Shown: piece after piece, positions 1-64,000 of the stretch
How positions within the stretch are numbered: the first letter of the stretch is position 1
Layout of the letters: each line of letters starts with the position of its first letter
NCBI GenBank assembly: GCA_003165335.1
Contig: PLTD01000127.1
Location: 1-64,000, forward strand
Source of the DNA: Rhodospirillales bacterium
Lineage (GTDB): Bacteria > Pseudomonadota > Alphaproteobacteria > BOG-932 > Roseiterribacteraceae
Direction: 5' to 3'
Length of the DNA: 64,000 nucleotides
Notes under the pieces: generated by a model
Database searches by the model: none
Seen by the model: the letters and a program-made list of their open reading frames with translations, nothing else
Told to the model about the DNA's origin: nothing
Position numbers and translations under genes: made by a program

Positions 1-2
1 AC

Positions 3-230
3 TATGGCGCAGCCGACATCGCGGTCAGCCTGAGGCTGTTGCGCGCCTATAACGACATCGCCTTCGCCGCTCAAAGCAATGAAGTTCGTAGCGCTCTTCT
101 TGATCGGGCTGACAGAGTCATTGCCGGCTGTACGCCACATCTTTCTGAAGACGCCATTAGCAATCTGCGGCGACGGCTCGCGCCACTGGCTGGACCCGTC
201 GGTGATCCGGCCATAGGACATGCTCAGTGA
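3..230 (+). CDS. C-terminal fragment of a DUF2254-like membrane protein (partial)
   Basis: The frame is open from the first bases of the window and stops at 228-230, so only the last 75 residues are visible and the start lies to the left. It begins YGAADIAVSLRLLRAY, followed by a helical, arginine-rich tail (RADRVIAGC, NLRRRLAPLAG). This resembles the cytoplasmic C-terminal end of DUF2254 predicted integral membrane proteins, whose function is unknown. The identification rests on my memory of the family pattern and on a short segment, so it is tentative. The gene lies within the presumed genomic island. Confidence 0.5.
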   Translation, partial: YGAADIAVSLRLLRAYNDIAFAAQSNEVRSALLDRADRVIAGCTPHLSEDAISNLRRRLAPLAGPVGDPAIGHAQ

Positions 231-746
231 AGCAGCCGTATCAACCATGGGTGGCGTATATCGCTAAACTGTATCTATTTTACACACCTCCAACACCACA
301 CGGCGGGACACGACCTCAAACCGGCAGCAGCTCAACCCTGCGCAAATACCGTGTGAATAGATACGCGGTGCGGGCGGCTGCAATCGCTCCTGCCTAACGA
401 GTTGAGTCAGGACCAATCTTAGTTTGCTGAAGTTTTGCTGACGAGGCTCGGTGGCTATTGATCGCGGCGCCTGGATATACTTATTCCCACATGCATGCAG
501 ACGATTTGAATTTCACGTTCGGCATTCGCAAGCTCGGTGTTCTCGCCGGTTTCTGCAGTGCCATCACTCTCGAAATGCCGCAATTCAAAACGGACGCAAA
601 TCGCTCAGCCGCATTGGTCGCTGTCGCAATCCATCTTGCGGAATATTTCGCTCAGAAATGCGTTTGAGTTGATCCAGGTCAAGGACCGACGGCGGTTTTG
701 TAGCCATTTTACCTTTGGGTCGTCTTTGTCCGAGACAAGGGGCGCG
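231..746. other. Non-coding or decayed stretch with one possible gene remnant
   Basis: About 515 bases separate the DUF2254-like end from the kinase start. An open frame at 458-667 (+) reads into LAEYFAQKCV at its end and looks more protein-like than random, but I do not recognise it and it has no ribosome binding site. The kinase frame is also open upstream to 537 without any recognisable domain. I see no RNA gene or clear terminator here. A decayed gene is the most likely content. Confidence 0.3.
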
Positions 747-1562
747 ATGAAGAAGCAAGCTCTCACTGCACCCCAAGCTAGACCTGTGTCCGAAGATCTT
801 AATCCTGAGCGCCAGTCGATCGAGTGCAATCGATTGCAGTCGGCGTTGATCTCTTCAATTTCGCATGATCTCAAGACGCCCCTCACAACCATTTTGGGTG
901 TGGCCAAAATGCTTCGTGATACTCCTCGCGCTTTGAGTGCAGGCACTAAAGTCAATCTCCTCACGGACATTATCGAAGAAGCCGAGCGACTTGACCGGTA
1001 CGTTACCAGTTTGCTCAACATGGCGAAGCTGGAAGCCGGCAGCGCCGCACCAATTTTCTCACTGTATGACATCGATGACATTGTGAGCGCCACCTTAAGG
1101 CGGACGGCTAAAATTTTGGCGCACCACCATGTCGAACTAGACCTCGACTCGGATCTGCCAATGGTGAAGCTTGACGGTCCCTTGTTCGAGCAAGTCTTGT
1201 TCAATTTGCTGGACAATGCGGCGAAGTATTCTCCGCGGGAGTCGGCCATTCGTATCCGCGCCCGGCGCGACGCAGACGCGGTCTGTCTGCAAGTGCTCGA
1301 CGAAGGCCCCGGCATTCCAGATGCCGAACTGAATTCCATTTTCGAGAAGTTCTACCGCGTAAATAACGGCAATCAGGCACCGGCCGGTACTGGGCTCGGC
1401 TTGACGATCTGCCGCGGTTTCATCGAAGCCATGCACGGAAGCATAACTGCTGCCAATCGGATCGGCCAAAGAGGGGCGGTATTCACGGTCAAAGTGAATT
1501 CTAGTCGAGAACCGCCGGATCATGATCCATTGGAGCGGAAACCACTCGCGATGGTGGCTTGA
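747..1562 (+). CDS. Stand-alone KdpD-like histidine kinase core
   Basis: The 271-residue protein has the C-terminal catalytic core of a KdpD-type sensor kinase. The H-box SHDLKTPLT carries the phospho-accepting His at residue 40. It is followed by the N-box (NLLDNAAKYS), G1 (DEGPGIPD), the F-box (FEKFYR) and G2 (GTGLGLTICRG) of the HATPase_c domain. Full KdpD proteins (about 900 residues) have KdpD/Usp domains and four membrane helices ahead of this core; all are absent. The ATG at 747 is chosen for the AAGGGG sequence just upstream, although the frame is open back to 537. No kdpFABC or kdpE gene is next to it. It could be a soluble orphan kinase or the surviving end of a truncated gene. The fold is secure; the function is not. 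Confidence 0.75.
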   Translation: MKKQALTAPQARPVSEDLNPERQSIECNRLQSALISSISHDLKTPLTTILGVAKMLRDTPRALSAGTKVNLLTDIIEEAERLDRYVTSLLNMAKLEAGSAAPIFSLYDIDDIVSATLRRTAKILAHHHVELDLDSDLPMVKLDGPLFEQVLFNLLDNAAKYSPRESAIRIRARRDADAVCLQVLDEGPGIPDAELNSIFEKFYRVNNGNQAPAGTGLGLTICRGFIEAMHGSITAANRIGQRGAVFTVKVNSSREPPDHDPLERKPLAMVA

Positions 1563-1718
1563 CAGATAATCTAACCGTGGACCCTAAGAGCCAACCATGA
1601 GGGCCACACAGGGAATGACCGCTTTCGCGATCAGGCGTCCGAATGTCCGTGCCTGCCTTGGGGTCGAGAGCAGATGGCGCTTCCGTGGGTACCAATCGTC
1701 AGATGCTCACCAGTAGCC

Positions 1719-2333
1719 CTATATCAGCCGCCGAAGATCACGGATGATGGATTGGATTTGTGGCCAAGGAAACGCATCGTCGCTGTCCCGCGTTTCTCCC
1801 ATCCGCAAGACCAACGTGAGTTTCGTGAGAACGCCGGCGAGATTACTGGCAGGGAGAGCAAAAGCGCGGAAAGCCAATTCCTCCCGCCTTTCGAAAGCGA
1901 GCGCTTGTTGCTGGTCGGCCACGGCTAATCCGCTTGCTGTGGCTTCCGCATCCCAACGAGCCATTCGGGCGGCAAGCTCGGCATGCAGGCTCCCGCGCAA
2001 TGCCTCCAGGTTTGGCCTGTCGGAAAGTGTACGGTCGATGTCTTCGTGGGTCGTGACCCAGGTTGGTGCCGTTGACGACGGCAACGAAATCGCCACGCGT
2101 GGAAACCCCACGGAGCGAGCAAGAGCAGATTCCAGCTTTCCCCATTCCCGACACCAGCGCCTTGCGTCGGCGTCGGCCTGCCCCCAGTCACGGTACAACG
2201 CGGCGATGGGGTCGGCTGCGGAACCGGTTGGGCGGCCACGGAGATTTCGAGCCAAGGGCACTGTCGCCGCACCGGTCAGCAATGCACGACGGGTTACACC
2301 AGGCAGACTTGTGGTATCCTCGGACTCAGCCAT
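1719..2333 (-). CDS. Hypothetical protein with a Tat-like N-terminus
   Basis: The 204-residue protein is not recognised. Near its start it has TRRALLTGAATVPLAR, which resembles a twin-arginine signal but with a weak hydrophobic stretch, so export is uncertain. The rest is soluble and mostly helical, rich in Ala, Arg and Trp, with paired helices (LHAELAARMARWDAEA). It faces the XRE regulator at 2493, and two matching palindromes lie in the shared upstream region, so it may be controlled by that regulator. It converges with the kinase gene. Length and composition look like a real gene rather than a shadow, because the opposite-strand frame has no recognisable features. Confidence 0.55.
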   Translation of the reverse strand: MAESEDTTSLPGVTRRALLTGAATVPLARNLRGRPTGSAADPIAALYRDWGQADADARRWCREWGKLESALARSVGFPRVAISLPSSTAPTWVTTHEDIDRTLSDRPNLEALRGSLHAELAARMARWDAEATASGLAVADQQQALAFERREELAFRAFALPASNLAGVLTKLTLVLRMGETRDSDDAFPWPQIQSIIRDLRRLI

Positions 2334-2427
2334 CGTCCAAGCTCCTGATAGACTATGGATGTGGCTAGGCTGAGAGTGGTGCTAGCGCACGACTGTTAAC
2401 CGTCCAGCATGAAGACCGGCGCCACAG

Positions 2428-2446
2428 ATAGTAGCATAGTTACTAT
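2428..2446. promoter_or_regulatory. Operator-like palindrome, copy 1
   Basis: ATAGTAGCATAGTTACTAT is an imperfect 19-bp inverted repeat: perfect six-base ends (ATAGTA/TACTAT), an inner C/G pair, one mismatch per arm and a three-base centre. The same layout recurs at 2471-2489, which points to one DNA-binding protein. It lies 95 bases before the start of the 1719-2333 gene, between two divergent genes. That the XRE protein binds it is inferred. Confidence 0.5.
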
Positions 2447-2470
2447 TTGTAACGCCAAAGATCAAGAGAC

Positions 2471-2489
2471 TTAGTAACGGTGCTACTAA
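2471..2489. promoter_or_regulatory. Operator-like palindrome, copy 2, touching the XRE start codon
   Basis: TTAGTAACGGTGCTACTAA matches copy 1 in size and pattern, giving the consensus WTAGTARCNNNGYTACTAW. The centres are 43 bp apart, close to four helical turns. This copy ends three bases before the ATG at 2493 and replaces any Shine-Dalgarno sequence, which suggests autorepression and possibly a leaderless message. Confidence 0.5.
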
Positions 2490-2492
2490 TTT

Positions 2493-2726
2493 ATGACGAT
2501 CAGTCCAACGCAATGTAGAATGGCGCGCGCGGCTCTTCAGCTTGGCATCCGAGAGCTTGCCGCCCTGGCGAAGGTATCGCCGAACACGATCTCTCGACTG
2601 GAACGGGGCGAGAGCCTGTTTGAAAGTACGTTGTGTGATATCCAAAGTGCTTTGGAAGCGGCTGGTATTGAATTCATCCCTGAAAATGGCGGCGGCGCGG
2701 GGGCGCGGCTAAAACACAAAGGTTGA
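2493..2726 (+). CDS. Small XRE/Cro-family transcriptional regulator
   Basis: The 77-residue protein is essentially one helix-turn-helix domain: CRMARAALQLGIRELAALA, then KVSPNTISRLERG as the recognition helix region, then a C-terminal helix. It matches the short single-domain XRE proteins common in alphaproteobacteria and on mobile elements. No sensor or toxin domain is attached. Its start codon abuts operator copy 2, so it probably represses itself and perhaps the divergent gene at 1719-2333. There is no recognisable ribosome binding site, because the palindrome occupies that place. Confidence 0.8.
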   Translation: MTISPTQCRMARAALQLGIRELAALAKVSPNTISRLERGESLFESTLCDIQSALEAAGIEFIPENGGGAGARLKHKG

Positions 2727-2740
2727 AGCGAAGCCGGCGC

Positions 2741-2971
2741 TTACCCGATAAACCGAGCAACCATCACACCGATCAGCAAACCGACGACCAGACCGCTGCC
2801 GGCAGCGCCGAGCAGCCAGGTCAGCTGCTTGTCGGCGGTGCGGGCTGAGGCGAACGACGCAGACAGGGCGCGAGTCATTTCGTCGAGTCCTGAGCGCGCG
2901 CGGTCGAGCGCTTCCCTGTCGGCTTGACATCCTGATCGTTCCTGGCGGACATAGGCGAGGGCTTGCCGCAA
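2741..2971 (-). CDS. Small protein with one C-terminal membrane helix
   Basis: The 76-residue frame has a charged helical N-terminal half (DREALDRARSGLDEM) and one hydrophobic segment near the end (LVVGLLIGVMVARFIG). It would sit in the inner membrane with its bulk in the cytoplasm. The only usable start is TTG at 2971; the frame is open a little further to a stop with no ATG. Its 5' end borders the antisense of the DJ-1/PfpI remnant, so it may itself be truncated. No family is recognised. Confidence 0.4.
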   Translation of the reverse strand: MRQALAYVRQERSGCQADREALDRARSGLDEMTRALSASFASARTADKQLTWLLGAAGSGLVVGLLIGVMVARFIG

Positions 2972-2976
2972 CAGTT

Positions 2977-3370
2977 CCAGACTTGGATGTGCAGGATTGG
3001 ATCAGGCGCATAGATGCCACCAGTCGATGGACGACATCAGTGCACCGGCGCTTTGATCCTGGGAGCAGCGGGTATATTGGCCGGTCGTAAAGCATCGACC
3101 CATTGGCGCGCGAAAGCTGGTCTCGCTCAGTTCGGTGCAGAGTTTTCGGCGGATCGGGTTACGGTCGACGGTAAATATATGACCAGCGCCGGCGTCAGCG
3201 CGGGGCTCGATATGGGGCTGAGACTATGCGCCGAGCTTGCCGGGCGCGATATCGCCGAGGCCATTCAACTCAGCATGCAATACGATCCCCAGCCAACCTT
3301 CGATGCAGGTGATCCAGCCACTGCCACAGACGACCGACTCAAGTTGATCGAGACCGTCCTGCGGCAGTGA
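2977..3370 (+). pseudogene. DJ-1/PfpI-family (isonitrile hydratase-like) remnant, frameshifted
   Basis: Two frames together make the C-terminal half of a DJ-1/PfpI protein. The first reads DVQDWIRRIDATSRWTTSV (from about 2980). The second continues CTGALILGAAGILAGR and then THWRAKAGLAQFG, ASAG-type turns and YDPQPTFDAG. The catalytic Cys of the nucleophile elbow (V-C-T-G) falls exactly at the frame change near 3040, where two bases seem to be missing. The N-terminal half of the family (about 100 residues) is absent. Family members such as isonitrile hydratase act on small molecules through that Cys. With both a truncation and a frameshift this is a dead gene. Confidence 0.7.
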
Positions 3371-3520
3371 AGTCCGTGCCTCTTACGTTCAAAAGTCAAA
3401 ATATTTGGAACAGAGCGGGCCCCATCGGGCCATCGACAAACGCTCTAAGACATGGTCGGATAGGGTTATGAACGCGCGCCGCTCGCACACCTCGCTGATT
3501 ATTACCGCCAACTGTTTGAT

Positions 3521-3575
3521 GGTGGGTTAACGCGCGTTTGATCGTCCGCAACCCGCCTTGGAGGCGGGTTTTTTT
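3521..3575 (+). terminator. Intrinsic terminator with a competing upstream arm (possible attenuator)
   Basis: ACCCGCC (3551-3557) and GGCGGGT (3563-3569) form a 7-bp GC stem with a five-base loop, followed by a T run to 3575: a textbook rho-independent terminator on the + strand. The segment GGTGGGTT at 3521-3528 can pair over all eight bases (one G-U) with AACCCGCC at 3550-3557, which would break the terminator stem. The terminator sits 40 bases before the start of the next gene (3616). It could therefore be an attenuator for that gene, or simply the end of an upstream transcript. Confidence 0.65.
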
Positions 3576-3615
3576 AATTGCCTGTCTCCTGGGTATTCGA
3601 ACAAAGGAGACCGAA

Positions 3616-4314
3616 ATGTCGCACGGCCCCCACCCGCTCGACACCTTTCCAATGAGAAAAATTGTAGTTTTCGGCAATGCTGGCGCCGGAAAATCCAGGC
3701 TCACGCGGCAACTGGCTGAGGCTACAGGGCGTCCCCTGTACTGCCTGGATATGCTTGAATTTCGGGCGGGCAGATATTGGCCGGACGAAGCAGGCGGCGG
3801 CAAGATTCCGGAGGACGAATATCGGAAGCTTCATGCCGAAATGATTGAACGGGATGAGTGGATCATAGAAGGCTTTGGCAGCGTCTCTTTAACTTGGCAA
3901 AGGCTCGCCGCAGCCGACACGCTTGTTTACATAGACCTGCCCCTAACGACGCACTTCAAGTGGGTTACCAGCCGATTTGCCTCGAGTCTCTTCAAGAATC
4001 CGCCGGGTTGGCCTGAGAATAGCCCTCTTTGGGGCAGCACATTGCACAGCTACAGGAATGTTTGGCGTTGTCACCGTTGGTTGACGCCGAAGTATAGGCA
4101 ACTTGTGGCCGAGGCCCGATCTTACAAACGAGTCCATCATCTGAAGTCAGGACGCGGCCTTTCTTCAAGCAATCAAACAGGAGCACCGACACGCCTAACG
4201 AAATGGGGACGATACATGCATCCAGCCGTCGTCATAACGCGAATGTCCGATTCCGCGCATCGCGGCCGCTTTCTGTGGCGCTCCTCTCTCCGCAGCGCGG
4301 ACATAGCTAGGTGA
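3616..4314 (+). CDS. P-loop adenylate kinase-like protein with a frameshifted C-terminus
   Basis: This 232-residue frame starts at the ATG at 3616, five bases after AAAGGAGA. It carries a Walker A motif FGNAGAGKS and the pattern of small adenylate-kinase/topology-modulation-like P-loop proteins (YCLDMLEFRAG, DEWIIEGFGS, ADTLVYIDLP). These probably phosphorylate a nucleotide or small molecule, substrate unknown. Family members usually end soon after the HHLKS motif. Here, one frame over, the bases read QDAAFLQAIKQEHRHA followed by a stop at 4196-4198, which is the expected ending. A single indel near 4146 has therefore replaced the native end with about 55 unrelated residues. The core fold should be intact; function is uncertain. 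Confidence 0.65.
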   Translation: MSHGPHPLDTFPMRKIVVFGNAGAGKSRLTRQLAEATGRPLYCLDMLEFRAGRYWPDEAGGGKIPEDEYRKLHAEMIERDEWIIEGFGSVSLTWQRLAAADTLVYIDLPLTTHFKWVTSRFASSLFKNPPGWPENSPLWGSTLHSYRNVWRCHRWLTPKYRQLVAEARSYKRVHHLKSGRGLSSSNQTGAPTRLTKWGRYMHPAVVITRMSDSAHRGRFLWRSSLRSADIAR

Positions 4315-4469
4315 AACCAATCGCCTGCTGTGCGCCTCCATTCCCATGAGTAAGAGGATCAGATTTCCCGTTTCCCCGATACTCCGGACTAAACGAGCGC
4401 TGTTGCGCGACGCGGACGCCGCATCACTGAGCGATTTTTGTGGTCTGATTCCGGTGATGACGATCGAGG

Positions 4470-4498
4470 TTGATAGTCTCGATTCTTTATAGTAGATA
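4470..4498 (+). promoter_or_regulatory. Candidate promoter of blaI-blaR1
   Basis: TTGATA (4470-4475) and TAGATA (4493-4498) are spaced by 17 bases and lie 26 bases ahead of the blaI start. The AT-rich stretch TATAGTAGATATA overlaps the -10 element and has partial dyad symmetry, a plausible place for BlaI to bind its own promoter. The operator assignment is inferred. Confidence 0.45.
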
Positions 4499-4523
4499 TA
4501 ACCACACTTGTAGGAGATTGGTG

Positions 4524-4910
4524 ATGGCGCAACCAAGGCTGAGCAAGCTGGAGCTTCAGATCATGGAGGCGCTCTGGACGCACGGGCCGTCATCGGTGCG
4601 CGAGGTGCAGGAGCGTTTTCCTGAAGAGACCAGGCCGGCGTACACGACTGTGCAGACGATGATCTATCGGCTGGAGGTCAAGAAGGTCGTGTGCCGGACG
4701 AGGAAGATTGGCAACGCCCATATCTTCGACGCCATGATCAGCAAGGCGTCCGCACAGCGTCGCCTGATCGACGATTTCCTCGGCATGTTCGGCGGCCGGG
4801 CGCAGCCGCTGATGGCCCATCTGATCGAGAGCGGGAAACTCACGCTCGATGATGTCCGGGAAGCCGAGAAACGGCTGCAGGAGCTGGCAGAAAAGGGGAA
4901 GCGGCCATGA
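4524..4910 (+). CDS. BlaI/MecI-family repressor
   Basis: The 128-residue protein has the BlaI winged-helix pattern from the first residues: LSKLELQIMEALWTHGPSSV, then the recognition region YTTVQTMIYRLEVKK, then a helical dimerisation tail. Family members dimerise on dyad operators and are inactivated by cleavage after a signal from their BlaR1 partner. The ATG at 4524 is seven bases after TAGGAG. The stop overlaps the BlaR1 start by four bases (ATGA), so the two are translationally coupled. No beta-lactamase or penicillin-binding protein gene follows, so the regulated target is unknown and may include only this operon. Confidence 0.9.
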   Translation: MAQPRLSKLELQIMEALWTHGPSSVREVQERFPEETRPAYTTVQTMIYRLEVKKVVCRTRKIGNAHIFDAMISKASAQRRLIDDFLGMFGGRAQPLMAHLIESGKLTLDDVREAEKRLQELAEKGKRP

Positions 4911-6931
4911 TCTTTGCGATCCTCGACCACCTCTGGCAATCGACGTTGGTTGTCGCGGTTGTTGCCCTCATGGCCGTTGTGTATCGCAGAAGTAGCGCCG
5001 GGATCCGCTACCGGCTCTGGCTGGCGGCTTCGGTCAAATTCCTCGTTCCGTTCGCGGCTCTCAATTCATTCGGCAAATGGCTGGCGCCCGCCTCGCCTCC
5101 GGCGTTCGACATGACGCCGGGAATCCTGCTGATCCAGCAGGCGGCGCAACCAGTTCTGGAGTTCCCTAGTTCGATGGAGCAAGCGGTAACAGCGTTCGAT
5201 CCGACGCTGATTCTGGAAACCGTGTGGGCGGTTGGCTTCCTCGCGGTCGCGACGGCGTGGCTTGTCAGATGGCTACGGGTTCGCGCGATCGTTCGATCCG
5301 CCCGGCAACTCGGCTGGACTGGACCAGTGCCGATCATGTCATCGGCCACGCTGATCGAACCGGTACTGGTCGGGATCCGGCGTGCAGTCCTGCTCGTCCC
5401 CGAACGTCTGCCGGACCATCTCACCCAGCCGCAGATCGAGGCCATTCTGGCGCACGAGTTCTGCCATCTGCGCCGCCGCGACAATCTTACTGCTACCATC
5501 CACATGCTGGTCGAGGCACTGTTCTGGTTCTACCCGCTAATCTGGTGGATCGGCGCCCGTATGATCGCGGAGCGCGAGCGCGCCTGCGACGAGGCCGTCG
5601 TAGGGGCCGGCCATGACCCCGAAGCCTATGCGCGCGGCATCCTCGAAACCTGCAGGCTCTATCTCCAATCGCCTCTCGCCTGCGCGGCCGGCGCATCCGG
5701 CTCGAATCTCAAGAAACGCCTGGAGATGATCATGACCGCTTACCCGTCACGGCCGCTCGGCCTGACTGCAAGGTCTTTCCTGGTTGGTGTGGGCGTCTGC
5801 GCCTTGGCGTCACCGGTTGCCGCCGGGCTGCTTGGGGCGCCAAGCGGCCCGATACGGGCTCCGCAATCAATTGCGACGTCCGCCGCAGCCGAAAGCGCCG
5901 CTGCGCCTGGGCCCTCGACGGCTGATGTTGAGCGGCTTCGGGAGGAGCAGCAAAAGCCACGACAGATAGTTCCGTTCGATCCGCCGAAGTTCGATCGATA
6001 TGTCGGATACTACGAGTTGGCGTCGAATTTTGTTTTCAAAGTCACAAGGGACGGCGACAAGTTCTTCGCTCAGCTCACCGGTCAGGGCGCTGTCGAATGG
6101 TATCCGGAGAGCGACTCTAAATTCTTTGCAACAGTGGTGGCCGCGCAGATCAGCTTCGTCACCGATGCGCAGGGGAATGCAACCGAGCTCGTCCTGCACC
6201 AGAACGGCCTGGAACAGCATGCTAAGCGGATCGAAGAGGCGACCGCGACAAATATCGAGTCAATGATTGCCCGGCGCATCGAGGGCAAGACGCCCAGCCC
6301 GGGCACCGAGGCATTCGTCCGCAAATGGCTCGCTTCGGTCGAAGCCGGGCACCCCAGCTATGATGAAATGACACCGGAACTGGCACAAGCGGCACGGACG
6401 CAATGGCCTAGAACTAGTGAGATCATAAAGACATTCGGAGCTCTCAAAGATGTCCGGTTCATTCGCGTCGATCCGCAGGGTATCGATATCTACGAGGTGG
6501 ATTTCGAGAACGGGAAGGGGGAAGTGTCAATTGCGCCGCTGACAGCGGACGGTAAGGTAGGCGGCTTATTTTTGAGGAATTTTGATACGCCTGCAACCGA
6601 CCCGGCCACCGCCCGGCGGATCGCGAACAATACACCTAGCCCCGGAACGGAAGCATCCATACGCCGATGGCTTGCCTCGGTTGAAGCCGGACAGCCGAAC
6701 TATGATGAGATGGTGCCGGAACTTGCTGAAGCGGCACGTGCGCAATGGCCAAAGATCAGTGAGAGGATAAAGCCATTCGGTGCTCTTAAAACCATCAAAT
6801 TTCTTCGCGTCAACCCGCAAGGCTTCGACGTCTATGAAGCTGATTTCGAAAACAACAAGATCGAAGTGACGATCGCGCCGCTTACGGCGGACGGTAAGGT
6901 CGCCACTCGGTTTTGGACGCTCTTGCCTTGA
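4907..6931 (+). CDS. BlaR1-like M56 membrane metalloprotease with a duplicated C-terminal domain
   Basis: The 674-residue protein begins with hydrophobic segments (SVKFLVPFAALNS), then the M56 zinc protease motif HEFCH at residues 183-187 in a cytoplasmic loop, followed by EALFWFYPLIWW and the RERACDEAVV signature. A further membrane helix lies near residue 300. In classical BlaR1 the C-terminal part is a penicillin-binding sensor. Here residues of about 350-440 look like a DUF3471-type lipocalin-like domain, followed by two near-identical repeats (462-560 and 576-674) starting TPSPGTEA. No SxxK beta-lactam sensor motif was noticed, so the ligand is probably not a beta-lactam. It is coupled to blaI by an ATGA overlap and is presumed to cleave BlaI. 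Confidence 0.85.
   Translation: MIFAILDHLWQSTLVVAVVALMAVVYRRSSAGIRYRLWLAASVKFLVPFAALNSFGKWLAPASPPAFDMTPGILLIQQAAQPVLEFPSSMEQAVTAFDPTLILETVWAVGFLAVATAWLVRWLRVRAIVRSARQLGWTGPVPIMSSATLIEPVLVGIRRAVLLVPERLPDHLTQPQIEAILAHEFCHLRRRDNLTATIHMLVEALFWFYPLIWWIGARMIAERERACDEAVVGAGHDPEAYARGILETCRLYLQSPLACAAGASGSNLKKRLEMIMTAYPSRPLGLTARSFLVGVGVCALASPVAAGLLGAPSGPIRAPQSIATSAAAESAAAPGPSTADVERLREEQQKPRQIVPFDPPKFDRYVGYYELASNFVFKVTRDGDKFFAQLTGQGAVEWYPESDSKFFATVVAAQISFVTDAQGNATELVLHQNGLEQHAKRIEEATATNIESMIARRIEGKTPSPGTEAFVRKWLASVEAGHPSYDEMTPELAQAARTQWPRTSEIIKTFGALKDVRFIRVDPQGIDIYEVDFENGKGEVSIAPLTADGKVGGLFLRNFDTPATDPATARRIANNTPSPGTEASIRRWLASVEAGQPNYDEMVPELAEAARAQWPKISERIKPFGALKTIKFLRVNPQGFDVYEADFENNKIEVTIAPLTADGKVATRFWTLLP
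6290..6931 (+). repeat. In-frame tandem duplication inside blaR1
   Basis: Bases 6290-6590 and 6632-6931 encode two copies of a roughly 100-residue unit. Shared landmarks are TPSPGTEA, WLASVEAG, YDEM, PELA, AARAQWP/AARTQWP, FGAL and IAPLTADGKV. The spacing is 342 bases. Identity is high at protein level but the DNA has drifted, so the duplication is not very recent. The unit resembles small secreted alpha/beta domains found next to catalytic domains and is presumably periplasmic. Confidence 0.8.
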
Positions 6932-6991
6932 ACATTGCTCGTCTCGGCGGGAGTCTACACGAACCGGGCAGTCGATGAATTTGCAATTATG

Positions 6992-7020
6992 AGGAAACCG
7001 AAATGAGGTGTTTCCTTTTT
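6992..7020 (+). terminator. Rho-independent terminator after blaR1
   Basis: AGGAAAC (6992-6998) pairs with GTTTCCT (7010-7016) across an 11-base loop, followed by TTTT to 7020. It lies 60 bases after the blaR1 stop in the sense direction. Confidence 0.6.
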
Positions 7021-7555
7021 GCCGATCCAGCAAGCTAGGCGTAGTGGCGAAAGGCATTGTGCGGGCGACCCGGCCGCGTGATTGGGGTGCAAGCCCTAGA
7101 TCGAGCGTCCGCTATCGAACCTGGACGCCCTTTCCTTCATCCAAGGTATTTGGAACGTACTTCGCTGCCCCTGATATCAACCGCTTGAGCGTTCCAAAAT
7201 TCTGCTGTGAATGTCTGCAGTCGCTAGGGCGAGATCCGAAAGCCGACTGGCAGAAATCCCCCCACCTCGGTCATTCGACGAATCTGAATTGAAGGGCCGG
7301 TACTGGCGCAAAGCTAGCCTCTGGCCGACCGCAGTTTTAATCCGAAGGATGCGCAAAACTGGCTGATTTATCCCAGTGCGAATGTAGATCATTACGAAAA
7401 TTGATTTCAGCGAATGGCTCTTGAGTTAGATTGTCTGTACCTGGGAGGGCACCGGCGCCGTTTTCGACCGCACGGATATGCCGGAATTCAAACAAGCCTA
7501 TGACGTCATTGTGAAATAATTTGAACGCATTTGGGCATATGAAACCGGACCACTC
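7021..7555. other. Gene-free stretch with a possible short coding remnant
   Basis: I find no credible complete gene. Bases 7430-7519 (+) read as a short frame ending in TDMPEFKQAYDVIVK and a stop, with another in-frame stop just upstream. It looks like the last 25-30 codons of a lost gene whose family I do not recognise. No clear promoter for the exported-protein operon at 7556 stands out. Confidence 0.3.
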
Positions 7556-9124
7556 TTGAAAACTATTCGCCCCTGCTTTGCCTTGGCGGCGTTGTTGTGT
7601 CGTCGGCTGTTTCTAGTGGCAATTGTTGCCATCTCCGGAACGATCTCGGTGCGGGCAGAGGAATCTGCGCAGTCGACCGTGCAGGAGCCCAGTGTTCCCA
7701 ATCTGCCGAAATGGACTCTGATTGCACGGACAGGCAAATCGGTTCCGCTCGGTACGGTGGTCCTCGGCGACGCCCCTTCGTTGAGGCGGGCGCCAACGGA
7801 AAACGCGGTCAGATTGGATGAATACGGCTATGCTGAAGATGAGTATTTCATCTCCGGAACGTCGAATCCTAATGCGGCAGGGGATCGCCCCAACGTGGGG
7901 GCAACCAGGCCGAATACGGCCTATACGACCCGCATAGTCGTTCGGCGTCCGGTCGACCCAAGTCGCTTCAGCGGAACTGTGCAACTTGAGCCCGTGGGCG
8001 ATCGAACCGAAGCCGTTACCAGTTGGACGTGGGCTTGGCCCTATTTCGTCTCGAATCATGACATCTGGGTTGGGATCACGGTGTCCAAGGACAGTGTCGA
8101 GACACTGCGGAGCAAGTTCGACCCCACGCGTTATGCGCCCCTCGAGATTTCGGACGAGGGGTTGAGCTGGGATATTCTCTCCCAGGTTGCCTGGCTTGTG
8201 CGCAGCCCCGACGGACCCCTCGGAAAGGAGGGATACCTCGATCAGGCGGCTGTCGTCCCCGGTCTTCTCAGGGTTTACGCTTCCGGCTGGTCATCAGCAG
8301 GGTGCATGCTGGCCGAGTTCCTGGACAAGGGCCGTGACCAACAGGCGCGCCGGCCCGACGGACGGCCTCTGATCGATGGCTATATTGTCGGTACCTGCCC
8401 GGTGAGCGGGCCTGTCGCCATACCGCATGACGCTGCCGTGATCCAGGTCATGAGCGAAAGCGAATATAGTGGCGCCCCGGTTTCGCGGGATGCCGTCATC
8501 GCGGCGCGCCGACCCGACGGCAACAAAGCCGGCGAACATCGCTATCGATGGTACGATGTCGCCGGCGTCGCCGATGCGGGATATCTGGACCAGCCCGCAC
8601 TCTCGCTTGCGGCCTATCAAATAGGTTGGAGTCAGGGCCCAGGGGCCGACTGCGCCAAGCCCATTGGTCGTGTATCGACCATGAACGACACTGCCCGGGC
8701 GCTGTTTCGCAATCTGGATGAGTGGGTCCGGATCGGACGGTATCCGCCGCACGGCGCGGTCTTTCAACTCGATGAAGACCACACGGTAAAGCGCGATCAG
8801 TACGGCAATGTTCTGGGCGGCCTGCGCCCCTACTGGGTCGATGTACCCTCATTTAGGTTAGTCCTCGCCGCCGTCGATACCGCCAGGCAGGATAAGTGGC
8901 CGGAGGCATCGGCGTTTTGCGCGCATATCGGATACGAAGAGGCATTTTCCGGGGATCAATTCTCCAAACTCTACAAGAATCACGACGATTATGTTGAGAA
9001 GGTCACAGATGCGGTAATATTGCTCGTAAACGGCAGATATATGCTGGCCGCAGATGCGGATGCGCTGCTTGCCGCCCTTCGTGGCAACAAGGGGCGGCAA
9101 GCAGTTCTGACGGGGGGAGGATGA
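7556..9124 (+). CDS. Exported alpha/beta hydrolase domain protein (Abhydrolase_10-like)
   Basis: This 522-residue protein has a signal peptide (LFLVAIVAISGTISVRA, cleavage near residue 35). Its layout is that of the large 'alpha/beta hydrolase domain-containing protein' family: YTTRIVVRRPVDPSRFSGTV early on, WDILSQVAWLV, a nucleophile-elbow-like segment VYASGWSSAGCM, and a late His region (VSTMNDTARALFRN, EDHTV). Such proteins are predicted esterases; the substrate is unknown. The start used is TTG at 7556, because no ATG or clear ribosome binding site precedes the signal peptide, so the true start may differ. It is first in a tight run: one base separates it from the next gene, which supports co-transcription with the DUF1592/DUF1552 genes. 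Confidence 0.7.
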   Translation: MKTIRPCFALAALLCRRLFLVAIVAISGTISVRAEESAQSTVQEPSVPNLPKWTLIARTGKSVPLGTVVLGDAPSLRRAPTENAVRLDEYGYAEDEYFISGTSNPNAAGDRPNVGATRPNTAYTTRIVVRRPVDPSRFSGTVQLEPVGDRTEAVTSWTWAWPYFVSNHDIWVGITVSKDSVETLRSKFDPTRYAPLEISDEGLSWDILSQVAWLVRSPDGPLGKEGYLDQAAVVPGLLRVYASGWSSAGCMLAEFLDKGRDQQARRPDGRPLIDGYIVGTCPVSGPVAIPHDAAVIQVMSESEYSGAPVSRDAVIAARRPDGNKAGEHRYRWYDVAGVADAGYLDQPALSLAAYQIGWSQGPGADCAKPIGRVSTMNDTARALFRNLDEWVRIGRYPPHGAVFQLDEDHTVKRDQYGNVLGGLRPYWVDVPSFRLVLAAVDTARQDKWPEASAFCAHIGYEEAFSGDQFSKLYKNHDDYVEKVTDAVILLVNGRYMLAADADALLAALRGNKGRQAVLTGGG

Positions 9125-9125
9125 A

Positions 9126-10376
9126 ATGTTTCGCTTCCAACGGGCGTTGCTGTCGAAACGATCTCGCCTGTATGGCGGGCTTCTGTTCATAGCCCTGGCA
9201 GGCCTGCTGGCGGCGTCGGTTCCGTTGCGCGCGCCCTCGGCCGAACCGGCAACGGCATCTGCCAAGCCGGCCGGCAAAACCAAAGGCTTCGTGTTTTCAT
9301 ATTTTTGGTACGCGATGGCCTATGGCGCCGACGATTGCCCGGATGGTCTTGCGATTTCGCTGGCCGGCGGGGTCGATCGGCCTCCACCCTATAACGCGGG
9401 GCGGAAGGCGGCACTGCAGGGGCGGGGTGGCATCCGCCCGGACGGCATCGACGACCAGTGCACCAACCCGGCGGCGTTCGAAGATCCGCCCATGCGCACC
9501 GGCAATGGTCATTCCGCATATGGTATGAATCTCGACGGCGCCGATGGGATGGGAACTCCCGCGCCGAACACCTGCGCGCATGAGAAATACACCGGGATGA
9601 AGGGCGAGCATGGGGTCGACAACCAGCTGTACCGCATACTCGGCTGTATCAACGCTTACCGGCCGGAATCCACCTTCCAAGGCAATGTCATCCGCGATTT
9701 CGTGGTCAGCGCCCGGCAGGATGGTCAGGTGACAACGGTCCTGGAAATCACAGGAATCGACGACGAGCAAAACGATCCTGATGTCGAAGTCGGCATCTAT
9801 TCCAGCCCGAACCCCACACTGTATGACGCCGACCGGAAGGGCGTGCCCTATTCAAGCCTGACGACGACGACCAACCCTCGCTGGCGCAACGTCACCCACG
9901 GCAAGATCGTGAACGGCGTGCTGACCACCGACCCGATCGACATTCGCTTGGACCATTATCCGGGCGAAGGCCTCAAGAATCATGCCGACATGTTCATCCG
10001 GGGTGCACGCATCCGCCTTGAGCTTCAGCCGGACGGCGGCGCCAATGGGATGCTGGCCGGCTACAGCGACGTCGAGACCGTCTATCATGCCGAATTCGGC
10101 ATGGCCTATTCCGTACTGCCCAAATCCTTCGGCTGGACGTGTCCGGCAGCTTACACCGCTCTGCACAAGCTGGCGGACGGCTACCCAGATCCGAAAACCG
10201 GGCAATGCACGGCCATCTCGACGGCATATCGCATCGAAGCGGTTCCGGCCTTCCTGATTCATCCGCAAAAGTCGCAAACCCCGGATGCGAAACTTTCGAA
10301 TGTCGGGCAACCGGCAATGCCGGTGCAGTTGGCCGAGGGGCCGGCGGCCGGTTGGCTGAGGAAGCTGGGGTGGTAA
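9126..10376 (+). CDS. Exported protein of unknown function linked to DUF1592/DUF1552 genes
   Basis: The 416-residue protein has an N-terminal signal or anchor (LYGGLLFIALAGLLAAS) after a basic start. The mature part contains FSYFWYAMAYGADDCPDG, a Gly/Asp-rich segment (MRTGNGHSAYGMNLDGADG) and several spaced cysteines (DDCPDG, DDQCTN, NTCAHE, LGCINA, WTCPAA, GQCTAI), compatible with disulfides in the periplasm. The segment ITGIDDEQNDPDVEVGIYSS suggests a beta-sandwich. No catalytic motif or CxxCH haem site is present. GGGGGGAGG precedes the ATG. The stop overlaps the next start by seven bases, so it is very probably produced with the DUF1592 lipoprotein. I recall similar unnamed proteins beside DUF1592/DUF1552 genes in other proteobacteria, but cannot name the family. 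Confidence 0.7.
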   Translation: MFRFQRALLSKRSRLYGGLLFIALAGLLAASVPLRAPSAEPATASAKPAGKTKGFVFSYFWYAMAYGADDCPDGLAISLAGGVDRPPPYNAGRKAALQGRGGIRPDGIDDQCTNPAAFEDPPMRTGNGHSAYGMNLDGADGMGTPAPNTCAHEKYTGMKGEHGVDNQLYRILGCINAYRPESTFQGNVIRDFVVSARQDGQVTTVLEITGIDDEQNDPDVEVGIYSSPNPTLYDADRKGVPYSSLTTTTNPRWRNVTHGKIVNGVLTTDPIDIRLDHYPGEGLKNHADMFIRGARIRLELQPDGGANGMLAGYSDVETVYHAEFGMAYSVLPKSFGWTCPAAYTALHKLADGYPDPKTGQCTAISTAYRIEAVPAFLIHPQKSQTPDAKLSNVGQPAMPVQLAEGPAAGWLRKLGW

Positions 10377-12061
10377 AACCCGGCCTCCGCGCATTCGGCC
10401 TGAGCGCCGCGATCGGCCTGATCGCGGTACTGGGGCTCGCGAGTTGCAGCCCGAAAGTCGATGCGCCGGCGACACAGGGCGGTCCGCTCGCCATGCGTCG
10501 GCTGACCGAAGCGCAATATCGCCAGACAATCGCCGATATTTTCGGTGTCGACATCAAAGTCGCCGGGCGTTTCGAACCGGACCTACGCAAGAGCGGGTTG
10601 TTGGCCGTCGGCGCCTCCGATGTTTCGGTGACCCGGGCCGGATTCGAAGATTACGATCTACTGGCGCACAGCATCGCCGCCCAGGTTGTCGATGAAAAAC
10701 ACCGGCAAACTCTCGTGCCCTGCGTGCCGGCATCAGCCAAAGCGCCGGACGCTGCCTGCGCCACCCGGTTTTTTCAAAAAGTCGGACGGCTGGTGCTGCG
10801 AAGGCCGCTGGACGCGCAAAAGGTGATGGCGATGGTCGAAATCGCCGATGCCGAGACCAAGACGTCTGGCAATTTCTATTCAGGTCTAGAATTTGTGCTG
10901 GCGGGTCTGCTCGAGGCGCCCGAGTTCCTGTTCCGCGTCGATGTGGCTGCGCCTGACACCGGTCATCCGGATAGTGTGAGGCTGGACGGCTTCTCGAAAG
11001 CCACCCGGCTGAGCTTCCTGCTTTGGGACACGACGCCCGACGACGCGTTGCTGGCGGCTGCGGAGAACGGAGAGCTGGACAACAGGGACGGGCTGACGCG
11101 GCAGGTCGATCGGATGCTGGGATCGCCGCGCCTCGACGCCGGGGTCCGGGCCTTCTTCTCCGACATGCTCGGTTTTGACGAGCTGCAGATGGTCGAGAAG
11201 GACCGGCTTCTTTACCCGAGATTCTCCAGGACGCTGGTCGCGGATGCCGAAGAACAGACTTTGCGGACGATCGCCGACCAGCTGATCGTCCAGCACGCCG
11301 ATTATCGCGACCTGTTCACGACCCGCCAAACCTTCATGACACGGACACTTGGGCTGGTCTATCGCGTGCCGGTCAGGGCTGAGCGCGGGTGGGAGCCGTT
11401 TGAGTTTCCAAAGGACGATCCGCGTGCGGGAATCCTGACGCACATCAGCTTTCTTGCGCTTCACGGTCCATCGGGCCGCAGTTCGCCGACATTGCGCGGT
11501 AAGGCGGTGCGTGAATTGCTGATGTGCCAGCATGTACCCGCCCCCCCGGGTAACGTGAGTTTCGCGTTGGTCGAGGACACGAAGAATGCTCAGTTGAAAA
11601 CGGTGCGGGACAGGTTGACGGCACACAGGGTCAATCCGGGCTGTGCCGGTTGTCACCGGATCATGGATCCGCTGGGCCTAGGTCTGGAGAATTTCGACGG
11701 GTTGGGACAATACCGCGCCGATGAGAACGGCACCCCAATCGACGCCAGCGGGGAGTTGGACGGGGCGCATTTCCAGAGTGCGGAAAGCTTGGGAAGGGCG
11801 ATGCACGACAATCCCGCGGTCGTGTCCTGCCTGGTCAATAGTGTCTACCGTTATGCAGCGGGCCGTCTGCCTCAGCCGGGCGAAAAGGAATTCCTCGCGT
11901 GGCTGCAACAGAATTTCGCCCAGGGCGGCTATCAGCTGCCGGACCTGCTCCGGCGCATCGCACTCAGCGACGCCTTCTACGCCATCTCGCCATCGATCGG
12001 CTCCAAATCGCCGAGGACGGCATCTGGCGCCTCCGATCCTCAAAGGGAGAGCAAATCATGA
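10370..12061 (+). CDS. DUF1592-type lipoprotein (DUF1587/1595/1592/1588/1585) with one CxxCH motif
   Basis: The GTG at 10370 overlaps the upstream stop by seven bases. The 563-residue product starts with a lipoprotein signal ending in the lipobox LASC (Cys26), so it should be membrane-anchored in the periplasm. The domain order is that of planctomycete-type cytochrome-like proteins: DUF1587 (RRLTEAQYRQTIADIFG, about 43-115), DUF1595 (LVLRRPLDAQKV, about 135-185), DUF1592 (TRLSFLLWDTTPDD, about 200-330), DUF1588 (HISFLALHGPSGRSSPTLRG, about 360-450) and DUF1585 at the end. A CAGCH at residues 425-429 followed by MDPLGLGLENFD is a c-type haem-like site, standard for DUF1588. The role is unknown; a redox function at the membrane is inferred. 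It is coupled to the DUF1552 gene by an ATGA overlap. Confidence 0.9.
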   Translation: MVKPGLRAFGLSAAIGLIAVLGLASCSPKVDAPATQGGPLAMRRLTEAQYRQTIADIFGVDIKVAGRFEPDLRKSGLLAVGASDVSVTRAGFEDYDLLAHSIAAQVVDEKHRQTLVPCVPASAKAPDAACATRFFQKVGRLVLRRPLDAQKVMAMVEIADAETKTSGNFYSGLEFVLAGLLEAPEFLFRVDVAAPDTGHPDSVRLDGFSKATRLSFLLWDTTPDDALLAAAENGELDNRDGLTRQVDRMLGSPRLDAGVRAFFSDMLGFDELQMVEKDRLLYPRFSRTLVADAEEQTLRTIADQLIVQHADYRDLFTTRQTFMTRTLGLVYRVPVRAERGWEPFEFPKDDPRAGILTHISFLALHGPSGRSSPTLRGKAVRELLMCQHVPAPPGNVSFALVEDTKNAQLKTVRDRLTAHRVNPGCAGCHRIMDPLGLGLENFDGLGQYRADENGTPIDASGELDGAHFQSAESLGRAMHDNPAVVSCLVNSVYRYAAGRLPQPGEKEFLAWLQQNFAQGGYQLPDLLRRIALSDAFYAISPSIGSKSPRTASGASDPQRESKS

Positions 12062-13398
12062 GCATGAGACCGAGCCGCAGAGGTGTGCTGCGCGGAATGC
12101 TGGGCGGCTCCGCCGTCACGGTCGCGCTGCCGTTTCTCGATTGCTTCCTGAACACCAACGGGACAGCGCTTGCCTCCGGCGGAGGCTTGCCGATCCGGTT
12201 CGGCACCTGGTTCTGGGGCTGCGGAATGAACCCGCAGCGCTGGGTGCCTACGAAAATGGGCCGCGATTACGACCTGCCGGCTGAACTCAAATATATCGAG
12301 CCGTTCAAGAATCAGATCAATGTGTTGAGCGGGTTCGACGTTAAACTCGACGGCAAGACCAACGCGCCGCACGTCACCGGAAATTTCGCGCTGCTGACGG
12401 GAACGACGCCGGCGTCGTTGGATAAACACGATGTGCCGACGGTCGATACGCTGATCGCCGACGTCGTCGGCCGCGATACGCGCTTCCGTTCGCTGGAAGT
12501 GACGGCGACCGGAAATCCGAAAGATACCTATAGCCGGCGCAATTCCAACAGCATCAACCCCGCAGAAGGGTCGCCGGTCGCATTCTACACGCGGATATTC
12601 GGGCCTGAATTCCAAGACCCGAACGCCACCGATTTTCGACCCGACCCGCGCGTGATGACCCGGCTGAGCGTATTGTCGCTGGTCAAGGACGATCGCGACC
12701 GGCTGGCGAAGCAGTTGGGTAGCAGTGACAAGGCGCGGCTCGACGAATATTTCACGTCCCTGCGTCAGGTCGAACAGCAGCTGCAGATGCAGCTGCAGAA
12801 ACCGCCGCCGGCGGAGGCCTGCAGGAAGCCGGAAATGCCGGCTGACATGGTTCCGGCCGGCTATCAGGTCGATCAGGTGATCACCAACCACAAGGTGATG
12901 TCAGAATTGCTGGCGATGGCGCTCGCCTGCAACCAGACCAAGGTCTTTAATATGGCCTTTTCCGACGCTCTTTCCGCTTTGCATAAATCGGGCACCACCG
13001 CCTACCACCATGGACTGACCCATACCGAATTGGCCGACCCCAAGCTGGGCTACCAGGTCGAGGCGGCTTGGTTCGTCGAGCGATCGATGGAGGCATGGGG
13101 CACATTCGTCGCAACGATGGCCGCCGTCCGCGAAGGTGAAGGGACCTTGCTGGACAACATGCTGGTCTTCGCCCATTCCGACAGTTCGGTCGCGCGCATG
13201 CATTCGATCCTCGGCGTACCGATGATGACCGCCGGCAAGGCAGGCGGGCGGATCAAGACCGGGCTGCATATCGATGGTGGCGGCGACCCGATCACACGCG
13301 TCGGGCTGACTCTTCAGCAGATCATGGGAGTCCCGGTCGAGCGCTGGGGCACGAACTCGATGGAGACGTCGGTGCCGGTCAGCGACATACTGGCATAG
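12058..13398 (+). CDS. Tat-exported DUF1552 protein
   Basis: The 446-residue protein starts at the ATG at 12058, 10-15 bases after AAAGGGAGA, overlapping the previous stop. The N-terminus RPSRRGVLRGMLGGSAVTVA is a twin-arginine signal, so it is exported folded. The body shows the DUF1552 pattern: FGTWFWGCGMNPQRWVP, INVLSGFD, HVTGNFALLTG, TVDTLIADVVG, LEVTATGNP, YHHGLTHTE and a C-terminal HSILGVPMMTAGKAGGRIKTG. DUF1552 is related to the sulfatase/alkaline-phosphatase-like DUF1501 group and is almost always encoded beside DUF1592-type genes. Its reaction is unknown. Tat export hints at a cofactor or metal inserted in the cytoplasm. Overlapping genes suggest the pair acts together. Confidence 0.9.
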   Translation: MSMRPSRRGVLRGMLGGSAVTVALPFLDCFLNTNGTALASGGGLPIRFGTWFWGCGMNPQRWVPTKMGRDYDLPAELKYIEPFKNQINVLSGFDVKLDGKTNAPHVTGNFALLTGTTPASLDKHDVPTVDTLIADVVGRDTRFRSLEVTATGNPKDTYSRRNSNSINPAEGSPVAFYTRIFGPEFQDPNATDFRPDPRVMTRLSVLSLVKDDRDRLAKQLGSSDKARLDEYFTSLRQVEQQLQMQLQKPPPAEACRKPEMPADMVPAGYQVDQVITNHKVMSELLAMALACNQTKVFNMAFSDALSALHKSGTTAYHHGLTHTELADPKLGYQVEAAWFVERSMEAWGTFVATMAAVREGEGTLLDNMLVFAHSDSSVARMHSILGVPMMTAGKAGGRIKTGLHIDGGGDPITRVGLTLQQIMGVPVERWGTNSMETSVPVSDILA

Positions 13399-13421
13399 GC
13401 GGTATTGGAGATAGCGCGGAT

Positions 13422-14222
13422 ATGAGCCGCCGTCGGTTTCTCCTGCGCGTTCTGCGCGTTTCGGGTGGCCTGATGGCTGTCATGGGACCGGCGCGGTTTG
13501 CCCGTGCGGCGGGCGGCGCAGCCGATAACGACGGCCGCGTCGCGACGGAATCGCTGCTGGTTGTCGGCGTGCAGGGGCTCGGGGGATACCTCGCAAAGCC
13601 GAAATCGGCGGGCAGGTATCCCGGGATTGTCATCATCCACGACAATCGCGGATTGGATGAGCACATTCAGAAATTTGCGCGCCGTCTTGCGGCGGAAGGG
13701 TATTTGGCGCTCGCGGTCGATTTTGGCGCCTACGCCGCCGCCACCACCGACGGCAGGACCGTGTCTGAGGCGATTGAGGCGCTGAAGCGGAGCGAGATTG
13801 TGGCGGGTTGCCGGGCGGCTGTCGCTGTGTTGGCGGCGCGGCCGGATTGCACGAAGAAGATCGGCGGCGCCGGGTTCGGCTGGGGCGGCCTCGCGCTCGG
13901 CTATCTCAGCCTGGCCGAGCCGACGCTCAGCGCCACCGTCACCTATTACGGGCGCCAGCCGCTCTACTTTCTGGTCGACGAATATAAGCTGATCAATGCC
14001 AAGATGATGTTCCACTACGCGTCGCGCGACACCAAGATCAACGAGGGCATCGTACCGTTCGGGATCGATCTGCGGGACGCGGGACGGAGCTTCGAGGTCT
14101 ATAGCTATCCGACCGTAAAACACGGCTTCGACGATGACACCGACAGTGACGCTTATGACAGGGCGGCGGCGGCCATCGCCTGGGGTAGGACGATTGAATT
14201 CTTCAAGAAGCAACTCGCTTGA
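13422..14222 (+). CDS. Exported dienelactone hydrolase-like protein lacking the usual nucleophile
   Basis: The 266-residue protein has a Tat-like N-terminus (MSRRRFLLRVLRVSGGLMAV) followed by an alanine-rich cleavage region. The fold pattern is dienelactone hydrolase: YPGIVIIHDNRGLDEHI, AAEGYLALAVDF, and a late VKHGFDDDTD with the catalytic His. In the nucleophile elbow, relatives read GFCWGG or GFCFGG; here it is GFGWGG, so the catalytic Cys is replaced by Gly. The protein may be inactive as a hydrolase or use different chemistry. It follows the DUF1552 gene by 23 bases on the same strand and probably belongs to the operon. Confidence 0.75.
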   Translation: MSRRRFLLRVLRVSGGLMAVMGPARFARAAGGAADNDGRVATESLLVVGVQGLGGYLAKPKSAGRYPGIVIIHDNRGLDEHIQKFARRLAAEGYLALAVDFGAYAAATTDGRTVSEAIEALKRSEIVAGCRAAVAVLAARPDCTKKIGGAGFGWGGLALGYLSLAEPTLSATVTYYGRQPLYFLVDEYKLINAKMMFHYASRDTKINEGIVPFGIDLRDAGRSFEVYSYPTVKHGFDDDTDSDAYDRAAAAIAWGRTIEFFKKQLA

Positions 14223-14262
14223 TGATGCGGAACAACACCGACTTTATCGGGAGGACGGCGGC

Positions 14263-15009
14263 ATGCGTGTGACCGCGGTTTTAAGCACCGTCTGGATTCT
14301 CATGACGGTCGCGAGCGGCAATAGCTACGGGCAGGGGGGCCAGGCCGCATTGCCCGCCGAAGCGACCGTGCAAAAATCCGCCACGGGACCGGTCTTTGCA
14401 GATGCGAAGGGATTAACGCTCTATACGTTCGATCGCGATGCGGCCGGCAAGTCGGCCTGCTCGGCTGTCTGCGCCCGCAATTGGCTACCCTTGCGCGTAC
14501 CCGATCTTGCCAACGACGCTGTCGGTGATTGGGCGACCGTACATCGCGACGATGGAAGCCGGCAATGGGCCTACCAAGGCAAACCGGTTTACACCTTTGC
14601 CGGCGATACCAAGGCGGGAGAGGTGACGGGGAACGGGACCGACGGCACTTGGCACACCGCCATGGTGCCGATGCCGCCCGTTCCGGCGACCCCCGGGGGG
14701 GTGAGCGCCCGAACTGTCGATATTGGGCGGGTGCTGGGCGATGCGAACGGTCTCACGCTCTATACCTATGACCGCGATACCGAACCGGGCAGGTCCGCTT
14801 GCGTCGATTCCTGCGCGGAAGCGTGGCCGCCGCTAATCGCCGACGGGGGTGCGGCATCCGCGCCCGATTGGACAATGATCGTCCGCGCCGACGGCTCGAA
14901 ACAATGGGCCTTTAAAGGCAAGCCGCTCTACAGATTCTCAGGCGACGAGAAGCCGGGTGAAACCGCCGGCGACGGCATCGGCACTATCTGGCACGCGCTG
15001 AAGATATGA
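14263..15009 (+). CDS. Secreted COG4315-type repeat protein (two copies)
   Basis: The 248-residue protein has a signal peptide (VTAVLSTVWILMTVASGNSYGQ) and two copies of a roughly 100-residue unit. The unit is that of the 'lipoprotein with Yx(FWY)xxD motif' family: LTLYTFDRD and LTLYTYDRD, each followed by a pair of cysteines (SACSAVCARNW, SACVDSCAEAW), WAYQGKPVYTF or WAFKGKPLYRF, and a final G-T-WH. The paired cysteines probably form a disulfide. The molecular function of the family is unknown; members often sit beside periplasmic redox or copper genes. It has no lipobox Cys. The ATG at 14263 is preceded by GGGAGGA. It is 40 bases after the DLH-like gene, so probably the same transcript. Confidence 0.8.
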   Translation: MRVTAVLSTVWILMTVASGNSYGQGGQAALPAEATVQKSATGPVFADAKGLTLYTFDRDAAGKSACSAVCARNWLPLRVPDLANDAVGDWATVHRDDGSRQWAYQGKPVYTFAGDTKAGEVTGNGTDGTWHTAMVPMPPVPATPGGVSARTVDIGRVLGDANGLTLYTYDRDTEPGRSACVDSCAEAWPPLIADGGAASAPDWTMIVRADGSKQWAFKGKPLYRFSGDEKPGETAGDGIGTIWHALKI

Positions 15010-15100
15010 CGACGCTGAATTGCTGCCGGGACGCCGCAGGTGCGCCCGCGATATTCGTCTCGTTTCAACCAGACGCAGTTCAATTTTATAGGAGGCTATC

Positions 15101-15613
15101 GTGAACTTTGTGGATCGGACTTGCCTAGCCGCACTGTCGATAGTCTTCGCCACGTGGAGCGTAGGTATCAGCGCCGCGGCTGACGAACAAGCGACGACCA
15201 AGCCTAATCTGCCGGCAAGCTTCGGGCTCATATTCGCGTCCGAACAGGTGCGGGACCTCGACCGTTCGCTGGCCTTCTATACGCAGGTTTTCGGGATGCG
15301 CGTGCTGAACGCATATAGCAGCAACGATTTTGAGGAGAGGCAACTCGTCTTTCCCGACACCGCCGTTGCCGGTGGTATCAATATTGTCCAGCGCGGTACC
15401 AAAACCGAACCCTTCCAGGGCGACAGGCCTGTCCACCTCGTCATACGGGTTCATGACATTCACGCGACTTGCGATCGCGTTGGGGCGGCAGGCGGAAAGG
15501 TTACGCGCGCTCCGGCCGATGCGGCGAATTCTGGGGTCTGGGTGGCGATGTTGGATGATCCCGATGGCCACCGGCTGGAGGTCGTTCAATACGAACAACG
15601 ACCGCATCACTAG
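15101..15613 (+). CDS. Exported VOC/glyoxalase-family protein
   Basis: The 170-residue protein starts at the GTG at 15101, five bases after AGGAGG. It opens with a signal peptide (CLAALSIVFATWSVGISAAA). The mature part is one vicinal-oxygen-chelate domain: FGLIFASEQVRDLDRSLAFYTQVFGMRV, NIVQRGTK, HLVIRVHDI, and the C-terminal strand VWVAMLDDPDGHRLEVVQYE with the metal-ligand Glu. VOC domains bind a divalent metal and act in glyoxalases, dioxygenases and resistance proteins; the substrate here is unknown. An exported VOC protein is uncommon and fits the exported nature of the genes before it. It is the last gene before the convergent AbiE module, 91 bases after the COG4315 gene. Confidence 0.8.
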   Translation: MNFVDRTCLAALSIVFATWSVGISAAADEQATTKPNLPASFGLIFASEQVRDLDRSLAFYTQVFGMRVLNAYSSNDFEERQLVFPDTAVAGGINIVQRGTKTEPFQGDRPVHLVIRVHDIHATCDRVGAAGGKVTRAPADAANSGVWVAMLDDPDGHRLEVVQYEQRPHH

Positions 15614-15727
15614 AGCTTGAAATACGCCGTTCAGATCAAACGATCGAGTGCGGTCAGATTGGGGAAGAGGCCGATAAATCGAACGTCCGCTTTTGGCGCA
15701 AAGCGGAAGCTGCAATTCCTCGTGGCT

Positions 15728-16641
15728 TTATTTCAAAACCCGGTCAAGATCTTTGACCACGGACTGGTATTTTGCGGGTTGTTCTGCGCGCAGCCGCTCC
15801 AAGTTGATCAGCTTCCATCGAACTGCCGGAAGATCGGCGATATTGTCCAAGCCAAGTGCTGACCAATCCGGCTGCAACTCATGAAACGACATGAGGAAGG
15901 CGCGTACGCGATCGTCGGCTAGCCGGTGCTGGATTTCGGCAACCAACTGCCGCCGCGCCTCCAGGAGATCGTCGAGGGAAGCCGGTTCGATGGTCATTCC
16001 AACGAACTCTTGTTCGAAGGTTTGGGCAATATCCTTGAACGCAGGTCTGAGCACTTCGTGCGCCGGCCGTCCATGACTGATGATATAAACGAGGAATGCC
16101 CGGAACAGCGCCGCATCTATCCCCTCGTTCGCAAAAAGGTAACGCACGTCGAAAAGGTCCCGCGGATGCTGCCGATCGAGCGCCGCGACGAGCTTGCCGG
16201 CATAGAGGTCAGCAAATGAGACGAGTTGCGTTTCAGCAAAGCCGAACGTGTCTTCGACCGTTGCGCTGACACTGCGGATCTCCGGAGGGAAAACGACGCC
16301 ACGCAAAACGGGTGTTACTTCGATCTTGATCTGCGTGAATCCTTGGCGAACGACGATTCTGGTGCCGTCGTGGCTAGCGTTCAGATTGACCTGGATTCGA
16401 CGTGGCCCCCGGCGATGGCTGCACCAATGCGTGCGAGCCCCGCCCTGATCGCAGCGAGGGACATTTCTCGGTCTGCCACTGGAAGATAAACCAGGTCGAT
16501 ATCGACGGAGAGGCGAGGAAGGTCGCGGATGAATAGATTGATCGCGGTCCCGCCCTTAAGTGCAAAGCAGGTCTCGGCCGCGACGTAGGGAAGGACCCGG
16601 ACAAGCAACGCGACCTGCGCGCGAAACTTATTAGCCGGCAT
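15728..16641 (-). pseudogene. AbiEii-type nucleotidyltransferase toxin, frameshifted
   Basis: The gene starts at the ATG at 16641, inside the end of the AbiEi gene (11-base overlap), as is typical for AbiE. The first 86 codons hold the nucleotidyltransferase core: ETCFALKGGTAINLFIRD and RLSVDIDLVYLP with the Asp pair. The frame then stops at about 16396. One frame over the protein continues without a break as VNLNASHDGTRIVV, then IEVTPVLRGVVFPP, VSFADLYAGKLVAALDRQ, HPRDLFDVRYL and a helical tail to 15728. A single missing G near 16396-16402 explains both parts. AbiEii transfers nucleotides to tRNA in studied systems and is held in check by AbiEi. As sequenced the toxin is inactive. Confidence 0.8.
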
Positions 16642-17485
16642 GATCGCCGCCATCGTCCTCGAACATTTCGCCCGGCAAAGTGATCTGATAGCGCGCGTCG
16701 AGGCGTCCGCCCGGCACCAGCTGGCGCTTGCCCTTCCCGAGGTCGAGCGCAACAGTATCCAGGTGTTTGCGCCAGGTATGGTGATGGCGATCAGCATACC
16801 AGAGGAATACGCGCCTGACTTTCAAGCTTTTGCATTCTTGCAAAAGCTTGCCGAGCAGTCTTGGCCGCAGATTGGTGAGGCCCTGCATAGCCATGTCGAC
16901 TTGGTGGAATGTCTCGTGCTTCGGGAGTTCATCGATCATCTCCATGATCGCGCGCTCCGGCGATGCCACCCTCAGCGGCCAATCCCAGGGCGCATCCGGC
17001 TCCATGTCCGACGTTGCGTCCTCGGTTCGGCCAGACACAAGATCGTAGCGCCGCCCTTCGACGCCGGTCTCTGAGCCGCCAAAAAGCCTCGTTGAGTGCA
17101 GGTCAAAGCGAGCGGTTGCCGATAATCGAACGAGCCATGCTGGCACTCCCCCACCATATATGTGAATAACCGCTGGACCCGCGGCGCTCACATAGTGGGC
17201 ATACCCGGCGAGTTCGAGCGCCGTCGCTCCTCCAACATGGACAGGGTGCCCCATGATCCGTTGCAGCGACAGGGCGACGACATCCCAGCGAAGGGGTGCG
17301 CCAGGGTGAGGCAGCGGCCGGCGGTAAACGCGGGGCGCCACCCGTTGCAGCCATCCAGATGTCGCATAGTCGCGGATCGATGAGCGTGATAGGCCCTGCG
17401 CCTGCAACCAAGTGCTATCCGCTATAAAGCCGGCCGGCAGCTGGCTTAGGACATGGTTCAGCCTTTGCATCCTTTGTGCGCTCAT
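16631..17485 (-). CDS. AbiEi-family antitoxin (type IV TA)
   Basis: The 284-residue protein matches AbiEi antitoxins. It has an N-terminal winged-helix region (LSQLPAGFIADSTWLQAQGLS, RSSIRDYATSGWLQRVAPRV), then the C-terminal antitoxin domain with HVGGATALELAGYAHYV, LPGE-type turns and VASPERAIMEMIDE. In characterised AbiE systems this protein represses the operon through inverted repeats upstream and neutralises the AbiEii nucleotidyltransferase, protecting against phage. The start at 17485 lies 22 bases from a dyad at 17507-17527. It appears intact while its partner is broken, which is the viable direction of decay. Confidence 0.85.
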   Translation of the reverse strand: MSAQRMQRLNHVLSQLPAGFIADSTWLQAQGLSRSSIRDYATSGWLQRVAPRVYRRPLPHPGAPLRWDVVALSLQRIMGHPVHVGGATALELAGYAHYVSAAGPAVIHIYGGGVPAWLVRLSATARFDLHSTRLFGGSETGVEGRRYDLVSGRTEDATSDMEPDAPWDWPLRVASPERAIMEMIDELPKHETFHQVDMAMQGLTNLRPRLLGKLLQECKSLKVRRVFLWYADRHHHTWRKHLDTVALDLGKGKRQLVPGGRLDARYQITLPGEMFEDDGGDHAG

Positions 17486-17506
17486 AACGCACGTAATATC
17501 AAATTC

Positions 17507-17527
17507 TCAAACTAGGAGCAAGTTTGA
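17507..17527. promoter_or_regulatory. Candidate AbiEi operator
   Basis: TCAAACT (17507-17513) and AGTTTGA (17521-17527) are a perfect 7-bp inverted repeat with a seven-base centre, just upstream of the AbiEi start on the minus strand. AbiEi proteins autorepress through upstream inverted repeats, so this is a reasonable operator. Only position and symmetry support it. Confidence 0.4.
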
Positions 17528-17664
17528 ATATCGAGGATCTTGTGCGTCTAGGACGCCCGAAACCGAGCCATTCCGAACTGAGAGTTTATGACAACATCGA
17601 GCTGCTGCCGCCGACCATGATCATCAGCGGCGGCAGCAGCGCGTATCAAAGTGACGAGCCGTGA
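17524..17664 (+). other. Possible small gene or remnant containing a perfect 13-bp hairpin
   Basis: A TTG-started frame of 46 codons reads NIEDLVRLGRPKPSHSELRV and then YDNIELLPPTMIISGGSS, ending in TGA at 17662. It looks protein-like, but I recognise no family and see no ribosome binding site. Within it GCTGCTGCCGCCG (17601-17613) and its exact complement (17628-17640) form a very stable hairpin with a 14-base loop and no T run. It could be a gene end left by rearrangement, a small protein divergent from AbiEi, or a structured RNA. Confidence 0.3.
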
Positions 17665-17902
17665 AGAGCCAATGCGGACCCAGGGACCCATATGTGTCAC
17701 TATCAGCTGAGCGACCGGCTTTGACGCAACTGCGACTCACTACTGGGTACTCACGTGTTCGCTTTCGCGAAATGGCGAAATTGGCCTCAGTCATCGACTT
17801 GGCGCTATGCTGAAGGGTAGCATTCGGCGGTAGATATCGTGGAAAGCTGCCGTGCGCTCAGTATCGATCGGACGGACCTGTTCCGCCCTGCTCAGGACGC
17901 GA
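17665..17902. other. Gene-free stretch, nothing recognised
   Basis: No convincing open frame, RNA gene or terminator is visible between the small frame at 17524-17664 and the repeat block at 17903. Confidence 0.3.
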
Positions 17903-17994
17903 AACCTCCATTAGAGTATATGTAAAACATCCACTAAAGAATATGTGAGACCTCCGCTAAGGTATATGTGGCACCTCCATTTACGCTGATATTT
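17903..17994. repeat. Four degenerate 23-bp tandem repeats
   Basis: Units begin at 17903, 17926, 17949 and 17972, an exact 23-base period. The first three share the core (C/A)CTCC-CTA---TATATGT: AACCTCCATTAGAGTATATG, AACATCCACTAAAGAATATG and GACCTCCGCTAAGGTATATG. The fourth (CACCTCCATTTACGCTGATA) is more diverged. There are no spacers, so this is not a CRISPR array. The block is AT-richer than its surroundings and lies about 215 bases before the AlpA-type regulator. Binding sites for a regulator, excisionase or integrase arm domain are possible. Confidence 0.6.
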
Positions 17995-18207
17995 CTAACA
18001 GGACCTCACTCATCGGGTACAGGGAGCCGGCTGAGTTGAGGGGTTCCCGTCCGGTTCAGGGGTGTCCGGTTGCGAAATCCCGCCCGGCCCAACCTACCTT
18101 TATTCCGCCTCTTCTATGCTATTGTGGTACCTACGAAATTCGGCTCTTGCAGACGTTTCTGCGCGCACCAATGTCGATTCCATAAGCACAGCGGCGAAGG
18201 TCCGAAT

Positions 18208-18459
18208 ATGCCCGAGACAGACAGATTCCTGCGTATGCATTCCGTGCTGGAGCGCGTCGGCTTCAGCCGAACCACGCTCTACCGGAAAATGCAGGAAGGA
18301 ACGTTTCCGCGTCAGGTGCAGATCAGCGACTATTGTCGCGGCTGGCGCGAGTTCGCGATTAACCGCTGGATGGCGGATCCCGCATCCTACAGGGAACGCG
18401 ATGGCGCGGCCGACCGAGGGGACCCGCCTGACAATGTCGCGCTGCGCCGCGCCGATTGA
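18208..18459 (+). CDS. AlpA-family regulator
   Basis: The 83-residue protein has the AlpA/MerR-like helix-turn-helix pattern: RFLRMHSVLERVGFSRTTLYRKM, then EGTFPRQVQIS and WREFAINRWMADP. AlpA proteins from P4-like prophages and islands activate integrase or excision genes and can serve as recombination directionality factors. The ATG at 18208 is chosen because the domain starts there; the frame is open further upstream without homology. Its last 73 bases overlap the 3' end of the integrase gene on the other strand. Its position beside the integrase supports a role in excision control. Confidence 0.8.
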   Translation: MPETDRFLRMHSVLERVGFSRTTLYRKMQEGTFPRQVQISDYCRGWREFAINRWMADPASYRERDGAADRGDPPDNVALRRAD

Positions 18460-19721
18460 TCCGTCGGTCCAGGGGATGAACCATCTTTCCCCGCGATAAT
18501 CGCGCCTAAGCGGCTTCCCCAAGTGTCCAGAGCGAGCTTCTTTTCAACGTCGTATCCATAACGATCATAGACGGCAGTCACATTGGGTTCGGCGTGATTG
18601 AGGATTTTTCCGACTACAAGGCGGTAGATCCCCATGCTGGTCATATGACTGGCGGCCGTACGGCGCAGATCATGAGGTGTCGCGTCGGTCAATCCCAGCG
18701 TGGCGAGATTCTTCCGAAAGGCATGGTCAACCGCCGGTCCGGTAATCGGCGATTTTTCGTGGGGCGAAGGGAACAGCCAACGAGACGGTTGAACGTCGGC
18801 TGGCAATCCGGCCCTGGTGCGCCGTTTGTTGATGCCGTCGACGCGGTCTCGTTCGGCTTGCCGAATTTCTTTCAACAGCGAAATTGCAAGCGGCGACAAG
18901 GGAACCCGGTGCGGCATCCTGTTTTTTGCTTTGGCGGCCGGAATTGTCCAAACATTCCCTTCCGTGACATCGAATTCCGCCCATTCGGCGGCGATGACTT
19001 CGCCTTTCCGCTGGGCGGTCGCGAGCTGTAACTTAAGGGCGAGTGCTACCTGCCGTGACATTTTCAGGTCCGGGCTTTCTAACCCCTTCCAAAGCTCGCA
19101 GACTTCCGCGGCGCTCAGAACACGGTCCCGGCGATTTTCCTCCGAGGGAGCTCCAACATTGGCGCAAGGGTTTGCGGACACGATGTCGCGCGATACCGCC
19201 CAAGAGAACATCTTGCGAATTGCAGCTAATGTCCGGTTAGCCTGGATCGGGGCGCCACGGCTAACAATGCCGTCCAACAGGGCAACCACGTCGCGGCGGA
19301 CGATCGCCTTGGCCTTCTTGCGGCCCCAAACCGGCACTACATCTTTTTTTAAGATGCGCTCGTCCTCGCCAGCACTGCGCTTGCGCGGTTGCGCCCATAG
19401 CCGCAGATAGTCGTCAACCAAATCTGAAACGCTCTCCGCAATCCGCTCTTGCCGGTTTTTTTCGACATTCGCAGCGCCGGGGTCGGTGCCGTCCCGCAGA
19501 GCCTTCTTGGCGTTCCCCAAGGCGATGTTTGCGTCAGCCAGGCTCATCGCGGGATAAGACCCCAGTGTCATCCGGCGCGCTCTGTCCTCGAAGCGATACA
19601 TCCACACCCACGACTTGATGCCACGCGGCGTCACACGCATCCCGAACCCGTCACCGTCCCACACCTCATACCGTTTCGTCTTGCAACGAAGAGCGGCAAT
19701 CGACTTGTCAGTGAGCTTCAT
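18387..19721 (-). CDS. P4-type tyrosine integrase
   Basis: The 444-residue protein starts at the ATG at 19721 with the typical DUF4102 arm-binding domain (MKLTDKSIAALRCKTKRYEV, GFGMRVTPRGIKSWVWMYRF). It continues with a SAM-like core-binding domain and the catalytic domain: Arg in ATAQRKGE, HDLRR, the later His in LNHAEPN, and Tyr in YDRYGY. All catalytic residues look present, so it may be active. It would integrate the element at the 3' end of a tRNA gene, and a tRNA-Thr 3' fragment lies 174 bases upstream of its start. The C-terminus has a low-complexity Ser/Pro/Arg tail that runs into the antisense of the AlpA gene; the native end may have been lost. Confidence 0.9.
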   Translation of the reverse strand: MKLTDKSIAALRCKTKRYEVWDGDGFGMRVTPRGIKSWVWMYRFEDRARRMTLGSYPAMSLADANIALGNAKKALRDGTDPGAANVEKNRQERIAESVSDLVDDYLRLWAQPRKRSAGEDERILKKDVVPVWGRKKAKAIVRRDVVALLDGIVSRGAPIQANRTLAAIRKMFSWAVSRDIVSANPCANVGAPSEENRRDRVLSAAEVCELWKGLESPDLKMSRQVALALKLQLATAQRKGEVIAAEWAEFDVTEGNVWTIPAAKAKNRMPHRVPLSPLAISLLKEIRQAERDRVDGINKRRTRAGLPADVQPSRWLFPSPHEKSPITGPAVDHAFRKNLATLGLTDATPHDLRRTAASHMTSMGIYRLVVGKILNHAEPNVTAVYDRYGYDVEKKLALDTWGSRLGAIIAGKDGSSPGPTDQSARRSATLSGGSPRSAAPSRSL

Positions 19722-19894
19722 GGGAGGTCCTCTGTCCTTGCTACCCCAAGGGTAATTTGGGGTGGCAAAATCTGATTCACTGTATGAAACTACCTGAAAC
19801 AGGGTAGCATAGGAAGTGTTCAAAAACAGCAGGAAGTCTGGAATTCTTCTTGTTTCAGACGGTGCCTCTAGGTATCAGAAAATCTCAATATTGT

Positions 19895-19943
19895 CCGATT
19901 TGTAATCGGTAGGTCTGCGGTTCAAATCCGCGTTTCGGCACCA
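19895..19943 (+). other. 3' half of a tRNA-Thr(TGT) gene: island attachment site
   Basis: The bases read as a tRNA 3' half: anticodon arm CCGA-TTTGTAA-TCGG with anticodon TGT, variable loop, T arm with TTCAAAT, acceptor strand TTTCGGC, discriminator A and CCA. The matching 5' acceptor GCCGAAA and the D arm are missing upstream, where the sequence becomes AT-rich and unrelated. P4-type integrases use exactly this part of a tRNA gene and duplicate it on integration. With the integrase to the left, the island should extend leftward and the complete tRNA should lie beyond the window start. Confidence 0.8.
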
Positions 19944-19967
19944 TTTCTCCTCACGATCTCTCTTGCG

Positions 19968-20665
19968 TCATCGTGCGATAGGACTCTGCGCATAAAGCTG
20001 CCGGTCAGGCTTAGGATAGGCTTCGAAACCGCTGGCCGATTGTTCGATCGTGGCCTGGACGATCGAACCGACCAAAGCATAGCCCTTGTCGGTCAAATGG
20101 ATTCCGTCCTGAAAGTACTCCGGGTTCTTATAGGCCCCGTTTGCGCCGAGTGCCGGGTTGGCGGCGACATCGATCAGCCCGTCGGCGAAATCGGAGCAAA
20201 AGGCGCGGATCATCGCGTTATAGGGGTTCTTGTCCTGGTCGTCTTCGACACGGGAGATCATCGTCATCACAAAGATCTTGAAACCCAGCCGGCGTTCGTT
20301 CCGGGAGAATTGCCTCAGGACCGAAAATATCTGCTGCGGGGTCTCGTGGTGGCCGGCCAGGTCGTTCGTCCCAGCCCAGACGACCGCCACGTTCAGGCCC
20401 GATCCGCGCAGCGGGTTCAGCGTCCGGTCGGCATCTGCCGCTATCTCGGTCAACGTCTTTCCGCTGACGCCTATATTGAAGCTGTTCCAGGCTTTGCCAT
20501 GCCAGGGCGTCAGATTGACGTAGTGCGTGTAGGGATGGGAGCCCAGAAGCCCGGTGGTCAGCGAATCGCCGACATAGACGATCGTTGGCGCCGGTACGGG
20601 CCCGCCCCCGCCGGGAGGGCGGCGAGGGCGAAGGCAATCGTCAAAATGCGGGAATATTTCGTCAT
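19968..20665 (-). pseudogene. SGNH/GDSL hydrolase, frameshifted after the signal peptide
   Basis: The signal peptide frame starts at the ATG at 20665 (MTKYSRILTIAFALAALPAG). The catalytic frame continues one base off with PAPTIVYVGDSLTTG (block I, nucleophile Ser), NIGVSGKTL (block II), VVWAGTNDLA (block III) and DGIHLTDKGY (block V, Asp-x-x-His). All active-site blocks are present. One extra G in the GGGGG run near 20605-20609 would join the frames, so this may be a sequencing error in a homopolymer rather than a dead gene. SGNH enzymes are periplasmic esterases or lipases. It is the first chromosomal gene right of the attachment site. Confidence 0.75.
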
Positions 20666-20747
20666 TCCGCCGGCCAACCTGTTCCCCCTGTCTGCGGCGA
20701 AACAGATTAAACGAACGGCCTCCCGACGCCAGTCTTGATCCTGCGGC

Positions 20748-21704
20748 CTATTCCGCCGCAGTTGCCAGGATGGCGGCGGCGTTCGACGCGGCGAGGGCTT
20801 TCTTCACCTTGTCATGCTCATAGGTTTCGCCCGGCTTGCCGAACAAGACCACGATCTTCTGCCAAAGGCCGGGTGCGCGGATCAGGTCCACCAGCAGAGG
20901 TTTGAACTCGAATGCCCAAATCTTGAACGGGTCATAGGTGTTCAGTTCTTTGGTGATGCCGTATTTGATCGGCTCTTCGTTCGGCATCATGAAGGTTCCC
21001 AGCAGCCGATCCCAGATCACCGTCATCCCACCATAGTTCTTGTCGATATATTGCGGGTTGCAGGCGTGATGCAGGCCGTGATTGGTGGGCGAGCAAAGCA
21101 CCTCGTCGAACCAACCCATCCGGCCGATCCGCTGTGTGTGGATGAAAGTCTGGAAGGAAATGCCCTTCGCCAACAGAAGGAACGCAATCGGCCCGAAGCC
21201 CAGCATCGCCAGCGGAATTGCGGTCAAGGCCTTATAGGCCCAGGTGAATGGCGTCAGCCGCCACGAGGTAAAGAACTCATAATCGCGCGAACTGTGATGG
21301 ATCGAGTGATCCGCCCAAAACACCCGCACCTCATGTCCCAGCCGGTGGTAGATGTAATGCCAGAATTCCGCCGCTAGAAAATAAAGCGGCAGGGTGTAGA
21401 CATTGAACGGGATGTGCCAGTGGCTGATCCGCGACCCTAAATAGAGCGCAGCCAATATCCCGGCATTTCCGACGACGCCGTCGATCAGAATCGCATGCAC
21501 AAACAGGACGAAATTCGCCGGGGCGTCGCGCGACACCAGCTTGCGGGGCTTATCGCTTTTGCGGTGCTCCCACCAACCGGCGATCGACAACAGAATTTCG
21601 GCTGAAATGAGAACAGTCAGAATCGAGGCTGTTCCCTGCGCCCAATATTTCAAGAATTCCGCGACCTCCGGTTCCCCGATCGCTGTGATTTGCGCCCAGT
21701 CCAT
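20748..21704 (-). CDS. Sterol desaturase/fatty acid hydroxylase family membrane enzyme
   Basis: The 318-residue membrane protein has the three histidine boxes of the family: HYIYHRLGH (His116, 120, 124), HSIHH (133-137) and NHGLHH (209-213). They bind a di-iron centre that hydroxylates or desaturates lipids with O2. Several hydrophobic segments flank them (LFVHAILIDGVVGNAGILAA, IPLAMLGFGPIAFLLLAKG). Bacterial members are highly diverse and the substrate cannot be deduced. The C-terminal 60 residues after the boxes are hydrophilic. A 22-bp palindrome sits 63 bases upstream of the start, so expression is probably controlled by a dimeric repressor. Confidence 0.9.
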   Translation of the reverse strand: MDWAQITAIGEPEVAEFLKYWAQGTASILTVLISAEILLSIAGWWEHRKSDKPRKLVSRDAPANFVLFVHAILIDGVVGNAGILAALYLGSRISHWHIPFNVYTLPLYFLAAEFWHYIYHRLGHEVRVFWADHSIHHSSRDYEFFTSWRLTPFTWAYKALTAIPLAMLGFGPIAFLLLAKGISFQTFIHTQRIGRMGWFDEVLCSPTNHGLHHACNPQYIDKNYGGMTVIWDRLLGTFMMPNEEPIKYGITKELNTYDPFKIWAFEFKPLLVDLIRAPGLWQKIVVLFGKPGETYEHDKVKKALAASNAAAILATAAE

Positions 21705-21766
21705 CTGCTTCCTCCTGCAGGGTCCTGCCGCCGATAGTCATAACGGCGGCTTCGTCTTATGATGGA

Positions 21767-21788
21767 ACTATGTGGTGCACCATATAGT
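21767..21788. promoter_or_regulatory. Near-perfect 22-bp palindrome, probable repressor operator
   Basis: The inverted repeat has arms ACTATRTGGTG/CACCAYATAGT with a single mismatched pair. Length and symmetry suit a TetR-family dimer. It lies between the divergent genes at 21704 (minus) and 21930 (plus), 63 and 142 bases from their starts. No regulator gene is adjacent, and I saw no second copy in the window. Confidence 0.6.
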
Positions 21789-21929
21789 CGTGTCAATGAT
21801 CACACATGTCGCAGTCACATTTGCCGCAGGCAGCCTGCAATGACCACGAAACCCAGTTCCAACTGTCGACTTATTGCCCTGCGGCTGCGCATAATCCGGA
21901 AGTGATTCCGACAGGATTGCGAAACCTCC

Positions 21930-22535
21930 GTGAACATTCCCACCTCGCCGATCGTCGCCGCCAAGGCGCTGTTTGCCAATCAGGCGGCCTATGCTGCAAA
22001 TCCCGATCCTGCGGCGCTCGCGGTTAATAAGATTGCCCTTATTCTGGCCTGGAACGGGCCGCTCTATCCCGTCTATGTCGTGTTTCTGCTCGGCCGCGAC
22101 GCATTGCCCTGGTCGCTACTGACGTTGCCGATCAGCCCATTTTTCTATGCCATCCCCTGGTTGTCGCGGCAAAGCTCGCGGGCCGGGCGCATCGTCATGC
22201 CGCTGATCGGGGCGACTAATACGATCTGGTGCATGAAGCTGTTCGGTGCTCCGTCCGGTGTCGGTACTTTTCTTTACCCCTGCATCATGCTGGCTGCTCT
22301 TCTGTACCGGCAGAGCGAGCGCGGGCTGATGCTGCCTCTGGTCGGGCTGATGGTTGCGCTGGAGTTTTTGCCCGATTCGGTCATCGGCGCGCCGATCATG
22401 ACGCTTACGGCCGTGGAATCCGCCCATCTAGCCGCTTTGAATGAGGGCAGCGTCGCTTTCCTGCTCGCCTTCATCGTCTTTCAATTGGTCAATATTGCCC
22501 GCGACCCCGAAGCCAATCTTGGGTCAGCGCTCTAA
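21930..22535 (+). CDS. Multi-pass membrane protein of unknown function
   Basis: The 201-residue protein (GTG start at 21930) has about five hydrophobic segments: LILAWNGPLYPVYVVFLLG, LLTLPISPFFYAIPWL, VGTFLYPCIMLAALLY, LMLPLVGLMVALEFL and SVAFLLAFIVFQLV. It would lie in the inner membrane. I do not recognise the family. The start has no strong ribosome binding site, but the reading matches the conserved-looking N-terminus. It shares an intergenic region with the sterol desaturase-family gene and the palindrome. It is followed after 39 bases by the M3 peptidase gene. Confidence 0.65.
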   Translation: MNIPTSPIVAAKALFANQAAYAANPDPAALAVNKIALILAWNGPLYPVYVVFLLGRDALPWSLLTLPISPFFYAIPWLSRQSSRAGRIVMPLIGATNTIWCMKLFGAPSGVGTFLYPCIMLAALLYRQSERGLMLPLVGLMVALEFLPDSVIGAPIMTLTAVESAHLAALNEGSVAFLLAFIVFQLVNIARDPEANLGSAL

Positions 22536-22574
22536 ATGCCCATATCGCCTGCGGGCGAACATCGGAGACTGACT

Positions 22575-24401
22575 ATGGTTAGAATCGGCGCGTATCTGGA
22601 TCAGGCGGGTCAAACTGCAGCAGGGACGGCGGAGGCGCTCCCGAACTGGGACCTCACCGATCTTTACCCCGCGCCCGATTCTTCCGAACTGGCGGCCGAT
22701 CTCGACCGTGCAGCCGCGGCGGCGAAGGATTTCGCCGCTACCTATCAAGGCAAGATTGCCGGCCTCAGCGGCAAAAAACTGGCGGAAGCGATCAAGGCCT
22801 ATGAGGGCCTGGACGAGCTTCTCTCGAAGGCGATGAGCTATGCCGGGCTGGTCTATGCCGGAGACAATGAAGACCCTGAGATCGGCAAATTTTATCAGGG
22901 CATCACCGAGCGCGTGAACGGCATCACCGCCGATCTCATCTTCTTTACGCTGGAATTGAACCGGATTGAGGAATTCGATCTGAAGCAAAAGCTTACCGAC
23001 CCGGCTTTGTCGCATTACGCGCCCTGGATCGCCACAGCGCGGTTGTTCCGCCCGCATATTCTGTCCGACGAAGCCGAACGGCTCCTGCACGAACGTCATG
23101 TTACCGGGGCAGGGGCTTGGTGCCGACTTTTCGATCAGACGATCGCGGCGATGCGGTTTGACGTGTCGGGAGTAGAACTACCGGTAAGCGATGCGCTGAA
23201 CCTGCTCTCGGACCCCGACCGCGCCAAGCGCAGGTCTGCCGGCGAGGCGATCGGTGCTGGTTTCGACAAGCAGATCCGAACTTACGCACTCATTACTTCG
23301 ACCCTGGCCAAGGACAAGCAGATCGACGACAAGTGGCGCAATTATGCGCGGCCTGTGTCGTACCGTAACCTGTCCAACCAGATAGAGGATGCGGTCGTCG
23401 ATGCGCTGGCCACTGCGGTCAAGGCCTCATATGGCAATCTTTCGCATCGCTATTACCGTCTGAAGGCGCGCTGGCTGAACCCCGAAGCCTCAGAGCCGAT
23501 GCTGGATTATTTCGATCGCAATGCGCCCTTGCCCGGCGACCCGGACCGGCATTTCAGCTGGGCCGAGGCACGCGGCCTGGTGCTCGAGGCCTACGGAGCC
23601 TTCTCGCCACGTATGGCAGCCGTCGGACAGCGATTCTTCGATAACCCCTGGATCGATGCGCCGGTCCGCCCAGGCAAGCAGTCAGGGGCCTTCGCCCATC
23701 CGGTGGTGCCCAGCGTGCACCCCTATCTGCTGCTGAACTATCATGGCAGGGCGCGCGACGTGATGACCTTGGCGCACGAACTGGGCCACGGCGTGCATCA
23801 GGTGCTGGCGGGACCGCAAGGTCATCTGATGTCCAACACCCCGCTGACCCTGGCAGAGACAGCCAGCGTATTCGGCGAGATGCTGACTTTTCGCGCCTTG
23901 CTGGCGCGGACCGAGAACCCGGCCGAACGGCGCTTTCTGCTGGCCAGCAAGGTCGAAGACATGCTGAACACTGTTGTGCGTCAGACCGCCTTTTATGATT
24001 TCGAAACGCGCGTTCACGCGGCGCGGCGCGACGGGGAATTGACGGCAGACCAACTGGGAGAAATCTGGCTCGCAGTACAGCGCGAAAGCCTGGGGCCGGC
24101 GCTACGCTTCGATGAGGGATATCGCCATTATTGGGCCTATATCCCGCATTTCGTCCATACACCCTTCTATGTTTATGCCTATGCCTTCGGCGACTGCCTG
24201 GTGAACGCGCTTTACGCGGTTTACCAACAGGGCGATTCCGGCTTTGCGGAACGGTATCTGGATATGCTGGCCGCGGGCGGCACCAAAACTCATCACGAGC
24301 TTTTGGCGCCGTTCGCGCTCGATGCCGCCGATCCCGATTTCTGGCACAAGGGGCTCGGCATAATCGGCGGCTTCATCGACGAGTTGGAGCGGCTCGGCTA
24401 A
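22575..24401 (+). CDS. pepF: M3-family oligoendopeptidase F
   Basis: The 608-residue protein matches oligoendopeptidase F in length. It has the N-terminal helical region (LPNWDLTDLYPAPDSSEL), the zinc motif HELGH (residues 401-405) in VMTLAHELGHGVHQVL, the third ligand Glu in the following LAETASVFGEM helix, and a C-terminal YIPHFVHTPFYVYAYAFGD segment typical of PepF. The enzyme cleaves short peptides in the cytoplasm. The ATG at 22575 is seven bases after GGAG; an upstream in-frame ATG at 22536 has no ribosome binding site. Confidence 0.93.
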   Translation: MVRIGAYLDQAGQTAAGTAEALPNWDLTDLYPAPDSSELAADLDRAAAAAKDFAATYQGKIAGLSGKKLAEAIKAYEGLDELLSKAMSYAGLVYAGDNEDPEIGKFYQGITERVNGITADLIFFTLELNRIEEFDLKQKLTDPALSHYAPWIATARLFRPHILSDEAERLLHERHVTGAGAWCRLFDQTIAAMRFDVSGVELPVSDALNLLSDPDRAKRRSAGEAIGAGFDKQIRTYALITSTLAKDKQIDDKWRNYARPVSYRNLSNQIEDAVVDALATAVKASYGNLSHRYYRLKARWLNPEASEPMLDYFDRNAPLPGDPDRHFSWAEARGLVLEAYGAFSPRMAAVGQRFFDNPWIDAPVRPGKQSGAFAHPVVPSVHPYLLLNYHGRARDVMTLAHELGHGVHQVLAGPQGHLMSNTPLTLAETASVFGEMLTFRALLARTENPAERRFLLASKVEDMLNTVVRQTAFYDFETRVHAARRDGELTADQLGEIWLAVQRESLGPALRFDEGYRHYWAYIPHFVHTPFYVYAYAFGDCLVNALYAVYQQGDSGFAERYLDMLAAGGTKTHHELLAPFALDAADPDFWHKGLGIIGGFIDELERLG

Positions 24402-24429
24402 AGGCCCAGCCACCCCCGCTCCATCCGGA

Positions 24430-24729
24430 TTATTGCGCCTTGGCAGGCGTGTTGCGGAAGTTGTCGCTCTGCGTCTTCCACTCTGCGGAAACCTGATCGT
24501 ACTCGTCCTTGCCGCTTTTGATTTCGTCGGAAAGGCAGTGCAGATAGGTGCTCATCGCCTGAGCATAGGGCGTCAGCTTTGCCTGGGCCGCCTTCATCTG
24601 GTCGTCGCTGGCGGTTTTGCCATCGGGAACGGAAAATTTGGCCGGCCGCGCGCAGGACGCGGCAGACGCAAAATTGGACGCGGAAAGGACCGTTACCGCA
24701 GCAAGCGCACACATCGAAATAAACTTCAT
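24430..24729 (-). CDS. Small secreted protein of unknown function
   Basis: The 99-residue protein starts at the ATG at 24729, after AGGAGACAAGA. It has a signal peptide (MKFISMCALAAVTVLSASNF, cleavage after ASA). The mature part of about 75 residues has two cysteines (SCARPAK and LHCLSDE) that can form a disulfide, and a helical body (KAAQAKLTPYAQAMSTYLHC). Many sphingomonad-like genomes carry similar small periplasmic proteins without known function. It converges with the M3 peptidase gene and lies downstream of rpoN with a 111-base gap. Confidence 0.75.
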   Translation of the reverse strand: MKFISMCALAAVTVLSASNFASAASCARPAKFSVPDGKTASDDQMKAAQAKLTPYAQAMSTYLHCLSDEIKSGKDEYDQVSAEWKTQSDNFRNTPAKAQ

Positions 24730-24840
24730 TCTTGTCTCCTCATCGGGGAAAAAGGCGGTGGACCCTACCCGAAACTCACACAATGTCACACTCTAATCAT
24801 GGTAGGATTCAGGTCGTGAAGGGTAAAAACGTTCCCCGTG

Positions 24841-26388
24841 TCAGCGGGTCGCAGCCGCGGAGAAGTTTTTTTGCCGTCGGCGCTGGACCGATGAGGGCAA
24901 TCCAAGCTGCTCGCGGTACTTGGCTATGGTCCGCCGAGCGATATCGATGCCTTCGGCCTGCAACTGGTCTACCAGAGTGTCGTCAGACAGGATGGCACCC
25001 CGATCTTCGGCGTCTATCAGGGCCTTCAGCCGGTGCCGAATTGACTCGGCCGCATGGGATTCGCCGCCGTCGGCGCGCGCGATCGCGGTCGAAAAGAAAT
25101 ATTTCAACTCGAACATTCCGCGTGGCGTCGACATGAATTTGTTGCTGGTCACGCGGCTGACCGTGCTTTCATGCATGCCGATGATCTCGGCGATGTTGCG
25201 CAATACCAACGGTCGCAGGCGCGAGACCCCGTGCCGGAAAAATTCCTCCTGTTGATTGACGATCTCGCTCGCAACTTTGAGGATCGTCTGTGCGCGCTGA
25301 TCCAGCGACCGAATCAACCAGTTTGCGGCGTTCAGCTTCTCTGACAGATACTCGCGGTCCGCGGCGCTGCGGCAGGTCTGGCTGACCTCAGCATAATAGC
25401 GTCGATTAACCAGCACGCGGGGCAGGGTATCAGAGTTAAGTTCGATGCTCCAGCCGCCGTCGCGCGACGGGCGCATCAATATGTCCGGGATGATGGTCTG
25501 GGCTGCGGAGCCACCCTCGAATTTGTCGCCCGGCTTGGGATCCAGTGCGCGGATCTCGGCGATCATGTCCGCAAGGTCGGCTGAATCGACACCGCACAGT
25601 CGCGTCAGATCGTTGAAGCGACGATCAGCCAGCAGGCTCAAATTGCGGCACAGCGTTTCCATCGCCGGGTCGAAACGATCGCGGGCCTTCAACTGAATCG
25701 TCAGACACTCACTCAGGCTTCGCGCCATTACGCCGGCAGGATCGAACTGCTGCATCCGCCTCAGCACGCTTTCTACCGCCGCTGTTTCGATGCCCAGCAT
25801 CGACGCAACCTGTTCAGTCGCGGCCTCGCCTTCCGCCAGATAGCCGGAGGACTCCACGGCTTCGATTAAAGCGGCGCCGATCAGACGCTCCTTCGGGTCC
25901 TCGAATTCGGTATTCAACTGTTCCAAAAGATGTTCGCGCAGTGTGGCGTCGCGCGACATGCGATCGGCGATATCAGACGCATCACCGTCGAAATTGCCGC
26001 CCGATCCCGATGCCGCAAAGCTTTGCGGGTCGCCGCTGCCCTGCGGGGCGTCGCGGTCGCCGGTTACCTCGACCCCATCGACGATATCGTGGGACTGATC
26101 GCCCAGTGCTCCGGCGTCGATCCGCGTAGCTTGATCGTCGGTTGGCGCTGGCCCTTCATCGAAATCTGAGGCGCCGACCCGGTCCTGGCCGATTTCAGTA
26201 TTGTCCATCGGCCGATCGGAGTCGTCCTGACCGCCGTCGTCGAGCAGCGGATTCTGCTGCATCTCCTGATCGACGAACTCACTGATCTCTAGATTGTTGA
26301 GTTGCAGAAGTTTGATCGCCTGCTGCAATTGCGGCGTCATGACGAGCGTCTGCGACTGCCGCAGATCCAGTCTTTGAACGAGGCTCAT
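24841..26388 (-). CDS. rpoN: RNA polymerase sigma-54 factor
   Basis: The 515-residue protein has the activator-interacting N-terminus (SLVQRLDLRQSQTLVMTPQL, LQLNNLEISEFV) and an acidic, variable linker at about 50-140. The core-binding domain follows (FDPAGVMARSLSECLTIQLK), then a DNA-binding region (IGMHESTVSRVTSNKF) and the RpoN box ARRTIAKYREQ at about 484-494. It directs transcription of activator-dependent promoters. It follows lptB on the same strand as in many alphaproteobacteria, with a 212-base gap that may hold its own promoter. The hpf and ptsN genes that usually follow rpoN are not present downstream. Confidence 0.97.
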   Translation of the reverse strand: MSLVQRLDLRQSQTLVMTPQLQQAIKLLQLNNLEISEFVDQEMQQNPLLDDGGQDDSDRPMDNTEIGQDRVGASDFDEGPAPTDDQATRIDAGALGDQSHDIVDGVEVTGDRDAPQGSGDPQSFAASGSGGNFDGDASDIADRMSRDATLREHLLEQLNTEFEDPKERLIGAALIEAVESSGYLAEGEAATEQVASMLGIETAAVESVLRRMQQFDPAGVMARSLSECLTIQLKARDRFDPAMETLCRNLSLLADRRFNDLTRLCGVDSADLADMIAEIRALDPKPGDKFEGGSAAQTIIPDILMRPSRDGGWSIELNSDTLPRVLVNRRYYAEVSQTCRSAADREYLSEKLNAANWLIRSLDQRAQTILKVASEIVNQQEEFFRHGVSRLRPLVLRNIAEIIGMHESTVSRVTSNKFMSTPRGMFELKYFFSTAIARADGGESHAAESIRHRLKALIDAEDRGAILSDDTLVDQLQAEGIDIARRTIAKYREQLGLPSSVQRRRQKNFSAAATR

Positions 26389-26600
26389 CGCGTCGCCGCC
26401 GGTCTAACGCGCCGTCGAGACTGCCGGCGCCGCGGCAGTCGGTCCCTGGGGAAGCGCCTTCAAGGTGGATAGAGTTGGGGCCATTGTGTCCTGATGTCAG
26501 CGCAAAGCGATTGCGCGCCGACATTTGTGACCGGCAGGAGTGTAGCAGCAGAGCGGTTTCGGTTCAGCCCAAGGGGCGGTCTGCGATCGTGCTCTTTTGC

Positions 26601-27386
26601 CTACAAACTGAATCTCTCACCGAGATAGACTCGACGCACGTCTTGATGTGCCACGATTTCCGATGGCCGTCCATCCATCAGGACCGATCCGTCATGCAAG
26701 ATATATGCCCGATCCACAATATCCAGCGTTTCACGCACGTTATGATCGGTTATCAGCACGCCGATACCCCGTTTGCGGAGGTGTGAAATCAGCTCGCGAA
26801 TTTCACCGATGGCGATCGGGTCGATGCCCGCGAGCGGTTCGTCCAGCAGCATGAACTGCGGGCGCGAGGCCAGGGCGCGGGCGATTTCGACGCGGCGTCG
26901 CTCGCCCCCGGACAGCGCCAAGGCCGGCGTGCGGCGAAGATGCGAAATCGAAAATTCCGCCAGCAGGTCGTCCAGCATCGCTTCGCGCATATCGCGTTCC
27001 GGCTCGACCACTTCGAGTACCGCACGGATATTCTCCTCAACGGTCAGGCCGCGAAAGATCGAAGCTTCCTGGGGTAGATAGCCGATACCCATCCGCGACC
27101 GCCGATACATGGGCAGATGCGTGATATCGACTCCATCCATCTCGATGGTTCCGGTGTCGGCGTTGATCAATCCGGTGATGATATAAAAACAGGTGGTCTT
27201 ACCCGCGCCATTGGGGCCAAGAAGCCCGACAGCCTCGCCGCGTTGCACCGACACGGTCACGTCGCGCAGAACCGGCCGGCGTTTGAACTGCTTTCCCAGA
27301 TGCTTTGCGACCAGTCCCGAATTCGCCGAAATCAGGCGCGGCCCGACGGATTGGAGGTCGGTGCCGATAGTTGATTCCAGGGCCAT
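26601..27386 (-). CDS. lptB: LPS export ABC transporter ATP-binding protein LptB
   Basis: The 261-residue protein has Walker A GPNGAGKT (residues 57-64), the Q-loop in YLPQEASIF, the signature LSGGERRR (158-165), Walker B FMLLDEP (178-184) and the H-loop in VLITDHNVRE, which is the LptB hallmark. It powers extraction of LPS from the inner membrane with LptF/LptG. The N-terminus is about 20 residues longer than in E. coli. Its ATG shares one base with the lptA stop, indicating translational coupling. Confidence 0.97.
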   Translation of the reverse strand: MALESTIGTDLQSVGPRLISANSGLVAKHLGKQFKRRPVLRDVTVSVQRGEAVGLLGPNGAGKTTCFYIITGLINADTGTIEMDGVDITHLPMYRRSRMGIGYLPQEASIFRGLTVEENIRAVLEVVEPERDMREAMLDDLLAEFSISHLRRTPALALSGGERRRVEIARALASRPQFMLLDEPLAGIDPIAIGEIRELISHLRKRGIGVLITDHNVRETLDIVDRAYILHDGSVLMDGRPSEIVAHQDVRRVYLGERFSL

Positions 27387-28423
27387 TAATGTTTTCCGGC
27401 CGTGCCCGGCGCGGGTTGCGCGGGCTGGGAGTTCGACTGACGCACGAAAAGGCCGTGGACGCGCTGTCCGAGGCCTGGGTAAACCTGACTGATCCCGGTG
27501 ACCATGTTCACGTCTGCGCTTTGCCCTTCGATCGTGCTGTCGCCGCGTGTCGCCCGCACATTGCCGAACAGCACAGTGTGCTTCGCATCCAGATCGTACA
27601 CGCCCTCATCGCCGCGAACGACATCGGATGACGTCGTCACGATGACATGGCCTTTCGATTCGATCGTCTTAAGTTCGCTTGTTCCATGAGCATCCTTCAC
27701 GAAATGGCCGCCGATCAGGTCGCCTGCAAGTCTGTTGCCGTTGACCTTCACGATGAGCGCATCGCCGCGTGCCACCGCCATATCCTTGTCCTGCCAATAT
27801 TCCAGACTGTCGCGGGCAGTAATCGTGTCCTCCAGCGTCGTCGCTTTCAACGCCTTGCCGGTCAGGACGACCACTGATTTGTCTTTGTCGTATTCTGCCC
27901 TGTCGCCCCAGGCGTCCCTGTCTTCGGAGATGATATGGACATTGCCCTCGGCGACAACGCGCCAAATTTCGGTATTGCCGCTGTCGAATCCGGCCTGCTG
28001 GGCTGTGCCGGGCCTGGCTGCGGCGGTCTGTGCCTTGGCCGGCGTACCCGGTGCGGTCAATGGGCGGTAATAGGCGATCAATGTGTCCCCGATCAGCGTC
28101 ACGGTTCCGCGTTTGGCTACGGCATTACCACGTGCGACATAGGCATGATCCTGCTGCAGCCACTCCAGATCGCGGTCGGACGTAACTTCCAGCGTGCCTT
28201 CGTCATGAGTAGAGGTCGTGCCGGATGCCGCTGAAGCGGCAGCCGGGGACCCAGCGTGCGCAGGTTGGGGGGGCGTTGCCGGTTTCATCTTCGCAGGGAC
28301 AGGCTTTGCCCCTGGCATGTGTGCGTCGGCCGCATAGGCGCCGGGCGCCGCCTGAAACACCAGCAGCAGTCCGATAGCGAGTACGGACGTCAACGAATAG
28401 GGGTGTTGTCTGCGGTGATTCAC
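27386..28423 (-). CDS. lptA: LPS transport periplasmic protein LptA (OstA-like)
   Basis: The 345-residue protein has a signal peptide (SVLAIGLLLVFQAAPGAYA) followed by a Pro/Ala-rich linker. The OstA domain begins at about residue 75: LEVTSDRDLEWLQQDHAYVARGNAVAK, with repeated beta-strand units (LIGDTLIAYYRP, GDRAEYDKDKSVVVLTGKA, VRGDEGVYDLDAKHTVLFG). It forms the beta-jellyroll bridge that carries LPS across the periplasm. It is longer than E. coli LptA (185 residues), which is usual in this class. It is coupled to lptB and, through an ATGA overlap, to lptC. Confidence 0.93.
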   Translation of the reverse strand: MNHRRQHPYSLTSVLAIGLLLVFQAAPGAYAADAHMPGAKPVPAKMKPATPPQPAHAGSPAAASAASGTTSTHDEGTLEVTSDRDLEWLQQDHAYVARGNAVAKRGTVTLIGDTLIAYYRPLTAPGTPAKAQTAAARPGTAQQAGFDSGNTEIWRVVAEGNVHIISEDRDAWGDRAEYDKDKSVVVLTGKALKATTLEDTITARDSLEYWQDKDMAVARGDALIVKVNGNRLAGDLIGGHFVKDAHGTSELKTIESKGHVIVTTSSDVVRGDEGVYDLDAKHTVLFGNVRATRGDSTIEGQSADVNMVTGISQVYPGLGQRVHGLFVRQSNSQPAQPAPGTAGKH

Positions 28424-29133
28424 CGTTTTTCACCCTCCGGCTGCAGCATGCGTGCGGCATCCGGCCTAAGCAGCAGTTTTGCCGGTCCGGTGAATACGAA
28501 AGCGTCGCCGTTGTTGATGATTCGGAATCCGCGGCCGACGACTTCGCCCTTTGGCCCCCGGCCGATGACCGACCGCTCTCCCCAGGTCAGGTTCTTATTG
28601 AATTCGACATGCGCCGATTCGGTCGTAAAGCGATAGCCTTCGTCATGGAATAGTTCGACGTTGCCTGACAGGTCCAGCAGGCCGCCCGCCTGATCGTAAT
28701 GGCCGCGATCGGCTTTGACCGCCACCCAATGCCCGTTCCCCAAAGTCAGTTCGGCTGTCGGATTGACCATCTCGATGGGACCGCCGCCCGGCGCCTGTTC
28801 GGCGGACTCATAGGTGACGGTATAGGGCCGGCCGTGCGAATCAGAGCCGACATAACGCCCGTTGATCATCCGTGCCTGCCGTTCTTCCTGGCTGGTTTCG
28901 GTCGGGCGATAGAATTGGGCACGGATATGCGGCCAGGCGATTACGATGACGAGGGTCAGGACACCGACGATCGGCAGCACGACCCGCAGCTGACGAACAC
29001 GCCGGCTATAGTCAGGGGTATAGGCAGAAAGCCGCGAAATCGCAGACAAACTGCGCAACCGATCGGTCGATCCGCCCGCGGGTTCGATAGTCGGCTCGAC
29101 CTTTGTCGGGTCGTTGGGATGATTCGCCGCCAT
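28420..29133 (-). CDS. lptC: LPS export protein LptC
   Basis: The 237-residue protein has a cytoplasmic N-terminus of about 55 residues, one membrane helix (LRVVLPIVGVLTLVIVIAW) and a periplasmic LptC domain (PYTVTYESAEQAP, GGLLDLSGNVELFHDEGYRF, GPKGEVVGRGFRIINNGD). It links the LptB2FG complex to LptA. Coupling to lptA by ATGA and its position after rnd are the standard alphaproteobacterial order. An 18-base gap separates it from rnd. Confidence 0.92.
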   Translation of the reverse strand: MAANHPNDPTKVEPTIEPAGGSTDRLRSLSAISRLSAYTPDYSRRVRQLRVVLPIVGVLTLVIVIAWPHIRAQFYRPTETSQEERQARMINGRYVGSDSHGRPYTVTYESAEQAPGGGPIEMVNPTAELTLGNGHWVAVKADRGHYDQAGGLLDLSGNVELFHDEGYRFTTESAHVEFNKNLTWGERSVIGRGPKGEVVGRGFRIINNGDAFVFTGPAKLLLRPDAARMLQPEGEKR

Positions 29134-29151
29134 GGAAGCTAAGCTTTGTCC

Positions 29152-29781
29152 CTAATGCGCGAAGATGTCTATCTCATCCCATCCGGCAAGATCGAGCGCC
29201 GAGCGAACGGGGAGAAAATCGAAGCAGGCCTGGGCGAATTCCGTACGATTCTCGCGGGCAAGCATCTCGTCCAGTTTGGCGCGAAGTGCGTGCAGGTGAA
29301 GGACGTCGCTGGCGGCGTATTTCAGCTGCTCGGGCGACAAGACCGCGGCTCCCCAATCGGAGGACTGCATCTGCTTGCTGATTTCGACGCCCAACAGATC
29401 GCGCACCAAATCCTTCAAACCATGACGGTCGGTAAAGGTCCGAACCAGGCGCGACGCGATTTTGGTGCAATAGACCGGCGCGGTGACGACCCCCAAATAG
29501 GCCTGCAGCGAGGCAATGTCGAAGCGCGCGAAATGGAATAGCTTCAGCCGCGCCGGGTTGGTCAGCAGCGCCTTCAGGTTGGGCGCGTCATAGCCGTCGA
29601 CCAGCTGGACAAGATGGGCCTGGCCATCGCCGCTGCAAAGCTGCACGAGACAAAGCCGATCACGATGAGGGTTAAGGCCCATCGTTTCGGTGTCGATGGC
29701 GATAACCGGTCCGAGATCGAGGTCGGCCGGCAGATCGTTCCGATGAAGAATGGGAATTAGATATTCGTTCGCCATTGCCAT
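29152..29781 (-). CDS. Ribonuclease D-type 3'-5' exonuclease
   Basis: The 209-residue protein is the short, single-domain form of RNase D. It has the DEDDy exonuclease motifs: Exo I IAIDTETMG (Asp30, Glu32), Exo II HFARFDIASL and Exo III with YAASDVLHLHAL. It lacks the HRDC domains of E. coli RNase D (375 residues), as is normal for the alphaproteobacterial form. It is expected to trim tRNA and other small RNA 3' ends. It opens the rnd-lptC-lptA-lptB-rpoN run and lies 54 bases downstream of tRNA-Leu on the same strand. Confidence 0.92.
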   Translation of the reverse strand: MAMANEYLIPILHRNDLPADLDLGPVIAIDTETMGLNPHRDRLCLVQLCSGDGQAHLVQLVDGYDAPNLKALLTNPARLKLFHFARFDIASLQAYLGVVTAPVYCTKIASRLVRTFTDRHGLKDLVRDLLGVEISKQMQSSDWGAAVLSPEQLKYAASDVLHLHALRAKLDEMLARENRTEFAQACFDFLPVRSALDLAGWDEIDIFAH

Positions 29782-29835
29782 CGCCCGCCGGGAAAATAAA
29801 GCGCCCCGGCGGAACCCGGCATTCCGCTACGCGAC

Positions 29836-29922
29836 TGGTGCCCAGGAAAAGACTCGAACTTTCAAGGCCTTTCGGCCACTGGTACCTGAAACCAGCGCGT
29901 CTACCAATTCCGCCACCTGGGC
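29836..29922 (-). tRNA. tRNA-Leu (anticodon CAG)
   Basis: On the minus strand, the acceptor strands GCCCAGG and CCTGGGC pair fully, followed by A and an encoded CCA (complement at 29836-29838). The D arm has the type-II pattern TGGCGGAATTGGTAGACGCG. The anticodon arm CTGGT-TTCAGGT-ACCAG gives anticodon CAG. The long variable arm TGGCCGAAAGGCCTT and the T loop GTTCGAGTC are present. The length of 87 nt including CCA suits a class II tRNA-Leu. It reads CUG. Confidence 0.97.
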
Positions 29923-30002
29923 AGCGCGGAGGCGTCTCTTATCCCCCGCGGCAAGGCTTTGTCAACTTGGGTTTCGTCGAAAGACTTGCTAATCAGGCCG
30001 CA

Positions 30003-30782
30003 ATGCCGAGCTGGAACGCCGATCAGTATCTGAAATTCGCCGCCGAGCGCACGCGACCGGCGCGCGATCTGCTGGCGCGCGTCCTGGTCGACCGTCCGGC
30101 GCGCGTGATCGATCTGGGCTGCGGCCCGGGAAACAGCACCGAAATTCTTTCGGAACGTTGGCCTGAATCCGGGATTAACGGCCTCGACAGCTCAAGCGCG
30201 ATGATCGTCGCTGCGCGACGGGATTACCCGCAAGGGGATTGGGCCGTCGGCGATATTTCAGTCTGGGCGGCCGACGCAACTCATCAGTTCGATATTGTCT
30301 TCGCCAATGCCGCTCTGCATTGGGTGCCTGATCACGAACAACTCTTTCCGCGGATTTTCGCGCGGGTTGCACCCGGCGGGGCGCTGGCAGTTCAAGTGCC
30401 GTACAATCTCGATGCGCCTGCCCAGACGGCGATGCGCGACTTGGCGGCAACCCCGGCCTGGGCCTGTCTCTTTCCGCCCGACGGAGTGCGCGGATGGCAC
30501 GTTCACCAGCCCGGATTTTATTATGATTGCCTTGCACCGCTGGCGGCCGATATCGACATTTGGGAAACCGAGTATGTCCAAGTGATGGAGAGCGCCGACG
30601 CGATCGTCGAGTGGTACAAGGGGACGGGGCTGCGCCCCTTCCTCGACGCCCTACCGTCCGATGCGGATCGCGAGAGTTTCCTCGCGGATTACCGCGAGCG
30701 TATCCGCGATTCCTACCCGCCTCAGGCGGACGGCCGCGTCCTGTTCCCCTTCCGGCGGCTGTTTCTCGTCGCCTATCATTGA
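30003..30782 (+). CDS. tam: Trans-aconitate 2-methyltransferase
   Basis: The 259-residue protein begins MPSWNADQYLKFAAERTRPA, the characteristic Tam N-terminus, and has the SAM-binding motif RVIDLGCGPGNST at about 33-45. NAALHWVPDH, VQVPYNLDAPAQT, ETEYVQVM and KGTGLRPFLDAL are further family signatures. Tam methylates trans-aconitate, a harmful by-product of aconitase. The ATG at 30003 follows tRNA-Leu in the opposite direction. The gene converges with mgtA five bases before that gene's stop. Confidence 0.93.
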   Translation: MPSWNADQYLKFAAERTRPARDLLARVLVDRPARVIDLGCGPGNSTEILSERWPESGINGLDSSSAMIVAARRDYPQGDWAVGDISVWAADATHQFDIVFANAALHWVPDHEQLFPRIFARVAPGGALAVQVPYNLDAPAQTAMRDLAATPAWACLFPPDGVRGWHVHQPGFYYDCLAPLAADIDIWETEYVQVMESADAIVEWYKGTGLRPFLDALPSDADRESFLADYRERIRDSYPPQADGRVLFPFRRLFLVAYH

Positions 30783-30786
30783 GCCG

Positions 30787-33402
30787 CTAGAACGAAAATA
30801 TGTCGGCTTTTCGTGGCTTATGTCGGGCGTTGATACGGTAAAAGACGCTCTTGGTCAGTTCGACCAGGGCCAGATAGGCAAGCGTCGCGCCGGTCAGATA
30901 TGCGAAGAACAACGGAGGCGGCGCCACGAATCCGAACCAGGCGCCGATCGGCAAAAGGGGTAGCAATATCGCGAGACCCACCGTAGCAAGCGCCAGGCCG
31001 ACCAGAAGCCTGTGCGGTCTGCTTTGGAAAAATCGGCGGCGAGTGCGGATCGCGAAGACTACCAGAACCTGCGTTGTCATCGACTCGATAAACCAGCCCG
31101 TCTGAAACATCGCCTCCCCCACACCGAACAGATGCAGCAAGGCATAGAAGGTCAGAAAATCGAAGATCGAGCTGACCGGCCCAAATACCAGCATGAAGCG
31201 TTCGATCAATCGCACGTCCCATTTGACCGGGCCAGCGACGGCCTCCTGATCCACCGTGTCGAATGGGATTGCGATTTCTGAGACATCATAGAGCAGGTTG
31301 TTAAGCAGTATTTGGATCGGGAGCATAGGCAGAAACGGCAGGAACAGGGCCGCACCAGCCATGCTGAACATATTGCCGAAATTCGAACTTGATCCCATCA
31401 GCACATATTTCGAAACATTGAGGACAGCACCTCGCCCTTCGAATACGCTATCGCGCACGACCGAAAGGTCATGCTCGAGTAGGATCAAGTCGGCTGCCGC
31501 TCGCGCCACGTCGGCGGCGCCGTCGACCGAAATCCCGACATCGGCTGCGTGCAGTGCCGGTGCGTCGTTGATGCCGTCACCGAGGAAACCGACGACATGG
31601 CCGATCCGCTTCAGCGCCAGCAGTATCCGATGTTTCTGTTGCGGGTTGACCCGGCAAAACACATTGACTCGAGACAATTGCCCGATCAGCGCCTCATCCG
31701 ACATGCGCGTCAGCGCGTCTCCGGTCAGCACGCCGGTGACCGGAACGCCAATTTCGGCAAAGACATGCCGGGTGACGAGCTCGTTGTCGCCGGTAAGGAC
31801 CTTCACCGCTACCCCGGCAGCCGCCATCGCTTTGATGGTCTCCCCGGCACTAGCCTTCGGCGGGTCCAGAAATACCGCGAAACCGGAAAAGACGAGGTCG
31901 CTTTCATCGGCGATCGCCGCGGTCTGGTGGTCTGATCCCGCGGCGTGGGTCGCGATGCCCAGGGCGCGAAATCCCTGTGCCCCCAGATCGTCGAGAGTGG
32001 CTTCGAATTTTTTGCGCGTATCGGTGTCTATCGGCTGCTCTTTTCCGTCTCCGGCGATGCAACGCCCCGACAGCCGCAGAACATCCTCGGGCGCTCCTTT
32101 GACGATCAGCAGTCGCTTACCCTCATGTTCGACAAGCACCGAGACCCGTCGACGCTCGAAATCGAACGGCACTTCGTCGATTTTGCTCCAGCCCGCCATG
32201 TCCAACGGCTTGGCGGCTAGAATCGCTTCATCGAGCGGGCTTTTCATGCCGCTTTCGAAGCGGCTGTTGACTGTGGCGTAGAGATAGGGCGCCTCGCTTT
32301 CAACGCCGTAGCCGTCGATGGTTCTGATGAGCTGGATCGTGGCTTCGGTCAGAGTGCCGGTCTTGTCGGTGCACAGCATATCCATCGCACCTAGGTCGTG
32401 GATCGCCGACAGTCGTTTGACGATAACCTTGCGTTTGGCCAATTGCAGTGCCGAGCGCGCCAGAGTGACGGTAACGATCATGGGTAGCAGTTCCGGCGTC
32501 AGCCCGACTGCGAGGGCCAGCGCGAACATCAGCGATTGCAGCACCGGCCGATGGAAGGAAATATTCACGATCAGAACGAACAGCACCATCAGGACCGTGA
32601 AGCGCATGATCAGCATGCCGAACCGGCGAATCCCGATGGCAAACGCCGTGGCCGGCGGTTTTTCCGCCAAGCTGGTCGCCAGATTGCCCAGCTCGGTTTT
32701 CCCGCCTGTTCTGCAAATCAGGATGGTCGCCGTGCCGCTGATCACGGAGGTGCCCGCGAAGACGGCGTTGGTTGCCCCAGTGACCTTGTCTGCTGCCGAC
32801 ACGCTATCGCTGGCCTGCTTGTCTGCCGGATAGGGCTCGCCCGTCAGAAGCGCCTCGTTAACGAACAGATCGCGGCTTTCCAAAAGCCGCGAATCGGCCG
32901 GCACCAGGTCGCCTGCGATCAGTTCGACGATGTCGCCCGGGACCAGCTGGTCGATCGGAACCGAAATGCTCTTGCCGTCGCGGCGCACCGTTGCCTGTAC
33001 CGCAACCGACCGGCGCAGCGCTTCGACCGCGTTCTGGGCGCGCACTTCCTGCACGAAATCGAGCGTTATGCTGATCAATACGATCGACGCGATGATGAAA
33101 AAGCTCGCGACGTCGCCGGTCGCCGCGGATAGCCCGCTTGCCACAAGCAAGATGATCACCAGCGGATTGCGGAAGCGCATCAGGAATTGCAGCCAAAGCG
33201 GCGAACGTTTGACGCTGGCAGTGTCGTTAGGACCGTATATGTTAAGGCGCGATCGTGCTTCCGCGCCGCTTAGTCCGATCATTGTCGTTGAAAGCCGGGA
33301 CAAAAGCCGATCCACGGGTTGGGTCCAGATTTCCTCGGCGGCAATTATGCCACTAACTGGATTCCCGTTCGTTCTGTCGCTTTTATCCGTTGGAAGGCTC
33401 AT
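30787..33402 (-). CDS. mgtA: Mg2+-translocating P-type ATPase (MgtA/MgtB type)
   Basis: The 871-residue protein is a full P3B-type ATPase: an actuator loop with LLTGEPYPADK, a phosphorylation motif CTDKTGTLTE with the acceptor Asp at residue 346, a nucleotide-binding domain (IVKGAPEDVLRLSG), the hinge GDGINDAPALHAADVGISVD and about ten membrane segments. The segment RNPLVIILLVASGLSAATGD and the C-terminal SMTTQVLVVFAIRTRR match Mg2+-import ATPases. It brings Mg2+ into the cell using ATP. The upstream 180 bases contain TTGACA at 33466 on the + strand but no clear Mg2+ riboswitch that I can recognise. Confidence 0.93.
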   Translation of the reverse strand: MSLPTDKSDRTNGNPVSGIIAAEEIWTQPVDRLLSRLSTTMIGLSGAEARSRLNIYGPNDTASVKRSPLWLQFLMRFRNPLVIILLVASGLSAATGDVASFFIIASIVLISITLDFVQEVRAQNAVEALRRSVAVQATVRRDGKSISVPIDQLVPGDIVELIAGDLVPADSRLLESRDLFVNEALLTGEPYPADKQASDSVSAADKVTGATNAVFAGTSVISGTATILICRTGGKTELGNLATSLAEKPPATAFAIGIRRFGMLIMRFTVLMVLFVLIVNISFHRPVLQSLMFALALAVGLTPELLPMIVTVTLARSALQLAKRKVIVKRLSAIHDLGAMDMLCTDKTGTLTEATIQLIRTIDGYGVESEAPYLYATVNSRFESGMKSPLDEAILAAKPLDMAGWSKIDEVPFDFERRRVSVLVEHEGKRLLIVKGAPEDVLRLSGRCIAGDGKEQPIDTDTRKKFEATLDDLGAQGFRALGIATHAAGSDHQTAAIADESDLVFSGFAVFLDPPKASAGETIKAMAAAGVAVKVLTGDNELVTRHVFAEIGVPVTGVLTGDALTRMSDEALIGQLSRVNVFCRVNPQQKHRILLALKRIGHVVGFLGDGINDAPALHAADVGISVDGAADVARAAADLILLEHDLSVVRDSVFEGRGAVLNVSKYVLMGSSSNFGNMFSMAGAALFLPFLPMLPIQILLNNLLYDVSEIAIPFDTVDQEAVAGPVKWDVRLIERFMLVFGPVSSIFDFLTFYALLHLFGVGEAMFQTGWFIESMTTQVLVVFAIRTRRRFFQSRPHRLLVGLALATVGLAILLPLLPIGAWFGFVAPPPLFFAYLTGATLAYLALVELTKSVFYRINARHKPRKADIFSF

Positions 33403-33589
33403 CGGCGATGGGTTCCTCTAAGCGGAGCCGTTTGTGCGACGATAACACGAGGATCCGGTCGCGCGGTTGACATTGCGCAAGTGCGCAGGCCTGCGATCGG
33501 CTAATTGCACGGTGGGTCATCGCGTCCTATGGCTCTGGAAGGGCAAACCCGTTATGTAGCGCGGGACTTATCGGAAATAGGTGTTTCCC

Positions 33590-34552
33590 ATGGCGATCGG
33601 CAACCTGACGGTGGTGGTCTTCGGCGGCGGCGGCTTTATCGGCCGCCATCTGGTGCGGCGATTGGGCAAGAGCGGCGCAACTGTGCGCGTACCCTCGCGC
33701 CATGTCAGCCGGCTGGGCCATCTTCGCACTGCCGGTGTCGTCGGACAGATCGTGCCTGAGATCGTGGGTTCCCTCGACGATGCCGAGTTGGCGGCAACGA
33801 TCCAGGGCGCCGATGTCGTCATCAATCTGGTCGGCATATTGGCGGAAAATCGCAGCAACAGCTTCGATCGCATTCATGCGGTTTTGCCGGGGCAGATTGC
33901 GGCTGCAGCCGCGGCTGCAGGCGTTAAGCGGCTGATTCATGTATCGGCCTTGGGCGCAGACCCGGCCAGTTCGTCGGCCTATGCGCGGAGCAAGGCCGCG
34001 GGCGAACAGGCGGTCAGGGACGCGTTCCCCCAGGCGACGATTATCCGCCCCTCGATCGTCTTCGGGCCAGAGGACGGGTTCTTCAACCGTTTCGCCGCAA
34101 TGACGATGATCAGCCCCGTTCTGCCGCTGATCGGCGGCGGGCTGACCCGCTTCCAGCCGGTCTATGTCGGTGATGTCGCCGACGGCATCATGGCCGCCAT
34201 TGCCCGACCCGAAGCGCCAGGCAAGCTCTATGAATTCGGCGGACCCATCACCTACAGCTTCAAGGAGTTGATGGAACTTTTGCTGGCCGAAATCGGCGTT
34301 CAGCGCCTGCTGGTCTCCATTCCCTGGGGCATTGCGCGCCTGCAGGCGGCAGTGGCCGAGTTCCTGCCCGGTCCGCCGCTGACCCGCGATCAGGTTGAGC
34401 TATTGAAGAGCGACAATGTTCTCTCGGGCTCGGCGCCGGGTCTGGCGGATATCGCAATCCAACCGACTGCCGTAGAGCTGATCCTGCCGACCTATCTCGA
34501 CCGCTTCCGCAAAGGCGGCCGCACCGGTCAACGCAGCAAAGCCTATCCGTGA
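33590..34552 (+). CDS. NDUFA9-like NAD(P)-binding protein (complex I-associated type)
   Basis: The 320-residue protein has a Rossmann motif VVVFGGGGFIGRHLVRRL and the atypical SDR pattern of the complex I NDUFA9 subunit family: INLVGILAENRSNSF, AGVKRLIHVSALGAD, SAYARSKAAGEQAV, TIIRPSIVFGPEDGFFNRFA and PVYVGDVADGI. Bacterial members are probably NAD(P)H-binding quinone-linked or assembly proteins. The ATG at 33590 is chosen, six bases after AGGTG; an in-frame GTG at 33581 is the alternative. The gene is divergent from mgtA and convergent with the MFS gene. Confidence 0.88.
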   Translation: MAIGNLTVVVFGGGGFIGRHLVRRLGKSGATVRVPSRHVSRLGHLRTAGVVGQIVPEIVGSLDDAELAATIQGADVVINLVGILAENRSNSFDRIHAVLPGQIAAAAAAAGVKRLIHVSALGADPASSSAYARSKAAGEQAVRDAFPQATIIRPSIVFGPEDGFFNRFAAMTMISPVLPLIGGGLTRFQPVYVGDVADGIMAAIARPEAPGKLYEFGGPITYSFKELMELLLAEIGVQRLLVSIPWGIARLQAAVAEFLPGPPLTRDQVELLKSDNVLSGSAPGLADIAIQPTAVELILPTYLDRFRKGGRTGQRSKAYP

Positions 34553-34576
34553 TCCTTTTCGCCGCTTAGTCTCGAC

Positions 34577-35875
34577 TCATGTCTCGGCCGGTTGGCGTCC
34601 CGGCTCGCGCACCTTTGTCAACACGCCTAATCCAGCCAGAAGCAGCACCATAATCGCGCCCAATCCTGCCCGCTGGCTGTGGGTAGTCGCAGTGATCCAG
34701 CCGAAGATCGTCGGACCCACAAAGCTGACTGCACGTCCGGTCAGCGCGTAAAGGCCGAACACCTTGCCGACTTGGCCCTCCGGCGCCAGTCGCACGGCCA
34801 GCGACCGGCTTGAAGCCTGAGCGGGGCCGATAAAGACCCCCAGGGCCAGCGCCAATCCGAAGAATAAAATTTTGTCGTGCGCCAGAACGATTCCCAGGCC
34901 GAAGATGATCAGTCCGGTAATCGACAGCATGATGGTGGTTTTCGAGCCGATCCAGTCGTCCAACCAGGCGAATGCCGCCGCACCCAGTCCGGCGGTGACG
35001 TTTAGGCCGATACCGAAAATCACCAGTTCGTTGAATCCCAGGCCGAAGGTGCCGCCGGCATACAGTCCGCCGACCGCCAGTAAAGTGGTGATCCCGTCGC
35101 GATAGATTGCCTGGGCGACCAGGAACCAGGCCAGCTGCGGAGTCTTGCGTAGGTTCGCGAATGTGTGGCGCAGGTCGATCAGGCCCTGATGGACCGCCGT
35201 CGTCGCCTTAAGCCCGGTCTTGCGGATGTCGGGCACCAGGATGAACAAAGGCCATCCGAACACAGCTGCCCAAACGGCCGCCAACGGGCCGGTTGCACGA
35301 ATATTCGCCGCGTGCCCATGGGGCATAATCGCCATCAGTCCAAGTGCGGCGGCGAGACAGACGATCCCTCCGGCATAGCCGGATGCCCAACCCCATCCTG
35401 AGATTCGTCCCAAACGATGGGTCGGCGCGATGCCGGGCAGCAAGGCGTTATAGAACAAGAGGCCCAGTTCCATGGCGACGATGCCCGCTCCCGATACGAT
35501 CAGCACAGGCAGCGAAAAGAACGGCTCGGGCTTGGCGAACCACAAAAGCCCGGCAGCCAGAATGACGATGCTGAGGCTTATCGCGATGCCGCGCTTGGCA
35601 TGTCCCATCCGGTCGGCGATCGCCCCCATTGGCGGGCTCAGCAGGGCGATAACGATGCCTGCGATCGCGATCATAAAGCTCCATTGCGCGCTGCCGATCG
35701 TCGGGTCGGGGGCAATGGCCTTGGCGAAATAATTGCTGATGATGAAGGTCGACACGATGGTGGGAAAGGGCGAGATAGCCCAATCAAACAGACACCATGC
35801 GGCCGTGACCAGCGCCCGGGGCGCGGCGGAATCGGGGATGGTGCGGGCATCAGCGTCGGCGGTCAATGGCAGCAT
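34577..35875 (-). CDS. MFS transporter of the UMF1 family
   Basis: The 432-residue protein has about 12 membrane segments and the UMF1-type opening: WCLFDWAISPFPTIVSTFIISNYFAKA, then PPMGAIADRMGHAKR (motif A-like) and GWGWASGYAGGIVCL. A central soluble loop lies at about 195-235. It resembles the yeast vacuolar efflux Atg22-like group; bacterial substrates are unknown. It lies in the inner membrane. It is divergent from the OsmC gene with 94 bases between the starts. Confidence 0.88.
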   Translation of the reverse strand: MLPLTADADARTIPDSAAPRALVTAAWCLFDWAISPFPTIVSTFIISNYFAKAIAPDPTIGSAQWSFMIAIAGIVIALLSPPMGAIADRMGHAKRGIAISLSIVILAAGLLWFAKPEPFFSLPVLIVSGAGIVAMELGLLFYNALLPGIAPTHRLGRISGWGWASGYAGGIVCLAAALGLMAIMPHGHAANIRATGPLAAVWAAVFGWPLFILVPDIRKTGLKATTAVHQGLIDLRHTFANLRKTPQLAWFLVAQAIYRDGITTLLAVGGLYAGGTFGLGFNELVIFGIGLNVTAGLGAAAFAWLDDWIGSKTTIMLSITGLIIFGLGIVLAHDKILFFGLALALGVFIGPAQASSRSLAVRLAPEGQVGKVFGLYALTGRAVSFVGPTIFGWITATTHSQRAGLGAIMVLLLAGLGVLTKVREPGRQPAET

Positions 35876-35969
35876 GCCCCCTTATAACTATGTTTGCCGC
35901 TGTCGCCACAGCGCTTTCACGGTTCAGCGCCATACAATAGATTCGCCTTACAGATGGCGGGAGGAATTG

Positions 35970-36422
35970 ATGGAAGCGGATTTGGGAACAGAACAATATT
36001 GGTCAGGGCTCCAGGCGAGTCTGGCGCAAGGGGCCATCCTGGTAACCGACAGCGGCCAGTCTCCGTGGGGGCAGGTCCTTCTTTCGCACGATCAAATTCT
36101 CTTCGCAGACGAACCGGCGGCGCTGCTTGGCCGCAACAGCGGCCCTGCTCCGACGGAGATCGTTCTGATGGCGCTGGGCGCCTGTACCGCCATTACCGTG
36201 CGGATGTATGCAGCACGTAAGGGCTGGACCATCGACCGGATCGCAGTGCGTCTGCGCTATGAGTCGGGCGAACACAAGTCGATCGAACGCATTATCGAAT
36301 TGGACGGACCGCTCGTCGCCGAGCAGCGGGCACGCATTCTGGCGATCGCGGAAAAATGTCCGGTTCATCAGATTTTGACCGGCGGCGTCTCCATCCGCTC
36401 ACAGCTTGCGGCGGCACATTAG
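35970..36422 (+). CDS. OsmC/Ohr-family protein
   Basis: The 150-residue protein has the two reactive cysteines of the family, Cys72 in MALGACTAITVRMYA and Cys130 in AEKCPVHQILTGG. The end with GGVSIRSQL is typical of YhfA-like OsmC proteins. Such proteins reduce peroxides or bind thiol-reactive compounds in the cytoplasm. GGGAGG precedes the ATG at 35970 by a short gap. It is followed 37 bases later by murI on the same strand. Confidence 0.9.
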   Translation: MEADLGTEQYWSGLQASLAQGAILVTDSGQSPWGQVLLSHDQILFADEPAALLGRNSGPAPTEIVLMALGACTAITVRMYAARKGWTIDRIAVRLRYESGEHKSIERIIELDGPLVAEQRARILAIAEKCPVHQILTGGVSIRSQLAAAH

Positions 36423-36459
36423 GTTGATCGATCCGCTTGGCGGAGGCACAGTCCGGCGC

Positions 36460-37293
36460 ATGAGCGATTCGTCCAATCCAAATTCACACAAGCGGCCCCA
36501 CGCCCTGGTCTTCGATTCCGGTGTCGGCGGCCTGTCGGTGATGCGTGAAATCGCGGTGCTGCTGCCGCATCTGCGCTTGACCTATGCTGCCGACAATGCA
36601 GGCTTTCCCTATGGCTTGAAGGCTGAGCGCGAATTGGTTGCGCGCGTCTCTGCGGTTGTGCGGGCGCTGGTCGAATCTACGACACCCGACATAGTGGTTA
36701 TCGCCTGCAACACCGCCAGCACGACGGCACTGGATGCGGTCCGGCAGTTTCTGACCATTCCGGTAATCGGGGTTGTGCCCGCGATAAAGCCCGCTGCCGC
36801 CGCTAGCCGGACCCGAGTCATCGGTCTTTTGGGAACCAGGGCAACGGTTGCTTCGTCCTATACCGGCGCCTTGATCGATGAGTTCGCCGTCGGCTGCACC
36901 GTGCTCACTCACGGGTCGCCGGAGCTGGTCGAAGCGGCCGAGCGCAAGATGCAGGGTCTGCCTGTCGATGCCGCCGAACTGGCTGCCGTCGTGGGGCACT
37001 TGTTCGATCAGCCGGGGGGCGACCGCCTGGATACTGTTGTTCTCGGCTGCACCCATTTCCCGCTGCTTGGCGCGGAGTTGGCCGCAGCTGCCCCGCACCC
37101 TGTTGCCTGGATGGATTCGGGCTCGGCCATCGCCCGCCGGGTATCGACGATACTGGGCCCGATCGACATTCATGCGGCGGACAACGGGATCCCACACCGT
37201 GCGATCTTTACTGCCCGGGTTCCCGCCATCGAACGTATGAGCCTAGGCCTGACCGGCTTTGGCCTAGCCGAAATCGATTTTCTCGAGATTTAG
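36460..37293 (+). CDS. murI: Glutamate racemase
   Basis: The 277-residue protein has all MurI signatures: VFDSGVGGLSVMREI near the start, PYGLK, the first catalytic Cys83 in VIACNTASTTALD, IGVVPAIKPA and the second catalytic Cys197 in LGCTHFPLL. It converts L- to D-glutamate for peptidoglycan. The start at 36460 is best by homology; the GGAGG at 36442-36446 is rather distant. It converges with holA, with a gap of 133 bases that holds nothing obvious. Confidence 0.95.
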   Translation: MSDSSNPNSHKRPHALVFDSGVGGLSVMREIAVLLPHLRLTYAADNAGFPYGLKAERELVARVSAVVRALVESTTPDIVVIACNTASTTALDAVRQFLTIPVIGVVPAIKPAAAASRTRVIGLLGTRATVASSYTGALIDEFAVGCTVLTHGSPELVEAAERKMQGLPVDAAELAAVVGHLFDQPGGDRLDTVVLGCTHFPLLGAELAAAAPHPVAWMDSGSAIARRVSTILGPIDIHAADNGIPHRAIFTARVPAIERMSLGLTGFGLAEIDFLEI

Positions 37294-37426
37294 GCGCCTC
37301 GCCCACATTGATCATTTGCCCGCGACTTAATCCCGAATTTGCTTTGCTCACGCCGACCTATGCCATCGGTACGGCCGCGGCATTCTGGCTGATCCAAAGA
37401 CTGGCCGTCGTCTTGTGACGCGCCGG

Positions 37427-38470
37427 TCAACGTCCGGCTGAACGAGCCTTCGCTCCGGCTGCAGCACGGGCGACGGACAGCAAAGCGTCGGCAGCTAAAA
37501 GCGCATCGTTTGCGCCGGTCCGTTTCGACTGGGCTTCGGCTTCGACCAAGCGGTCGAGCGCGGCCTGAATCCGCGGCAGAGGCCAGCGGTGAGTGTCGCC
37601 GGCAAAGGCATCCTTCATCTTGTAAAATACCGGTGGCTGAAGCAGCGACAAAGCGCGGTCCAGCGACGTTCCGGCATCTATTCGTGCCCGCGTAAGATGA
37701 AGGCGGCGGAAATAATTCTGGGCGACGCGCAGAATCGCGACACCCGCCACGCCCTCTCCCGCAAGCCGCGCCAGACAACGGTCCAGCTCCGGAAAATTCC
37801 CGTCCATCGTCGCGCGCAGCGTATCGTCCATGCCCAGTGTCGCCGTATCGACGACCGCAGCCTCGACATCGGCGATGGAGATGGACCGCGTGTCGCCCAT
37901 ATAGACCAACAGCTTTTCCAGCTCGCCGCGGGCCAGCATGCGGTCGCCCACCAGGCTTGATGCCAAAAGGCGCATAGCGTCGGGGTCGATCGTCTTGCCG
38001 GCCTCGGAAATCTGCGCGCCAAGCGTGCGGGATAATCCAGCCTCGTCTTCTATGTAACATGGCATCGCGGCCGCTGCGGCGGCGCTTTCGGCCAGCTTGC
38101 GAAGGCTGGAGCGCGTCGGCAGGTCGCCAGCCTCTATGACCGTGAGGCTGTCTCCCGACGGGGCTTCCAGCAGTGCTGTCAACGCGCGCGTGACCTTTTC
38201 CGACCCATCGCGGATGCGGATCAGCCGCCGTCCGCCCATCAGCGACATGGAGGACGCCTCGTCTGCCAATAGGGACGGATCCGCCCCCACTGCATCGGCC
38301 GTCAGAACCGCGACTCTGAAGGGATCGTTCAGGTCGGCAACGACGTTGCGTCCCAGCTGTGCCGCACGCTCGCGCACCAAGCCTTCGTCGGCGCCGAAGA
38401 TCACGACGGCCCGCACAGCCGGGTCGGGCCGGGCCAGGAATCGTTCGATTGCCGCGCCCTGAAGTTTCAT
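37427..38470 (-). CDS. holA: DNA polymerase III subunit delta
   Basis: The 347-residue protein has the HolA pattern: AVVIFGADEGLVRERA near the N-terminus, SLMGGRRLIRIRDGSEKV, CYIEDEAGLSRTLG, and the three-helix collar domain at the end (LARLAGEGVAGVAILRVAQNYFRR). It opens the sliding clamp as part of the clamp loader. It is separated from lptE by 31 bases on the same strand, the standard leuS-lptE-holA arrangement. The very C-terminus is Ala/Arg rich. Confidence 0.93.
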   Translation of the reverse strand: MKLQGAAIERFLARPDPAVRAVVIFGADEGLVRERAAQLGRNVVADLNDPFRVAVLTADAVGADPSLLADEASSMSLMGGRRLIRIRDGSEKVTRALTALLEAPSGDSLTVIEAGDLPTRSSLRKLAESAAAAAAMPCYIEDEAGLSRTLGAQISEAGKTIDPDAMRLLASSLVGDRMLARGELEKLLVYMGDTRSISIADVEAAVVDTATLGMDDTLRATMDGNFPELDRCLARLAGEGVAGVAILRVAQNYFRRLHLTRARIDAGTSLDRALSLLQPPVFYKMKDAFAGDTHRWPLPRIQAALDRLVEAEAQSKRTGANDALLAADALLSVARAAAGAKARSAGR

Positions 38471-38501
38471 GCGTTGGGAAAACTCATCCGCAGGTCAATT
38501 C

Positions 38502-39032
38502 CTACGGCGCGGTTTTAAAATACAGCGCCAGATGTTGCGTCATATCCTCGGACAGCTGCTGCAAACCTTGCGCTTCGGCATCCTCCTGACTGAGGACTGA
38601 ACTGAACTGATTAATCAGTATGTTGTAGCCGGTCGAGGTGCGCAGCGTTTCCGTCAACAGGGTCTTTCCGGATTGCTCGTCGACCAGCGAATATTTGACC
38701 GTGATACGTACCTGGCCGCGGGTCGAGGTCGAATTCTGCTGAAGACCCAGATTAACGATCGCTTTGGTGATAGCCACGCTCAGCCGGTAACGATAATCTC
38801 CGGCCGCGCCGTTGGGGTGAAGCGCGTCGATCAGCAGGTTGCGCATCTGCTGGCCGATCCGATCGGGCAGCGGCGGAATCTCGATCGCTGCAAATTGCGA
38901 GATGACCGCCGGGGCATGGTTGGCGCTGTGCGCGCCGTAAAGCGGCGTGAATCCGCAACCCGCCAGAACCGACAGCGCGCCTGCGACGGAGAGTTCGCGC
39001 AGATACCGGCTAAGCGACCTAGACGACGACAT
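38502..39032 (-). CDS. lptE: LPS-assembly lipoprotein LptE
   Basis: The 176-residue protein has a lipoprotein signal ending in LAGC (Cys26), followed by GFTPLYG, the typical LptE start. The mature domain includes [34 protein letters not shown] and the late [13 protein letters not shown]. LptE plugs and stabilises LptD in the outer membrane for LPS insertion. Its start overlaps the leuS end by 14 bases, so the two are coupled. Confidence 0.93.
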
Positions 39033-41622
39033 TGACGATCCGATTTGGCACGACGATCACCTTTCTGGCGGGTTTGCCCGCCATGGCGGCGACGATGCGT
39101 GAATCAGCCAGCGCCGTCGTTTCGGCCGAAGCCGCATCGCAGTCGCGTAGTAGATCGATCGTCGCCTTCAACTTGCCGTTGACCTGAATGGCAATAGTCA
39201 CGGTATTGCTGATTAGTAAGGCCGGATCGGCATTCGGCCAAGGCTCTTGCGCCAGCAGCCGGTCATGACCCAGCACCTGCCACAGTTCCTCGGCCAGATG
39301 CGGCATCATTGGCCCGGCCAAGCGGATCAATATATCAATCGATTCGGTCAGGGCCTCGGCCAAGACTGGCCCGACCGGTCGGCGGCCGTCTTCGACATGC
39401 AGTGCTGCGATCTGATCGCCGATGGCGTTCGACAGGATACGCACCTCTGCGACAGCGCTGTTCAAGGCGAAAGCGTCGATGCTGGCCGACATCCTGTCGA
39501 TTGCGCGATGCGCGACACGGCGAAGTTCCAGTGCCTTATCCGCGCCTGGGCCGTCCTGTCGACTTTCGATCGTCTGATAGTCCTCGATCAGGCGCCACAG
39601 TCGGTTGACATAGCGCCAGGCGCCTTCGACACCGGCCTCCGTCCATTCCATGTCCCGTTCCGGGGGCGTGTCAGACAGCATGAACAGGCGCACCGCGTCG
39701 GCGCCATAGCCGTCGATAATTGCCGCCGGGTCGACCGTGTTGCGCTTGGACTTCGACATTTTCTCGATGCGTCCTGCGGTCAGCACCGCCCCGTCCGCGA
39801 CGCGGATTATCCCGCCGCCCTCGGTGCGCTGAATCTCTGCCGGTGACACCCACTCGCCGTCCGGCGCGCGATAGGTTTCATGCGTAACCATGCCCTGCGT
39901 GAACATGCCGTCGAACGGCTCGGCCAGGTCAAGATAGCCGCATTTGGATAACGCACGGGTGAAAAACCGCGCATAGAGCAGGTGCAGAACTGCATGTTCG
40001 ACGCCGCCGATATATTGATCGACCGGCAGCCAATATTGCACGGCTTCTCGGGTGAAGGGCCTGTCAGTCTCATGCGGCGAGCAGAAGCGCGCAAAATACC
40101 AGGAGCTTTCGAAGAAAGTATCGAACGTGTCTGTCTCGCGCTCAGCCTTTCCCCCGCAGATCGGGCAAGCGACATGCTTCCAGGTCGGGTGATGTGACAG
40201 CGGGTTGCCCGGCTTGTCGAAATCGACATCCAGCGGTAGCGTCACCGGCAGCTGATCCTTAGGCACCGGCACGATACCGCAGGTCGGGCAGTGGATGATC
40301 GGGATCGGGCAGCCCCAATAGCGCTGGCGGCTGACGCCCCAGTCGCGCAGCCGATAAACGGTGGTGCCGTAGCCGCGCCCCAGCGCCTCCAACTCAGAGA
40401 TCGCCCGGCGCTTGCCACCCTCGACGTCAAGCCCGTCCAGGAATTTGGAATGAGCCAATGCGCCCGGTCCCGTATAGGCCTCGTCACCGACCACAAAGCT
40501 GTTCGCATCGGTTCCCGCCGGCACGACGACCGCCGTTACCGGCAGGCCGTATTTGCGGGCGAAATCCAAGTCGCGCTGGTCGTGTGCCGGGCAGCCGAAG
40601 ATGGCGCCCGTGCCATATTCCATCAGCACGAAATTCGCGACATAGACAGGTAATTGCCAGTTCGGGTCGAAAGGGTGGATCGCCTTCAGCCCGGTATCGA
40701 ACCCGCGTTTCTCGGCGGTCTCGATCACCGCCTCGCTGGTGCCAGTCTGGCGGCACTCGGCAATGAATTCAGCCAGCGCGGGATTTCCGGCAGACAGCTC
40801 CGCCGCCAACGGATGGTCGGGGGAAATCGCCAGGAACGAAGCGCCGAACAAAGTGTCAGGCCGTGTCGTATAAACTTCGACATCTTGACTTCTGCCGGCC
40901 AATGGGAAGGTCAGCCGCGCGCCGGACGATTTGCCGATCCAGTTTGCCTGCATCGTGCGGACCTTGTCGGGCCAGCGGTCCAGCGTCTTCAGTGCCTCAA
41001 GCAATTCGTCGGCGAATTCGGTGATTTTCAGGAACCATTGCGACAGCTTGCGACGCTCGACCGGCGCACCCGAACGCCAGCCGCAGCCGTCGATCACCTG
41101 CTCGTTGGCCAAAACGGTGTTCTCCACCGGGTCCCAATTGACCCAGCTTTCCCGGCGATAAGCCAAGCCGTTCGACAGGAAATCCAGGAACATCGCCTGT
41201 TCGTGTTTGTAATATTCGGGCTCGCAGGTCGCGATCTCACGGCTCCAATCGATCGTCAACCCGATCGATTTCAGCTGTGTGCGCATGCCGTCGATATTCT
41301 GGCGGGTCCAGATCGCGGGGTGGACTTTGTTTTGAAAGGCCGCGTTCTCCGCCGGCAGTCCGAATGCATCCCAGCCCATTGGATGCAAGACGTTATAGCC
41401 CTGGGCGCGGCGCACCCGGGCGATAAGATCGCCCATCGTGTAATTCTTGACGTGCCCCATATGGATGCGTCCAGAGGGATAGGGAAACATCTCCAGCACA
41501 TAGGCTTTGCCCCTGCTTTCGGCGTTCAGGGGGCCGGGCTCTTCGGTGGCGCGAAAACTGTCGCGCTCCTCCCAAATCTTTTGCCACTTGGCCTCGGTCT
41601 CACGGAAATTGTAACGCGCCAT
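39019..41622 (-). CDS. leuS: Leucyl-tRNA synthetase
   Basis: The 867-residue protein is a complete class I synthetase. The HIGH motif appears as HMGH (residues 54-57) in [13 protein letters not shown]. The zinc-finger-like [15 protein letters not shown] and the CP1 editing domain follow, with KMSKS at 621-625, then the anticodon-binding and C-terminal domains ([13 protein letters not shown]). It charges tRNA-Leu in the cytoplasm and proofreads misactivated amino acids. The N-terminal [16 protein letters not shown] is standard. It precedes lptE in a conserved operon. Confidence 0.97.
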
Positions 41623-41676
41623 CTTAACGTTTTGCCTTGCTCGACGGCTGTATGCCGCCTTTTGTCATACCACGGT

Positions 41677-41895
41677 TCAGGAATGCGTGACCGGCGCCGA
41701 TATGGCCCGCCACGCTTTGCGAAGGTCGAAATCGATCAGCCCCTTGTCGTCGACCAGGCGGCCGTCGCGATACAGACGATCGCGCGCCGTGTCGGGATAT
41801 CCCGCAAGATCGAGCGTCGCCGTTCCGCACCCGGTGAGCGGTCCCGCGATCACCGCGAGCGCCAGACAGGAAAGATGGCTGATTGATCGTCGCAT
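41677..41895 (-). CDS. Small lipoprotein of unknown function
   Basis: The 72-residue protein has a lipoprotein signal MRRSISHLSCLALAV ending in PLTGC (Cys23). The mature part contains LAGYPDTARDRLYRDGRLVDD, which I do not recognise. Alphaproteobacteria often carry a DUF3576 lipoprotein ahead of leuS; this one is much shorter and does not match its motifs as I recall them. The ATG at 41895 is chosen because the signal peptide begins there. It lies 54 bases before leuS on the same strand. Confidence 0.7.
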   Translation of the reverse strand: MRRSISHLSCLALAVIAGPLTGCGTATLDLAGYPDTARDRLYRDGRLVDDKGLIDFDLRKAWRAISAPVTHS

Positions 41896-41995
41896 TTCGC
41901 CCTTGCAGCTAGCAGATGCGCTACGCGACGGCAATTCCGCTTCCATCCTGCGACCGTGCGGCTAAAGTCTCCGCGACACTGAAAAGGTTCAATTC

Positions 41996-42955
41996 ATGCC
42001 GTCATTCACTCTTCGATTCGACCTGCGCGCCTTTCCCGGCGGCGCGCGCCACGACGCCTTGTACGAGGCTGCCGTCGACATGGCCGAATATGCCGACCGG
42101 CACGGCTTTTACGGAGTCACTCTGTCCGAACATCATGGCGTGGCCGACGGATACCTGCCGTCACCCATCGTACTGGCCGGGGCGATGGCCGCACGGACCC
42201 AAAAAATCCGTCTGCAATTCATGGCGATCATTGCGCCGCTGCACGATCCATTACGCCTGGCGGAAGATATCGCCGTGCTGGACAATATCAGCAAAGGCCG
42301 GGTCGATCTGACAGTTGCCGGGGGCTATGTGCCTTTCGAATTCGGCATGTTCGGAAAGGCGATGAAAGATCGCGGTACGCTTACCGAAGAGGCGATTGCG
42401 ACCCTGAAAGCTGCCTGGACGGGCGAGAATTTTGACTATCGCGGCCGACCCGCGCGTGTCACGCCCCGCCCGCTCCAGACGCCGCATCCGCCGATCTGGA
42501 TGGGCGGCTCGGTACCGGCCGCCGCCAAAAGGGCCGGGCGGCTGGCCGACGGCTTCATCACCCACCGCGAAGATTTGTATAAAGTCTTTTTCGACGAGGC
42601 GAAGGCCCACGGCAAGTCACCCTGGCCATTCACCTCCTCCAGCCCCGGCTTCGTCTATGTAGCCGAGGATGTCGAGGCGGCCTGGAAGGTGATCGGCCCA
42701 CACGCGATGCACGAAACCAATTCTTATGGCGAATGGGTGGCCGCGGCCGGAACCGACGGACGCTTCGTCCAGGTCCGATCGATCGATGAAGTCAGGTCGA
42801 CTGGGGCCTATCTGGTGGTGACGCCCGATCAATGTATCGCACTGGCAAAATCTTTCGCCAATTTCACGCTGCATCCGCTGATGGGCGGGCTCGATCCGGA
42901 TTTCGCCTGGGCCGGACTTAAACTGTTCGTCGAAAAGGTGATGGCCCGGCTTTAG
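41996..42955 (+). CDS. LLM-class flavin-dependent oxidoreductase
   Basis: The 319-residue protein has the luciferase-like pattern: YADRHGFYGVTLSEHHG, LAGAMAARTQKIRLQFMAI, DPLRLAEDIAVLDNISKGR, VDLTVAGGYVPFEFGMFG, FDYRGRPARVTPRPLQ and PPIWMGGS. Members are monooxygenases or F420/FMN-dependent reductases; the typical FMN-dependent residues look conserved, but the substrate is unknown. The gene stops 24 bases before a BKACE-family gene, so both may serve one catabolic pathway. It is divergent from the small lipoprotein gene. Confidence 0.88.
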   Translation: MPSFTLRFDLRAFPGGARHDALYEAAVDMAEYADRHGFYGVTLSEHHGVADGYLPSPIVLAGAMAARTQKIRLQFMAIIAPLHDPLRLAEDIAVLDNISKGRVDLTVAGGYVPFEFGMFGKAMKDRGTLTEEAIATLKAAWTGENFDYRGRPARVTPRPLQTPHPPIWMGGSVPAAAKRAGRLADGFITHREDLYKVFFDEAKAHGKSPWPFTSSSPGFVYVAEDVEAAWKVIGPHAMHETNSYGEWVAAAGTDGRFVQVRSIDEVRSTGAYLVVTPDQCIALAKSFANFTLHPLMGGLDPDFAWAGLKLFVEKVMARL

Positions 42956-42979
42956 CGCGATGTGGAGGGGGGGATCATA

Positions 42980-43816
42980 ATGCCGAAAACCTGGCTCGAA
43001 GCCGCTCTCAGCGGACCATGGACCCGCAAGAACCAGCCCCGCATCCCGATCACCGTCGCTGAAATCGTCGCCGACGGCATCGCCGCCGCCAATGAGGGCG
43101 CGGCCATCATCCATGTCCACCCCTACGATGAGGCCACCGGACGTCAGAAAGACGATGCCGATATCTATGCCCGGATCATCGAAGGCATTCGCGCCAAGGT
43201 CGACGTCATCGTCTATCCGACCCTGCCCAGCGACCCGCAACCGGGGTCTGAACTCAGCGGTGTCGGCGCCCACAGGCACGCGCCGGTAGAGGAACTGGCG
43301 CGGCGCGGGCTCATCGAATGGTCGCTGGTCGACCCCGGCTCGGTCAATCTCAGCGGCTATGACGAGATCGCCCAGGACAAGGTCGGCAGCGTCTATCTGA
43401 ACGTCGAATCCGACGCCCGCGCCGGCTTTGCCACAGCCGAACATTACGGTCTGCGGCCTAGCTGCGCGGTGTTCGAACCGGGGTTCATCCGGCTAGGTGC
43501 CGCGCTCGCGGCGCGTTTTCCCAGGGTGAAGACGCCGCTCTACCGCCTCATGTTTTCCGAAGGCTACACCTTCGGCTTCCCGCCCAAGCTCTATGGCCTC
43601 GAAGCCCATTTGGCGACGTTGGCCGATAACGCGCCGCACGCCCCCTGGATGGTGGGCGGGCTGCGCTGCGACATCACGCCTTTGATCGAAGCCGCCGTCA
43701 ACCGCGGCGGCCATGTGCGGGTGGGCCTTGAGGACATGGCCTATGGCTGCGACCGCAGCAACGCCGATTTGGTCGCGGCGGGCGCCAGAGAAATCCTGCG
43801 CGCCGGGGGGCGCTAG
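42980..43816 (+). CDS. BKACE-family (DUF849) beta-keto acid cleavage enzyme
   Basis: The 278-residue protein belongs to the 3-keto-5-aminohexanoate cleavage enzyme family. It has a TIM-barrel pattern with VAEIVADGIAAANEGAAIIHVHPYDE (zinc ligands in HVH) and SVNLSGYDE. HVRVGLEDMAYG near the end carries the substrate-binding residues. BKACE enzymes condense a beta-keto acid with acetyl-CoA to give an acyl-CoA and acetoacetate. GGAGGGGGG lies seven bases before the ATG at 42980. It is about 30 residues shorter than many members, so confidence in the exact subgroup is limited. Confidence 0.88.
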   Translation: MPKTWLEAALSGPWTRKNQPRIPITVAEIVADGIAAANEGAAIIHVHPYDEATGRQKDDADIYARIIEGIRAKVDVIVYPTLPSDPQPGSELSGVGAHRHAPVEELARRGLIEWSLVDPGSVNLSGYDEIAQDKVGSVYLNVESDARAGFATAEHYGLRPSCAVFEPGFIRLGAALAARFPRVKTPLYRLMFSEGYTFGFPPKLYGLEAHLATLADNAPHAPWMVGGLRCDITPLIEAAVNRGGHVRVGLEDMAYGCDRSNADLVAAGAREILRAGGR

Positions 43817-43856
43817 CGACCGCACAGGATATCCGCGCGGCGCTGGCGGCGATCGA

Positions 43857-44318
43857 TTAGCGGCCGGGTTCTGCCAGCATTTTGTCGATCACTTCGGCCA
43901 CCCGGGCCGGCGCATCTTTTTGCTCGACGCGAGCGATCTCGCCATAGGTCTCGCCATGGGCCAGCCAATAGCCGGTGATGATCCAGGCCGCATAAAGGGC
44001 CTCACCCTTGACCCCGGCAGGTCCGGCTGCAAGCGTGAATGTGCGGATCGTTCCTTCGTCCTTGCGCCTCAGAACCGCGCGGATATCCAGCAGGATCGGT
44101 GTCCGACGATCTTTGGCCGCATCCAACCAATCGGCCGGCATCGCGAACAGTGTTGCGACCGGCGAGTCGGGTGACTGATCATGCGCCGCACGTGCCTTCA
44201 GCCCCTCGGCAATGATTAGCCCTGCAATATCGCGGTTCGACTGCGCCGCGAGCGCCATCGCGCTGGAAAGAGCGAGCGCGGCGCCGGCCAATTCCGCGAT
44301 AAGGCAGACTGCTGCCAA
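43857..44318 (-). CDS. Exported hypothetical protein next to the LpoA-like gene
   Basis: The 153-residue frame uses a TTG start at 44318, two bases after the LpoA-like stop, so translational coupling is likely. The N-terminus is hydrophobic (ELAGAALALSSAMALA) and may be a signal peptide. The mature part has a mixed pattern (TPILLDIRAVLRRKDEGTIRTF, YAAWIITGYWLAHGETYGEI). I do not recognise a family. Close linkage suggests a role in cell-envelope biology. Confidence 0.6.
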   Translation of the reverse strand: MAAVCLIAELAGAALALSSAMALAAQSNRDIAGLIIAEGLKARAAHDQSPDSPVATLFAMPADWLDAAKDRRTPILLDIRAVLRRKDEGTIRTFTLAAGPAGVKGEALYAAWIITGYWLAHGETYGEIARVEQKDAPARVAEVIDKMLAEPGR

Positions 44319-44320
44319 AT

Positions 44321-45559
44321 TTACTCGCCCAGCTTTTCGAAACTCGGCGGCGGCGGGTCGATGACGGTGGGGCCGGATGCGGCGACGCCAAGGACCGCCA
44401 GATTACGTTCGCTCATCCCGGTCGGCAGGAAGCGAAAGCCGCCGTCGATGCCGATGTAGCCATTGGGTTGCAGCAGGATATCGCGGCTGAAGGGGTTTGG
44501 GTTGCCCGCCGCGCTCCGCGCGACAGATGCCGCCAGCGCCACCGAATCATAGGCCAAGGTGGCGATCCGGGGCGGACGGTAGTTGAAGATTTGCTGAAAG
44601 CGGACGGCGAAATCGTTGAAATTTCCTGGCACCGGCGAGGCATACCAGCCGCCGGCCAGCGCCGGCGTTTGGGCGACTGCCGGATCGTCGGCCCACAGGC
44701 CTGTTCCTAGCAGCTGCACCGGATGTGCCGCAGCAAAATCGCCTATAGCCGGGGCCAGAGAGACCAGTTGATCGCCGCCCAGCGCCACCAGCAGCATCTG
44801 CGGCGGGTCGTCGGCCAGGCTGTCGAGCTGCGCCTTTACGTCCTTGCTCAAGGTCAGAACACGCGGTGCGGGCAGGCCTAGTTGTGTGCGGAGCAGCGAA
44901 ATTTCAGCCGATACAGCGACGCCATAGGGATTGTCCGGCACCAGGGCCGCCAGCTTGGTCATGCCGCGCGATTTGGCGAAGCCGACGACGCGATCGACCT
45001 GTCCGGCAGGCAGGAAGCCCATCACGAACACATTGCCGCCCGCGACCGTGGCGTCGGTCGAGAAAACGATGGCGCTGATCGCGCTGCCGGCGACGGCATC
45101 ACGAACCGGCGGAACCGATGCCGAGAAAACCGGCCCCAGGATCAGCCCGGCCCCATCGGCAAGTGCCTTGGCTGCCGCCGCGCTTGCCCCGTCGGGCGTG
45201 CTGCCGGTGTCGCGCGGCAGCAGTGCGATATCGGTCGAGACGTCGAACAGGGCCATATTCGCCGCGTCCAGCATGGCCTGGCCGACCGAATTGTTTGGAC
45301 CGGTCAGCGGCACCAGCAGCGCCACCATGGCGCGTCCGGCAGTAATGGCCTCCTGCGGGGTCGAGACTGCAGCCGCCACGGGTGGCGGTAGGGGCGCCGG
45401 CGGCGGTATCGGTGAGGCGCTGACGGCAGGGGGGGCAGGCTGAATGGCTTGCGGCTGGCCGGGCGGCGCGGTACAGCCGGAAAGTTGGGCTGCGATCACC
45501 ACGGCGGATAGCGCCAAAGCGGCGCTGACAAATCGAATACGAAAGGAATGCCGGGCCAT
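44321..45559 (-). CDS. LpoA-like penicillin-binding protein activator lipoprotein
   Basis: The 412-residue protein starts at the ATG at 45559 with a basic n-region and a lipoprotein signal ending LSGC (Cys29). A proline-rich linker at about 35-75 precedes a periplasmic-binding-protein-like domain (MVALLVPLTGPNNSVGQAML, ADGAGLILGPVFSASVPPV, AALVPDNPYGVAVSAEI, IATLAYDSVALAASVA). This is the alphaproteobacterial 'penicillin-binding protein activator' type, related to LpoA's C-terminal domain, which stimulates PBP1a in the periplasm. It is divergent from rsmI, and the two start codons overlap in CATG. Confidence 0.88.
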   Translation of the reverse strand: MARHSFRIRFVSAALALSAVVIAAQLSGCTAPPGQPQAIQPAPPAVSASPIPPPAPLPPPVAAAVSTPQEAITAGRAMVALLVPLTGPNNSVGQAMLDAANMALFDVSTDIALLPRDTGSTPDGASAAAAKALADGAGLILGPVFSASVPPVRDAVAGSAISAIVFSTDATVAGGNVFVMGFLPAGQVDRVVGFAKSRGMTKLAALVPDNPYGVAVSAEISLLRTQLGLPAPRVLTLSKDVKAQLDSLADDPPQMLLVALGGDQLVSLAPAIGDFAAAHPVQLLGTGLWADDPAVAQTPALAGGWYASPVPGNFNDFAVRFQQIFNYRPPRIATLAYDSVALAASVARSAAGNPNPFSRDILLQPNGYIGIDGGFRFLPTGMSERNLAVLGVAASGPTVIDPPPPSFEKLGE

Positions 45560-46508
45560 GCGATCTCCGGGGGAGGCGAAGCGGGCCGAGCGTAGCGAGC
45601 CGTCTCGTGCAAGTAAATCGACGCCCGAAGATGGCGACGCCCGGAAATCGACTTTGTCGCCGGGAACGCTCGTCGTCGTCTCGACGCCGATCGGCAATTT
45701 GGATGATTTTACCGGCCGCGCGGTCGATTGCCTGATTGATGCTGCCGTCGTCGCCTGCGAGGACACGCGCGTTACCGCAAAGCTGCTCTCGGCCTATTCC
45801 ATCCATACGCCGATGGTCGCCTACCACGAACATAATGCCGCGCGCGTCCGGCCGCAGCTGATCGAGCGGCTGAAGCAGGGTCAGATTGTGGCGCTCGTCT
45901 CAGACGCCGGTACGCCGCTGATTTCGGACCCCGGCTATAAGCTGGTTGAGGCGGCGATCGCCGAAAATATTCCGGTCACCGCCGCGCCCGGCGCCTCGGC
46001 GCTGCTGACCGCACTCGTTTTGTCAGGCTTGCCCAGCGACAAGTTTCTTTTTGCCGGCTTCCTTCCGCCAAAGGGGCCGGCGCGCCGTACCGAAATTCGC
46101 GCCCTGTCGTCAGTTCCGGCCACGCTGATCTTCTATGAGGCGCCACAGCGCATCACCAAAGTCTTGGCCGATCTGCTCTCCGTCCTGGGACCCCGGCCTG
46201 CCGCGGTCGCCCGCGAACTCACCAAGCGCTTCGAAGAGGTTCGACGCGGTACGCTCGATATTCTCGCTGCCCACTACGAAGCAGCGGATCAGCCAAAGGG
46301 TGAAATCGTCATTCTGGTTGGGCCGCCCGGCACGGGAAGGGACAGCGGCCAGATGACCGACCGCGATATCGATTCGGCTTTGGAAAAGGCGCTGGCCACC
46401 AATTCCGTGCGTGAGGCTGCGTCTATTGTCGCGGCGGAAACCGGGCTGCCGCGCCGAACCGTCTATGCCCGCGCGCTTAAGCTTCGCGGCAATCCCGATG
46501 AGGTATAG
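45558..46508 (+). CDS. rsmI: 16S rRNA (cytidine-1402-2'-O)-methyltransferase
   Basis: The 316-residue protein has the tetrapyrrole-methylase-like fold with TLVVVSTPIGNLDDFTGRAV, ACEDTRVTAKLL, HEHNAARVRPQLIERL, VSDAGTPLISDPGYKLV, AAPGASALLTALVLSGLPSD, FLPPKGPARR and FYEAPQRITKVL: all RsmI signatures. It methylates the ribose of C1402 in 16S rRNA. The only in-frame ATG before the domain is 45558, giving a 45-residue Arg/Ser-rich N-terminal extension. This start overlaps the LpoA-like start on the other strand. Confidence 0.95.
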   Translation: MRSPGEAKRAERSEPSRASKSTPEDGDARKSTLSPGTLVVVSTPIGNLDDFTGRAVDCLIDAAVVACEDTRVTAKLLSAYSIHTPMVAYHEHNAARVRPQLIERLKQGQIVALVSDAGTPLISDPGYKLVEAAIAENIPVTAAPGASALLTALVLSGLPSDKFLFAGFLPPKGPARRTEIRALSSVPATLIFYEAPQRITKVLADLLSVLGPRPAAVARELTKRFEEVRRGTLDILAAHYEAADQPKGEIVILVGPPGTGRDSGQMTDRDIDSALEKALATNSVREAASIVAAETGLPRRTVYARALKLRGNPDEV

Positions 46509-46556
46509 AGTTAGGGTACATCGCCGCAATCGGCGCAAAGCAAAACGGGGAATGTG

Positions 46557-47780
46557 ATGGACCGACGAGATTTCATGACGCTGATGGCGGCTGCCGGTGG
46601 AGCACCGGCGCTGAGTTGGCCGGGAACTGCTGCGGCGGCAACCGAAACCCCGGCCCCGCTGCAAACGCAAAGCCGCGTGGCATTCCTCGAGTTGCTGACG
46701 CTGCTGCAGGAAATCGACCGCCGCTATCTCAGCGCCGAATGGAATTTCAGCCGGCCGCAGGATATCTCCGACGGGCATCGCGACATCATGCATCTGCTCG
46801 CAGCCGGACTGAATCTGATCGCCGAGTCCGACCCGGAACGGCCGGCCTTCCACCGTATGGTGTCCCCGGTCGTGAAGTTTCAGGGGGATAACCCAGATGC
46901 GATTTATTACTCGACGCTGATCCGCGATGACCGCGCCTATCGCATTCGCGGCAATGTCGGCGGGGCGACCTATACTTCGATCAGCATGGAGATCGGCAGC
47001 GCCGGGGGGCATTATCCGACCGGTGTCGCCCGAGCGATCAACGACAAGGAACTGAAGATCGCACCGGACGGTAGCTACGAAATGATCCTCAGCCCCGAAA
47101 AGCGGCCCGGCAACTGGTTCAAGCTTGAGTCAGGAACCGGCAGCGTGACCACGCGGCATTATTTCGAAGCCCTGCATTCCATTGCGGCCGACCCGATGAA
47201 GGTCATCCCGCTGACGATAGAGCCGCTCGACCCGGTTGCGCCCAAACCCGCGCCGACAGACGAATCGATCGCCGCGAGCATCCGCAGCGTCGGGAACTGG
47301 GTGCGCGGTTTCACGCTGGACCAGCCGCCCTTGCTGAATTCGGGCAAGCCCCTGCCGAGTTGGGTGTCGGTCGTTCCCAACAAGTTCAACCAGCCCGCCC
47401 TGCCGGACGGCACCGTCGGCTTTGCCAATCGCGATGCGCATTACGCGATGGCGCCCTACTTCCTGAAGCCTGACGAGGCGCTGGTGATCGAGGGGCGCTT
47501 CCCCAAATGCCGCTTCGCCAATGTCATGCTGTGGAACCGGTTTCTCCAGACCTACGACTATATCAACCATCGGGTTTCGCTGAACCGCAAACAGACCAAG
47601 GCCGCGCATGACGGCAGTTTCCGCATGATCGTTGCTCACAGCGACCCCGGCCTGCCCAACTGGCTCGATACCCAGGGACGACCCAGCGGTCTGATTTATT
47701 GGCGCTTCATCTTTCCGGAAGAAACGATTCAGCCCATCGCATCGCGGGTTGTACCTCTCGCCAGTCTGACCAAGGGCTGA
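46557..47780 (+). CDS. Tat-exported DUF1214-type protein
   Basis: The 407-residue protein begins MDRRDFMTLMAAAGGAPALS, a Tat signal with an A-A-A cleavage region. The mature protein contains RDDRAYRIRGNVGGATYTS and the DUF1214 region near the C-terminus: DEALVIEGRFPKCRFANVML and GLIYWRFIFPEE. The function is unknown; many soil and sphingomonad genomes carry several copies. An in-frame GTG at 46554 is an alternative start. It is followed immediately by yraN, whose frame opens right at this stop. Confidence 0.85.
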   Translation: MDRRDFMTLMAAAGGAPALSWPGTAAAATETPAPLQTQSRVAFLELLTLLQEIDRRYLSAEWNFSRPQDISDGHRDIMHLLAAGLNLIAESDPERPAFHRMVSPVVKFQGDNPDAIYYSTLIRDDRAYRIRGNVGGATYTSISMEIGSAGGHYPTGVARAINDKELKIAPDGSYEMILSPEKRPGNWFKLESGTGSVTTRHYFEALHSIAADPMKVIPLTIEPLDPVAPKPAPTDESIAASIRSVGNWVRGFTLDQPPLLNSGKPLPSWVSVVPNKFNQPALPDGTVGFANRDAHYAMAPYFLKPDEALVIEGRFPKCRFANVMLWNRFLQTYDYINHRVSLNRKQTKAAHDGSFRMIVAHSDPGLPNWLDTQGRPSGLIYWRFIFPEETIQPIASRVVPLASLTKG

Positions 47781-47879
47781 TCCGGGTGGCGCGGGCCGCG
47801 GGCAGGAAAGAAAGCGCCGCCTCAGGCCCGTCGCCCTGCGGCCTACCGACGTGGTCACGCGGGGAAGCGTCTGGCTGCG

Positions 47880-48140
47880 TTGCGCCTGCTGCTGACCGGT
47901 TACTGTATCCTCGCCCGTCGGTATCGCACCAAAGTGGGCGAGATCGATCTGGTGGCCCGCCGGGGCGATGGGGTGGCCTTTATCGAGGTCAAAAGACGCG
48001 ATGAATTGTCCGCAGGGCCTGAGGCGGTAACGCCGCAGTCGCGAACGCGGATTCGCCGCGCAGAGGAATTATATGTGCGGCGCAATCCCGCTCTAGCGGA
48101 ACGCGCCTTGCGCTTCGATATTATCGTGATTACGCCTTAG
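47880..48140 (+). CDS. yraN: YraN-family (UPF0102) endonuclease-like protein, damaged 5' end
   Basis: The visible core is typical YraN: ILARRYRTKVGEIDLVARRG, FIEVKRRDEL and ELYVRRNPALAERALRFDI, a Holliday-junction-resolvase-like fold with the E...D...ExK residues. The conserved N-terminal part AAYRRGHAGKRLAALRLL lies in the same frame at about 47841-47886, but no start codon exists between it and the previous stop (47780). TTG at 47880 is the only start in this frame. Removing one A from the AAA at 47806-47812 would connect the region to a GTG at 47786, so a homopolymer error or frameshift is likely. YraN often sits between rsmI and SirB1-like genes, as here. Confidence 0.8.
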   Translation: MRLLLTGYCILARRYRTKVGEIDLVARRGDGVAFIEVKRRDELSAGPEAVTPQSRTRIRRAEELYVRRNPALAERALRFDIIVITP

Positions 48141-48218
48141 TCCTGGCCGCGGCATATTGTGGACGCCAGGCGGGGTTTCTAGGGTGGAAAGCCGACGGCA
48201 TCTTTGGAGTCATGGGCA

Positions 48219-49046
48219 ATGCGCCGGGCCGAGATTTTGAGTGCGCTTGAGTCAGTGGGCTTGCAGCCGGACGAGACGATCGATCTCGCCGAGGTGGCGC
48301 TGCTTCTGGCTGCGCTCGATCAGCCCGAGGCAGATCTGGCGCCCTATCGGCGCCATCTGGCTCAGTTGGCGTCGAACCTGGCCGACATTGAAGTCTCGGA
48401 AAACGATATACTGGGGGAACGCGCCGCGGCCTTGGCCTATGTCATGGCCGAACAGCACGGCTATGCCGGTGACCGGCGAACCTATGACGACTTGCTGAAT
48501 GCCAGCCTGATGGGCGTCATCGACCGCCGTAAAGGTTTGCCTGTTGCGCTCGGCATATTATATCTCCACGCGGCGCGGGCGCAGGGCTGGCGGGCTGTGG
48601 GCATCAATTTTCCAGGTCATTTCCTGGTTGCGATCGAAGACGACGACGAGCGCGTGATCCTCGACCCGTTTGAGGGCGGAACGCAGGTCGATCTGCCAAG
48701 GCTGCAGATGATGCTGAAGACGGCGTTAGGCCCGGATGCCGAGCTTCAGCCTGAATTCTATGCCTCGATGACCAATCGCGGCGTTCTCCTGCGTCTGCAG
48801 AACAACATCAAAAAGCGGGTACTCGATGCCGGCGATCAGGCACGCGCCGCATCGGTGCTCGAGGGTATGCTCGCGATCGCGCCCGAATTGCCCGATCTGT
48901 GGCGCGAAGCGGCCGAACTCAGGGCGGAACTCGGCGAGATGCGCTCCGCGCTTCAAGCTCTCGACCGGCTATTGCAATTGGCCGACGACAGTCAGCGCAG
49001 CGAGGCTATGGCGCTGCGCCGGAATATCGCCACCCGCATCAATTGA
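48219..49046 (+). CDS. SirB1-family transglutaminase-like/TPR protein
   Basis: The 275-residue protein has the SirB1 N-terminal transglutaminase-like domain (ERAAALAYVMAEQHGYAGD, NASLMGVIDRRKGLPVALGI, INFPGHFLVAIED). A C-terminal tetratricopeptide-like helical region follows (AASVLEGMLAIAPELPDLWR). The catalytic Cys usual in transglutaminases is not conserved in this family. The function is unknown; it is probably cytoplasmic. The ATG at 48219 follows GGAG by nine bases. It is followed after 22 bases by gshB. Confidence 0.88.
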   Translation: MRRAEILSALESVGLQPDETIDLAEVALLLAALDQPEADLAPYRRHLAQLASNLADIEVSENDILGERAAALAYVMAEQHGYAGDRRTYDDLLNASLMGVIDRRKGLPVALGILYLHAARAQGWRAVGINFPGHFLVAIEDDDERVILDPFEGGTQVDLPRLQMMLKTALGPDAELQPEFYASMTNRGVLLRLQNNIKKRVLDAGDQARAASVLEGMLAIAPELPDLWREAAELRAELGEMRSALQALDRLLQLADDSQRSEAMALRRNIATRIN

Positions 49047-49068
49047 TCCCTAAGACAAGAGAAACCGA

Positions 49069-50010
49069 ATGACGCTCAATGTCGCGTTCCAGATGGACCC
49101 GCTGGAAACGATCAATATCGACACCGACTCCAGCTTCATGATGGCTTTGGAGGCATTGAAGCGCGGCCATTCGCTGTATCATTATTTGCCCCGCCAGCTG
49201 GCGCTCGAAGGCAATCAGCTGAGCGCCGTCGCCCGGCCCTTCACCGTGCGGCGCGAACGCGGCAATCATTTCACGGTCGGTGCGCCGGAGCGGATCGAGC
49301 TGTCGCGGCTGGACCTGGTGATGATGCGCCAGGACCCGCCTTTCGACATGTCCTACATCACCGCCACCCATATGCTGCAGCATATTCAGCCGGGAACCCT
49401 GGTGCTGAACGACCCGGCATCGGTGCGCAACGCGCCGGAAAAGCTGTTTGTCACCCATTTCCCCGAACTGATGCCGCCGACCCTGATCACCAGCGATAAG
49501 GACGCGATCCTCGAATTTCGCGTCCGCCACAAGGACATCATCGTAAAGCCCCTGTTCGGCAACGGCGGGGCCGGCGTCTTCCATGTGACGCCGGAGGATG
49601 AAAACCTCGGTGCGCTGCTTGAGACTTTCACATTGCTGTACCGCGAACCAGTGATCGTCCAGCGCTATCTCCCGGAAATCCGCCAGGGTGACAAGCGCAT
49701 CATCCTGATCGAGGGGGAGGCGGTGGGTGCCGTCTCACGCGTGCCGCAGCAGGGCGAGGCGCGGGCCAATTTCCATGCCGGGGGCGCAGCCCAAGCGACG
49801 GTTCTGACTAAGCGGGAACAGGATATCTGCGCCGCCATCGGCCCGACCTTGCGCGAACAGGGGTTGGTCTTCGTCGGCATCGACGTGATCGGCGACTACA
49901 TGACCGAAATCAACGTCACCTCGCCAACCGGCATTCAGGAAATCAACCGCCTAAACGGTGTCTCGCTCGAAGCCATCCTATGGGACGCGATCGAGGCGCG
50001 GCTGGGCTGA
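49069..50010 (+). CDS. gshB: Glutathione synthetase
   Basis: The 313-residue protein is a standard bacterial GshB: NVAFQMDPLETINIDTDSSF, VMMRQDPPFDMSYITATHML, VLNDPASVRNAPEKLF, the ATP-grasp loop DIIVKPLFGNGGAGVFHV, QRYLPEIRQGDKRIILIEGE, and GLVFVGIDVIGDYMTEINVTS. It joins gamma-glutamylcysteine and glycine using ATP. AAGAGAAA precedes the ATG. It ends the rsmI-DUF1214-yraN-SirB1-gshB run, where yraN and gshB near rsmI is a common alphaproteobacterial order. Confidence 0.96.
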   Translation: MTLNVAFQMDPLETINIDTDSSFMMALEALKRGHSLYHYLPRQLALEGNQLSAVARPFTVRRERGNHFTVGAPERIELSRLDLVMMRQDPPFDMSYITATHMLQHIQPGTLVLNDPASVRNAPEKLFVTHFPELMPPTLITSDKDAILEFRVRHKDIIVKPLFGNGGAGVFHVTPEDENLGALLETFTLLYREPVIVQRYLPEIRQGDKRIILIEGEAVGAVSRVPQQGEARANFHAGGAAQATVLTKREQDICAAIGPTLREQGLVFVGIDVIGDYMTEINVTSPTGIQEINRLNGVSLEAILWDAIEARLG

Positions 50011-50400
50011 CGAGCAATATTGAGAGGAGAGAAGCAAATTGGGAAACGATCAGGCGTCGCTTCGAAAGCTCATATATTGAAGTAAGGTTCTCTTTCGTGG
50101 TGACTACGATCTGACGGTTCCCATTCGACGCCTCTTACGAATTCAAGAGCAGTAGTCGGTCGCGCTACAGACAATACGCTCCTTTCTAGCACCCCGTCAT
50201 ATGCGAACGGTGTGGGATAGTGGGGCCGGGATTTGAGGGAATCCATATTTCGCTCCCCACAACGACATACCCCTATTCCTGAAGAATATTCAAAATCTTT
50301 AGCCTGTTCGATCGTGACCAGGCGCGTTCAGTGCCCGCGCGATATGAGCCGTCGAGAAGATGGAGTAGCAGGATCGAATACCAATCTACATTGAGATGCT
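50011..50400. other. Gene-free stretch after gshB
   Basis: About 390 bases, AT-richer than its surroundings. I see no convincing gene, terminator or repeat. An open frame at 50273-50497 (minus) overlaps the antitoxin gene in another frame and has no protein-like features. It separates core genes from the toxin-antitoxin pair and may be insertion-scar sequence. Confidence 0.3.
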
Positions 50401-50688
50401 TCAAACCAGCGTCTCTTCGACAATGCGGGGATTGCGCGCCAGCATCGCGAGAAGAACGCGCGCCGGTCCTTCGGGCGCACGTCTGCCTTGCTCCCAATTG
50501 CGCAACGTAGCGGCGGACACACCGATCCGGCGCGAAAATGCTATCTGCGACAAACCCGTGCGGCGGCGGACTGCCGAGACATCGATCGCGGCTGGAACAT
50601 GCACCACAAGGCCGGGAACTTCGTCGCCGCGAGCATGCGCTAATGCCTCTCCCAGGCCGCGCATGATTCGATTTGCACTATCTTTCAT
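50401..50688 (-). CDS. HigA-like XRE-family antitoxin
   Basis: The 95-residue protein has a helix-turn-helix near its middle: VRRRTGLSQIAFSRRIGVSAATLRNWEQGRR. The PEGPARVLLAMLARNPRIVEETL ending is typical of HigA/NadS-type antitoxins. Its start overlaps the toxin stop by four bases, with the toxin gene first, as in higBA. It should neutralise the partner and repress the operon, probably through the palindrome at 51054-51085. Confidence 0.88.
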   Translation of the reverse strand: MKDSANRIMRGLGEALAHARGDEVPGLVVHVPAAIDVSAVRRRTGLSQIAFSRRIGVSAATLRNWEQGRRAPEGPARVLLAMLARNPRIVEETLV

Positions 50689-51002
50689 CTCGTTGTCCTC
50701 GCTTTCCAGAAACGGCTGATAGCGTCGGTTGCCTTTTTGAAACCGGAAATTTCGGTCGCCGAGAAGTTGGCGCGGTCACCTTTGCTTAATATCGCCAAAA
50801 GATAAGTCGGCGCATCCGGTCCAAAATAGGCGGTGATAACTCGATAGCCGCCGCTCTTCCCTTTACCCCTTCCGGCGACCCGCACTTTACGGACACCGCC
50901 CGAGCCGCGGATTTCAACGCCATGTCGAGGATCGCCTGCGATCAAATCGACGATGGTCCTGCGCTCGACTTCACTCAGACCTGCCTCCGCTGCGTCCCGC
51001 AA
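50685..51002 (-). CDS. HigB/RelE-like toxin, N-terminus uncertain
   Basis: The frame encodes a RelE-superfamily toxin of the HigB2 type: LSEVERRTIVDLIAGDP, GSGGVRKVRVAGRGKGKSGGYRV and ATYLLAILSK-like strand residues. Such toxins cleave mRNA on the ribosome. The only start in this frame is TTG at 51002, which leaves out the conserved segment WQTVAETAQSLRDAA encoded in the same frame just upstream. An ATG at 51043 in another frame would supply that start (ME-PG-WQTV) if one more G were present in the GGG near 51034. A base-calling error or a recent mutation is possible. Confidence 0.8.
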   Translation of the reverse strand: MRDAAEAGLSEVERRTIVDLIAGDPRHGVEIRGSGGVRKVRVAGRGKGKSGGYRVITAYFGPDAPTYLLAILSKGDRANFSATEISGFKKATDAISRFWKARTTR

Positions 51003-51053
51003 AGATTGCGCGGTTTCCGCAACCGTTTGCCACCCGGTTCCATAACCGGAAAT

Positions 51054-51085
51054 TACGCCATTGGCGTATATGCGTCAATGGCGTA
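51054..51085. promoter_or_regulatory. 32-bp palindrome, probable higBA-like operator
   Basis: The outer arms TACGCCATTG and CAATGGCGTA (10 bases each) are perfectly complementary. The 12-base centre is also largely symmetric around ATAT. It lies 52 bases upstream of the TTG start of the toxin (11 bases from the alternative ATG), where autoregulated TA operons carry their operator. On the other side it nearly touches the stop of the PQQ dehydrogenase (51089). Confidence 0.65.
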
Positions 51086-51088
51086 TGC

Positions 51089-52939
51089 CTACTTCCCGTC
51101 GACGGTGATCGCCAGAACCGCATCGCCGTGATGGGGCGACGACAGGGCGGAGTTGCCGCCGTTGAGGAACAACGTGCCGCCCGAGACGATCTGCGGTGAT
51201 CCGTCCAGGTTGCCGCCAAAGGCCTTCACCCCGTTGACCGCGTCATAGGTTTGGACATTGTCGAAATCCCACAATATCGCGCCCGTCTTGGTGTCGTAGG
51301 CGCGCAGATGCCCATCGATACCGGCCGAAAAGGCGACGCCAGGGATCAGGGTCACCGCGGCGGTCTGCTTATGGATACAGCCGAGAGCTCCCCAACCGCA
51401 GGGCTGGGCCGGGGATTCGGTGTGCCATAGGATTTTGCCGGTCTTCAGATCGATCCCGCTGAAGCCGCCTTGCTTGCCTTCGGTCAGCGCCAGGCTGGGC
51501 GTGCCGACATAGACGCGGTCATGGTCCGCCGCCGAGCCCCAGATCGGGTCTGATGACGAGCCTTTGCCCACCGTGGCCGACCATAGGATCTTGCCTTTAT
51601 TGTCGGGGTCGAACGCCCAGACCATGCCGGATTTTGAGCCCGAAACGAGTATATCCTTGCCGTCCGCCATCGTGGTCAGCAGCGGCGGGCTGCTGAAATC
51701 ATGGTCCGGCCCCTGCGGCGAGGGGCAATTGCCGACCGGCTTGCCGTCGCATTTGTAAAGCCACGCATCGCCGGCCAGAACCTGGCTCGCCCACATGCGC
51801 TTGCCGGTCTTGATGTCGAAGGCGACTACGGCGTCCGTCGCATCGGTCGGTTCGGTGGTGTAGGAATCGCCGGTCGCGGCATAGATCAGTCCGCGCTTTT
51901 CATCGACCGTCGGGGCCGACCACACGCCGGCGCCGGACGGGCCGAACATCTGCGTGCCGGCGCTGTTCTTGTGCGTCGGGTGCGGCGCTTCCGCGATCGT
52001 ATAGCCCTTCCACAACACCTTGCCGGTGGCGGCTTCGATCGCTGTCACGCTGCCGCGGAATTTGCAGCACTCATAGGATGGGTCGTTGGCGTCGACTTCA
52101 TCTGCGGATGTCGTCGGGGCATAGATCACGCCCTTGTAGAATGTGACCGATCCGACGACCCGCGCATTGCCGTAGTCGTCGGTCTTGGTTTCCCACAAGG
52201 TCTTGCCGGTCGCCGCATCCAGTGCGTGCACGGTGGCATGCTGGTCGCCGAAAAAGGCGCCGTACCGGCCCTCGGGCAGCTTGCCGACGGCGACCCCGTT
52301 CCGGATCGGCCCGTCGGCCTGATAAGACCAATAGGTACAGCCGGTTTTGGCATCCAGCGAGAAGACCTTGCCCATGCGGCTAGTCACGAACAGATGGTCG
52401 CCGGCCAGGGTCGGCGCCCCCGTCAGGCCGGGGAGTGCGAAGGCCCATTTGACCTTGAGGCGCGGCAGATCGGCAGCAGCAAAACCTGGCTCGGTCTGGA
52501 ATCGGTCGTTGCGGACATCATGACCCCAGCTTGCCCATTGCTTGGGGCCCAGTTCGATTTTGCCTGGCGTTTTGCACAGATTGGCGTCCGCGGCGGCTTC
52601 GACATCGATTTCGCGACCGGTTAGGAATCGAGCAAGCGACTTTACATCTTCCGCCGACAAACCGGCCGCTTGCGTCACCATCTCGCCATGAGTCAGCGTG
52701 TAGATAATCTCACTGGGCAGGCGCGTCGACAGATAGGCCGTCGCCGGTGCGCGGCCTTCTTTCGCATCGTGGCAGCCGGAGCATCGCTCAGCGAACAGTG
52801 CCTTGCCTTTGACGTCGGTAGCCTGTGGTGCGGTGAGCTGCGGGAAGGCGCTTTCGGGCGCGCTTTTCTGCGCCTTTGCGTGGCCGGAATCGAACAGCGC
52901 CGCGCCGATCAACAACACCGCAAAATATTTATTGAGCAC
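51089..52939 (-). CDS. PQQ-type beta-propeller dehydrogenase with an N-terminal cytochrome c domain
   Basis: The 616-residue protein has a signal peptide (KYFAVLLIGAALFDSGHA) and a cytochrome c domain with CSGCH at residues 53-57 and a later Met in HGEMVTQAAGLSAEDV. A PQQ_2-like beta-propeller follows with repeated units (GPIRNGVAVGKLPEGRYGAF, ALDAATGKTLWETKTDD, VVAFDIKTGKRMWASQVLAG, GFSGIDLKTGKILWHTES). The layout resembles polyvinyl-alcohol dehydrogenase-type enzymes, which oxidise alcohols in the periplasm and pass electrons to the cytochrome. The true substrate is unknown. It ends right at the TA operator. Confidence 0.88.
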   Translation of the reverse strand: MLNKYFAVLLIGAALFDSGHAKAQKSAPESAFPQLTAPQATDVKGKALFAERCSGCHDAKEGRAPATAYLSTRLPSEIIYTLTHGEMVTQAAGLSAEDVKSLARFLTGREIDVEAAADANLCKTPGKIELGPKQWASWGHDVRNDRFQTEPGFAAADLPRLKVKWAFALPGLTGAPTLAGDHLFVTSRMGKVFSLDAKTGCTYWSYQADGPIRNGVAVGKLPEGRYGAFFGDQHATVHALDAATGKTLWETKTDDYGNARVVGSVTFYKGVIYAPTTSADEVDANDPSYECCKFRGSVTAIEAATGKVLWKGYTIAEAPHPTHKNSAGTQMFGPSGAGVWSAPTVDEKRGLIYAATGDSYTTEPTDATDAVVAFDIKTGKRMWASQVLAGDAWLYKCDGKPVGNCPSPQGPDHDFSSPPLLTTMADGKDILVSGSKSGMVWAFDPDNKGKILWSATVGKGSSSDPIWGSAADHDRVYVGTPSLALTEGKQGGFSGIDLKTGKILWHTESPAQPCGWGALGCIHKQTAAVTLIPGVAFSAGIDGHLRAYDTKTGAILWDFDNVQTYDAVNGVKAFGGNLDGSPQIVSGGTLFLNGGNSALSSPHHGDAVLAITVDGK

Positions 52940-53115
52940 GCTGTACTTCCCTCATGAACGCCGCGCAGAGTTCATTTGCGCGTTCGGTCGGGGACGAAAG
53001 CCATCGGCGGCCCGCCGTGTCAAGCCGTACCGGGCGGGAACGGCTCAAATCACGATTTCCAACCGCGCCCAATGGCCCTATAGCAGAGTCATTATCGGCT
53101 AGGGGGTTGAAGAGC

Positions 53116-54222
53116 ATGAAGGTGTCGGGCTGGATCGTTGGGACTGTTGCTTTGGCCGCTATCGTAGTGGCGGCCGCGTCGCCGGTTTGGGCCGACGACG
53201 CTGTGGTGAATATCTATAACTGGAGCGACTATATCGGTCCCGACGTCGTCTCCGGCTTTACCAAGGCGACCGGCGTTAAGGTCAATTACGACGTCTATGA
53301 CGCCAACGAGACGGTCGAGGCGAAACTGGCCGCCGGTCATTCAGGCTATGATGTCGTCGTGCCGACTTTCATCCCGTTTCTCGCCCGCGGCATCCAGGCT
53401 GGTCTCTATGCCGAAATCGACCATTCCAAACTGAAAAACTGGGCCAATCTCGATCCCGCCCTGCTTGAAATGCTGGCGAAGAACGACCCGGGCAACAAGC
53501 ATGCGATTCCCTATATCGCAGGTACTGTCGGTATCGGGGTCAATGTCAAAAAGGTCCAGGAGCTGCTGCCCGGCCAGCCGCTCGATAGTCTGGATATATT
53601 GTTCAAGCCCGAGAATGCCGAAAAGCTGAAGTCCTGCGGTATCACAGTGCTGGATTCGCCCAGCGACGTGCTGCCCGTCTTGCTTCATTACCTGGGCCGC
53701 GACCCCAACAGCGAAAAGCCCGAGGATCTGGATGCGGTGACTGATCTGATGCTCAAGATCCGGCCCTTCATCCGCAAGTTCGACAGTTCTGGCTATATTA
53801 ACGATTTGGCGAACGGCGACGCCTGCATTTCGCTGGGCTATTCAACCGATGTGGTCATCGCCGGCGTACGCGCCAGGGACGCGAAGAATGGTGTCGAGGT
53901 CCAGTTCCATATCCCCAAGGAGGGAACGCTCGAATATATCGATTCGATGGCGATACCGGCTGATGCGCCGCACATGGATCTGGCGCTGAAATGGATCGAC
54001 TATAATCTCGATCCCCAGGTGATGGCCGGCACGGCAAATGCCGTGAATGCGCGCACCGGCGTGAAGGCGGCGATACCCTTCGTTCGGCCCGAACTCGTCG
54101 CCGATCCACAGACCTATCCCAGCCCCGAGGTTCAAAAGACTTTGTTTACCGGCCTGGTGACGTCACGCGCCTATGACCGTTTGCGCAGTCGTGCTTGGAC
54201 ACGCATCCGGTCGGGTACATGA
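53116..54222 (+). CDS. Polyamine ABC transporter substrate-binding protein (PotF-like)
   Basis: The 368-residue protein has a signal peptide (WIVGTVALAAIVVAAASPVWA). Its start NIYNWSDYIGPDVVSGFTKATG is diagnostic for spermidine/putrescine-binding proteins. YDVVVPTFIPFLARGIQAG, AIPYIAGTVGIGVNVKKV and IPKEGTLEYIDSMAIPADAPH follow the PotF pattern. It captures polyamines or related amines in the periplasm. The ATG at 53116 follows AGGGGGTTGAAGAGC. It heads an operon with a kinase gene and the three other transporter genes. Confidence 0.93.
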   Translation: MKVSGWIVGTVALAAIVVAAASPVWADDAVVNIYNWSDYIGPDVVSGFTKATGVKVNYDVYDANETVEAKLAAGHSGYDVVVPTFIPFLARGIQAGLYAEIDHSKLKNWANLDPALLEMLAKNDPGNKHAIPYIAGTVGIGVNVKKVQELLPGQPLDSLDILFKPENAEKLKSCGITVLDSPSDVLPVLLHYLGRDPNSEKPEDLDAVTDLMLKIRPFIRKFDSSGYINDLANGDACISLGYSTDVVIAGVRARDAKNGVEVQFHIPKEGTLEYIDSMAIPADAPHMDLALKWIDYNLDPQVMAGTANAVNARTGVKAAIPFVRPELVADPQTYPSPEVQKTLFTGLVTSRAYDRLRSRAWTRIRSGT

Positions 54223-54253
54223 AGCTAGGCCGCGGCCGGGGGAAAGCCCGGCG

Positions 54254-55174
54254 ATGACGGCTGATGTCGTTGTGGTGGGCAGTCTGGGGATGGATTTCGT
54301 CTTCCGTGTGCCGCGCCTGCCGCGCACCGGCGAAACGCTCAAGGGCCAGTCTTTCAGCACCGTTCCGGGCGGCAAGGGGGGCAATCAGGCGGTCGCCCTG
54401 GCCCGTCTTGGCGCGCGCGTTGCGATGGTTGCCTGCATCGGAGACGATGCCAACGGCCGGTCCTTACGCGCCGGGCTTGAAGCCGACGCCGTCGACTGCC
54501 GCGCCATCGAGTCTCTGGCGGATCAGGTCACCGGCGTCGCCATGGTCGCTGTCGACGACCAGGGGCAGAACGCGATCATCATCGTGCCTGCGGCCTATGG
54601 CATGCTGAGCCCGGAGATTGTGGCGCGCCATTCGGCCTTACTTGATCGGGCCAGGTTCGTGGTCTGTCAGATGGAGATCCCCGCCGATACGGTCGCCTGG
54701 ACTATTCGCCATGCACGCCGCGCCGGGGCCAAGGTGGTACTGAACCCGGCGCCGATTTTGGGACCCCTGCCGCAGGACTGGCTGGATGCGATCGATTATC
54801 TGATCCCCAACGAAATTGAGGCTGAAGCGCTGTCGGGTATCAAAGTCGATTCTCCGGTCAGCGCCCAGGCCGCTGCCCGGCATCTGCGCGGCTGCGGTGC
54901 GGCTAACGTGCTGATCACGCTGGGCGCACAGGGCGTATTCGCGGCGACGTCGGACGGCGGCGAGCGCCACTATCCCGCCATTGCGGCTACGGCAGTTGAC
55001 ACGACCGCCGCCGGTGATGTTTTCGTGGGCGGCTTTGTCGCATCGCTTGCGTCGGGGGGATCGGTTGCCGATGCAATCGCCTTCGGTCAGGCTGCTGCGG
55101 CACTATCGGTGACACGCCACGGTGCGCAGACATCGATCCCGCGGCTAGAGGAAATCATGCGAAAGGGCGCTTAG
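54254..55174 (+). CDS. Ribokinase-like PfkB-family sugar kinase
   Basis: The 306-residue protein has the two PfkB signatures: GGKGGNQAVALARLGA in the N-terminal part and DTTAAGDVFVGGFVASL near the C-terminus. NPAPILGPLP and IDYLIPNEIEAEAL are typical of ribokinases. The usual DTTGAGD reads DTTAAGD here, one Gly to Ala at the anion hole. It would phosphorylate a sugar or nucleoside with ATP. Its place between the binding-protein gene and potA (seven bases before potA) is unusual for polyamine uptake and may indicate that the transported compound carries a sugar or nucleoside part. Confidence 0.9.
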   Translation: MTADVVVVGSLGMDFVFRVPRLPRTGETLKGQSFSTVPGGKGGNQAVALARLGARVAMVACIGDDANGRSLRAGLEADAVDCRAIESLADQVTGVAMVAVDDQGQNAIIIVPAAYGMLSPEIVARHSALLDRARFVVCQMEIPADTVAWTIRHARRAGAKVVLNPAPILGPLPQDWLDAIDYLIPNEIEAEALSGIKVDSPVSAQAAARHLRGCGAANVLITLGAQGVFAATSDGGERHYPAIAATAVDTTAAGDVFVGGFVASLASGGSVADAIAFGQAAAALSVTRHGAQTSIPRLEEIMRKGA

Positions 55175-55180
55175 GAAAAA

Positions 55181-56230
55181 ATGGCACCGCTGATCAGGCT
55201 TGAAGGGCTGACCAAGCGTTTCGGAGAAACCGTCGCCGCCGATGACGTCACCCTCGATATTCTTGAGGGCGAACTGTTCGGGCTGCTCGGCGCATCCGGT
55301 TCCGGCAAGACGACATTGCTTCGGCTTCTGGGCGGATTCGAGACGCCGACGGCGGGCCGCGTGCTGATCGATGGGGTCGATGTGACCGCGTTGCCGCCCT
55401 ATGAGCGGCCCACCAATATGGTTTTCCAATCTTACGCCTTGTTTCCCCATATGACGGTTGCGGCCAATATCGCCTTCGGCCTCAAGCAGGCGCGCATGCC
55501 GAAACCTGAGGCCGATGCCCGCGTCGAAGAGGTCATGGAACTGGTCAAGCTGACCGAGTTGGGCAAGCGCAAGCCGAGCGAACTGTCCGGCGGTCAGCGG
55601 CAACGTGTGGCGTTGGCCCGTGCCCTTGTGCTTAGGCCCAAGGTTCTGCTGTTGGACGAACCGTTGTCGGCGCTCGATAAAAAACTACGCGAACACACCC
55701 AGTTCGAACTGATGCGCCTACAGCGCGAACTCGGCATCACTTTCGTCATAGTCACCCACGACCAGGATGAGGCGATGGCCATGTGCAGCCGCATCGCCGT
55801 CATGGATATGGGCAAGGTGATCGAAACCGGGACACCGCGCGCAATCTATGAGCGTCCGCAGTGCCGCTTCGTCGCCGACTTCATCGGCGGCGCCAATATC
55901 ATCGATGCCGAACCGGTCGGTCCCTCCCGAGTCAGATTGCCGGCATTGGGCGTCGAATGTGCGGTCACCGATTCTCTTCCCGCAAAGGGCTGGGTGGCGT
56001 TGCGGCCTGAACGTATTTCGCTCAGCCACGAAGCGCCGGCTGGGGGCCCCTGGCCGGCTGGCCAGGTCGAGGCGGTTGCCTTTCACGGCGATTTTCAACT
56101 GTATCGCGTCAGGATGGATGGCGGCGTCGAACTGCGGGTCGCTGCCTCAAACGTACCAGGCGACCCCAAGCCGGGCGAGCGTGCCTTTCTATCCTGGCCG
56201 GCGGACGCGCCGGTGGCCCTCTCGCGGTGA
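55181..56230 (+). CDS. potA: Polyamine ABC transporter ATPase (PotA-like)
   Basis: The 349-residue protein has Walker A GASGSGKT (37-44), Q-loop NMVFQSYALFPHMTV, signature LSGGQRQRV, Walker B VLLLDEPLSALD and the H-loop in VIVTHDQDEAM. A C-terminal TOBE domain follows (ALRPERISLS). It energises uptake together with the two permeases. Its stop overlaps the potB start by four bases (GTGA). Confidence 0.93.
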   Translation: MAPLIRLEGLTKRFGETVAADDVTLDILEGELFGLLGASGSGKTTLLRLLGGFETPTAGRVLIDGVDVTALPPYERPTNMVFQSYALFPHMTVAANIAFGLKQARMPKPEADARVEEVMELVKLTELGKRKPSELSGGQRQRVALARALVLRPKVLLLDEPLSALDKKLREHTQFELMRLQRELGITFVIVTHDQDEAMAMCSRIAVMDMGKVIETGTPRAIYERPQCRFVADFIGGANIIDAEPVGPSRVRLPALGVECAVTDSLPAKGWVALRPERISLSHEAPAGGPWPAGQVEAVAFHGDFQLYRVRMDGGVELRVAASNVPGDPKPGERAFLSWPADAPVALSR

Positions 56231-57111
56231 GTGCGGCAACCGCTAGACGGCGCGGCGTCCTTGCCTTGCCTTGGATATGGCTCGGCCTGTTTGTGGCCGC
56301 GCCCTTCGTCATCGTGCTTGCGATCAGCCTATCCAGCGCCGGATACGGGTCGCCACCGATCGATTTCTTCATCGGCTGGCAGAACGGGCACCCGACTTTC
56401 AACATCAATCTCGACAGTTTTGAACTGCTCGCCAGCGATCAACTCTATATTCGCGGATTCTTGAACTCGATTGCGATTGCCGGTCTGACGACGCTCCTCT
56501 GCCTGCTGGTCGGCTATCCGATGGCCTATGTCATGGCCCGCGCACCCGCGCGGCTGCAGCCGCTGCTGGTGATGCTCGTCATTCTGCCCTTCTGGACCTC
56601 TTCTCTGATCCGCGTTTACGCCTGGATCGGCATTTTGAAGGAGAACGGTTTATTGAACGGCTTGCTGCTGCATCTCGGCCTGATCAGCCAGCCGCTTGTC
56701 ATCCTCAATACCCCGATCGCGGTGCAGATCGGCATGGTCTACGCCTATCTGCCGTTCCTGGTTCTGCCGCTTTACGCGACCTTGCAGAAGCTCGACTGGA
56801 CTTTGCTGGAGGCAGCGGCAGATCTTGGGGCCAAACCTTGGTCGGCTTTTTTCCGCGTCACCTTGCCATTGTCATGGCCGGGCACGCTGGCCGGTGCGCT
56901 GCTGGTGTTCGTTCCGGCCAGCGGTGAATATCTGATACCGGAACTGCTGGGCTCGTCCACCTTGCCGATGATCAGTACCGTGTTGTGGACCGAGTTTTTC
57001 GGAAATCGCGATTGGCCGATGGCCTCGCTGATTGCCGTCATGCTGCTGCTCGTTCTGGCGATACCCCTTCTTTTCCTGCGCGGCGGCCAGGCAACGGCGG
57101 GGCGAGTCTGA
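56227..57111 (+). CDS. potB: Polyamine ABC transporter permease (PotB/PotH-like)
   Basis: The 294-residue permease (GTG start) has six membrane segments. Its binding-protein-dependent transport signature lies in LLEAAADLGAKPWSAFFRVTLPLSWPG (EAA motif). The first periplasmic loop holds LDSFELLASDQLYIRGFLNS, as in PotB and PotH. It shares ATG/TGA bases with potC. Confidence 0.93.
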   Translation: MSAATARRRGVLALPWIWLGLFVAAPFVIVLAISLSSAGYGSPPIDFFIGWQNGHPTFNINLDSFELLASDQLYIRGFLNSIAIAGLTTLLCLLVGYPMAYVMARAPARLQPLLVMLVILPFWTSSLIRVYAWIGILKENGLLNGLLLHLGLISQPLVILNTPIAVQIGMVYAYLPFLVLPLYATLQKLDWTLLEAAADLGAKPWSAFFRVTLPLSWPGTLAGALLVFVPASGEYLIPELLGSSTLPMISTVLWTEFFGNRDWPMASLIAVMLLLVLAIPLLFLRGGQATAGRV

Positions 57112-57914
57112 TGCGCGTTTCGCGAGGCGCCAAGATCGCGGGCGGTACGGTGCTGGGGTTGGGTTATGCCTTCCTGTTCGCGCCGATCCTGTCGGTCATT
57201 GTCTATTCCTTCAACGAATCCCGCCTGGTGACTGTGTGGTCCGGCTTTTCGACCAAATGGTATGGTGAGTTGGCGCATGATGACCGCGTGCTCAACGCCT
57301 TGCGTCTTTCGCTCGGCATTGCCGCCTTCGCTGCTTCCGGTGCCGTCATCATCGGCACTATGGCCGCCTATGCCCTTGCGCGTTTCGGCAAGTTTCGCGG
57401 AAAGGCGCTATTTTCCGGATTGGTCGCCGCGCCGCTTGTGCTGCCGGAGGTAACAACCGGGCTCTCTATGCTGCTGCTGTTCGTGCTGATGGAACGGCTG
57501 ATCGGCTGGCCGCAGGGTCGCGGTGCGATCACAATCGCCATCGCCCATGTGACTTTTGCAGTCGCCTACGCCACGGTGATCATCCGGTCCCGTATCGCCA
57601 GTCTCGACCCGGCATTGGAAGAGGCGGCCGCCGATCTGGGGGCACGGCCATTTGCCGCTTTCGTTGCCGTGGTTCTGCCCTTGATCGCCCCGGCTCTCGC
57701 CGCGGCCTGGCTACTTAGTTTTTCGCTCAGCCTCGACGATTTCGTCATTACGGCGTTTGTGACTGGACCTGGGGCCACGACATTGCCGCTGTTGATCTTT
57801 TCCAGCGTTAAGCTGGGCGTGAATCCGGAAATTAACGCGCTTGGCACGCTGATCGTCGGTGTCGCATCGATGGTCGCATTGACGGCGACATTGTTACAGC
57901 GCAAATCGGGTTGA
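57111..57914 (+). CDS. potC: Polyamine ABC transporter permease (PotC/PotI-like)
   Basis: The 267-residue permease has six membrane segments and the EAA motif LEEAAADLGARPFAAFVAVVLP. IVYSFNESRLVTVWSGFSTKWY near the start and SFSLSLDDFVITAFVTGPG near the end are standard PotC/PotI features. It pairs with PotB in the inner membrane. It is the last gene of the five-gene operon; no clear terminator follows before the promoter at 57950. Confidence 0.93.
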   Translation: MRVSRGAKIAGGTVLGLGYAFLFAPILSVIVYSFNESRLVTVWSGFSTKWYGELAHDDRVLNALRLSLGIAAFAASGAVIIGTMAAYALARFGKFRGKALFSGLVAAPLVLPEVTTGLSMLLLFVLMERLIGWPQGRGAITIAIAHVTFAVAYATVIIRSRIASLDPALEEAAADLGARPFAAFVAVVLPLIAPALAAAWLLSFSLSLDDFVITAFVTGPGATTLPLLIFSSVKLGVNPEINALGTLIVGVASMVALTATLLQRKSG

Positions 57915-57949
57915 AGGCGCTGCCGGACGGTTTGCGCTTTCCAGCGATA

Positions 57950-57978
57950 TTGTTTAATATATGAAGGAAATTTTATAA
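57950..57978 (+). promoter_or_regulatory. Candidate promoter of the RND efflux operon
   Basis: TTGTTT (57950-57955) and TTATAA (57973-57978) are spaced by exactly 17 bases in an AT-rich island between GC-rich genes, 29 bases before the adaptor start. No operator dyad was noticed, and no regulator gene is adjacent. Confidence 0.45.
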
Positions 57979-58006
57979 CAGCCATTCGTCGCGCGAGATT
58001 GCCCCT

Positions 58007-59233
58007 GTGGCGGACGATATAAGACAGAGCAACCGAATGCCTTTGGACCCCGTTCCCCTGCGCGAGATCAGAGACGCTCCGGCGTTCCGCAGCCGGGCTG
58101 AACCGCGCAACCAGATGCGTGTCATGGGCATCACCGCAGGCGTCCTCGTCGTCATCATTGCCGCCTTTGCGCTCTACCACCGTTTCGACGCCGCCGGTCA
58201 GGCCGCGCGAATGGCCTTCAAGCCGCCACCTACGCCGATCAACGTCGCGGTGGCCGAAATGCATCCGGTGCCGAAATTCCTGTCCGGCATCGGCACGCTG
58301 CAGGCCGTGCGGCAGGTGACCGTGGCGCCTGAGGTCGGCGGTCTGATCACGCAGATCATGTTTACGCCGGGCGGGACGGTGAATGCCGGCGATACGCTGG
58401 TCCAGTTGAACGACGCGCTGGAGCGTGCGGACCTTGCCAACTTTCAGGCGCTGGCCCGGGTCGCGGGCGCCAATCTCGACCGTGACAAAGCCCTGTCGGC
58501 GCGCGATTTCCAAAGCCGCCAGGCGGTCGACCAGACGCAGAGCCTGCGCGATCAGGCCGCTGCCGGAATGGCCAAGACCGAGGCGCAGATCGCGCAAAAG
58601 CTGATCCGCGCGCCCTTCGCCGGACAACTGGGCGTCGCCCAGGTCAATGTCGGCGGTTATGTGAATCCCGGCGGCGCGATGGTGACGCTGACCGATCTCT
58701 CGCAGCTCTGGGCTAACTTCACCCTGCCCGAAAAGGTCGCCGCCCAGATCAAGGTCGGCCAGGCGGTCGAAATCAGAGCCGATGCGTATCCTGGCCGGGT
58801 GTTCAAGGCGAGGGTCACGGCTATCGAACCGCAGATCAGCCAGCAGACGCGCACCATTCTGGTACAGGCGACGCTCGACAATCCCGACCATGCGCTTTTG
58901 CCGGGCATGTTCGCCAACGTCTCGGTCATTCTTCCCGAGGCGGCGCCGGCCGTTCAGCTGCCTGAGACCGCGGTCGACTACAGCCTTTATGGCGATTCGG
59001 TTTTCGTCGTGGGTGAGGACGGCAAGGACGACAAAGGCCAGCCTGTCCTCAAGGTGACGCGCGTCTATGTGAAAACCGGCGACCGGTTCGACGGCAAGGT
59101 GGAAATCCTGTCGGGCCTCAAGGGGGATGAACGTGTGGCCGCATCCGGCCAGCTGCGCCTCAACAACGGTGCGCCGGTGATGATTCTGCCCGGAAACGCG
59201 CTGGATACGAAGCCCGGCGTCTCCCGCTACTAG
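58007..59233 (+). CDS. RND efflux periplasmic adaptor (membrane fusion protein)
   Basis: The 408-residue protein has one N-terminal membrane helix (VMGITAGVLVVIIAAFALY), then the HlyD-like adaptor layout: barrel-sandwich strands (TVAPEVGGLITQIMFTPGGTV), an alpha-hairpin (LANFQALARVAGANLDRDKA), a beta-barrel (IKVGQAVEIRADAYPGRVFKARVT) and a membrane-proximal domain (AVDYSLYGDSVFVV). It bridges the RND pump to an outer-membrane channel. A GTG at 58007 is used; ATG at 58037 is equally possible. The pump gene follows in nine bases. Confidence 0.92.
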   Translation: MADDIRQSNRMPLDPVPLREIRDAPAFRSRAEPRNQMRVMGITAGVLVVIIAAFALYHRFDAAGQAARMAFKPPPTPINVAVAEMHPVPKFLSGIGTLQAVRQVTVAPEVGGLITQIMFTPGGTVNAGDTLVQLNDALERADLANFQALARVAGANLDRDKALSARDFQSRQAVDQTQSLRDQAAAGMAKTEAQIAQKLIRAPFAGQLGVAQVNVGGYVNPGGAMVTLTDLSQLWANFTLPEKVAAQIKVGQAVEIRADAYPGRVFKARVTAIEPQISQQTRTILVQATLDNPDHALLPGMFANVSVILPEAAPAVQLPETAVDYSLYGDSVFVVGEDGKDDKGQPVLKVTRVYVKTGDRFDGKVEILSGLKGDERVAASGQLRLNNGAPVMILPGNALDTKPGVSRY

Positions 59234-59242
59234 GCCATTGCA

Positions 59243-62200
59243 TTGACCCATTTCACCGATCTTTTCATCCGCCGGCCGGTGCTCGCTGCTGTCGTCAGCG
59301 CACTGATCTTCTTCATCGGGTTGCGCTCGATGATGGGGCTGGAGCTTCGCCAGTTCCCAGACTTGGAATCGTCGTCGATCAGCATCCAGACGAGCTATCC
59401 GGGCGCCGCGCCGGAACTGATGCAGGGCTTCATCACCACGCCGATCGAGCAGGCGATTTCCTCGACCGAAGGCGTGGACTACGTGACCGCCACCTCCTCC
59501 CAGGGGCGCAGCAGCATCACGATCTATCTCAGGCTGAACTACGACGCCAACAAGGCGCTCACCGAGGTGATGTCCAAGGTCCAACAGGTCCGCAACCAGA
59601 TTCCCCGCGAATCGAACGATCCGGTCGTGCAGAAGCAAAACGCGCTGGGTAATGCCGGCGGCTCGTTGATGATCCTGAGCTTCTCCAGCGACGAGATTAA
59701 GGGACCGGCGATCACTGACTATCTGTCACGCACGGTCCAGCCGGTGCTGTCGACCGTGCCGGGCGTGGGCTCGGCCGACATCGCCGGCGCCGATGTGTTC
59801 GCCATGCGGCTGTGGCTCGATCCACAGAAAATGGCGGCCCGCGGCGTTACTGGCGAGGATATCTCGAATGCCCTGCGCGCCAATAACGTCCAGTCGGCGC
59901 CGGGCCAGACTAAAAGCTATTTCACCGTCGCCAATATCATTGCCGACACGGGTCTGACGGATACCGCGCAGTTCGAGAACATGGTCGTGAAGTCGGCCGG
60001 CGATGCGATGGTGCGGCTTCGCGACGTTGCCAGGGTCGAGCTTAACCAGCAGCAGGTCAGCCAGTCCGGCTGGGTCGACGACCGCAAGACGGTGATGATG
60101 ATCATCAACCAGGCGTCGACCGGCAACCCGCTGGATACCGCCAGGATGGTGCGCAAGCGGATGGACGAGATCGCGCCGAACCTGCCGCCCTCACTCAAGG
60201 GCATGGTGGTCTACGACGCCACCATCTATATCGATTCCGCCCTCAAGGAGGTGCAGCGCACCCTGGCCGAGGCGGTCGCGGTCGTCGTGCTGGTCGTGTA
60301 TCTCTCTCTCGGCAGCTTCCGGGCGGTGATCATCCCGCTGGTCACTATCCCGCTGTCGATCGTCGGTTCTGCGGCGCTCATGCTGGCCGCCGGCTTCTCG
60401 ATAAACCTGCTCACGCTGCTCTCTATGGTGCTCGCCATCGGGCTGGTGGTCGACGATGCGATCGTCGTGGTCGAGAATGTCCACCGCCACATCAAGGAAG
60501 GGCTGTCGCCGGTTCAGGCGGCGCTCGTCGGCGCGCGCGAGATCCAGGGGCCGGTCGTCACCATGACCATTACGCTGGCCGCCGTCTATGCGCCGATCGG
60601 GCTGCTCACCGGCATTACCGGCGTCATGTTCCGAGAGTTCGCATTCACGCTCGCCGGCTCCGTGCTTATCTCAGGCATTGTCGCGTTGACGCTGTCGCCG
60701 GTCATGTCGTCCGTTCTGCTGACCCGTGACATGGACGAAGGCAAGTTCCCGCATTTCGTCGAGATGATGTACGACCGTTTCACCAATGCCTACGGCCGGG
60801 TGCTTGACCGGGTGCTCGACTACCGGCCGGCGGTGATGCTGTTCGGCGCGGTGGTGCTGGGCTCGATCTTCTTCCTCTATACGGGGTCGCGCAGCGAACT
60901 CGCTCCGCCCGAGGACCAGGGCTATCTTTTCGGACCCTTGAAAGGACCGCAATACGCCAATCTGGACTATGTCGATGCCTATGCCCGGCAGTTCTATGAC
61001 CAGATCGCGAAGATCCCGGAGATTGAGCGTGTCGTCAATTTCAACGGCTTCGGCGGTACGCTCAATGCCGGACAGTTCGTGTTCCACTTCAAGCCCTGGT
61101 CGGAGCGCACACGGTCGTCGGACCAGATCATGATGGATCTGAAAAAGCCGGCCTTCATGACGACCGGCCTCAGAATTTTGATCTTCGGCCCGTCCTCGAT
61201 CCCGGGCGGCTCCGGCGGTCCTCCGGTGCAGATGGTGATCTCGTCGCTCGGCAGCTATGAGACGATCTTCAACGTCATGAGCCAGATCAAGGCCGAGGCT
61301 TCCAAGAGCGGCCTGTTCGCTTTCCAGGACAGCGATCTCGATTACAACACGCCGACCTACACGCTGAAAATCGACCATGCCAAGGCGAACGACCTCGGCA
61401 TCTCGATGCAGGCGATTTCGAACACGCTGGCGGCCATGGTCGGCGAGAACTACGTCAACCGCTTTGCGGTCAACGGGCGGTCGTATGAGGTAATCCCGCA
61501 GGTCGGCCGGGCACAGCGGCTGAACGCCGACGAACTCGCCAAGTTCTATGTGACGACCGCCAGCGGCGCGCAGATTCCGCTGTCGACGATCATGTCGGTC
61601 GAAACCGGCACGGCGCCCAATGCGCTGGTCGAATACAACCAGCTGAACTCTGCCACTTTCCAGGCCGTGCCGATGCCCGGCGTTACCCAGGGTCAGGCGG
61701 TCGCCTTCCTGCAGGATGCCAGCAAGCGGCTGCTGCCCGCCGGCTTCAACCATGCCTTCTTGTCGGAATCGCGACAGTTCATCAACGAAGGCAACGCGCT
61801 GCTCTATACCTTCGGTTTCGCGCTGCTGGTCATCTATCTGGTGCTTGCCGCCCAGTTCGAAAGCCTGCGCGACCCGCTGGTGATCATGGTCAGCGTGCCG
61901 ATGTCGATCTGCGGGGCGCTGATCCCGCTCTATTTCGGCAACCATCTGGGCGTCGCCGGCGCGACGATCAACATCTATAGCCAGGTCGGGCTTGTGACCT
62001 TGATCGGCCTCATCAGCAAACACGGCATCCTGATGGTCACCTTCGCCAACGACATGCAGAAGAACGAGCAGTCGGACCGGCGTACGGCGATCCAGCATGC
62101 CGCGCAGATCCGGTTGCGCCCCATCCTGATGACGACCGCCGCGATGGTGCTGGGCGTGGTGCCGCTGTTGCTGGCTTCCGGAGCCGGTGCCGCCAGCCGC

Positions 62201-62350
62201 GTGTCGATCGGCATCGTCATCGCCAGCGGCATGACCATCGGCACGCTGTTTACGTTGTTCGTCCTGCCGGCGGTCTATACCGTGCTGGGCCAGGACCACC
62301 GCAAGGCGGCGACTTCTCGCCGGACGCTGGAAATCGCGGCGGTTACCTGA
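59243..62350 (+). CDS. RND multidrug efflux permease
   Basis: The 1035-residue protein is a full-length RND transporter of the HAE1 family (TTG start at 59243). The N-terminus FIRRPVLAAVVSALIFFIGL is followed by a large periplasmic loop (TTPIEQAISSTEGVDYVTAT). TM4 carries the proton-relay Asp pair in GLVVDDAIVVVENV, then the second loop and C-terminal helices (GLISKHGILMVTFANDMQ with the relay Lys). It exports drugs, dyes or solvents using the proton gradient. It resembles MexQ/MexK- or MdtB-like pumps. No outer-membrane factor gene follows, so it must use one encoded elsewhere. Confidence 0.95.
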   Translation: MTHFTDLFIRRPVLAAVVSALIFFIGLRSMMGLELRQFPDLESSSISIQTSYPGAAPELMQGFITTPIEQAISSTEGVDYVTATSSQGRSSITIYLRLNYDANKALTEVMSKVQQVRNQIPRESNDPVVQKQNALGNAGGSLMILSFSSDEIKGPAITDYLSRTVQPVLSTVPGVGSADIAGADVFAMRLWLDPQKMAARGVTGEDISNALRANNVQSAPGQTKSYFTVANIIADTGLTDTAQFENMVVKSAGDAMVRLRDVARVELNQQQVSQSGWVDDRKTVMMIINQASTGNPLDTARMVRKRMDEIAPNLPPSLKGMVVYDATIYIDSALKEVQRTLAEAVAVVVLVVYLSLGSFRAVIIPLVTIPLSIVGSAALMLAAGFSINLLTLLSMVLAIGLVVDDAIVVVENVHRHIKEGLSPVQAALVGAREIQGPVVTMTITLAAVYAPIGLLTGITGVMFREFAFTLAGSVLISGIVALTLSPVMSSVLLTRDMDEGKFPHFVEMMYDRFTNAYGRVLDRVLDYRPAVMLFGAVVLGSIFFLYTGSRSELAPPEDQGYLFGPLKGPQYANLDYVDAYARQFYDQIAKIPEIERVVNFNGFGGTLNAGQFVFHFKPWSERTRSSDQIMMDLKKPAFMTTGLRILIFGPSSIPGGSGGPPVQMVISSLGSYETIFNVMSQIKAEASKSGLFAFQDSDLDYNTPTYTLKIDHAKANDLGISMQAISNTLAAMVGENYVNRFAVNGRSYEVIPQVGRAQRLNADELAKFYVTTASGAQIPLSTIMSVETGTAPNALVEYNQLNSATFQAVPMPGVTQGQAVAFLQDASKRLLPAGFNHAFLSESRQFINEGNALLYTFGFALLVIYLVLAAQFESLRDPLVIMVSVPMSICGALIPLYFGNHLGVAGATINIYSQVGLVTLIGLISKHGILMVTFANDMQKNEQSDRRTAIQHAAQIRLRPILMTTAAMVLGVVPLLLASGAGAASRVSIGIVIASGMTIGTLFTLFVLPAVYTVLGQDHRKAATSRRTLEIAAVT

Positions 62351-62395
62351 CAATTTCCGGTAGTTGCTCCACGCAACCATTTTGGAACGGTGGCT

Positions 62396-63397
<1,002 letters not shown>

Positions 63398-63424
63398 CCG
63401 GCGGAACTAAAGAGGGGGGAGGCG

Positions 63425-63913
63425 ATGGGCAAGAGCATCGAAGAACGGCTCCGCATCATCGAGATCAAGGACGCGGCGGCAATGGCGATGTACCGCTATT
63501 GGCGTTGTCTTGACTATAAATTGTTCGACGAACTGCCCGATGTCTTCACGCAAGATGCCTATGGTGACTGGGGCATGCCGAGCTGGCGCAAAACCGGCCG
63601 CGCCGAAATTTGCGAATGGCTGCATGCAAACGAAAGCCAATCCGATCTCAGGCTCAGCCATTTCGGTCATAATCCGGAAATCTTCGTCATCAACGACAAA
63701 GAGGCGCACGGCATTTTCAAGCTTCAGGACCTGGTGATGGTCGGCGGCATGAAGATCATGGCCGGCTTCGGCCAATATCGGATGGTCTTCGTCGAATGCG
63801 ACGACGGTGTCTGGCGGATCAATCGGTTAAACCTCAATTACGCCTATCGTGAATCCACTCAGCATTTTGTCGACGACAAGATGCTGACGACCACGCCGGA
63901 ACTCAGCCAATAA
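63425..63913 (+). CDS. NTF2-like (SnoaL_4 type) protein
   Basis: The 162-residue protein is one NTF2-like cone fold: IEIKDAAAMAMYRYWRCLDYKLFDELPDVF at the start, then EICEWLHANESQSD, SHFGHNPEIFV, GIFKLQDLVMVGG and MVFVECDDGVWRINRLNL. Such proteins act as small isomerases, dehydratases or hydroxylating-dioxygenase partners in degradation of steroids and aromatics. GGGGGGAGGCG precedes the ATG. Proximity to an aldo/keto reductase suggests a shared catabolic route. Confidence 0.85.
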   Translation: MGKSIEERLRIIEIKDAAAMAMYRYWRCLDYKLFDELPDVFTQDAYGDWGMPSWRKTGRAEICEWLHANESQSDLRLSHFGHNPEIFVINDKEAHGIFKLQDLVMVGGMKIMAGFGQYRMVFVECDDGVWRINRLNLNYAYRESTQHFVDDKMLTTTPELSQ

Positions 63914-63918
63914 AGACC

Positions 63919-64000
63919 ATGTCGGCACCGGCCTTACCGGTGACCAAGCTCCAAATCTTTTGGGGCTTCTGGTCGATCATCGGGCTGGGCGTGGTCGGCT
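63919..64000 (+). CDS. Start of a membrane protein (partial)
   Basis: The frame starts at the ATG at 63919, five bases after the NTF2-like stop, and runs off the window. The 27 visible residues include a hydrophobic stretch (LQIFWGFWSIIGLGVVG), so a membrane protein begins here, possibly a transporter. The family cannot be named. Confidence 0.5.
   Translation, partial: MSAPALPVTKLQIFWGFWSIIGLGVVG

Follow-up and report, generated by a model that had tools for sequence, protein, structure and literature searches.

Adjacent PSCyt3 (PSD/DUF1592-DUF1588) and DUF1552 genes occur in many copies in Planctomycetes and Verrucomicrobia, with a function stated as unknown; PSCyt3 genes beside genes of unknown identity have been reported from Verrucomicrobia (PMC5615132). 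The window, the stretch of 64,000 nucleotides of Rhodospirillales DNA analysed here, contains such a pair within a run of genes for exported proteins. Which of these genes belong with the pair, and what might they do together?

The gene run and its surroundings

The initial annotation had described seven same-strand genes (7556-15613), separated by overlaps or short gaps and all encoding exported products. All seven open reading frames were found at that place and on that strand, and a Pfam search agreed with the domains assigned (B matched no Pfam or NCBIfam family). Export signals were seen by eye in every product: putative Sec signals on A, B, F and G, a putative lipobox (LGLASC) on C, and twin-arginine signals on D and E. 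The run and the features to its right are as follows.

A, 7556..9124, + strand: secreted alpha/beta hydrolase (Abhydrolase_10, Pfam E 2.5e-83) with a GWSSAG nucleophile elbow
B, 9126..10376, + strand: exported protein (416 aa) whose family has no name yet; core partner of compact DUF1592/DUF1552 pairs
C, 10370..12061, + strand: lipoprotein with Pfam domains PSD3, PSD5, PSD4 (DUF1592), PSCyt3 and PSD2, and a single putative haem-c site (CAGCH)
D, 12058..13398, + strand: Tat-exported DUF1552/HXXSHH protein (Pfam E 1e-52)
E, 13422..14222, + strand: Tat-type dienelactone-hydrolase-family protein (Pfam DLH E 2.6e-37)
F, 14263..15009, + strand: COG4315/Lipoprotein_15 (PF03640) repeat protein (Pfam E 1.1e-59), core partner
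G, 15101..15613, + strand: secreted VOC/glyoxalase-fold protein (Pfam Glyoxalase E 1.5e-17), peripheral
AbiEii/AbiEi, 15728..17485, - strand: type IV toxin-antitoxin genes, located between the operon and the integrase
AlpA, 18070..18459, + strand: AlpA-type regulator
Integrase, 18387..19823, - strand: P4-type tyrosine integrase (Arm-DNA-bind_3 and Phage_integrase)
tRNA 3' half, 19896..19943, + strand: probably tRNA-Thr(TGT) as read by eye; its end is GGCACCA, and it likely marks the island border

A single base separates the stop of A from the start of B, the GTG start codon of C (10370) lies within B, and C and D overlap by ATGA. The remaining gaps are 23 (D-E), 40 (E-F) and 91 bases (F-G). 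Sigma-70-like promoter matches numbered two, versus 3.1 expected from shuffles. Since the A-to-F junctions are tight and promoter matches stay at the level of shuffles, the seven genes are likely to be carried on one transcript.

The location on a mobile island that had also been proposed gains support on the right side, where integrase, AlpA, AbiE and the probable tRNA-Thr 3' fragment are found and synteny is lost leftward; the left end of such an island lies beyond the contig. In three related genomes (G002, G003 and G004) synteny to the window was lost left of the tRNA border, and in the congener G002 it continued to the right. The window starts at contig base 1, and no repeat of at least 13 bases that could be a left att copy was found leftward. 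On this border evidence, the operon is probably island cargo. Mobility nevertheless does not define the system, since at least eight further cassettes of the kind described below are present in the genus. G002 has a tRNA 3' remnant like this one at the position matched by synteny (L180:1142-1191), which suggests repeated island insertions at this site. Elsewhere in the window (4907-6931) lies a gene for a BlaR1-type M56 peptidase with DUF3471, containing a 290-base internal duplication (6269-6558 and 6611-6900).

A recurring four-gene cassette

GTDB genomes were scanned with the 416-residue B protein, which yielded 77 loci in Sphingobium, Sphingomonas, Solimonas, Hydrocarboniphaga, Steroidobacter, Peristeroidobacter and many freshwater MAGs. 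A set was counted as complete when B, C, D and F lay on one strand within 3.5 kb. Such sets held 65 of the 76 DUF1552 genes in these B-selected loci, and many of the others were at loci cut by contig ends. The order was BCDF in 44 complete sets, CDFB in 18 and CDBF in three. The source genome itself has nine genes each for DUF1552 and DUF1592, every one of them in a B-C-D set, with B directly upstream of the pair in all nine cases and F next in seven. In one of these loci (L096:3133-6990) three B paralogues stand in tandem ahead of C-D-F; tandem B genes were also seen in L066 and L076. B was carried by two genomes of the same genus and was absent from the two sister-genus genomes examined.

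The association thus extends beyond the DUF1592/DUF1552 pair, as had been suspected, although not to all the partners first suggested: B and F recur with the pair, both in the 77 loci and in the source genome, whereas A and E recur nowhere. The alpha/beta hydrolase A was found in 0 of 77 loci and in none of the eight other cassettes of the source genome, and the same two sets contained no homologue of E. G recurred once, on a Novosphingobium plasmid, where it immediately follows D. Judged by gene neighbourhood, A, E and G are outer genes, outside the core cassette, and A and E are specific to the copy in this window. In certain proteobacteria B-C-D-F, a cassette with no earlier description, is present in as many as 15 or more copies per genome; in the open-access literature no paper was found that mentions DUF1592 together with DUF1552, nor one that describes the cassette.

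Evenly drawn genome samples (398 by phylum, 386 by class) were also searched from the DUF1552 side. DUF1552 was rare, being present in nine phylum-sample and seven class-sample genomes, the source genome included. With cassette-derived profiles, D scores fell into two groups with nothing between them, one at 543-730 bits (compact) and the other at 33-156 bits (classical). B was nearby in every sampled locus of the compact group and in none of the classical one. The B profile, applied to the best few candidates of each of the 398 phylum genomes, found two genomes, both with a compact D. As B occurs with compact D only in these samples, it marks a subtype of the PSCyt3/DUF1552 system and not the whole family. 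We read B-C-D-F as a version of that system in its own right, with four components.

The four genes also share their history. Pairwise distances of B, C, D and F correlated over the 65 cassettes (r 0.83-0.93), a level that 0 of 2000 permutations reached. Among the 15 cassettes of one MAG r was 0.57-0.84 (reached by 0 or 1 of 2000 permutations), and among the 11 cassettes of another genome 0.65-0.91 (reached by none). Species phylogeny cannot be the source of a correlation within one genome, so the cassettes duplicate or travel as blocks. One MAG titled Candidatus Marinimicrobia (L019-L021, L033-L035, L038, L039, L042 and L043) has at least 11 cassettes that closely resemble those of Rhodospirillaceae-titled MAGs, and its title may be wrong.

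L017 and L084 carry a fusion of B with F (COG4315 repeats), and an N-terminal CHRD domain is fused to B in L012 and L016. Small exported CHRD-like open reading frames lie beside the cassette in about 15 loci. Homology between B and F as a cause of their fusion was ruled out by profile comparison.

Candidate function

The predicted structure of B (pLDDT 78, core above 90) gave no significant match to the PDB in a Foldseek search; C71, C174, D165, N166, R170, D351 and D355 are invariant in B. Each of 54 C proteins out of 54 has exactly one CxxCH, which in the window is the CAGCH at residues 424-428. A comparison of the C and D sequences with PDB sequences found nothing. The twin-arginine pair of D is invariant (51 of 51 relatives). 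H107, H324 and D368 are likewise invariant and D132, H320 and H384 nearly so, even when classical DUF1552 proteins are compared. The D model (pLDDT 87) had its best match, to sulfatases and LTA-synthase-type enzymes, at E 3.9e-5 and probability 1.0, but with a TM-score of about 0.38, and may thus have a remote alkaline-phosphatase/sulfatase-like fold. H107, in an HxTGxxxLxTG context, appears to occupy the position of the sulfatase Cys/Ser nucleophile, as aligned by eye with the sulfatase signature. In E, GFGWGG stands where a GxCxGG elbow is usual; with the catalytic Cys replaced by Gly, E is probably not a dienelactone hydrolase.

TonB receptor genes were present in 31 of the 77 loci, at 30/Mb versus 9/Mb for the source genome overall, which is the sole baseline. 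Enrichment within the source genome was rejected, only two of its nine cassettes having a receptor within about 6 kb. On plasmid pMSHV of Sphingobium herbicidovorans, cytochrome c' and cytochrome b561 genes follow D. In the source genome, a Mo/2Fe-2S enzyme follows F on contig C214 (L092); on contig C140 (L093) the gene directly after D encodes a KshA-type Rieske oxygenase. In L050, L055 and L085, CHRD, NrfD-like, DMSO-reductase-family, FeS and flavoprotein genes run in one direction into B-C-D; this run includes a TonB receptor in L050 and L055, and F follows B-C-D in L050 and L085. The DMSO-reductase-family alpha, NrfD-like, FeS and flavocytochrome-like genes of these three loci (about 4000-15000) look like a complete respiratory oxidoreductase operon. 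Because the redox neighbours vary by locus, none is a fixed partner of the cassette. The source genome encodes ten KshA_C Rieske oxygenases (contigs C233, C95, C156, C140, C24, C216, C41, C89 and C53), which suggests a degrader of steroids or similar alicyclic compounds. Steroid degradation as the specific role of the cassette is weak, given a single KshA-type adjacency although the genome has ten such genes.

The cytochromes, Mo enzymes, flavoproteins and Rieske oxygenase among the neighbours make a redox or degradative function plausible. The conserved cassette itself is a solid result, whereas its reading as a redox enzyme is one that we infer from the haem motif and the neighbours. Our best explanation, held tentatively and at somewhat less than an even chance, is that B-C-D-F forms a haem-c-coupled module in the periplasm, where hydrophobic or alicyclic compounds imported through TonB receptors are oxidised or undergo some other processing. 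In this reading, D would hold the active site, its conserved His and Asp residues forming a metal site, and electrons would pass from C to cytochromes. B, with its beta-rich core and probable disulphide, might bind the substrate or dock C and D, while F and the CHRD domains would be accessory. Paralogous cassettes in one genome may serve different substrates, and in the window the cassette would share its transcription unit with the copy-specific hydrolases A and E, beside an integrase-bearing island border. A bolder version, which we consider doubtful, makes B-C-D-F a periplasmic metalloenzyme of a new kind, with an alkaline-phosphatase-type fold, His replacing the nucleophile, turned into a haem-coupled redox catalyst that has B as obligate subunit and at least 15 copies per genome acting on different substrates.

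The resemblance of the D model to hydrolases rather than oxidoreductases is a point against the oxidoreductase reading. D could instead be a sulfatase- or phosphatase-like hydrolase that works in the periplasm and belongs to the alkaline-phosphatase superfamily, with C, B and F as binding or assembly subunits and a structural or sensory haem. This would agree with the fold match described above and with the sulfatase genes that often lie alongside PSCyt genes in freshwater Verrucomicrobia (PMC5615132). We regard it as unlikely, given TM-scores of only about 0.38 and the CxxCH kept by every C. The His at the apparent Cys/Ser nucleophile position, placed by eye, also argues against it.

Less likely still is a surface or periplasmic complex for extracellular electron transfer, or a structural one, rather than a catabolic enzyme. 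A lipoprotein with a haem motif, a repeat protein and secreted CHRD partners and fusions would suit such a complex; a single haem motif per cassette would not, neither a porin nor a multihaem cytochrome recurs, and catabolic enzymes and TonB receptors are among the neighbours. We give an equally low probability to the original proposal that the seven genes form one dedicated transferable pathway that cannot do without A, E and G. The absence of A and E from every other cassette and the single recurrence of G speak against it, even though A and B are one base apart, E and F follow closely and the integrase-bearing border is near.

The compact cassette in cultured Sphingobium, Novosphingobium, Solimonas, Hydrocarboniphaga and Steroidobacter offers a handle for tests. 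DUF1592 and DUF1552, two protein families that have long gone unexplained, become easier to test for function, and the new family B and two orphan families, COG4315 and CHRD, are drawn into the same puzzle.

Comparison with known systems

The surroundings of the operon resemble P4-type tRNA-integrating islands in their integrase, AlpA, tRNA 3' fragment beside the integrase and break of synteny at that point. They differ in that the left end lies outside the contig, so that extent and cargo are putative. D may share the fold of the alkaline phosphatase/sulfatase superfamily, to judge by its remote, low-TM match, and may depart from it in the conserved His that seems to stand where the nucleophile would be. 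F, as other COG4315/Lipoprotein_15 secreted repeat proteins do, matches PF03640 and has CxxxC...W repeats (two units in the window), but is distinguished from them as a fixed DUF1552 partner that is sometimes fused to B.

The closest relatives of the cassette are the classical PSCyt3-DUF1552 pairs, with which it shares the Pfam domains of C and D, the adjacency of the two genes and the many copies per genome. As in those pairs, a PSD4/PSCyt3 protein adjoins a DUF1552 protein, and the CxxCH lies in the PSCyt3 domain. In contrast to them, the compact C has about 560 aa, versus 830 to over 2,200 codons, stop to stop, for the classical C frames sampled; D forms a separate group, at about 20-30% identity to classical DUF1552; and the cassette has the obligate extra gene B and usually F.

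Follow-up and report, generated by a model that had tools for sequence, protein, structure and literature searches.

A mobile island with a P4-type integrase, very probably inserted at tRNA-Thr(CGT), in a Rhodospirillales bacterium

Gene content of the locus

We analysed a window of 64,000 nucleotides, bases 1-64000 of contig C264 in a draft assembly of 265 contigs (95.6% complete) from a Rhodospirillales bacterium. Its features are as follows.

1..15620: presumed cargo (Pfam/NCBIfam), namely a KdpD-like kinase piece, a P-loop kinase with a P9-like putative leader RNA, a BlaI/BlaR1-like pair, Abhydrolase_10, a DUF1592/DUF1552 pair, a dienelactone hydrolase, Lipoprotein_15 repeats and a glyoxalase
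15728..16797, minus strand: AbiEii-type toxin gene, its coding sequence divided over two frames
16631..17485, minus strand: AbiEi-type antitoxin regulator (cargo), whole; Pfam AbiEi_3, PADLOC AbiEi, 289 bits
18208..18459, plus strand: AlpA-like regulator, whose gene converges with the integrase gene and overlaps its end; Phage_AlpA, 50.3 bits
18387..19721, minus strand: P4-type tyrosine integrase gene that looks intact and is read towards the island interior; Pfam Arm-DNA-bind_3, Phage_int_M, Phage_integrase
19739-19746 (minus), 19760-19767 (plus) and 19802-19809 (plus): repeats GGGT(A/G)GCA, likely arm-type sites
19895..19945, plus strand: putative attR core, the 3′ half of tRNA-Thr(CGT) through CCA plus two shared T; 49/51 with C185:376-426
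19968..21704, minus strand: SGNH hydrolase and fatty-acid hydroxylase, right of attR; Pfam Lipase_GDSL_2, FA_hydroxylase
21887..52114: conserved chromosomal flank, from a hypothetical gene and an M3 peptidase to rpoN and onward; colinear with contig C270 of a sister species (G002)

The integrase gene has its stop end at 18387 and its likely ATG at 19721. Its product shows the make-up of a P4-type enzyme, with Arm-DNA-bind_3 joined to core-binding and catalytic domains, and its PDB matches include the arm domain of a CP4-like integrase. Residues R238, K266, H350, R353, H376 and Y385 do not vary when the protein is aligned with three relatives; we take this R-K-H-R-H-Y set to be the six residues usually held catalytic in tyrosine recombinases. 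With all three P4-type domains and Phage_AlpA recovered in Pfam, the proposal of the initial annotation that a P4-type integrase and an AlpA gene lie beside a tRNA fragment is borne out. A prophage was considered and rejected, as no close viral integrase was found (best 31% identity, 28 viral loci); a Pfam scan of 19 distinct window proteins, a subset of the open reading frames, gave no phage structural domains. Elsewhere in the same genome, contig C56 (L269; 2012-2260, 2721-4190) holds an AlpA gene 80% identical to that of the window, adjoining a gene that by eye is serine-recombinase-like and a tRNA-Arg(CCG), possibly another island.

A tRNA 3′ half and its parent gene

The stretch at 19895-19943 (CCGATTTGTAATCGGTAGGTCTGCGGTTCAAATCCGCGTTTCGGCACCA) is a tRNA 3′ half that begins with the anticodon stem and ends in CCA. 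It is preceded by neither a D-arm nor an acceptor 5′ strand, just as had been described at the outset, and no complete tRNA is called at this position by ARAGORN or by the Rfam tRNA model. A differently spliced tRNA, which the initial annotation had named as a finding that would speak against its reading, and an intron-split one were rejected because the 5′ half is absent near the fragment.

We compared the fragment with the tRNA genes of the genome, in which the tRNA model has 39 matches. It agrees at 47 of 49 positions with the only complete tRNA-Thr(CGT), on contig C185, the identity extending two bases beyond CCA, and at 36 of 49 with the tRNA-Thr(TGT) on C145, a different gene; a related 3′ half on C142 reaches 34 of 49. 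A search with the first 45 bases of the fragment, allowing up to three mismatches, found two places only in the 5.19-Mb genome (the window and C185), and its reversed-pattern control found none. By chance, about 4e-19 matches would be expected for 49 bases with up to two mismatches if equal base frequencies are assumed. The 5′ half of tRNA-Thr(CGT) has a single occurrence in the genome, on C185. At both mismatches the complete gene has C and the fragment T, one being the first anticodon base (the wobble position) and the other lying in the T arm. Since both differences run from C to T and one of them falls on the first anticodon base, 'TGT' is to be read as an altered CGT. Judged by these matches, the parent gene of the fragment is tRNA-Thr(CGT), and its TGT anticodon stems from a wobble C-to-T change that probably arose after insertion. 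The anticodon letters had thus been read correctly in the initial annotation, but the target that it derived from them, tRNA-Thr(TGT), gives way to tRNA-Thr(CGT), and the complete GCCGAAA-type tRNA-Thr(TGT) with the same ending bases that it had expected was not found elsewhere in the genome, where the complete match is the C185 gene.

Two tRNA-Thr(TGT)-type 3′ halves (L135; 1-53 and 1067-1115) lie about 1 kb apart on C142, around outer-membrane-like open reading frames (by eye), a possible second integration spot at a real tRNA-Thr(TGT).

The probable other end of the island

On C185 the complete tRNA-Thr(CGT) ends 377 bases before the contig end. Upstream of it lie HemD-, mitofilin-, HemY- and rhomboid-like genes (named by eye); at nine complete-tRNA loci from other genomes, all four of these genes were present in three, three of them in two and none in four. 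The stretch downstream of the tRNA contains AGGGTAGCAAATGGGGTAGCAAAA and a 22-base double repeat, GGGTAGCAAATGGGGTAGCAAA. With up to three mismatches, the double repeat was found in five of ten genomes, at a single place per genome. In the genome itself and in the sister species this place follows tRNA-Thr(CGT); in three others (G196, G118 and G011) it adjoins integrase genes. Its reversed-pattern control was found in none of the ten. Arm-type repeats (GGGTAGCA) occur beside the window integrase, beside its closest relatives and downstream of the C185 tRNA. The motif GGGT(A/G)GCA also lies in the interval from integrase to fragment at L102, L103 and, as one copy, L104, and it recurs after the tRNA in the sister species; we take these repeats to be the likely arm-type sites of the window integrase. 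Given how close to the end of C185 the tRNA lies, and that arm-type repeats like those at the window integrase follow it, C185 very probably carries the other end of the island.

No second tRNA-Thr(CGT)-like piece of significance was found within the 64 kb, so the window holds no left border. Because the window starts at contig base 1, the island runs off the contig, in line with the earlier expectation that it continues past base 1. The island thus spans at least 19.9 kb in the window and about 0.38 kb on C185. The G+C content was not distinct as a border marker.

Relatives of the integrase

Across 385 class-level genomes, the search returned 29 non-self loci with integrase relatives, a count of returned loci and not of every match. 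By pattern scan, 19 of the 29 carry a tRNA 3′ half no more than 700 bases from where the integrase gene starts, oriented as in the window and directed away from the integrase, and in none of those 19 loci did ARAGORN call a complete tRNA; the scan found no tRNA fragment in the other 10. The 700-base threshold and the pattern were picked after 15 loci (the first 11 and a further 4) had been read individually. Among those, targets vary by eye, with Thr(CGT) three times and also Lys, Pro and Met. At least three relatives thus have Thr(CGT) fragments (L103, whose integrase is 61% identical to that of the window, L107 and L111; anticodons by eye), and these begin at or in the anticodon arm. The recurrence of 3′ halves without a complete tRNA near the integrase argues that this type of integrase sits at the displaced fragment and not at the rebuilt tRNA. 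This shared geometry, together with the fragment and the P4-type integrase, upholds the view that the window contains the right end of a tRNA-integrated island.

The sister species and the right flank

The sister species, of the same genus, has an identical tRNA-Thr(CGT) (75/75) with nearly the same downstream arm, and on another contig, C270, a tRNA-Thr 3′ fragment reading CGT, after which comes the flank known from the window. Eight colinear blocks at 72-84% identity link window 21887-52114 to C270, and the common flank starts only near 21887. No colinear counterpart of window 1-19894 was found in that genome; its matches there are scattered, being mostly to the DUF1592/DUF1552 genes, a pair present there in repeated copies, at about 64-69% identity, with short pieces of up to 88% on separate contigs. 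In the sister species, the interval from fragment to flank lacks the SGNH hydrolase and fatty-acid hydroxylase genes, and none of 80 loci showed either of them near the M3 gene; 19968-21704 may be chromosome or an older tandem insert. C270 itself has tRNA 3′ pieces at 1142-1191 and, weakly, near 2446-2476, which bracket an AraC-type gene (by eye). The second short piece and the AraC-type gene ahead of the flank suggest that this spot may have been used by insertions more than once.

We looked for an empty site among 59 genomes searched for the tRNA and at 80 M3 loci, and found no junction of the tRNA with the right flank; nor was a complete tRNA-Thr found at the 80 M3 loci from named genomes, within the stretch fetched. 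Two same-family genomes keep the rhomboid-tRNA-Thr(CGT) arrangement with other genes to the right of it, and in both the rpoN-M3 block lies elsewhere, about 210 kb off in G003. The earlier statement that everything left of 19943 is island DNA is therefore supported in part: the lack of a colinear 1-19894 in the sister species speaks for it, while no empty site was found and the sister species lacks the SGNH gene at this position. In G003, an insert lies directly after an intact tRNA-Thr(CGT) (L078, about 10100-12953), with PLD-like and DNA-methylase-like genes by eye; it is absent in G004, and no tRNA repeat was detected.

A model for the insertion and its alternatives

It is very likely that an island with a P4-type integrase was inserted at the single tRNA-Thr(CGT), with attL on C185 and attR at window 19895-19945. 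In this model, the integrase would recombine the island attP with the anticodon-arm region of tRNA-Thr(CGT), which serves as attB. The element's own tRNA 3′ half would rebuild a working tRNA at attL, and the host's original 3′ half would be displaced to attR, where it adjoins the integrase. C185 and C264 would hold opposite ends of a single insertion, and cargo would make up what lies to the left of 18.2 kb. Strand exchange presumably takes place in the anticodon loop: the first base of the anticodon stem is also the first of the shared core, as in the class with anticodon-loop crossover, the crossover position here being a prediction. Should the 7-base overlap coincide with the anticodon loop, the C/T difference between attL and attR would fall inside it and should hinder excision.

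The rival reading that deserves most weight, though we judge it less likely than not, is an old, composite or tandem insertion, in which successive islands used this tRNA and the chromosomal border lies near 21.9 kb and not at 19943. The two tRNA 3′ pieces around the AraC-type gene in the sister species would fit it, as would the SGNH and fatty-acid hydroxylase genes that occupy this interval in the window and that lie near M3 in none of the 80 loci; against this, a second tRNA piece was not seen between 21704 and 21887, and the sister species could just as simply have lost the two genes. We consider it unlikely that C185 and the window are ends of two separate insertions of the same integrase type whose partners were lost in assembly. 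The incompleteness and fragmentation of the assembly, with the ends on different contigs, leave room for such an arrangement, but the genome has only one tRNA-Thr(CGT) and one 5′ half of it, and both ends recur in the sister species.

The anticodon of the fragment invites two further readings, both highly improbable. The TGT could come from the attP of the element, so that integration and excision in the anticodon loop would swap the host threonine tRNA between CGT and TGT; if true, a mobile element would be editing decoding when it moves. Slighter still are the chances that the fragment is the 3′ half of tRNA-Thr(TGT) and that the island sits in that gene, for although its letters do read TGT, C145 and C142 match it far less well than tRNA-Thr(CGT) does, and the fragments of the sister species, L103, L107 and L111 read CGT. 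Insertion at tRNA-Thr(CGT) remains the preferred reading. One altered base in a displaced fragment can thus give a false idea of the tRNA that was used.

Comparison with known systems

The window island is an ordinary tRNA-integrated mobile island. Figures given for Islander list 3′ fragments in 3760 of 3919 islands and anticodon-centred sites in 2083, and the same source describes a displaced 3′ half with a tRNA rebuilt by the element for many islands (PMC4383910). What Islander looks for is found here as a tDNA piece that reaches the 3′ end and is incomplete as a tRNA, a cognate complete tDNA (tRNA-Thr(CGT) on C185) and an integrase gene inside the island. The likeness to its tRNA islands extends to the tyrosine integrase and to the regenerated tRNA with a displaced 3′ fragment; in Islander, however, tDNA and fragment lie on one replicon, in the same orientation and 2-200 kb apart, whereas the ends of the window island are on different contigs, C185 and C264. 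The anticodon loop and stem are said to suit a 7-base overlap and the core-site layout (PMC8371274). According to a review, int often adjoins the tRNA gene in islands (PMC2704930). P4/CP4-57-type islands share with the window an Arm-DNA-bind_3 integrase with a neighbouring AlpA gene, but differ in that the window integrase adjoins the displaced fragment and not the rebuilt tRNA, a layout that recurs across its relatives. Islands of Sinorhizobium meliloti likewise concern an alphaproteobacterial tRNA-Thr, as far as the title of a conference paper cited in PMC11476347 tells. For the window island, the target is now fixed as tRNA-Thr(CGT), and a probable other end on another contig and likely arm-type sites can be given.

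Cargo genes

Beside the whole AbiEi-type gene, the AbiEii match spans only profile positions 103-289 of 290, with the C-terminal part at 15728-16306 and an N-terminal-like part within 16381-16797 in another frame (by eye); from its sequence, this toxin gene is probably broken. An Rfam P9 match at 3495-3572 on the plus strand (59.1 bits, cut-off 43) ends 43 bases before the P-loop kinase reading frame (3616-4314). A terminator-like hairpin closes the element, which for that reason resembles a leader or attenuator more than a free sRNA; the phrase 'sRNA P9' was not found in a literature search. P9 matches were found in 8 of 289 class genomes, three above the cut-off. At three loci (L273, L274 and L275) P9 stands immediately upstream, on the same strand, of a P-loop kinase-like gene (by eye), and these genes gave no tblastn match to the kinase of the window. 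The DUF1592/DUF1588 and DUF1552 pair at 10373-13398 has paralogues on C80, C140, C44, C4, C214 and C263 of the same genome and further copies in G002 and G001, and is a lineage-specific expansion.
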